DNA of 32,017 nt, taken from an uncultured bacterium (lineage in GTDB: Bacteria; Patescibacteriota; Minisyncoccia; Phycocordibacterales; PALSA-1337). Below are positions 1 through 32,017 of the stretch, piece by piece; position 1 is the stretch's first letter, and each line of letters begins with the position of its first letter. The DNA is taken from NCBI GenBank assembly GCA_903837075.1, contig CAILTI010000019.1:1-32017 (forward strand). The letters run 5' to 3'. Below the pieces are notes generated by a model. The model saw only the letters and a program-made list of their open reading frames with translations, made no database searches and was not told the DNA's origin. The translations under genes were made by a program, and so were the position numbers.

Positions 1-99
1 ACTATTTTTTCTCGGGAAGTTGTCTTTCCCAACGCACTGCATGCGAGACTCACGCTTTTAAAAAGGTGACAACGATTGAAGCTTTTGAAACAAAGGTTA

Positions 100-950
100 G
101 CTTCGTCCTTAGGATGTCTTTCCATCAGTCAGAGTTTCGAAAGGACAATATTATAGTCCTCTCGATCCTCTTTTCGACTCTGGATTCGTCCCTGCCGAGT
201 CGAGTTCTTGTGAACTCTCTCGAGGAGGAAATTCCACTCACGATCAAAGACCGCGAGATAGAATCCAAGTCTAAAGAAAATCTTTTTTATTTGATTTTCT
301 CCAACCCACTTTTTTCACTGAAGCGGCAAACGAGTGACCAACTCGCTTCGCCAAACAGCTCACATTTTGGTATAGGCAGTGAGTGCCTAGGATCATATGA
401 TCCCTCTTATCATGCCGAACCTTAAGTCTGTTCGAGCTATCAACTCAGCATGACGAAGAGGAATAACATCTAGTGGTATTGCAAAAAAGCAATATTATTC
501 CACCAGTTTCCGATCATTCGCTATTTCATTTTCAAATTACTTCCTTGATCTTACCGTCACTCCCGATCTCTCTAAAAGATCGGCTTCTGGTTACAAGGAC
601 ATTTCTGGGAGCAAATGTGGTTAGCATTCACTCACAGCAGATGTCATTGCGACACTGTGTAGATATCGGACTATAGTCATCACTACCCGTCGGGAGTGAC
701 CTTTCTCATAGATCTGGTTCGTTTGCAGGGAACCGTCACTATGTAAGCGATATCTGGCAAACAAGATAACAAATGGCTGTTGTCCTTCTCACTCTCTCCT
801 CTTTACCATGCTTAGCGGGGTCAAACCCGAGGCCATGGTGCCTGCCCAACATAGGGACTAGAGGTGAAAAGCAATCATTCACTATCTTCATTACTGTAAG
901 GAACTATCGTTTCCGAACTTCATCTCATCTGGCATAATCATAACATTTAT
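100..950 (+). ncRNA. candidate large structured non-coding RNA region of unknown class (boundaries and strand uncertain)
   Basis: No credible protein; many local hairpins read by eye: CAGAGT(130-135)/ACTCTG(177-182) with nested AGGAC(142-146)/GTCCT(156-160); GAGTTC-TTGT-GAACTC 202-217; AGGCA-GTGAG-TGCCT 374-388; GGATCATATGATCC 390-403; GGAATAA(460-466)/TTATTCC(495-501) enclosing TATTGC-A6-GCAATA 477-494; CCGATC(563-568)/GATCGG(578-583); long-range GTCACTCCCG(556-565)/CGGGAGTGAC(691-700); ACCATG(806-811)/CATGGT(835-840). Confidence 0.4.
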
Positions 951-959
951 TAACTAGAA

Positions 960-1062
960 TGTCAATACACAATGACACAGAACTGTGAGATGTCAGAATA
1001 GCCCGTGACAAAGCCAGAATAATGGCTTATCCACACATTGTACTTGTCACAAATCCGTGACG
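960..1062. promoter_or_regulatory. three TGTCA-N8/10-TGACA inverted repeats (candidate operator array)
   Basis: TGTCA 960-964 / TGACA 973-977 (N8); TGTCA 991-995 / TGACA 1006-1010 (N10); TGTCA 1045-1049 / TGACG 1058-1062 (N8); the last overlaps a TTGTCA(1044-1049)-N17-TATGCT(1067-1072) promoter. Confidence 0.5.
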
Positions 1063-1081
1063 ATGATATGCTATATTCATC

Positions 1082-1861
1082 ATGTATGAACAAACACTTA
1101 CAAATGCGGGGCTTTCAAAAGAGCAGGCATCCGTTTATCAGCTCCTCATGCAGGGAGGATTGACTCCTGCAGGCGTTATTAGCAAAAGGGCGGCCCTAAA
1201 GCGTGGTTTGACGTATAAAGTCCTAGAACAGCTCATAAATATGGGTTTAGTTCAGAAAAGGGACGATCTAGGCAAAATAACGCTATTTCAAGCATCTCAT
1301 CCTGGCGTATTGAGGAAACTTACTGAAACCAAGGCCGAGGAGGTAAAGAACGCCCAAGTATCATTGGAATCAGTGATGGGTAAGATGGTATCAGACTATA
1401 ATTTGGTGACGGGGAAGCCAAATGTGCAGTTTTTCGAAGGTTTGGAGGGGGTAAGGAGGGTATTGGATGATTCTCTGAGTGCTACTGGTGTGATCTATTC
1501 ATATGCAGATATTGAATCAATCGAGAAATATATACATGGGGTTAACGAAAAATACGTTGAAAAGCGTGATAAGTTCAATATCAAAAAGAAAGCAATAATA
1601 CTAGATACGCCATTTGCACGTGATTTTTTGAAAGATTACCATCGAGAAACTACTGATATCAAGCTTATCAAACATGATTCACCTCCATTTCATACAGTTA
1701 TGCAGGTTTACGACAACAAAGTTAGTTATATTACGCTGTCTGAAAAGGAAATGATCGGTGTTATCATAGAAGACCCGCACATCTTTGAAATGCATAAATA
1801 TCTGTTCGAATATTCTTGGGATAAGGCGGAATCATTGCCGAAACTAGATACTCCTAAATAA
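1082..1861 (+). CDS. TrmB-like helix-turn-helix transcriptional regulator
   Basis: 259 aa ORF; N-terminal winged HTH (LSKEQASVYQLLMQGGLTPAGVISKRAALKRGLTYKVLEQLINMGLVQKR) typical of TrmB-family regulators, with a C-terminal effector-like domain. Confidence 0.75.
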   Translation: MYEQTLTNAGLSKEQASVYQLLMQGGLTPAGVISKRAALKRGLTYKVLEQLINMGLVQKRDDLGKITLFQASHPGVLRKLTETKAEEVKNAQVSLESVMGKMVSDYNLVTGKPNVQFFEGLEGVRRVLDDSLSATGVIYSYADIESIEKYIHGVNEKYVEKRDKFNIKKKAIILDTPFARDFLKDYHRETTDIKLIKHDSPPFHTVMQVYDNKVSYITLSEKEMIGVIIEDPHIFEMHKYLFEYSWDKAESLPKLDTPK

Positions 1862-4706
1862 TGATAGCGTGTCGGGTCTCTATCATTTGAGGGAGTTGAA
1901 AATCATTCCTGTATCGTTCCAGTTTCTCGCCCAATTTCTCTACAACCAATATAACCAGCTCTTCACTACCTGTTGTTTTCTCTCTGAACATTCTGGTTAC
2001 CGCATAACCTTCTCCAAAGGAAGCGAGGTTTAATGTATAAGACTTGTAATCTGACGCCGTGGTTGCGTATACCATCGCATCTTCTGGGTTGTCAGAAAGG
2101 CCCAGTGTCTCCCAGGAATTCATCACCATATGATCTAGTATGTATGATTCGTCCAGAGATTTTGTTACTAACTCATTGTTTATGGAGTCATTCCTCACAA
2201 TATCCCAACATGCTATCTCATCTAGGGGGTATTCGTTGTATGCGATAAATCCCTTCTCAATGTATTTTGCAGCTATCTTGGTGTTTCTGTCACATTCAGC
2301 TTTGACGATATGCATGACAGCGTAATCATCTAGAGTTTCCTCTAGCATTTGTTCGCCAACTTTGCGACCATTAAAATCTGGATCGATATTAAATTTACCA
2401 AAATGAACACTTCCATCATCTTCGAATTCAAAGACACAATATCCTATCGGTTGCCCATCGAATTCGGCGACATGAAATATGGTCCTAGTATTCTTTCTCG
2501 AAACTTCTAGTCCGGCTAGCAACCTTTTCAGTAGCTTAGGTTTGTCTTGGTAGTTTTTCTTGTAAAGATTTCGGATTGCTTTCACAAATTCCGCGCTGTT
2601 GGTTTCGTTGTCTCCACCCTGGTATTGGATATTCTTGATAAACGGCATCTCGTTCATATTGGCGATATCGAATGAGCCGCGGCTAGCTTTAAGAATGGTT
2701 TGAACAACTATTGCCTCAGGTTTGATATTTTCGATATATTCACGGATTGCTTCTGGAGTAGATACATTTTCAGATGCTATTTTACTAATGATAGTGTCGA
2801 CTTGAGCTAGGATGAGTTTCTTTGCTTGAGGAATGACGGTTTTTTTGATAACAACATCATTTGGCTCCAAGATTTCTTCTTCCTCATATGTTTTAGATCT
2901 TTCATAGATATCATCAAACTCATCATCTAGGCGTGATATATATGATGATATACTGGCCAATAACTCCAATATCTGATGAGAATCAATACCGTCAGGCAAG
3001 TTAGATATTACATCGAGTGTCTTTGTGGCAACTACAGGATCAGTCTCATAGTAACGAAGAAATACTTTTAAGCCAGATTCACCATGAGTCTTTGCTAGAT
3101 TTAGGAGTTTATCTTCGGATACCTGCTCCAATTCATTGAGTATGATGAGTAGGGCACCTTGTTCCTTGAATGAGAAGTTGTTTAGTCGTATATCACCTGA
3201 GAATATATCGCTATCGGAAATATTGAAGTAGTGCTTTTTGAATTCTTCTAAATATCGTTCTCGTTGCCTCTTTTCATCTTCTGTCTCACCTGTATGTGGT
3301 CTGAAAAGAGTATTATATGTAAAATCGAGCACATCCGCCTTGATGTTTTTCTCTGTTTCAGAAAGATTTCCGACATCAAAATATTTCAATAATTCTAGAT
3401 CTTGATTGAACACACCGATCTCTCCACTGGTAGATAATCTTTGAACGAAGTAGTCTGGGTTATTGAGTGCTCCTAGGTCGTACATCTTGTTCAGATACTC
3501 GACACCTTCAGTCGAAACTCCTATTCTCTTGAATTCGACTCTATATAATATAGCTGCTATAGCTGTTTTATCATTGTTATCGTTCATGTGCTCCATCAAT
3601 TTCACTGAAGCATATTGTCCGTCAATAGCGCTTAGCGCATCAGCTACTGAGTTTGCAAAGATAGGATTTAGATTCTTTGACCAGAAGTCAACTACGAGGT
3701 CGACATCGTCGTGGTCACCGCTCGTGCCGAGGTATCTATATTGGTCCAATACCGCCAGCATTATTCTATGGAAAGGGTATTCTTCTATATACTCGAAACT
3801 GATATAATCCTGCGTATCATTCATTTCATATTCAAAGACTGATTGAGCTGAATTGTATGCAGCACTTGGTTGATATGTTTTAAAGAGCATCGAGTGTGCT
3901 GCATTGAAGTAATCTGACTTTGATAATCTCCTTTTAGAGTTATCTTCTGATACGCTTTCTCTGGTGAAGCTTGAATTATTGGCTTCGAGAAAGACCAGTG
4001 ACTCTTGCAAGTATGCGAGACATAGACTGAGTAACTTTTTCCGAGATTGAGTATCTAGTGTTCTGTATTCATCATTATCGAACAAGTCGCGTGTTTGCAG
4101 AATTTCGCTTAAGCCTACAGGATTCGAACTTGCCTTATCAATGGCATTCGATATATTATTTGACGCCATACCAAATGAAGCGATTTCATCAAGAAGGTTT
4201 GTGCCATTGGATAGTAAATGTTTTGGGGCTTCGATTCTTCTCTTGTTTATCTTTTGCCACGGATTGAGGGTAGTTTGATTTGATGAGTCTTTTGTGGATA
4301 AAAAAACTCTATGTGCGGCCATACTCCAAACTGAAAATTCCTCGGTAGTTTGCGGACCTATATTGCTGGAAATCAATACCCGAAAGGCTTCTAAGTCGTC
4401 AGGATATGTGTCAAAGTACAGATCCGCATCACTAGGACTTACAGAAATGTTGCGAGATGACAGACCAAAAAAAGCCATTCTTTTTCCCGGTGACATAGAG
4501 CCCAGGTTGTCGAGGTTATCGGGAGAGAAAAATGTCAGTGGATTGTTCCCATATTCTTTTTTCCATTCTGCATAAGTGGCAACGTTGTTATTCTCTCGTT
4601 CGAACTCATCTATAGGATCGCATAATGACTCTTGGGAAAACTGAGTGGCATTGTTATTTGTAGTATTCTGTTCTTCGGTCACTGGTATTGATTCAAATTT
4701 CATCAT
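1854..4706 (-). CDS. large protein with C-terminal GNAT N-acetyltransferase domain; N-terminal ~650 aa unrecognised
   Basis: 965 aa ORF; start more likely at ATG 4706 (MMKFESIPV) than 4751. C-terminal VAEFDGQPIGYCVFEFEDDGSVHFGKFNIDPDFNGRKVGEQMLEETL resembles the GNAT acetyl-CoA-binding core. TATTAT box 6 nt upstream of ATG 4706. Confidence 0.75.
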   Translation of the reverse strand: MMKFESIPVTEEQNTTNNNATQFSQESLCDPIDEFERENNNVATYAEWKKEYGNNPLTFFSPDNLDNLGSMSPGKRMAFFGLSSRNISVSPSDADLYFDTYPDDLEAFRVLISSNIGPQTTEEFSVWSMAAHRVFLSTKDSSNQTTLNPWQKINKRRIEAPKHLLSNGTNLLDEIASFGMASNNISNAIDKASSNPVGLSEILQTRDLFDNDEYRTLDTQSRKKLLSLCLAYLQESLVFLEANNSSFTRESVSEDNSKRRLSKSDYFNAAHSMLFKTYQPSAAYNSAQSVFEYEMNDTQDYISFEYIEEYPFHRIMLAVLDQYRYLGTSGDHDDVDLVVDFWSKNLNPIFANSVADALSAIDGQYASVKLMEHMNDNNDKTAIAAILYRVEFKRIGVSTEGVEYLNKMYDLGALNNPDYFVQRLSTSGEIGVFNQDLELLKYFDVGNLSETEKNIKADVLDFTYNTLFRPHTGETEDEKRQRERYLEEFKKHYFNISDSDIFSGDIRLNNFSFKEQGALLIILNELEQVSEDKLLNLAKTHGESGLKVFLRYYETDPVVATKTLDVISNLPDGIDSHQILELLASISSYISRLDDEFDDIYERSKTYEEEEILEPNDVVIKKTVIPQAKKLILAQVDTIISKIASENVSTPEAIREYIENIKPEAIVVQTILKASRGSFDIANMNEMPFIKNIQYQGGDNETNSAEFVKAIRNLYKKNYQDKPKLLKRLLAGLEVSRKNTRTIFHVAEFDGQPIGYCVFEFEDDGSVHFGKFNIDPDFNGRKVGEQMLEETLDDYAVMHIVKAECDRNTKIAAKYIEKGFIAYNEYPLDEIACWDIVRNDSINNELVTKSLDESYILDHMVMNSWETLGLSDNPEDAMVYATTASDYKSYTLNLASFGEGYAVTRMFREKTTGSEELVILVVEKLGEKLERYRNDFQLPQMIETRHAIII

Positions 4707-4729
4707 AGTTATATAATAGCTATAAATAT

Positions 4730-4756
4730 GAAAAATGACCACTAGGGTCATTTTTC
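4730..4756 (-). terminator. intrinsic terminator downstream of rny
   Basis: GAAAAATGACC-ACTAG-GGTCATTTTTC, 11-bp perfect stem followed by T-rich tract on the minus strand. Confidence 0.7.
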
Positions 4757-4789
4757 ATTGAGTGCACTATTGATTTTACTTTACAAATC

Positions 4790-6319
4790 CTACCTCGCGA
4801 ACTCCATCGTCCTGGTCTCACGGATGACGATAACCTTGATCTCACCAGGATATTTCAGATCCTTCTCGATCTTTAGAGCGATGTTGCGAGCGAGCTCCTT
4901 GGCGGCCACGTCATTGATCTCCTCTGGCTTGACGAAGATGCGTATCTCACGGCCAGCTTGCAATGCATATGACTTCTCTATACCAGGGAAGCTGTTGGCG
5001 GTAGCTTCGAGGTCACCGAGACGCTTCAGGTAATTCTCGATATTATCGCGTCGTGCACCAGGACGAGCGCCAGAGATGGCGTCAGCTGTCTGCACGATGC
5101 GTGATTCGACGGTTTCGTAAGGATATTCCTCATGATGAGCTTGCATAGCCTTGACTATCTCTTCGGAGGCGCCGAACTTCTGCAGGATGCGGCGGCCGAT
5201 CTCGACGTGCGTGCCAGCAACCTCATGGTCTAGGGCTTTGCCTAGGTCATGGAGTAGGGCACCGGCTTTGGCGACCTGAACATTGGCACCGAGCTCTTCG
5301 GCGATCATACCAGCGATATGGGCCATCTCTACTGAGTGCTGCAAGACGTTTTGGCCATAGCTAGTTCGGAAATGTAGACGACCGAGGATGAGCATGATGC
5401 GAGGATCTAGACCTATCACACCACACTCGTATGCAGCGGCCTCGCCCTTTTCCTTGATGGTCTTGTTGATGTCTTGCTTGGCCTTTTCAACCACTTGCTC
5501 GATCTTGGCGGGCTGGATACGGCCGTCCTTGATGAGTTCGAGGAGTGCTAGACGTGCTACATGGCGACGTACTGGATCGAATGATGAGATAGTGATGGCG
5601 CCAGGGGTGTCATCAACCATGACTTCGACTCCGGTGATACGTTCGAAAGCCTTGATATTGCGGCCTTCCTTGCCAATGATCTTGCCTTTGACATCGTCAC
5701 TAGGTATTTCGACGATCGTGGACATGACGTCTTGGGCGACGGAAGATGCTAGGCGCTGTATGGATATGGCCAGAATATCGCGAGCTTTCTGCTCGAACAT
5801 CTCTTCACCTCTGGTGTCCAGCTTGTTCATGCGTATGAGTATATCTTCCTCACTCTGCTTCTCGACTAGCTTGATGAGTTGATCCTTGGCTTCGCTGGAT
5901 GAGAGTTTGGCGATCTTTTCTAGTTCATGCTTGCGATCTTCCTCTAGTTTGTCGGCTTTCTCGCGGATAGCTTTGATCTCGGCTACACGAGTTTTGATCA
6001 TCTCGACCTCTTTGTCGATGTCTGATTGGCGTTTGTCGAGGAGATCCTCGCGTTTGGCGAGTCGGTCCTCAGTCTGACCTATCTTGTCTTCTTTCTCTTT
6101 TATCTCTTTCCTGGCTTCTTCGGCGACTTGGGCAGCTTTGGTTTCGGCACCTGCGGTGATCTTCTTGGCTTCTTCCTTGGCGGATAGGAGCATCTCTTTG
6201 ATTTCGAGCTCCATCGAGCCTTTCTTGCCTAGAGATATGATCAACCTCAGGTAATAACCTACAGCAACGCCAAGCACTCCGGCGAGAGCGAGGAATATTG
6301 CGGCTAATTTGAGTGACAT
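4790..6319 (-). CDS. rny: ribonuclease Y (N-terminal TM/coiled coil, KH and HD domains)
   Basis: 509 aa; GKIIGKEGRNIKAFERITGVEVMVDDTPGAITISSFDPVRRHVARLALLELIKDGRIQPAKIE and HDLGKALDHEVAGTH are RNase Y signatures. Confidence 0.95.
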   Translation of the reverse strand: MSLKLAAIFLALAGVLGVAVGYYLRLIISLGKKGSMELEIKEMLLSAKEEAKKITAGAETKAAQVAEEARKEIKEKEDKIGQTEDRLAKREDLLDKRQSDIDKEVEMIKTRVAEIKAIREKADKLEEDRKHELEKIAKLSSSEAKDQLIKLVEKQSEEDILIRMNKLDTRGEEMFEQKARDILAISIQRLASSVAQDVMSTIVEIPSDDVKGKIIGKEGRNIKAFERITGVEVMVDDTPGAITISSFDPVRRHVARLALLELIKDGRIQPAKIEQVVEKAKQDINKTIKEKGEAAAYECGVIGLDPRIMLILGRLHFRTSYGQNVLQHSVEMAHIAGMIAEELGANVQVAKAGALLHDLGKALDHEVAGTHVEIGRRILQKFGASEEIVKAMQAHHEEYPYETVESRIVQTADAISGARPGARRDNIENYLKRLGDLEATANSFPGIEKSYALQAGREIRIFVKPEEINDVAAKELARNIALKIEKDLKYPGEIKVIVIRETRTMEFAR

Positions 6320-6700
6320 ATGCGGTGTTGGTCCGCCCTCTCCAAACTATGGTGAAATGATCTGGTTATGAGTCTTATGTATTGTGTGTAACTGGCTCTG
6401 AATCATAATTTTTAGTTCACGAAAGCGTCAGATCGGGAGAATCAAAATTTAAAATTGGTAACATAGGTAGCATACAACGAATATGGTGGTTTATGCAAGT
6501 ATTGATCATATTACCTAACACATATATGCCGTGGAAGAAATCAAGCTCACCGCTTCCGAATGGGTTATATACTGCGAAGTGCCGCTTGCAATAGAGCGCC
6601 ATCTAATGTATATTGTGTCAACAAGCAATAAATAGCGATAAACCAGTAGGGCATATGATATAGTAGAAATGTGATAATTATTTAATTTAAATATAAAAAT

Positions 6701-7282
6701 ATGTTAATACCAACAGTTATAGAAAAGTCATCATTCGGAGAGAGAGCTTATGATATATATTCACGTCTACTCCGAGATAACATCATCTTCCTCGGTGGTC
6801 CTATAGATGATCACATGGCAAATCTCATCATCGCCCAATTGCTATTCTTGCAATCCGAAGATCCCAAGAAAGAGATCCAGTTGTATGTAAATTCTCCTGG
6901 CGGTTCAGTCACTGCGACTCTGGCCATCATCGATACTATGCAACATATCAAGAATGATATTTCCACAGTCTGTGTCGGTATCGCTGCTTCTGGTGCAGCG
7001 TTGGTATTGTCAGCAGGAACGAAAGGCAAGAGGTTGGCATTACCGAATTCTGAAGTGATGATCCATCAACCTATAGGTGGAGCAGAAGGGCAGGCGTCAG
7101 ACATAGAGATCAGTGCCAAACATATATTGAAGACTCGTATGTCATTGAATAAATTGCTAGCAAAGAATACTGGTCAGTCACTCGCACGTATCGAGAAGGA
7201 CGTTGATCGTGATTTCTTCATGGATGCGGACGAGGCCAAGAAGTATGGAGTGATCGATCAGGTTGTTGTAGGGAAGAAGTAA
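6701..7282 (+). CDS. clpP: ATP-dependent Clp protease proteolytic subunit
   Basis: 193 aa; [34 protein letters not shown] (Ser), MIHQPIGG (His), [20 protein letters not shown]. Confidence 0.95.
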
Positions 7283-7364
7283 TCGAATGATTGAAAGATT
7301 CGAAGATCGAAAGATTCAATATTAGGGAAATATAGTAGATCAAATAAATAATTCTGAAATCAGT

Positions 7365-8144
7365 ATGCGACTCCATAGATTCTATATAGCCGACGAGATA
7401 GTAGTTGGCAGAGAGTTAACCATCAGCTCTGCCGATCTCGTTCATCAGATACGAAATGTCTTCCGCATGAAAGTTGGAGATCAGTTGGTTATCTTCAATG
7501 GAACAGGTTTTGACTATATGTGCAAGATTGACAAAATAAATGATAGGAGTATCATAGTTAGCAATAGTGTTATAAGTCTAGCCGTCACTGAGTCGAAGCG
7601 CAATAATTATGTAATAACACGTAAGCTTTTTTTGGTCGCTTCAGTTGTGAAGAAAGACAATTTCGATTGGATAGTCGAGAAGGCCACAGAGTTGGGTGTG
7701 ACGGATATTGTCCCGATCATAACTGAACGAAGTGAGAAGAAATCTCTGAATGAAGAGAGGCTACGTAGAATTGCGATAGAGTCGAGTGAACAATCTGGGC
7801 GCGACACTACTCCCCTGGTGTGGTCTATCATGGGATCGGAGAGTGCTGTCTCATCGCTAAAAAAAGAAAATCCTGGAATAGAGATGTTCGCGTTTCATAC
7901 AGAAGGGGAGAAGTTCGAACGTGCAAAGTTCATGGGGGCTGCAGGTGAGGCCGGCAGTTTGTCGGAGGGTAAGCCTCGTGTAACTTCGCCTATAGCTGTT
8001 TTCATAGGGCCAGAAGGTGGCTGGACGCCTGCGGAGATAGAGATGTTTCACAAGGAGAATGTTCCCGTCGTTTGTCTCGGACCGCAGGTATTGCGGGCCG
8101 AAACGGCCGTAGTTGCCGCCCTCTCGGTGGTGGTGTTCGGGTGA
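7365..8144 (+). CDS. rsmE: 16S rRNA (uracil-1498-N3)-methyltransferase
   Basis: 259 aa; N-terminal MRLHRFYI..HQIRNVFRMKVGDQLVIFNG and C-terminal FIGPEGGWTPAEIEMF..CLGPQVLRAETAVVAALS, characteristic of RsmE. Confidence 0.93.
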   Translation: MRLHRFYIADEIVVGRELTISSADLVHQIRNVFRMKVGDQLVIFNGTGFDYMCKIDKINDRSIIVSNSVISLAVTESKRNNYVITRKLFLVASVVKKDNFDWIVEKATELGVTDIVPIITERSEKKSLNEERLRRIAIESSEQSGRDTTPLVWSIMGSESAVSSLKKENPGIEMFAFHTEGEKFERAKFMGAAGEAGSLSEGKPRVTSPIAVFIGPEGGWTPAEIEMFHKENVPVVCLGPQVLRAETAVVAALSVVVFG

Positions 8145-8215
8145 TTGGGGGGTTTCATCTGGGAATGATTTCACAGAGTTGAAAATCATAGAAGTTGAGC
8201 CATAAAATCTAGCTA

Positions 8216-8244
8216 TTGACACATAGTGATAGGAGGTGTATAAA
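8216..8244 (+). promoter_or_regulatory. sigma70-type promoter of the DGR target gene
   Basis: TTGACA (8216-8221) - N17 - TATAAA (8239-8244); predicted start about 8251. Confidence 0.7.
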
Positions 8245-8276
8245 ATATACAGTATTCAGGTCATTGAAATCTAGTA

Positions 8277-8376
8277 AATCAGATGCGAAATTGAGGCCGC
8301 AGCAAGTCGCGGAGTTGCTTCAGTTTCGCGTCTGATTACACACTGATAAGCACTCTGGTTCTCCGCGTGGCGGAGA
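8277..8376 (+). promoter_or_regulatory. structured 5' leader of the DGR target gene (two hairpins)
   Basis: Stem 8277-8295/8319-8337 (AATCAGATGCGAAATTGAG / TTCAGTTTCGCGTCTGATT; 19 pairs with 3 G-U wobbles that pair only in + strand RNA) and TCTCCGC-GTG-GCGGAGA 8360-8376. Confidence 0.6.
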
Positions 8377-8417
8377 CGATGAGATGACACAGTCACTATG
8401 ACGATGCGATCTATGAT

Positions 8418-9173
8418 ATGAAAAATAACATTGCAACTCCAGGGATGTGTTTGTCGGCCGGTGCGCGGTTCGCGACGAAGCTCGGTTCGATCAGTGCTTC
8501 ACATGATCTTGTGGACGCATTTCTGAAAGAGGGTGACAGTCACCCCTTTTACCAGGTTATCCTCGAACACTTCACTCTCAAGGCATCGAAGACCCAGTCA
8601 CTCACACCGTGGGTTGCTGCGGCACTCGCGAATTGGGGAGACTTCTACCAGAAGTTCTTTGGTATCGACCTCGATTTGACGGATCTCCGTATTCCGGAGA
8701 AGGTCGAGGGTTTCGACCGCCTGATCGTGATAGGGAAGGGTATCCGTCTCAATCAGGTTTGGAATGCTTACAAGGATCAAAAGATCCCGACTTGGCAATG
8801 GTGGGGTGGGTCGCTCGAAAATGCCATGCAGGAATCTGAACGCGGCATCGTAAACGAGAGCTATGCGATCTGGGTTCGTGACGGTCAGGAAGCAGACGAG
8901 GAGATGAAGGATCTCTCCGCTGATATGATCGCCGCTAGTAGCCCACAGAAGGTCGACACCGAGAGTTTACTCGAGAGGCTCGTCCACGGACTTCAGGTCT
9001 GGGATGCGACAAAGAAGCATCTCGATGTTGATAACATTACACTGTGTGCGTCGTCGCGCTCTGCCGATGGCGTTGTGCCGTGGGTCTCCTTCTATGACGC
9101 CTGCGTGTGCGTCTCCGGGTACTCTCCTTCGCATCGTGATCCGGACTTGCGTGCCCGTCAGGCAGTTCGGTAA
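8418..9173 (+). CDS. DGR variable (target) protein; C-terminal variable region
   Basis: 251 aa; C-terminus RSADGVVPWVSFYDACVCVSGYSPSHRDPDLRARQ is encoded by a near-copy of the template repeat 354 bp downstream with adenine-specific differences. Confidence 0.9.
   Translation: MKNNIATPGMCLSAGARFATKLGSISASHDLVDAFLKEGDSHPFYQVILEHFTLKASKTQSLTPWVAAALANWGDFYQKFFGIDLDLTDLRIPEKVEGFDRLIVIGKGIRLNQVWNAYKDQKIPTWQWWGGSLENAMQESERGIVNESYAIWVRDGQEADEEMKDLSADMIAASSPQKVDTESLLERLVHGLQVWDATKKHLDVDNITLCASSRSADGVVPWVSFYDACVCVSGYSPSHRDPDLRARQAVR
9053..9161 (+). repeat. DGR variable repeat (VR)
   Basis: Hand alignment to TR 9407-9515 (109 nt): 21 mismatches, all at TR adenines; 80 non-A positions all identical. Confidence 0.95.
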
Positions 9174-9198
9174 ACTTGTACCTTGTTCCTTTTTCACT

Positions 9199-9223
9199 CG
9201 GCCCCGATGCTATATCGGGGCCG
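9199..9223 (+). terminator. GC-rich hairpin downstream of VR (terminator and/or DGR target-recognition hairpin)
   Basis: CGGCCCCGAT-GCTAT-ATCGGGGCCG, 10-bp perfect stem, 38 nt after the VR end, followed by ACTTTTC. Confidence 0.6.
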
Positions 9224-9406
9224 ACTTTTCGTATACAATGTGTATGGTTATAAAATTGGTTGATATCAATATATCGATAACAATTTACCAAAGATAGAAA
9301 CTGCCTGTTTTCCTTTATACAATGATCAGAGTACCCCGAGTTGGACACAGAGAATCTCGAAGGAGGAGGGAGGTTCTCGGAGATATGGACAAAGGAAGAT
9401 AGAATG

Positions 9407-9515
9407 GTCGCGCTATGCCGATGGCAATGTGCCGAAGGTCAACTTCAATGACGACAACGTGAACGTCAACAGGTACAATCCTTCGAATCGTAATCCGAAC
9501 TTGCGTGCCCGTCAG
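9407..9515 (+). repeat. DGR template repeat (TR)
   Basis: Non-coding copy of the VR rich in AAC/AAT codons (SRYADGNVPKVNFNDDNVNVNRYNPSNRNPNLRARQ in the VR frame), upstream of the RT. Confidence 0.95.
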
Positions 9516-9579
9516 AAGTTTCTCGCAATTTTTGGGAGTTCATATTTGAAGGACTCCTTTTGCGTAGGAGGTTATGTCA

Positions 9580-9897
9580 TCAGTTTGTCCTTAAGGAAGC
9601 TATGTATGAAATCCACTTGCTTAACATTCTCGATATTTCAACCATGTCGCTTGATAGTTGTATGTATTTGTTTTCACCGATAATCTTTAGCTCGTGTTCA
9701 GTGCGAATGAGGTTCTTCAATACCTGAATTTGAACTCTTGCTAGCTCCAACGTCTTCAGTTTTTGATCTCTCCGTGTAAATGCCGCTTCTATTAGCAGGG
9801 CTAGTAACTTGACCGTGAGATCTTCATTGAGCTTGTGAAGTCCCAATTTGTCTCGTTTGGGAAGTTCGTGTCCTGTGGTATAAATATCTCTATGCAA
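9580..9897 (-). CDS. avd: Avd-like DGR accessory variability determinant (four-helix bundle protein); true start probably upstream
   Basis: HELPKRDKLGLHKLNEDLTVKLLALLIEAAFTRRDQKLKTLELARVQIQVLKNLIRTEHELKIIGENKYIQLSSDMVEISRMLSKWI resembles Avd/bAvd proteins; next to TR and RT. The ORF-track start is TTG; the frame stays open and Avd-like (TPTIINKVRILHRDIY) upstream to the C10 tract. Confidence 0.8.
   Translation of the reverse strand: MHRDIYTTGHELPKRDKLGLHKLNEDLTVKLLALLIEAAFTRRDQKLKTLELARVQIQVLKNLIRTEHELKIIGENKYIQLSSDMVEISRMLSKWISYIASLRTN
9876..9884 (+). promoter_or_regulatory. extended -10 element for the DGR reverse transcriptase
   Basis: TGG-TATAAA with 7 nt to ATG 9892; lies within avd on the opposite strand. 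Confidence 0.4.
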
Positions 9898-9910
9898 GAT
9901 CCTAACTTTA

Positions 9911-11011
9911 TTGATGATCGTCGGCGTACTGCTGATGTCGGAGGAGATTTTTCGGGGGGGGGGCGCTCATAGTTGTGATTATTGTGATGTAATTTCTATC
10001 AAGAATTTGTTGGGTGCTTGGAGGGAATTTAGGATGGGAAAGAGATCAAATACTGATGTAGCGTCATTTGAGCTACATTTGGAGGAATATATATTCCAGA
10101 TGCACGAGGTTTTCATTGGAGGGACCTGGAAACCAGACCCATATAGAGTGTCGATAATTGAAGATCCGAAACGTCGAACTATCCATGCTGCAAGTATACG
10201 TGATAGAGTTCTCTACCAAGCATTATACAGGAAATTGTATCCAATATTCGATCGGCAGTTCATATATGATGTGTACTCGTCACGCAACTACAAAGGAACA
10301 CATGCTGGTGTAAAGAGATTTGCAATGTTTGCTAGAAAAGTCTCACAAAATTACACAAGGACAGGATATGTCCTAAAATGTGACGTTCGGAAATTCTTTG
10401 ATTCTGTGGATCATGGAATTTTGTTCCAACTCATTTCAAAGCGTATTTCAGATGAGCGCGTACTAATGTTGATTTATAAAATTATCGATTCATTTCATCA
10501 TACTCACGGTAAGGGGTTGCCACTAGGTAATGTAACTAGTCAGCTATTTGCGAATATTTACATGGATGAATTTGATCAGTTTGTAAAGCATAAAATCAAG
10601 GCGAAATATTATATTCGCTACTGTGATGATTTTGTTATTGTAGACGAGTCACGTGAGACATTATTGAATCATTTAGATAAAATAGGGCCATTCTTATACG
10701 AAAATCTCTCGTTAGATTTACATCCTAGAAAAGTTGAAGTACGAGAGTTACATAGGGGAGTGGATTTTCTCGGCTATGTTTCTCTGCCACATTATGCAGT
10801 GCTTCGTACCAAGACAAAGAAAAGAATGTTTCGAAAACTTTGTAATGCGAAAAAACAGCTTGACCTTGACTCGGAAATCATTTCAAAAGCAAAGTTTGAT
10901 AACATCGTTGCCTCATATTCTGGTATGCTGAAACATTGTAAAGGTAGAAAGATCTTAGATGCTATTTTGAGAATAGTTGAATCTGGTATCTCTATTCAAC
11001 AGGCTATTTAG
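9911..11011 (+). CDS. DGR reverse transcriptase (natural start probably ATG 9892, frameshifted at the G10 tract)
   Basis: 366 aa; ISIKNLLGAWREFRMGKRSNTDVASFELHLEEYI, KCDVRKFFDSVDH, GLPLGNVTSQLFANIYMDEFD (DGR-type LPLGNxTSQ), YIRYCDDF catalytic motif, DLHPRKVEVRELHRGVDFLGY. Confidence 0.93.
   Translation: MMIVGVLLMSEEIFRGGGAHSCDYCDVISIKNLLGAWREFRMGKRSNTDVASFELHLEEYIFQMHEVFIGGTWKPDPYRVSIIEDPKRRTIHAASIRDRVLYQALYRKLYPIFDRQFIYDVYSSRNYKGTHAGVKRFAMFARKVSQNYTRTGYVLKCDVRKFFDSVDHGILFQLISKRISDERVLMLIYKIIDSFHHTHGKGLPLGNVTSQLFANIYMDEFDQFVKHKIKAKYYIRYCDDFVIVDESRETLLNHLDKIGPFLYENLSLDLHPRKVEVRELHRGVDFLGYVSLPHYAVLRTKTKKRMFRKLCNAKKQLDLDSEIISKAKFDNIVASYSGMLKHCKGRKILDAILRIVESGISIQQAI
9954..9963. repeat. G10 homopolymer in the RT/avd 5' overlap
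   Basis: Ten consecutive G's read directly from the sequence. Confidence 0.95.
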
Positions 11012-11039
11012 CCAATTACCATATGAAAGTATCACTATT

Positions 11040-12131
11040 CTACTTCTCAGCCTTCTCCAACCACTGAAACACCTTCTCATTTGTAAGCACTGTCTCCGCA
11101 TACGCTGTCGCTCTCTCGCGGTCAGCTTCTTTGTAATGTTCGACGATGTGATCCACTTCACTATCGATCTCTTTCTGATCAGGCTTGATATTTTCTTTCA
11201 CAGCTATCGTATTTAGGATGAGTTGGAGTTTTGCTTTCTTCTCTGCGTGCGGACGCCAGTCTTTGCGGATGTCCTCGAGGGACTTCTTGGCGTGCTTCAG
11301 ATAGTCGTCCATCTTTACTCCCATCTTTTCTATGTCGTGTTCGAACTGAGTCTGAGAGCGGTTGAGTTCAGACTCGATCATGATCTCTGGTAACTCCGCC
11401 TCGGTAGCATCTCCGAGCGCATCGGCGATCATGATGCGCAACTTCTCTCGCGCTTCATCTTTCTTGTTCTCGCCGATCATCTCGCGAACCTTCACCTTGA
11501 AGTCAGCGATGTCCTTGAAATCATTTCCTAGACCACGCACGAACTCGTCATTGAACTCTGGTAGGGTATCCATGATAGCTTTCTCATGTTCCTCGGGAGT
11601 CATCTTCTCATGATCATGGCCATCATGTGAGGCGCGTGACTTGCGGATCTTCAGGATAGATTCTTCGACGTCTTTGTCTGAAACTGACACGTCGATACCG
11701 CTCGCTTTCTTTACCTCGACGGCCGCGATCTTCTGGCAGTCCGGCAAGGTTATCTCTGGCACGACTGCAGTAGTGGCCTTGAATTCTAGTGGGTTACCTT
11801 TTGCAAGTTTGGTAATGCCGACGATCGGCTTTCCTATGGCGTCGATCTTGTTGTCGACTAGGATGTCTATGTATGCGCGCGACAGGGCGATCTCGGCCAT
11901 CTCTTCGTTGATCACACGGTCACCGACCTTGGAGACGAGGATGTTTTCTGGTACCTGACCCTTTCGGAAGCCGTCGACAGTGATCGAGTCGTTAACATTC
12001 TTGAGAGCTTGCGAGCGGAACTTCTCCCAAACTTCCGCGGCAATACTAGCGGTGATCTCAACTTCTGATTTTGCGAGTTTTTTAATAGAGACGGAGTCAT
12101 AAGACTTCGTTGGATTTGTATTATTTGTCAT
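11040..12131 (-). CDS. tig: trigger factor (ribosome-associated chaperone)
   Basis: TF N-terminal motif VDGFRKGQVPENILVSKVGDRVINEEM; PPIase and C-terminal regions follow. Start reassigned to MTNNTNPTKS at 12131. Confidence 0.92.
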   Translation of the reverse strand: MTNNTNPTKSYDSVSIKKLAKSEVEITASIAAEVWEKFRSQALKNVNDSITVDGFRKGQVPENILVSKVGDRVINEEMAEIALSRAYIDILVDNKIDAIGKPIVGITKLAKGNPLEFKATTAVVPEITLPDCQKIAAVEVKKASGIDVSVSDKDVEESILKIRKSRASHDGHDHEKMTPEEHEKAIMDTLPEFNDEFVRGLGNDFKDIADFKVKVREMIGENKKDEAREKLRIMIADALGDATEAELPEIMIESELNRSQTQFEHDIEKMGVKMDDYLKHAKKSLEDIRKDWRPHAEKKAKLQLILNTIAVKENIKPDQKEIDSEVDHIVEHYKEADRERATAYAETVLTNEKVFQWLEKAEK

Positions 12132-12187
12132 GAAGTGGAGTTTACACGAAGAAATAGCGTCGGGCAAGTTCTGGCACATTCTCCTAA

Positions 12188-12227
12188 TATCCCTTGCGAA
12201 GGGATAAGTGTGAAGTTATCCACTTCA
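12188..12227. repeat. two consecutive inverted repeats in the tig/csoR divergent intergenic region
   Basis: TATCCCTT-GCG-AAGGGATA (12188-12206) and TGAAGT-TATCC-ACTTCA (12211-12227). Confidence 0.6.
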
Positions 12228-12236
12228 TTACCCAGA

Positions 12237-12265
12237 TTGACAGATACCCTAGGGGGGTATACACT
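12237..12265 (+). promoter_or_regulatory. csoR promoter with embedded CsoR-type operator
   Basis: TTGACA 12237-12242, N17, TACACT 12260-12265; operator ATACCCTAGGGGGGTAT (12244-12260) resembles copper-sensor CsoR boxes. Confidence 0.75.
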
Positions 12266-12271
12266 CAGATT

Positions 12272-12535
12272 ATGAATAAAAACAAACAAAAACTCGTTAG
12301 GAGGCTCAAGTTGATAGAGGGTCAGGTTCGAGGTTTACAGAAAATGATAGAAGAAGAGAAGTATTGTATAGATGTGATCACCCAAACTTCTGCGGTAAAG
12401 AGCGCCTTGTCGAGGGTAGAGGATGAGCTCATGGGTGCACATCTCAGTACTTGTGTGATCGAGCAGATGAGGGACGGTGAAGAGCGCAAATCTATCAGTG
12501 AGATATTGAAGGTTTACAGTTTAAAAAGAAAATAG
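12272..12535 (+). CDS. csoR: CsoR/DUF156 family copper-sensing repressor
   Basis: KLVRRLKLIEGQVRGLQKMIEEEKYCIDVITQTSAVKSALSRVEDELMGAHLSTCV with C-H-C ligand pattern; start reassigned to ATG 12272. Confidence 0.92.
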   Translation: MNKNKQKLVRRLKLIEGQVRGLQKMIEEEKYCIDVITQTSAVKSALSRVEDELMGAHLSTCVIEQMRDGEERKSISEILKVYSLKRK

Positions 12536-12540
12536 ATCAT

Positions 12541-14868
12541 ATGTCAGATACACAATCATTCAAAATAAAGGGTATGCACTGTGCTTCATGTGCCAGTATC
12601 ATCGAAAAAACACTGAAAAAGGTGGACGGAGTAAGTTCTGTGGCTGTGAATTTTGGTACTGAGACTGCAAAGATAGTTTTTGACGAGAGCAAAGTTAGTG
12701 CAGAGCACCTCGCCAGGAAGGTCGAGCCATTGGGTTATACATTGGATATCCTATCTGAATCGCGAGATTTCTCGCGGGGTGCCAGTGAAATGGGGATGAG
12801 TGATAGTGAGCATGCTGAGCATCTAGGTCTCAGTCAGTCCAAGAAGGAGAAACTCGCCGAACTTCATGATATGAAGAACAAAGTACTGTCTGTCATACCT
12901 CTCGCGATCATCAGTATAGTTGTTATGGCATGGGAAGGGCTGGCGAACGTTGGCCTGATACCTGAGATGCCTCAGGTGTTGAGAAATCTACTCATGACTT
13001 TGTTGCCGCTCATGGCGACTTATGCATTATTCGTCGTAGGTAAGCCATATCTACTAGGTGTTTACAGATTCCTCCGATACGGCAAGGCCAATATGGATAC
13101 TCTCATAGGGATCGGTACATCTGCGGCATTTCTATACAGTTTGGCTATAACAGCATTCGCAGATCAACTTCGTCCATTCATGAATGTGGAAAATACTTAT
13201 TATGATGTCACTATCGTCGTTATCACTTTTATCGCGCTTGGTAAATATCTGGAGACCAGGTCAAAGGTCAAAACTGGCGATGCTATAGAGAAACTACTGA
13301 ATTTGCAGGCAAAAACGGCTATCGTTGTTAGGGATGGTCGAGAATATGAGACGGCGGTAAGTGATGTGAGGCACGATGATGTTATAAGGGTAAAACCTGG
13401 AGCGAAAGTGCCTGTAGATGGCGTGATAACGACAGGTGAGTCGTTCATAGACGAGTCGATGATCACAGGTGAACCGATGCCGGTGCAAAAGAAAACAGGT
13501 GATAGTGTTGTGGCGGGAACTATGAACACTAACAGCTCATTTACTTTCAGAGCTGTGAAAGTCGGGAGAGAGACACTGCTCGCACAGATCATCCAGATGG
13601 TTGAAAACGCCCAAGGTAGTAAGGCACCTATCCAAGCTCTCGCCGACAAGATTTCTAGTATATTCGTTCCGGTTGTCCTAGTCATATCTTTTATAACTCT
13701 CGGACTATGGCTGCTAGTTGGTACCAGTGCGCTCGGGTTTTCCCAAGCACTGTCCTCGGGACTGGTATCTTTCGTCGGCATCCTCGTCATCGCCTGTCCT
13801 TGTGCACTCGGTCTGGCGACACCGACGGCGATCATTGTCGGGGTCGGGAAGGGTGCCAAAGAGGGAATATTGATAAAGGATGCCGCGACTCTGGAAAAAT
13901 TGCATAAGGTTGATGTCGTTATAGTAGATAAAACCGGGACAATCACGATCGGTAAGCCGACTTTGGTGGATATTTCGAATCATTCCGATAGAACCGATAG
14001 TGAACTCATCGCGATACTGTCTGCACTAGAGACACATTCTGAACATCCTATAGCTCATGCGGTGATCAATTATGCGGATTCGATGACCACTTCGTCGGTT
14101 CACCGACTGGAGGTTTCAAACTTCGAGGCGATCAAGGGAAAGGGTATAAAGGGTTCCATAGATGGAGTTGAATATTATGCGGGAAATGCAAAACTGATCA
14201 GTGAAATAGATCGTGATTTTGATGTCGTGGAACTCGAGAAATATACAGTGCAGGGAAAAACTCCCGTTATTCTGGCTACAAAAGGTAAAGTTCTCGGCTT
14301 CGTCATGGTAGCAGATGAGATCAAAAAGGCTTCGAAAAAGGCCGTTTCAGACCTTCATGCACTGGGTATCGAGGTGATGATGTTGACCGGAGATGATGAG
14401 AGGGCTGCAAAGTATGTAGCCTCTGAAGTTGGTATCGATACGGTTATCGCACACGTATTACCGAAAGACAAGCTAGAAAAGATCAAGGAATTGCAGGCTG
14501 ATGGCAAGATCGTTGCTATGGCAGGCGATGGTGTAAATGATGCGCCAGCCTTGGCACAGGCTGACGTTGGGATCGCCATGGGGACAGGGACAGATGTGGC
14601 CATCGAGTCTGCGGGCATAACGTTGCTCGGAGGTGATATTGCAAAATTGGTCAAAGCGATCAAACTATCAAAGATAACTATGAGAGGTATCAAACAAAAC
14701 CTTTTTTGGGCATTTATTTACAATGTGATAGGTATACCTCTCGCGGCTGGTGCTTTCTATCCGATATTCGGTTGGCTATTGAACCCTGCATTTGCTGGAT
14801 TGGCTATGGCCTTTTCGAGTGTGTCGGTCGTATCAAATTCGTTACGTATCAAAACCATCGGATTATAA
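12541..14868 (+). CDS. copA: Cu+-translocating P-type ATPase
   Basis: 775 aa; HMA GMHCASCAS, CPCALGLATPTA, DKTGTIT, HP motif (SEHPIAHA), GDGVNDAPALAQADVGIAMGTGTDVAIESA. Confidence 0.96.
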   Translation: MSDTQSFKIKGMHCASCASIIEKTLKKVDGVSSVAVNFGTETAKIVFDESKVSAEHLARKVEPLGYTLDILSESRDFSRGASEMGMSDSEHAEHLGLSQSKKEKLAELHDMKNKVLSVIPLAIISIVVMAWEGLANVGLIPEMPQVLRNLLMTLLPLMATYALFVVGKPYLLGVYRFLRYGKANMDTLIGIGTSAAFLYSLAITAFADQLRPFMNVENTYYDVTIVVITFIALGKYLETRSKVKTGDAIEKLLNLQAKTAIVVRDGREYETAVSDVRHDDVIRVKPGAKVPVDGVITTGESFIDESMITGEPMPVQKKTGDSVVAGTMNTNSSFTFRAVKVGRETLLAQIIQMVENAQGSKAPIQALADKISSIFVPVVLVISFITLGLWLLVGTSALGFSQALSSGLVSFVGILVIACPCALGLATPTAIIVGVGKGAKEGILIKDAATLEKLHKVDVVIVDKTGTITIGKPTLVDISNHSDRTDSELIAILSALETHSEHPIAHAVINYADSMTTSSVHRLEVSNFEAIKGKGIKGSIDGVEYYAGNAKLISEIDRDFDVVELEKYTVQGKTPVILATKGKVLGFVMVADEIKKASKKAVSDLHALGIEVMMLTGDDERAAKYVASEVGIDTVIAHVLPKDKLEKIKELQADGKIVAMAGDGVNDAPALAQADVGIAMGTGTDVAIESAGITLLGGDIAKLVKAIKLSKITMRGIKQNLFWAFIYNVIGIPLAAGAFYPIFGWLLNPAFAGLAMAFSSVSVVSNSLRIKTIGL

Positions 14869-14893
14869 TATATCATTCATCAATATCACATCT

Positions 14894-15961
14894 ATGACAA
14901 CAGAAACAAACAAATCCGATAATTCACAAGAAAGAACGATGACATTCTATGTGAGTGGCATGCACTGTAGTGCGTGCGTGTTGCTGACTGAGAGTGAGCT
15001 CGGGGAGATGTCACACATCTCTAGGGTAAGATCCAGTTTGCATAGCCAGACGATCGAGGTGACGGGAATGTTCGGAGACAAGACCCTGGAAATGATCGCA
15101 GTAGAATTAACTGCACCTCTCAAGACGCATGGATACATCGTTTCGGCTGAAAAACCAGGGACAACGAAGAGTGGTATAGGAAAATGGTCGGACTTCCGTA
15201 TCGCTATACCGGTCGCCATCGGCTTTGCTATAGTCTTCGTACTTCTCCAGAAACTCGGAATAGTGAATATGGTGAACGCCAGCAATGTCACCTATGGTAC
15301 CGCGTTCGCGATCGGTATCGTCGCGTCACTTTCCACATGCATGGCTGTCGTTGGTGGATTGGTCCTATCTATGTCTGCAACATTCGCCAAAGATGGTGAC
15401 AGAGTAAGGCCGCAGATCATGTTCCATGTTGGTCGTATCGTAGCATTCTTCATTCTAGGGGGAGTGATCGGCGCGATAGGGTCGGCATTTACTCTGAATG
15501 TGTCTGCGACGTTCATCCTGAATCTCATCATAGGTATGATCATGCTCATTCTAGGGCTAAATCTACTGGAGATATTCCCATGGGCAAAGAAACTGCAGCC
15601 ATCGATGCCGAAGTTCATAGGGAAGTATGCTCATGGTGTTGCTAAACTCAACCATACGCTCACGCCATTGTTGGTGGGGGCGGCGACTTTCTTTCTGCCG
15701 TGCGGATTTACTCAGTCGATGCAGATATACGCGTTGACGACAGGGAGTTTTTTCCATGGTGGATCGATGATGTTGGCATTTGCGCTGGGAACATTGCCAG
15801 TACTGGCTCTAGTTAGCTTTAGTTCATTCAGTATGAATGGTAGTACCAGGTCAGGAGTATTTTTCAAGTCGGCCGGTCTGGTAGTCATACTCTTTGCGAT
15901 ATTCAATATTATAAATAGTCTCGTGGTTATCGGATTCTTACCACCGATATTCGATTTCTAG
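14894..15961 (+). CDS. HMA-domain plus sulfite exporter TauE/SafE-like (DsbD-like) membrane protein
   Basis: Internal start MTTETNKSDN; GMHCSACV heavy-metal-binding motif then a multi-TM domain (STCMAVVGGLVLSMSATFAKD..PQIMFHVGRI..LPCGFTQSMQIYALTTGSFFHGG). Confidence 0.85.
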   Translation: MTTETNKSDNSQERTMTFYVSGMHCSACVLLTESELGEMSHISRVRSSLHSQTIEVTGMFGDKTLEMIAVELTAPLKTHGYIVSAEKPGTTKSGIGKWSDFRIAIPVAIGFAIVFVLLQKLGIVNMVNASNVTYGTAFAIGIVASLSTCMAVVGGLVLSMSATFAKDGDRVRPQIMFHVGRIVAFFILGGVIGAIGSAFTLNVSATFILNLIIGMIMLILGLNLLEIFPWAKKLQPSMPKFIGKYAHGVAKLNHTLTPLLVGAATFFLPCGFTQSMQIYALTTGSFFHGGSMMLAFALGTLPVLALVSFSSFSMNGSTRSGVFFKSAGLVVILFAIFNIINSLVVIGFLPPIFDF

Positions 15962-15967
15962 TATAAT
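15962..15967 (+). promoter_or_regulatory. -10 box TATAAT placed for leaderless transcription of the cupredoxin gene
   Basis: TATAAT 15962-15967 followed by 6 nt (CAACAT) and ATG 15974. Confidence 0.5.
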
Positions 15968-15973
15968 CAACAT

Positions 15974-16372
15974 ATGAAAACTCCCGTCATTATATCGATC
16001 ATCATCGCTGGTGCTATCATCGGAGGATCCATGCTACTAGTAAATAGTGGCTCAGGATCGGCCTTTTCTGCGGATACTGTTGCGAATAATGTCAGTATCG
16101 TGGATGGGAATCAGATGATAGTAATACATGCAAAAGGCGGTTACCAACCAAGGAGAAGCATTGCAAAGGCGGGATTACCCAGTATTCTCAGGTTTGATAC
16201 GAGCGGCACGTTCGACTGTTCAGCATCCGTCCGTCTCCCTAGTCTCGGTATCAGTAGATCGCTGCCGCTAACTGGTCAGACAGACATTGACATAGGTATT
16301 GCGAAAGCAGGTACCTTTCGAGGTACCTGCGGCATGGGTATGTATCCCTTTGAAGTGGAATTTACTAATTAG
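15974..16372 (+). CDS. cupredoxin-like copper-binding protein with N-terminal membrane anchor
   Basis: 132 aa; N-terminal TM; IVIHAKGGYQPRRSIAKAGLPSILRFDTSGTFDCSASV..KAGTFRGTCGMGMYPFEVEF (Cys/Met ligand loop of cupredoxin fold). Confidence 0.75.
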   Translation: MKTPVIISIIIAGAIIGGSMLLVNSGSGSAFSADTVANNVSIVDGNQMIVIHAKGGYQPRRSIAKAGLPSILRFDTSGTFDCSASVRLPSLGISRSLPLTGQTDIDIGIAKAGTFRGTCGMGMYPFEVEFTN

Positions 16373-16797
16373 AAATTTTGAGTATCTATACCGGCGGTAG
16401 AATTGTTAAGGTCGTTCTGTAATGACTGGAGATCGTCAGTCGTATTCATTATCGGCTGAACGGTTTGGGAATTTTCGTTGTTGATGCCTTGAGTCGCAGC
16501 GGCTGGTAGCTGTGAGGCGATGGCGTTGTCGACAGGAACTTGTTGCTGCATGTTTGATCTCGAGGCAAAAAGGTATATGACAGCAACGATGATGAGGACT
16601 AGGACAACGAAGATGGCGATCACCGGGCCAACTTTCTTCGTACTAGTGGTAGCGAGACTGCTAGCTGCTGGGGGCGTAGTTACTGGTGAAGGAGTGACCA
16701 TCGAGGGCATGATCGTTGGGCGGGTGACTGGAGCAGGGGTGACTGGTGGAGTGGCGATCGGTGTAGATGGAGCGATAGGGTTAGTTTGTGGGTCCAT
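16369..16797 (-). CDS. Pro/Thr-rich single-pass membrane protein, hypothetical
   Basis: 142 aa; Pro/Thr N-terminus, one TM (VGPVIAIFVVLVLIIVAVIYLFA), Gln/Asn-rich tail. Confidence 0.6.
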   Translation of the reverse strand: MDPQTNPIAPSTPIATPPVTPAPVTRPTIMPSMVTPSPVTTPPAASSLATTSTKKVGPVIAIFVVLVLIIVAVIYLFASRSNMQQQVPVDNAIASQLPAAATQGINNENSQTVQPIMNTTDDLQSLQNDLNNSTAGIDTQNF

Positions 16798-16811
16798 AGT
16801 ATTTTATATAG

Positions 16812-17660
16812 TTAGTTGATAATAGTAGAAGTAGCAGTAGCATTCTCAATTTTCTTACCTTTATCATCGCCGAGTTTGAGTCCCATCGCCTTGGCGATAG
16901 CGACGACGACATCGTTCAGTGATTTCTGGGCATCTCGGATGGCTTTCTGTGCTACGCCTGCCAGGATTCTAGGCTTGTTCAAGTCTACAGTCGACGATGC
17001 GGTGGATGATGCTGTAGTTGCACCGGTACTGGTAGCGGTGAGACTGTTTATCTGGTCAACGGCATTCTGTGCGGCCAATATTTTGGCATCTGCGATAACG
17101 AGTAGGCGTCTAGCCTCGGCCATGTCTCGCGTACTAGTCGCGTTATTACGATCAGTGCTGGATGCAACCTTGTCGATACGGGAACCTATACGTTCGCGGA
17201 CGTTATGAAGGTTGTTAACGGCCTTCTGGAGTTCGTTCACGATATTGTGTTTGCGTTGCTCAAAGATATTGAGAATCATAGCTCGACCGTTGTCCATATA
17301 GCCACGAGTTTTGTCTTCTAGATTCTGTTTTTCTTGTTGTTTGATAGCATTCGCTCTCTGTTGCATGGTCGAAGTTGACCAAGTGGTAGAAGCATTCCTG
17401 CCTAGTGTTCCGGTCGCGATCGCGTGATCTTCCAGTTTGTTATTTCTCAATTCTTGATTGATCTTGGCGTTTTCTTGTTTTGCTTTGAGGTTATTGAGTA
17501 TCTCTTGGCCGACTTTTTTCGGAACGGGCCTCGCGGGAGTGCTAGAAGCATGGAGAGCATTTGGTTTTGGCAAATTCTCAGTTTCTGCTTTGGTTAATGA
17601 TGGAACAGTGACAATGGCTATAAGGGCGACGATCATGAGTAATGTGTATTGTTTTTTCAT
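16812..17660 (-). CDS. secreted/anchored coiled-coil hypothetical protein
   Basis: 282 aa with signal peptide (MKKQYTLLMIVALIAIVTVPSLTKA) and long charged helical region. Confidence 0.65.
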   Translation of the reverse strand: MKKQYTLLMIVALIAIVTVPSLTKAETENLPKPNALHASSTPARPVPKKVGQEILNNLKAKQENAKINQELRNNKLEDHAIATGTLGRNASTTWSTSTMQQRANAIKQQEKQNLEDKTRGYMDNGRAMILNIFEQRKHNIVNELQKAVNNLHNVRERIGSRIDKVASSTDRNNATSTRDMAEARRLLVIADAKILAAQNAVDQINSLTATSTGATTASSTASSTVDLNKPRILAGVAQKAIRDAQKSLNDVVVAIAKAMGLKLGDDKGKKIENATATSTIIN

Positions 17661-17672
17661 GTTTATATAATT

Positions 17673-17703
17673 ATTATAGGCACCATGTGGTGGTGCCTAT
17701 AAT
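17673..17703 (-). terminator. 13-bp perfect inverted repeat between hppA and the 16812-17660 gene
   Basis: ATTATAGGCACCA-TGTGG-TGGTGCCTATAAT; downstream of the hppA stop on the minus strand, with a TATAAT box inside the arm. Confidence 0.55.
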
Positions 17704-17727
17704 CATAGCATAATGTCGAGTTAATAT

Positions 17728-19713
17728 TTAGATGAGGAAGGCGACGATGAGCAGGGCGACGATATTCAATATCTTGATCATCGGGTTGATGGCTGGACCA
17801 GCGGTGTCCTTGTAAGGGTCACCAACAGTGTCACCAGTAACGGCGGCCTTGTGGGCTGGAGAACCTTTGCCTCCATGTGCACCACCTTCGATATGCTTCT
17901 TTGCGTTGTCCCATGCACCGCCACCAGAAGTCATGGATATGGCTACGAATAGGCCTGTAACTATAGAACCGACGAGTAAACCTCCGAGTGCGACTGGGCC
18001 GAGGACAAATCCGACAACGATCGGTGCCAAGACTGGGATGAGAGCAGGGATGATCATCTCCTTTATAGCAGCAGAAGTGACGATGTCGACACAGCGAGCA
18101 TAGTCAGGCTTGGCTGTACCTTGCATGATGCCTTTGATCTCACGGAACTGACGGCGTACTTCATCGACGACTTTACCAGCAGCCTTACCGACAGCTTCCA
18201 TAGATAGTGCGGCAAAGTAGTAAGGTAATAGCCCGCCGATGAATAGTCCGACGATAACCCTCGGATCACTCAAGCTAAATGAATAGCCTGTGCCGACAGC
18301 TTCAGTATATGAAGCGAACAGTACTAGAGCGGCTAGACCGGCGGAACCGATAGCATAACCCTTGGTGACAGCCTTTGTCGTATTGCCAACTGCATCCAAT
18401 GGATCTGTAACATCACGGACTTCCTTTGGTAGATTGGCCATCTCGGCGATGCCTCCAGCATTGTCAGTGATAGGGCCATATGCGTCGATAGCGACGATGA
18501 TACCAGCCATCGAGAGCATGGACATGGCGGCAACGGCGATACCGTATAGACCAGCGAAGTGGTAAGCCGCGAGGATGCCGAGAACGATCGTGATGAGTGG
18601 CCACGCGGTGGACTTCATGGAAATAGCCAATCCTTGGATGATATTCGTACCATGACCAGAGACACTAGCTTGCGCGATGGATTGTACAGGGGCGTATTTC
18701 GTCGAAGTGTAATATTCAGTGATAACGACGAGCAGTGCCGTTACGATGAGGCCGACCAGTGTACATCCGAATAGATTTGCAACACTGAATTGGCCATTTA
18801 ACTTCATAAGTACGTTTGTAGTAGGGTAAAAAGCGATAGCTGAAAGGACTCCTGCAACGGCTAGGCCTTTGTACATGGCACCCATGATATTCTGTGATTT
18901 GCCCATACGGACGAACCACATACCGATGATAGAGGCGATGATAGCGATACCACCCAACGCGAGGGGATATACGAGAGCACCGTCGAAGCCTTGGAATATC
19001 GTATTGCCTAGCATCATAGCGGCGATAGTTGTGACTGCGTATGTTTCGAATAGGTCTGCAGCCATACCAGCACAGTCACCGACATTGTCACCGACATTGT
19101 CTGCGATCACGCCAGGATTTCTGGGATCATCTTCTGGGATACCGGCTTCAACCTTTCCTACTAGGTCAGTTCCAACGTCAGCGGCTTTGGTGAAGATACC
19201 GCCGCCTAGTCTGGCGAAAACTGATATGAGAGATGCACCAAAAGCGAGACCGATGAGTGAGCTGACGTCTTTGGTGATGGCGTAGAAACCTGTAACACCT
19301 AGCAGAGCCAAGCCGACAACCAGGAGTCCTGTCACAGAACCACCTTTGAAAGCGAGGGTGAGAGCTGGAGCGAGACCATGTCTAGCAGCTTCGGCTGTGC
19401 GAACGTTGGTTCTAACGGAGACATTCATACCTATGTATCCAGCGAGAGCGGATAGTACGGCACCGACTAGGAATCCTAGTGCGATCTTTATGCCGAGGAT
19501 CAACCAGAGGATGATGAATAGAACGACAGCGATCATGAGGATCGTGCGGTATTGCCTATTGAGATAGGCTTTCGCGCCGGCTTGGATAGCGGCGGCGATC
19601 TCCTTCATTTTGTCATTCCCCGCAGACTTCTGGAGAATAGAGTTGATAAGATATGCTCCATATAATAGAGCGATGACTGACGTGACGAGGGCGAAGATGA
19701 TGGAGGTTGACAT
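17728..19713 (-). CDS. hppA: membrane-bound ion-translocating pyrophosphatase
   Basis: 661 aa; [60 protein letters not shown]-terminal [23 protein letters not shown]. Confidence 0.96.
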
Positions 19714-19720
19714 GATGTTG

Positions 19721-19842
19721 TAGGGTTTAGGGTATAGGGGCGAGGGTTTAGGGTTTAGGGTTTAGGGTATAGGGTATAGAAACTGTGTTCGTTATACCCT
19801 AACCCCTAATCCCTAACCCCTTGGCCCTAACCTCTAGACCCT
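19721..19842. repeat. telomere-like repeat block in inverted arrangement
   Basis: Eight G3/G4 tracts, mostly at 7-nt period (GGGTTTA/GGGTATA) from 19723 to 19774, followed by CCCTAA/CCCCTAA-type tracts 19797-19841. Confidence 0.9.
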
Positions 19843-20085
19843 TGCGATTAATTAATAACAATAGTGCCGATTCTAGCAGGTTTTTCGCCATTTGGGAGGG
19901 TTGACAGGTTATCGTAATACATGTAATGTTTCGACGGATCGTATGAAACAAAACTCAGTAAAATAGAAAGGTCAGAATCATGTTCTCAACTGGCGATCTT
20001 CCTTGGTCGCTATTTTTTGTCCAGAAAAGCGGAGCAGGCGTGCATTTGGTGTGGCCAGGCTTCGTGGTATGAATATGCTTCATTA

Positions 20086-20120
20086 TGAAAAAGTGGCCGC
20101 ATCCAGTGTGGGTGCGGCCA
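20086..20120 (-). terminator. intrinsic terminator of the small lipoprotein gene
   Basis: GGCCGCA (20095-20101)/TGCGGCC (20113-20119); T-run on minus strand (ACTTTTTCAT). Confidence 0.7.
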
Positions 20121-20135
20121 TGGCGAGCAATGTTG

Positions 20136-20354
20136 TTATCGATAATGCCGGCTACGGCCCGGCTCGTAGTAATATACTACCGGTGGTGGTCCATAGTATA
20201 CGGGGGGTGGGGCATAATATACTGGCGGCGGTGGGGCGTAATACACTGGCCCAGGGCCGACAGCTACATAGCCGCTGCGTGTTCCGACGACACAACCGCA
20301 GCACGTGAGTACTGCAGTCAGTGCTAGCACCTGCAGTGCGTTCTTCAATTTCAT
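20136..20354 (-). CDS. small Tyr/Pro-rich lipoprotein
   Basis: 72 aa; signal peptide with Cys-containing lipobox-like end (ALTAVLTCCGC) then VYYAPPPPVYYAPPPVYYGPPPVVYYYEPG; AAGGAG ribosome-binding site upstream. Confidence 0.7.
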   Translation of the reverse strand: MKLKNALQVLALTAVLTCCGCVVGTRSGYVAVGPGPVYYAPPPPVYYAPPPVYYGPPPVVYYYEPGRSRHYR

Positions 20355-20370
20355 AATTTTGTACTCCTTT

Positions 20371-20389
20371 ATCGAGAGGTCTTCTCGAT
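20371..20389 (-). repeat. hairpin in the 5' region of the lipoprotein gene
   Basis: ATCGAGA-GGTCT-TCTCGAT. Confidence 0.5.
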
Positions 20390-20574
20390 GTTCGTGTGTA
20401 TTATACTATACAATATGGCACTGGGTCAAGGCGCAGACAGAGAAACCCCTCATGCCTCCTTTGATCTGTACATTTATCTTTATGAGGTTACAGAGAGTAA
20501 TAGTCAGTAATTTTACAGCGAATGGCTGTCATGATGTTGTAGACATTGATAACCATAATATGTAGAATAGATGC

Positions 20575-20799
20575 ATGGCAAATCTAGACAAACAATTCGT
20601 TATTTTCATCGGCAAGAAGATCCGAGAGGAGAGGGAAAAGATGGGCATCTCACAAGAACAGCTCGGAAAACTGGCCAAGATGCACCGTACTTATGTCGGT
20701 ATGATAGAGCGCGGTGAGAAGAATATCACTATCTATAACCTCAGAAAATTTGCAGTGGCTCTACGTTTACAGGTAAGAGACCTCGTAGATTTTGATTAA
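20575..20799 (+). CDS. XRE-family HTH transcriptional regulator
   Basis: 74 aa; GKKIREEREKMGISQEQLGKLAKMHRTYVGMIERGEKNITIYNLRKFAVAL; TAGAAT 6 nt upstream of ATG. Confidence 0.88.
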   Translation: MANLDKQFVIFIGKKIREEREKMGISQEQLGKLAKMHRTYVGMIERGEKNITIYNLRKFAVALRLQVRDLVDFD

Positions 20800-20801
20800 G
20801 A

Positions 20802-20909
20802 ATGATCTACATAATTCCTGGATTAGGAGAAGACTGTCAACTACAGCGGTATAGAAAGTTAACAGCCGTACTACAGTCCAATGGCCACAAGGTAAAGTGT
20901 TGCAATTGA
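20802..20909 (+). pseudogene. truncated alpha/beta-hydrolase N-terminus
   Basis: ATG 20802: MIYIIPGLGEDCQLQRYRKLTAVLQSNGHKVKCCN then TGA; below the ORF-track size cut-off; resembles the start of small alpha/beta-hydrolases. Confidence 0.45.
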
Positions 20910-21026
20910 TTATTGAACTCGGGTTTATCTGATATGGACATATAGTAAAATCATCTTACATTTCAATAAGTAGTCAGAAGAGACGCACTCTTCCTATGAA
21001 AGCTAAATAATCAAAAAACAAAATAT

Positions 21027-22307
21027 ATGATAGATCTAAAAAAACTCGATGGTCCCTACGGTATCCCCGTTTACCATCAGCGGATGCCTGAGATGGTCAA
21101 TACGGTTAGTCTCGGTTGGCTCATCTTCACCGGGGCAGGTGACGATATGGCTTTCGGGGCCCCAGGACTTCATCATTGGTTTGAGCATGTCCCATTTCGC
21201 GGGACAAAGCAGTTTCCGGGTGGCTATAGTGACATCCAGGGACAATTCATACCTCACAACGGACTCATCAATGCGTGGACCAATCATGAGGCCACCAACT
21301 ATTATGGGGTAGTTCACAAAAGTCAGTGGCGTGAAGCTTTGTCAGTTATTACTGATATGGTTTCCAATCCATTACTTACAGATGAAGGTATAGAGGCTGA
21401 ACGCAGAGTTATACATCAGGAAATCAATGGAAGTTTGGGGTCTGCTCTGGGGAGGGCTTCGTATGAGCTTCCCGGTCTCTTATATCCAGGACACCCTTTT
21501 GGTTCACCTGTACTCGGCAGTGATAGCTCATTGGCAGCGATAAGTACAGAAACGATTCGTCAAGCCCATCGACTAGGGTATGATCGCTCACGTGCAGTCT
21601 TTATCTGTGTCGGTAATATCTCAGACGGCGAGCTTCTCGAAGCTCTCGGACATGTAGCGGCCCAATTGCCGAATCACAACGTTGCCGAACGACGACGGCC
21701 CGCTTACTTAGGGCCTTTGCCGACTTGGCGAGCAGAAGTTACTGAACGTGAGACAGAATTCTCAACTTCAGTCGTACAGATGTTGTTTCCCCTGAGAGTA
21801 AATGAGGGTGAGACAACAGCTATGACCGAAGTTTCGCACATGTGCACATTACTGAGTGCTGTGTTCGGCCATGGCGGACTAGCCTCTCCTCTGATGAAAA
21901 TAGTTAGGGAAGAGAGACAATTGGTTTACGGATGTTCTACTCGTTGGAACACTCGTGTTGGCGGCGGTTATTTCGGATTTCATGCGACCGCCAAGAAGGA
22001 AAACATCCAGCCTATTATCGATGCCTTTCACGATGTTCTCAAGGATCCATCTCTCCGCCAACCAGAGCGACTGGCAAGTATGAAGTCTCGTTTGAAGGCT
22101 GGTGCTGAAATGATGCCGATAGATCCCAAGGAGTTTTGTTACAAGGCAATTTCACAATTCATACACTGTGGTGGCGTTATGTTGAATTACAAGGAACAGA
22201 TCGAATGGTTCGATAAGATTTCTATGGAAGATGTCGACATTGCCTTGTCTAGTCTCAAACCAGAAGAAGCCAGAGTTATCATCTTCAAGGGTACAGGGAA
22301 AATCTGA
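21027..22307 (+). CDS. M16 family zinc metallopeptidase (insulinase-like)
   Basis: 426 aa; inverted zinc motif HWFEH in GLHHWFEHVPFRGTKQFPGG, downstream EAERRVIHQEI. Confidence 0.88.
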   Translation: MIDLKKLDGPYGIPVYHQRMPEMVNTVSLGWLIFTGAGDDMAFGAPGLHHWFEHVPFRGTKQFPGGYSDIQGQFIPHNGLINAWTNHEATNYYGVVHKSQWREALSVITDMVSNPLLTDEGIEAERRVIHQEINGSLGSALGRASYELPGLLYPGHPFGSPVLGSDSSLAAISTETIRQAHRLGYDRSRAVFICVGNISDGELLEALGHVAAQLPNHNVAERRRPAYLGPLPTWRAEVTERETEFSTSVVQMLFPLRVNEGETTAMTEVSHMCTLLSAVFGHGGLASPLMKIVREERQLVYGCSTRWNTRVGGGYFGFHATAKKENIQPIIDAFHDVLKDPSLRQPERLASMKSRLKAGAEMMPIDPKEFCYKAISQFIHCGGVMLNYKEQIEWFDKISMEDVDIALSSLKPEEARVIIFKGTGKI

Positions 22308-22330
22308 TACATAGGTAATTCTCGAAACAC

Positions 22331-22358
22331 AAAAGCGTAGCAGTGATGCTACGCTTTT
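22331..22358. terminator. bidirectional intrinsic terminator between M16 peptidase and nusA
   Basis: AAAAGCGTAGCA-GTGA-TGCTACGCTTTT followed by TT. Confidence 0.85.
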
Positions 22359-22394
22359 TTACTGTTGATGTCGTCCTTGCTCAATATCTATTGT

Positions 22395-23696
22395 CTATAT
22401 TGCCTTTTCTTTTGCCGGCTTCTTTGCGTCCGCTTCCTTGATCTCTGCTTCGGCAACCTTCTCGGCCGCTTCTTTTATGACTACATCGGCTGCTTTGTCG
22501 GCTATTTCCTCCTTTACCTCTTCGACTGCGACGGTTTCCTCGTCTTCATCCTCTGTACCATCTGCTTCGGCGAGGTTATCTCCACCAGCAGATTTGATAT
22601 CTATCTTCCAGCCTGTTAGCTTGGCGGCGAGACGGACATTCTGTCCACCCTTACCGATCGCTAGTGACTGTTCGTCTTCGGTAACAGTAACAACGGCGCG
22701 ATGAGATGAGTCGTCGAGTTCTAGTGAAACGACTTCTGCAGGGGAGAGGGCTTCTTCGATGAATAGAGCAGAATCGGCATTCCATTCGATGATGTCTATC
22801 TTTTCGCCAGAAAGTTCACTCGTGACTGTAGAAACACGGACACCACGCTGACCAACCATAGATCCGATCGGATCGATATGTGGATCATGTGAGACGACGG
22901 CGATCTTGGAACGAGAACCTGCCTCACGAGCGATCGCTTTGATCTCAACTGTGCCAGCGGCGATCTCTGGAGCTTCTGTTTCGAATAGTTTTGCCAAGAA
23001 TTTTGGATGTGAACGAGAGAGTTTCAAGACGACGCCTTTCGGGGTCTCTTCTACGGCATAGAGATATGCGCGGATGCGATCACCGGTCTTCCAGCGCTCA
23101 CTAGGGATCTGTTCCTCATAAGGGATGACACCGACGGCGCGTCCCATATCGATATATACAACACCTCGCTCAACCCTCTCGACGATGCCTGCGACGATCT
23201 GGTCTTGTTTCTGGCCATATTCGGCGAGAACTGAGACTTTCTCGGCTTCTCGGATCTTTTGGATGATGATCTGCTTGGCTGTTTGCGCGGCGATGCGTCC
23301 AAAATCAGCCTTGGCTTCGAGGGGGAAGACTAGTTCGTCACCGATCTCGGCATTTTTCTTGATTTTGCGAGCATCCTCTATGAGCATGTGCTGTTCTGGA
23401 TTGAAACGGATCTTGATATCCTCAATATCGGCATCTTTCAACTCCTTGTGGCCCATTTCCTCGTCTCCTTCCATGATCACCTGATCACGATCGACGACGA
23501 TCTTTACCTGCCAAAATTCGACTGATCCAGTATTGGAATCAAATGAGGCTCGAACGATCTGGCCTTTCTTGCCATACTCTTTTTTGTAAGCGGTAGCGAG
23601 AGACATAGCGATAGCCTCGAGAGTTTTCTCACGTGGAATACCACGCTCTTCTTCGAGTTGCTGTACTACGGAATTTATCACTTTTAGATCAAACAT
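22395..23696 (-). CDS. nusA: transcription termination/antitermination factor NusA
   Basis: MFDLKVINSVVQQLEEERGIPREKTLEAIAMSLATAYKKEYGKKG; S1 and KH domains GSMVGQRGVRVSTVTSELSGEKIDIIEW and SLAIGKGGQNVRLAAKLTGWKIDI; start reassigned to 23696. Confidence 0.93.
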   Translation of the reverse strand: MFDLKVINSVVQQLEEERGIPREKTLEAIAMSLATAYKKEYGKKGQIVRASFDSNTGSVEFWQVKIVVDRDQVIMEGDEEMGHKELKDADIEDIKIRFNPEQHMLIEDARKIKKNAEIGDELVFPLEAKADFGRIAAQTAKQIIIQKIREAEKVSVLAEYGQKQDQIVAGIVERVERGVVYIDMGRAVGVIPYEEQIPSERWKTGDRIRAYLYAVEETPKGVVLKLSRSHPKFLAKLFETEAPEIAAGTVEIKAIAREAGSRSKIAVVSHDPHIDPIGSMVGQRGVRVSTVTSELSGEKIDIIEWNADSALFIEEALSPAEVVSLELDDSSHRAVVTVTEDEQSLAIGKGGQNVRLAAKLTGWKIDIKSAGGDNLAEADGTEDEDEETVAVEEVKEEIADKAADVVIKEAAEKVAEAEIKEADAKKPAKEKAI

Positions 23697-23808
23697 ATAT
23701 TTAGTTGTTATTTTGATAAGCGAGGATCTGTGGATGGTAACATACACAAGATCCGAGCGAAATCAAAAAGTTATATTAAGTTTTTAAATGTGAAGATGTG
23801 ATGTGGCG

Positions 23809-23871
23809 CCCCCAATCGGGGGTGGATGACACCTATCTTAACAAACAAGTCCGCCGGACGGGCGAACAAGT
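23809..23871. repeat. GC-rich inverted repeats in the nusA/pilB intergenic region
   Basis: CCCCC-AATC-GGGGG (23809-23822), GTCCG-C-CGGAC (23849-23859), direct repeat AACAAGT at 23844-23850 and 23865-23871. Confidence 0.55.
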
Positions 23872-23894
23872 ACTGACAGATATAGTCTAGCATA

Positions 23895-23903
23895 TGGTAT
23901 AAT
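23895..23903 (+). promoter_or_regulatory. extended -10 promoter for pilB
   Basis: TGG-TATAAT 23895-23903, 9 nt before ATG 23913. Confidence 0.5.
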
Positions 23904-23912
23904 AATGGCAAT

Positions 23913-25661
23913 ATGCTGATCGAAAATACCCAGCTCTACAAATTCATCCTCGATTCTGGATTGGTAACCAGAGAAGACCTGGATGCGGCGGTGAAACAGA
24001 CCACTGAAGAAAACAGGGGCTTGGGAGATGTTCTCGTTACGAACGGCAAAATCACCGGCAACAATCTGAGACGTATGCAAGCATACGTTCTCGGGATCCC
24101 GTTCGTCGATCTACATGACAAGAGGATACCTTTCGAGACATTGTCACTCATACCAGAGCCGATCGCGCGTGCACATAACATCGTTGCGTTCAAGAAAGGG
24201 GATACAACTCTCGAAGTGGCCATGCTGGATGTAAATGACCTGTCTGCTATCGATTTCATAAAAAAGAAGGTAAATCTCAAGATATTGCCGAGACTGACAG
24301 ATGCAGACTCGCTGAAAGAAACCCTGGTTCAATATCAGAAGAGTCTCAAGGCCGAGTTTGGCGATATTATCCAGAAGGAAGTGGCGGCGCTCAATCTGGT
24401 TTCAGATGAAAAGGGGGGTGAGGCGTCTGCGGACGATCTGAAAAAGATCGCTGAGGACCTACCTGTTATACGTATCGTAGATACGCTGATAAAGCATGCC
24501 ATCATCCAGAACGCATCAGACGTACACATAGAACCGATGGATGATCAGGTGTTAGTCAGATACAGGATAGATGGCAGGTTACACGATGCTATGGTCCTAC
24601 CTAGACAGGCCGGCCCTTCTGTGACTGCCAGGATCAAAGTATTGTCAAATCTGAAATTGGACGAGAAACGTCTACCTCAGGATGGTAGATTCCGAGTTGA
24701 TGTGAACGGCGAGAGGGTTTCTTTCCGCGTATCGATCCTGCCGACTTACTATGGTGAAAAGACCGTGATGAGGTTGTTGCGCGAGAATGTTATCGGTTTT
24801 ACTCTGGAAAGTATCAACTTTCATGGAGAAAGTTTGGAGCGTATACATGCAGCATTGAAGAAAACGACAGGAATGATATTGACTACTGGCCCAACTGGTT
24901 CGGGGAAGACCACGACTCTGTATACGATGCTCGACATGCTGAATGCTCCCGACGTCAATATTTCCACTATCGAGGATCCTATCGAGTATCAGATGGCTCG
25001 TATCAATCAAACACAAGTCAAACCAGAAATAGGTTTCTCTTTTGCCCAAGGAATACGAACTCTAGTTAGACAAGATCCAGATATCATCATGGTTGGAGAG
25101 GTCCGCGATGATGAGACTGCTTCGCTCGCCATCAACGCCGCTCTAACTGGCCACCTGGTGTTCTCTACTTTGCACACGAACAGTGCTGCAGGCGCTATAC
25201 CTAGACTTTTGGATATGAAAGCCGAGTCCTTTCTCCTCGTATCAACTATCGACGTTATCATCGGACAGAGATTGGTGAGACATCTGACTGAGTCGAAGGA
25301 AGCATACAAATTATCCAGGGATGAGTTTGCTGAACTTTCGAAACTCGTCTCGTTGGATCGAGTATTGAAAGTACTGAAAGATGAGAAAATAGTGAAGGAA
25401 ACTGATACCTGGGACGACATTTCATTTTATAGACCAGTCAAAGGTCCAGAAGATGACGGATTCAAGGGGCGAGTCGGTATTCAGGAAGTTATCAAGATGA
25501 CGCCGAGCATCAAGGATCTAGTGATGAAAAGATCAACCTCTATAGATATCGAAGCCCAGGCCAAGAAGGAAGGTATGAGTACGATGATAGAAGATGGGAT
25601 ATTCAAGTGCGTGCAGGGACTGACAACGATAGAGGAGGTGTTGCGTGTCGTTTCAGAGTGA
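23913..25661 (+). CDS. pilB: type IV pilus assembly ATPase PilB/GspE
   Basis: 582 aa; Walker A GPTGSGKTTTLYTML, DPDIIMVGEVRDDETASLAINAALTGHLVFSTLHTNSAAGAIPRL. Confidence 0.93.
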   Translation: MLIENTQLYKFILDSGLVTREDLDAAVKQTTEENRGLGDVLVTNGKITGNNLRRMQAYVLGIPFVDLHDKRIPFETLSLIPEPIARAHNIVAFKKGDTTLEVAMLDVNDLSAIDFIKKKVNLKILPRLTDADSLKETLVQYQKSLKAEFGDIIQKEVAALNLVSDEKGGEASADDLKKIAEDLPVIRIVDTLIKHAIIQNASDVHIEPMDDQVLVRYRIDGRLHDAMVLPRQAGPSVTARIKVLSNLKLDEKRLPQDGRFRVDVNGERVSFRVSILPTYYGEKTVMRLLRENVIGFTLESINFHGESLERIHAALKKTTGMILTTGPTGSGKTTTLYTMLDMLNAPDVNISTIEDPIEYQMARINQTQVKPEIGFSFAQGIRTLVRQDPDIIMVGEVRDDETASLAINAALTGHLVFSTLHTNSAAGAIPRLLDMKAESFLLVSTIDVIIGQRLVRHLTESKEAYKLSRDEFAELSKLVSLDRVLKVLKDEKIVKETDTWDDISFYRPVKGPEDDGFKGRVGIQEVIKMTPSIKDLVMKRSTSIDIEAQAKKEGMSTMIEDGIFKCVQGLTTIEEVLRVVSE

Positions 25662-25730
25662 TCCAAGATGAAACCGCCGAGCATTATGTATTGTAATTTT
25701 CCATTTTAATTTGTCAATTTTACATTTCCT

Positions 25731-26954
25731 ATGAGCCATTTCATTTACAAAGCTAAAAAAAAGACGGGTGAGATATATAAAGGTGAGCGTAACGCTGCAG
25801 ATCGTTATGAACTTTATAAAATTTTACGAGAAAATGGCGAGGAGATCATACAGTTCCGTGAGAAGGGGTCATCTAGGAGTGCCGGATTTGATATTTCATT
25901 TGGTTTGATCAGCGGCAAAGTAAAAACTATAGACAAGATCAATTTTGCCAGAAATCTAGGATCGATGCTCGAGGCAGGACTCGCGCTCTCGAGGGCACTA
26001 GCGGTCATAGAGAGACAGACGGGAAGTAGAGAGCTGAAGAAAGTTGTGACCAGTCTGATCGGTGAGGTGAATCGTGGAATAACGTTGTCCGAAGCCATGG
26101 CACAAAATGGGAAAGTGTTTTCATCCCTATTCATCTCGATGGTTCACGCCGGAGAGCAGAGTGGAACTCTGGCTGAGGCACTAAAGGTTGTTTCAACACA
26201 GATGGACAATAACTATATTCTGGAGAAACGTATCAGGGGCGCTCTCATGTACCCAGCTATCATATTTTTTGCGATGATCATCATCGCTATACTCATGTTC
26301 ATATTCGTCATACCGACTCTCCTCGAAACATTTACAGAACTAGGAGTCGCGTTGCCATTCAGTACACGTATGATACTGGTTCTCAGTAACCTCATCCAGC
26401 ATCAAGGTCTGTTACTTTTGGCCGCCATCGTTCTGGTGTCAGGTTTACTATATGCATGGGCGAAAAGACCGACAGGCAAGAGTATTATGCATAAACTAGT
26501 ATTGATGATACCGATCATCGGCCCACTGGTTCAGGAAGTTAACACTGCTAGAACGGCACGAACACTGTCTTCATTGCTAAGTTCTGGAGTTGAGGTTGTG
26601 GAATCGCTGGAGATCACCTCGAACGTTGTGCAAAATGTGCATTTTCGGGCGGTTTTGAAGAATGCTATTGAAGCGATCAAAAAAGGGGATGTCATGTCCA
26701 GTGTTTTTGAGGAAGAAACGAAACTTTACCCAGTATTTTTCGCAGAGATGATCGGTGTCGGTGAAGAAACTGGGAAAACAGGAGACATGCTCCTCGGTGT
26801 TGCTCACTATTATGAGGCGGAAGTGGAGCAAAAAACGAAAGATATGTCTACTATCGTCGAGCCATTCCTCATCCTGATCATCGGAGGCGCTGTCGGATTC
26901 TTTGCAGTATCGATGATCCAGCCGATATATTCTCTCGTTGGGGCGGTGAATTAG
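25731..26954 (+). CDS. pilC: type IV pilus inner-membrane platform protein PilC/GspF
   Basis: 407 aa; two repeated T2SSF domains (FARNLGSMLEAGLALSRALAVIERQ; TARTARTLSSLLSSGVEVVESLEITS). Confidence 0.92.
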   Translation: MSHFIYKAKKKTGEIYKGERNAADRYELYKILRENGEEIIQFREKGSSRSAGFDISFGLISGKVKTIDKINFARNLGSMLEAGLALSRALAVIERQTGSRELKKVVTSLIGEVNRGITLSEAMAQNGKVFSSLFISMVHAGEQSGTLAEALKVVSTQMDNNYILEKRIRGALMYPAIIFFAMIIIAILMFIFVIPTLLETFTELGVALPFSTRMILVLSNLIQHQGLLLLAAIVLVSGLLYAWAKRPTGKSIMHKLVLMIPIIGPLVQEVNTARTARTLSSLLSSGVEVVESLEITSNVVQNVHFRAVLKNAIEAIKKGDVMSSVFEEETKLYPVFFAEMIGVGEETGKTGDMLLGVAHYYEAEVEQKTKDMSTIVEPFLILIIGGAVGFFAVSMIQPIYSLVGAVN

Positions 26955-27010
26955 GCACGGTCGCCACCTGATCTCTCGTGTTGATAAAATGAATCAACGA
27001 TAATACATAC

Positions 27011-28786
27011 ATGATGGTGTACAAATATTATAATAAAACAGGTTTCACTCTCATCGAAGTACTCATAGGTACGGCCGTATTTCTGATGGTTGTAATGGCC
27101 GCATATGGACTATTTACAAATCTATTCAGATTGGCATTGGTCAATCAGGCGAATATCATCGCTGTACAGCTGGCAGATGAACAGTTCGAGATCATCAGAA
27201 ATATGCCCTATGTGAATGTTGGACTCACGAACGGTATTCCTCTCGGCGTCTTGCCGAAGACACAGACTCTGACGAGAGGGAATTTCATATTTATTGCAAC
27301 GACTACCATACGCAATGTAAATCTCTCGACATCTGCCGTCCAGGCTAGTGACAAGCTGATCGAAATAGAGATAGGCTGCCCATTGTGCAAGAACTTCAAT
27401 CCACTGGTATTAACTGGTCAGATCTCTCCAGCCAACCTCCAGAATGCCGCCAATGGTGGTGCACTAGTCGTCCAGGCCTTCGATGCCAACGGCCAACCGG
27501 TCCAAGGTGCTACTGTCTATGTTCAGAGTGTTTCTACTTCAACTATCACTAACACAGACGTGACCAATAACAGCGGCATCCTGAATATCATCGGTATTCC
27601 ACAAGGTGTGAACGCATACCAGATCATAGTGTCAAAGCCGGGGTATTCGACTGATAGGACGTACGCGATAGGGGCACCAGGTAATATCAATCCGACCAAG
27701 CCGAACTTCACCGTGCTGAATGGCCAAGCTAGTCAGGCCAGCTTCGCTATAGACCGACTGAGTTCTCTCGATGTAAAGAGTGTCACTCCGCTGTGCGTCG
27801 CGGTTCCGAGCTATCACTTTAACTTGAAGGGCATGAAACAGATCGGCGCAAGTCTGCCCAAGTATGACCAGAATCTCACGACTGGCAGTACTGGGTCACG
27901 TATATTGCATAACATGGAATGGGATACCTATACGGTGACTCCGACCGATACGGTTTCTGATATTGCTGGTATGAATCCAAACAGTCCACTTACTTTGAAT
28001 CCGAATAATGCCCAAGATATCCAACTCACCGTAGTGCCGAAGTCTCCGAATAGTCTCATGGTATCGGTTATCGATCCTACAACTCGTTTACCTGTATCTG
28101 GGGCAGTGGTCTCGATATCAAAAGGTTCGGTGAATACGTCGAAGACTACTGGATCTGGCTATATTTCACAGACTGATTGGTCGGGAGGTGATGGGCAAGT
28201 GAGATATACGGCCAAAGATCGATACTTTGTTGGTAATGATCAGGTAGATACAGCCACGTCTTCGGGGGATATTCTGCTCCGCGAAGTTGACGGACTATAT
28301 GATACGACTATTCCGGGGGTGCTGGAGTCTTCGACTTTCGATATTGGAACATCTAGTAATTTCTATACTCTCTCTTGGTCACCGAACAATCAGCCGCTTT
28401 TAACTGGGATAAATAGTGTGAAATTTCAGTTCGCAACAAATCCAACTTCTACTTCTGCTAGTTGGACATATCTAGGTCCAGACGGGACACCAGACACATA
28501 TTATACGGTGCCAGGTGCGACGTTAAACAGTATTCACAATAACGATCGTTTTGTTAGATACAAGGTATACCTGAGAACGGAGACAGCAACATCGACGCCG
28601 TCAGTTTCGGATGTATCATTTTCTTACACATCATCTTGTCTACCACCAGGGCAAGTATTGTTCCAGGGATTATCTGTTGGAACCTATGATGTGACTGTTT
28701 CTGTATCGGGTTATGCGGTATACACTGCGTCGGTCACGGTTGATACTGGTTGGCAGGAGAGTGTAGTACCGATGGTGGCGAATTAG
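27011..28786 (+). CDS. large prepilin-like protein with carboxypeptidase-regulatory-like (Ig-like) repeats
   Basis: 591 aa; N-terminal TGFTLIEVLIGTAVFLMVVMAAYGL prepilin motif; GQPVQGATVYVQS and RLPVSGAVVSISKG repeat-like segments. Confidence 0.8.
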   Translation: MMVYKYYNKTGFTLIEVLIGTAVFLMVVMAAYGLFTNLFRLALVNQANIIAVQLADEQFEIIRNMPYVNVGLTNGIPLGVLPKTQTLTRGNFIFIATTTIRNVNLSTSAVQASDKLIEIEIGCPLCKNFNPLVLTGQISPANLQNAANGGALVVQAFDANGQPVQGATVYVQSVSTSTITNTDVTNNSGILNIIGIPQGVNAYQIIVSKPGYSTDRTYAIGAPGNINPTKPNFTVLNGQASQASFAIDRLSSLDVKSVTPLCVAVPSYHFNLKGMKQIGASLPKYDQNLTTGSTGSRILHNMEWDTYTVTPTDTVSDIAGMNPNSPLTLNPNNAQDIQLTVVPKSPNSLMVSVIDPTTRLPVSGAVVSISKGSVNTSKTTGSGYISQTDWSGGDGQVRYTAKDRYFVGNDQVDTATSSGDILLREVDGLYDTTIPGVLESSTFDIGTSSNFYTLSWSPNNQPLLTGINSVKFQFATNPTSTSASWTYLGPDGTPDTYYTVPGATLNSIHNNDRFVRYKVYLRTETATSTPSVSDVSFSYTSSCLPPGQVLFQGLSVGTYDVTVSVSGYAVYTASVTVDTGWQESVVPMVAN

Positions 28787-28800
28787 TTGTGAGAAATGAA

Positions 28801-29481
28801 ATGTCAAAAAATATGAAATACGAAATAGGAAATATGCTATACGATCAATCACGAAAGAGACGTGCTCTTCGCACCGCAGCTCGTCAACGGGGCATGACTC
28901 TCATAGAGGTTCTAGTTACTCTCAGCATATTCATGTCGATAATGTTGGCTGTTATGCTATTTGAATACAACATGATCATGTATCCCAGGAATATTTCCGC
29001 ATCTCTGACCACTGCCCAGGATACTCAGGTTCTCCTGAAAACGATGTTAAGGGAATTGCGAAGTATGCAACCGGGTGCCAATGGTGCCTTTTCGCTGATC
29101 GCGACTGGAACCAGCACGGTATCTTTTTTCAATGATTCAGATGGTGATGGTGTAACGGAGCAGATCAGTTATGCTATGAGCAGTTCGAGTATATATAGGA
29201 GTGTGGTAGAGCCCACTGGTATTCCTGTTGTCTACAATCAAGCCAGCGCGTTGAAGAGTATGATCGTAACAAATGTACGCAATGGATCTTCCACGCCGCT
29301 TTTCCAGTATTTCGATAGCAACTATACTGGGTCTAGTTCGCCGCTAACTCAACCAGTAACAACGACCAAGGTGAGTCTCATAAAGATCCAGCTAGTCCTC
29401 GACGTGGATGTCGACAAAATGCCTCCGCCAGTGACGTATACTGTACAGGTCAGTTTGCGTAATCTGAAAACAAATCTATGA
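28801..29481 (+). CDS. prepilin-type cleavage/methylation domain protein (minor pilin)
   Basis: RQRGMTLIEVLVTLSIFMSIMLAVMLFEYN; start reassigned to ATG 28801, after the upstream stop. Confidence 0.8.
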   Translation: MSKNMKYEIGNMLYDQSRKRRALRTAARQRGMTLIEVLVTLSIFMSIMLAVMLFEYNMIMYPRNISASLTTAQDTQVLLKTMLRELRSMQPGANGAFSLIATGTSTVSFFNDSDGDGVTEQISYAMSSSSIYRSVVEPTGIPVVYNQASALKSMIVTNVRNGSSTPLFQYFDSNYTGSSSPLTQPVTTTKVSLIKIQLVLDVDVDKMPPPVTYTVQVSLRNLKTNL

Positions 29482-31037
29482 GAACCAAGAAATATCTCAT
29501 ATCTCATGTCTCATCTGGCCGCCGTGGCGATATACTGATCACAGCTCTCATTCTTGCGGCCGTCACTCTCACTGTGACTGTCGGTCTGGTGAACTGGGGG
29601 GCGACGATGTTGGCACAGATCCGCAATGTGAAGGCCAGGGAACAGGCATTTCAGATCGCTGAAGCTGGTATCGACTATTACAGGTGGCACCTCGCTCAGT
29701 ACCCGACAGACTATAGAGATGGTACAACTGAGTCGGGGCCGTACATACACGAGTTCTATGATAAAGATGGAAATATTATAGGATCATATTCTCTGACCAT
29801 CACGCCCCCGCTTACTGGTTCAACTATAGTTACTATTGTTTCCAAGGGCACGGCATCATCAACGCCGCCGACGGTGAGGACTATACAAGCGAGGATGGCC
29901 ATACCATCATTCGCCAAATTTGCTGTCGTTGCCAATGACAACATGAACTTTGGTTCTGGTACGACGGTGTATGGTCCTATCCAGTCCAATAAAGGAATAC
30001 ATTTTGATGGGGTAGCGCATAACCTCGTTTCGAGCGCTTTGCAGAAATACACAGATCCTGACTCATCCTCTTGTACGACGAGCAATTCTTGGGGCGTGCA
30101 TACGTGTGTACCTGGTCTAGGATATCCAGCCGGTGACCCAGCATCACCCACAGCCTCGCCTCTGCGGTCTGATGTTTTCTTGGCAGGGAGATCGTACCCC
30201 GTGCCAGCTATCGATTTTACTGGGCTTACAGTAGGACTGACACAGTTACAAACTTCGGCTCAGGATAGTGGCAAAGAGTGGACGGCCTCCGGCAAGAACG
30301 GCTATCACATCGTTCTCAAGGTGACGAATGGTGTGACGAGCTATGATATGTACAAGGTTACAGCAGTCCAAGAAACTCCGCCCAATTGCGGTACAGACGG
30401 GACGGCACAGAGCCAGCTCAGTGGCCCTCAATACTATCAGTGGGGAACATGGTCTATAAAATATACTGTAGCTGGTAATAGTTATAGTGAAACCCGTATG
30501 GCCGGGACGAATGCGGATGGTTCTTGGCCCATACCTGCTAACGGGATCATCTTTGTCGATGATCATGTATGGGTAAATGGTACTATCAGCAATGCTCGCA
30601 TGGTCATAGTTGCCGGGATCATCGGTTCTACTGATCCGACCAAGTATGGGAATATCATAGTCAACGATGATCTCATGTACACGAACCACGACGGTACTGA
30701 CGTTATCGGGCTCATCGCTCAGGGTAATGTGAACGTTGGTATGATGAGTGATAACTCACTAGAGATCAATGCCGCGCTAGTGGCCGAAAATGGCCGCGTT
30801 GGTAGGTTTTACTACAATGCGAATTGCAAATTCAATAATGTCGACTATTCACGTCGCAGTTCGCTCACACTGAATGGTATGATCGCCACCAACGTTCGTT
30901 ACGGTTTCGCATATAGTGATAATACGGGTTATGGTATTCGTAATATCAATTACAATAGCGATCTCCTCTATAGTCCACCACCGTCATTCCCACAGGCGAC
31001 TACTCAGTATGAGCTCATGTCCTGGAAGGAGATATAG
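29478..31037 (+). CDS. PilX/GspK-like pilus-associated protein
   Basis: 519 aa; SSGRRGDILITALILAAVTLTVTVGLVNWGATMLAQIRNVKAREQAFQIAEAGIDYYRWHL, overlapping the preceding pilin gene by 4 nt. Confidence 0.7.
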   Translation: MRTKKYLISHVSSGRRGDILITALILAAVTLTVTVGLVNWGATMLAQIRNVKAREQAFQIAEAGIDYYRWHLAQYPTDYRDGTTESGPYIHEFYDKDGNIIGSYSLTITPPLTGSTIVTIVSKGTASSTPPTVRTIQARMAIPSFAKFAVVANDNMNFGSGTTVYGPIQSNKGIHFDGVAHNLVSSALQKYTDPDSSSCTTSNSWGVHTCVPGLGYPAGDPASPTASPLRSDVFLAGRSYPVPAIDFTGLTVGLTQLQTSAQDSGKEWTASGKNGYHIVLKVTNGVTSYDMYKVTAVQETPPNCGTDGTAQSQLSGPQYYQWGTWSIKYTVAGNSYSETRMAGTNADGSWPIPANGIIFVDDHVWVNGTISNARMVIVAGIIGSTDPTKYGNIIVNDDLMYTNHDGTDVIGLIAQGNVNVGMMSDNSLEINAALVAENGRVGRFYYNANCKFNNVDYSRRSSLTLNGMIATNVRYGFAYSDNTGYGIRNINYNSDLLYSPPPSFPQATTQYELMSWKEI

Positions 31038-31043
31038 GAGAAA

Positions 31044-31052
31044 TGCTATAAT
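31044..31052 (+). promoter_or_regulatory. extended -10 promoter for leaderless tpiA
   Basis: TGC-TATAAT 31044-31052, 6 nt before ATG 31059. Confidence 0.6.
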
Positions 31053-31058
31053 GTGTCT

Positions 31059-31823
31059 ATGAATAAAAAACTAATAGTGGGTAATTGGAAGATGAACCCA
31101 GGTACATTGAACGAAGCGAGGAAGATCGCCAGGAATGTGAGGCGTGCTGCCCTCACGTTGGTGCATACAGAAGCTATCATTTGTCCTCCGTCAGTTTTCT
31201 TGGTACCACTCATTCCACGCAAAAAAGCTAGACATTTCAGTATAGGTGCGCAATCTGTATATTTTGCAGAGAGCGGTGCATACACTGGCCTTATCAGCAC
31301 GGCGATGTTGCATGATGTCGGGGTTGAATACGTGATCGTCGGACACTCTGAAGAGCGACAACGCGGCGATACGGATGAGATGGTTTCAAAAAAGGTCAGA
31401 GCAGTGATCGAGGCGGGTATGACCCCCATCGTCTGTGTTGGAGAATCGTCTCGCGATGATGTGGGGGCGACGCATTTTGGTGCACTGAGAGAGCAGATAA
31501 GGAACAGTTTTGAAAATGTTCCAAAGAAAGCTGCGGGAAATATCGTGCTAGCATACGAACCTGTCTGGGCCATAGGAGCGAAAGACTCGATGGTACCTGA
31601 ACAGATATATGAAATGTCTCTGTTCGTAAAGAAAGTTTTTTCTGATGTATTCAGCCAGGAATCGGCTGTAAAGATCTCTGTGCTATATGGTGGGGCAGTG
31701 AATAGTAGAAATGCAGCGGACATAGTTTCGATCGGGAAGGTTGATGGCCTACTCGTCGGTCGCGAGAGTTTGAATACTGTGAGTTTCGTGGAATTATTGA
31801 AGGCGGTAGATGCGGTGAAGTGA
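31059..31823 (+). CDS. tpiA: triosephosphate isomerase
   Basis: VGNWKMNPGTLNEA, YVIVGHSEERQRGDTDE, LAYEPVWAIGAKDS, LYGGAVNSRNAADI; start taken as ATG 31059. Confidence 0.95.
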   Translation: MNKKLIVGNWKMNPGTLNEARKIARNVRRAALTLVHTEAIICPPSVFLVPLIPRKKARHFSIGAQSVYFAESGAYTGLISTAMLHDVGVEYVIVGHSEERQRGDTDEMVSKKVRAVIEAGMTPIVCVGESSRDDVGATHFGALREQIRNSFENVPKKAAGNIVLAYEPVWAIGAKDSMVPEQIYEMSLFVKKVFSDVFSQESAVKISVLYGGAVNSRNAADIVSIGKVDGLLVGRESLNTVSFVELLKAVDAVK

Positions 31824-31903
31824 GTCGAGGCTCGATCATGTATATAGAGCCGTATTTTATAAGTAACCTCTCACACCTCTTGAGTCTCGAGGATATTTTG
31901 TGA

Positions 31904-31979
31904 CCAATATACCAGCGCATTTTCCAAAGGATGAGTGAATCCTTGGAGCGAGTCCTTTGTGAAAATGCTGGTATATTGG
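31904..31979. repeat. long near-perfect inverted repeat / hairpin
   Basis: CCAATATACCAGC[GC]ATTTTC (31904-31924) pairs with GAAAATGCTGGTATATTGG (31961-31979); extended by CAAAGGA(31925-31931)/TCCTTTG(31953-31959). Confidence 0.85.
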
Positions 31980-32017
31980 GAACAAAGCCGCAGACGATTC
32001 AGCAGAATCGTGTCGTC

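Follow-up and report, generated by a model that had tools for sequence, protein, structure and literature searches.

A 32,017-nt stretch of DNA from an uncultured member of the Patescibacteria (hereafter the window) contains a complete diversity-generating retroelement (DGR) of the CPR type, the activity of which is likely to be gated by slipped-strand phase variation of Avd and, in the sub-clade to which the window belongs, of the reverse transcriptase (RT) as well. In DGRs, the RNA of a template repeat (TR) is reverse-transcribed by RT-Avd, which makes errors at adenines, and the resulting cDNA takes the place of a variable repeat (VR). The avd and rt genes of the window are arranged head-to-head with a run of ten G between their starts, and it is at this junction that the proposed switch would operate.

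Components of the Retroelement

The original prediction described a complete DGR, and a target with a 3′-terminal VR, a TR, Avd and RT are indeed all present. The parts encoded on the forward strand, together with a hairpin downstream of the VR, are as follows.

8418..9173, forward strand: DGR target gene, 251 amino acids, with the VR as its C-terminal region
9053..9161, forward strand: variable repeat (VR), ending 12 bases short of the end of the target ORF
9198..9224, no strand assigned: perfect inverted repeat with an 11-bp stem, TCGGCCCCGAT-GCTAT-ATCGGGGCCGA, 37 nt 3′ of the VR
9407..9515, forward strand: template repeat (TR), with 29 adenines of which 21 are changed in the VR
9534..9561, forward strand: terminator-like hairpin and T-run, directly 3′ of the TR
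9911..11011, forward strand: DGR reverse transcriptase, with the motifs LGNVTSQ and YCDD

Computational realignment of VR and TR reproduced the ungapped 109-nt alignment that had been reported, including its 21 mismatches, every one of which falls at a TR adenine (p 3e-16 under random placement), and the 14 codon changes listed in the original prediction are correct in the frame of the target ORF. Identity between the two repeats stops sharply at both ends, and the last 17 bases of the VR are the same as in the TR, giving an IMH-like 3′ end. Neither this TR nor this VR has a further copy in the whole genome assembly (730 kb in 60 contigs, 77% complete). TR/VR pairs with substitutions only at TR adenines were also found in most of the relatives scanned. 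The inverted repeat downstream of the VR may serve as a terminator and/or as a VR-downstream hairpin like that of phage BPP-1. Terminator-like hairpins lie 3′ of the TR in 87 of 100 related cassettes compared with 14 of 100 control stretches; the TR RNA therefore probably ends at 9534-9561, and would be separate from the RT message.

The closest relative of the RT among solved structures is BPP-1 bRT (8ub7; E 2e-39, 139 bits), well ahead of a group II intron RT at 78 bits. On these scores the enzyme is, as predicted, closer to DGR RTs than to those of group II introns; group II intron, retron and DRT identities were considered and gave weaker matches only. The LGNVTSQ motif fits the DGR type, and in PHROGs the enzyme matches phrog_1423 (RT; 6e-106). 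The proposed affiliation with a CPR-like genome is in keeping with the genome sizes of 0.4-1.5 Mb in the phylum sample (>90% completeness) and with the existence of a DGR RT clade (clade 2) that is restricted to Patescibacteria/CPR (Roux et al., 2021; PMC8144416).

Targets of clade 2 DGRs have no recognisable transmembrane or conserved domain (PMC8144416). The target of the window matched no family in Pfam, NCBIfam or PHROGs, and profile searches of PDB and Pfam, which could have revealed a C-type lectin or other known fold in the variable domain, were without a match. An AlphaFold model, built on 2 sequences only, reached a pLDDT of 30. Relatives of the target from the same order have a common C-terminal module, TLCxxSRxxDGxVP...LRxR, behind variable N-termini (alignment of 17 homologues).

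The avd Gene and the Repeat at the avd/rt Junction

Most DGRs have the accessory protein Avd, and an Avd-like gene had been predicted beside the RT. The gene is there, but its position on the minus strand had gone unstated; likewise, the reading as a complete DGR is supported but incomplete, having overlooked both the antisense avd and the repeat between avd and rt. Three further features describe this region.

9580..9897, reverse strand: Avd core ORF, antisense to the RT and between TR and RT
9954..9963, forward strand: G10 homopolymer, read as C10 on the avd strand; putative phase-variation tract where the 5′ ends of avd and rt face each other
9970-9968, reverse strand: candidate avd start ATG, its complement being read as CAT (His) in the RT frame

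The Avd core matches Pfam bAvd (2.3e-10, 41.4 bits, cut-off 40) and phrog_3206, annotated in PHROGs as “Avd protein of DGR”; it also matches NF033474 (1.8e-11), below the equivalog cut-off. Upstream of the core, the avd frame stays open toward the tract and holds no ATG, GTG or TTG start. The ATG at 9970-9968, on the far side of the tract, is in the avd frame only if the number of G is a multiple of three; with the ten G of the assembly it is out of frame. A TTG within a conserved LP motif was considered as the Avd start and dropped as a general one because the Leu codon is TTA or CTA in three relatives (L086, L107 and L112); in some loci Avd might nevertheless start at a TTG or another codon downstream of the tract. 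On the RT strand, the candidate starts (TTG 9911, ATG 9914 and ATG 9935) all precede the tract and are in frame with ten G, and the window has no start codon between the tract and the RT core.

Is this arrangement peculiar to the window? A survey took in 200 RT loci from 100+ whole genomes belonging to the genus, order and phylum of the window, with one genome per species. Avd is antisense to the RT in all 192 loci that could be scored; in phage DGRs used as controls (BPP-1 and DGRs of Vibrio, Bacillus and Burkholderia phages), Avd is on the same strand in all 4 with a scorable Avd. A simple sequence repeat is present at the avd/rt junction of 179 of the 200 loci. The unit is G in 159 loci, GA/AG in 12, CT in two and TG/GT in two, with CTGA, TTGG, ATTG and TGGCGGC in one locus each, so that unit lengths of 1, 2, 4 and 7 occur and lengths of 3 and 6 never do among the 179 repeats. 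The G-tracts range in length from 6 to 15. The 21 repeat-free loci include cases at contig edges and an RT clade in which the start codons of avd and rt overlap head-to-head. A repeat was found in none of five phage DGRs checked. The genome of the window carries a second, unrelated DGR (L078) with the same arrangement and nine G.

The repeats are confined to this position. G/C-runs of at least 8 nt number 59 in 399 kb, 57 of them inside the 7 kb made up by the junctions, and of the two others one is itself a junction, truncated where a contig begins. They also differ between close relatives, which here means different species with 90-96% identity: L112 and L158 share 90% identity over 1.4 kb and carry (TTGG)10 and (ATTG)7, respectively, L136 and L138 (96% identical) have G9 and G11, and L218 and L226 (90% identical) have G6 and G9. 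Mapped onto the RT tree, repeat class requires about 19 parsimony changes.

Two other roles for the tract were rejected. As a polypurine tract for plus-strand priming it would be 440 nt past the TR and behind the terminator-like hairpin, and for these reasons it is unlikely to be part of the TR RNA at all; as a Shine-Dalgarno-like leader it would leave the CT, GT, TTGG, ATTG and 7-mer repeats unexplained.

Reading Frames Across the Repeat

Read on the Avd strand, 172 of 176 loci have an ATG with an open frame in the 45 nt before the tract, compared with 49% at control positions antisense to the RT (p 1.5e-47), and in 150 loci it is found in exactly one of the three frames. With the tract as assembled, this ATG shares the frame of the Avd core in just 47 of the 176 (27%), as expected if the tract length is free to vary. 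In the repeat-free loci an in-frame avd ATG is present in 13 of 16 (Fisher p 2e-5 vs repeat loci), mostly at exactly 39 nt from the Avd anchor.

The RT sequence bears a possible trace of such a start codon. The ATG on the Avd strand often falls opposite a His codon that is conserved in the RT N-terminus. CAT accounts for 144 of 151 His codons near the tract, compared with 63% in the RT body (p 3e-21), the pattern that a start codon on the opposite strand would impose. Codons for Tyr, Asn, Phe and Ile near the tract follow background usage, and those for Asp are moderately raised (88% vs 67%).

For the RT itself two groups of loci can be distinguished. A start codon is found downstream of the tract in 128 of 176 loci, often as an ATG 13 nt past it, so that tract length need not matter for RT expression there. 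Upstream ATGs are not in excess where an RT ATG comes after the tract (17 of 60, against 45% at control positions), whereas in loci without one, the window included, they are (23 of 32). Where the RT frame must cross the tract, RT and Avd share their ON phase in 20 of 26 loci, with 11 expected. Judged by the nearest ATGs, the window itself would have RT ON at n = 1 mod 3 and Avd ON at n = 0 mod 3, so that the two are not jointly in phase; with a more distant RT ATG, 62 nt upstream of the tract, the RT would have the same phase as Avd. Because ten G put the ATG at 9970 of the reverse strand out of frame, the assembled genome, as far as one consensus can tell, would be Avd-OFF, with the RT in frame from 9935 or 9914.

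A Proposed Switch for Targeted Mutagenesis

How might the junction repeat control the retroelement? According to our proposal, TR RNA would be copied by RT and Avd with errors at adenines, and the cDNA would be swapped into the VR at the target's 3′ end. Slippage during replication of the junction repeat would add or remove units, such that tract lengths would change within a population. Since the candidate avd start is placed upstream of the repeat and the conserved core downstream, gain or loss of units would set the Avd frame and throw the protein in or out of frame; in the sub-clade of the window the RT frame also runs through the tract, and the RT would be switched too. With Avd and RT expression switched in this way, retrohoming would be gated: cells with a tract in the right phase would hypermutate the target and the others would keep it fixed.

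A broader version of this model extends it to the Patescibacteria as a whole. The shared, bidirectionally coding repeat would be a stochastic master switch of hypermutation that is ON in a minority of cells, producing bursts of mutagenesis followed by locked, heritable variants, with Avd and RT in the same phase in the sub-clade of the window. We give this version an even chance of being right.

Alternative Explanations

The alternative that survives best places the switch in transcription and not in the reading frame. The tract would be a spacer within an RT promoter, its length altering the distance between -35 and -10, in the manner of Haemophilus and Neisseria promoters for fimbriae or porins. 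A TANNNT box directly follows the tract in 63 of 159 G-tract loci (about 40%, against a background of 1.7%), which makes a promoter effect a serious partial rival, and the frequent ATG 13 nt past the tract would suit a leaderless mRNA. Tracts of 28-46 nt (TTGG, ATTG, CTGA, TGGCGGC and GA) are, however, longer than any promoter spacer, and both the unit lengths that are not multiples of three and the ATG/CAT signals of the Avd strand call for an explanation in terms of reading frame. A purely transcriptional switch is thus improbable; the two mechanisms could coexist, and part of the effect could be transcriptional.

It is somewhat less probable still that the window holds an ordinary constitutive CPR DGR, in which the tract has no regulatory role, being either a neutral microsatellite or a fixed polypurine leader for the RT gene. 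The cassette is complete and of a kind already known, and the many loci with an RT start downstream of the tract would be compatible with constitutive expression. A neutral tract does not account for a repeat that is confined to the junction and recurs there with at least seven different units, for a frame relation to the Avd-strand ATG that is far from random, or for the in-frame Avd of repeat-free relatives, and a polypurine leader fails on the same units as the Shine-Dalgarno-like one.

RNA polymerase can slip on runs of 9-11 G/C, and programmed slippage of polymerase or ribosome on the tract would yield a fixed fraction of in-frame Avd and RT whatever the genomic length. The low share of assembled loci with Avd in frame would suit such a mechanism. 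Units of two, four and seven nucleotides at this site do not suit it, nor does the spread of tract lengths from 6 to 15, and we regard programmed slippage as very unlikely. Finally, contigs break, start or have N-gaps at the tract in five loci (L052, L137, L144, L146 and L222), but an artefact of sequencing or assembly in poly-G calls has a negligible chance of being the explanation for an identical site in scores of independent genomes, some with non-homopolymer units, when G-runs are nearly absent elsewhere in the same contigs. The contig starts and gaps fit a mixture of tract lengths, and low complexity alone could equally cause them. Phase variation of Avd by slippage at the junction, with the RT included in the sub-clade of the window, remains our preferred reading.

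Relation to Known Systems

The DGRs of clade 2 resemble that of the window in being cellular CPR elements with domain-less targets and in their RT and type of VR/TR pair, but the main text of that study is silent on Avd, homopolymers, repeat tracts and antisense layout (PMC8144416). Cellular DGR targets turn over more slowly, and the same authors leave undecided if this is due to tighter control of the RT or to stronger selection (PMC8144416). The DGR of BPP-1 (mtd-avd-TR-brt; NC_005357) has the same four components, A-specific mutagenesis, a 3′ VR and a hairpin downstream of the VR. Its avd is co-directional and upstream of the TR, with no repeat before brt, whereas the window has avd antisense between TR and RT and a terminator-like hairpin after the TR.

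Among phase-variable systems, the closest likeness is to simple sequence repeat (SSR) contingency loci such as the poly-G/C genes of Campylobacter and Neisseria. These, too, have homopolymers of 8-12 nt or di-, tetra- or heptanucleotide repeats near start codons, with unit lengths that are not multiples of three and with many assembled alleles OFF. Just so, the DGR loci carry such a repeat near 5′ ends in 179 of 200 cases, and the frame downstream depends on repeat number. In Haemophilus, a dinucleotide repeat lies between divergent fimbrial promoters. Known SSR loci switch surface structures, restriction-modification systems and regulators, whereas here the repeat is attached to part of the machinery of a targeted mutator, and two head-to-head genes have a single tract in common.

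DGRs of CPR bacteria were already known, and their main survey is said to be that of Paul et al. from 2017. What appears to be new is the architecture with an antisense Avd gated by a repeat; no report that connects DGRs to phase variation, homopolymers or simple repeats was found in the openly readable literature, and priority is uncertain.

Implications

DGRs can give rise to up to astronomically many protein variants, and we know of no account of how cells protect a good one. A slippage switch on Avd and RT, if true, would be a concrete, heritable and cheap form of DGR control, new for mutators of this kind, and it is directly checkable in existing metagenome reads. It would link phase variation and DGRs, two classic mechanisms of diversity, in CPR bacteria with reduced genomes. 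The outcome would be a two-layer form of bet-hedging, with a directed mutator placed under the control of a contingency locus.

Additional DGRs and target genes

The genome that holds the window is also home to a second complete DGR (L078, G000:C29, 365-2895), with the following target and repeats:

Target, 210 aa, unrelated to that of the window
867-992, VR
1338-1463, TR

Mismatches between this VR and TR fall at A in 18 of 21 cases. Avd is antisense, a G9 tract is found at the avd/rt junction, and the RT is 50% identical to that of the window.

In one cassette (L034, G034:C15:8000-17353) a single TR serves a pair of targets that belong to one family and flank the RT:

6679-6804, TR common to both targets
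6249-6374 and 8928-9052, VRs

In another (L064), the VR is downstream of the RT on the opposite strand from the TR, with 27 of the 28 VR/TR mismatches at A; the target is inverted and the cassette otherwise resembles the others.

Genes of the target family also occur with no TR, Avd or RT close by: L029 and L031 (both G041), L033 (G106) and L035 (G092). Differences between L029 and L031 are almost confined to VR-like positions, and the RT of their genome is broken into two frames. A search for an RT in G106 and G092 gave no match in either.

Other genes of the window

Two operons and one other protein were also observed:

12194-16372, metal-handling operon: CsoR-like metal-sensitive repressor family protein, P-type ATPase and DsbD-like transmembrane protein (each with an HMA domain), cupredoxin
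23913-31037, operon resembling type IV pilus/type II secretion: PilB/GspE-like ATPase and PilC/GspF-like protein, then large pseudopilin-like proteins (591, 243 and 519 aa)
1854-4751 (-), 965-aa protein: GNAT acetyltransferase domain at approximately residues 726-838, no recognised domain in residues 1-700

Spacer 3′ of TR

In the Bordetella phage BPP-1 DGR, the spacer (Sp) is ~140 nt and binds bRT-Avd, whereas the window (9516-9561) and its relatives have a short post-TR spacer with a terminator-like hairpin at its end. RT-Avd of CPR bacteria may contact its RNA differently from that of BPP-1.
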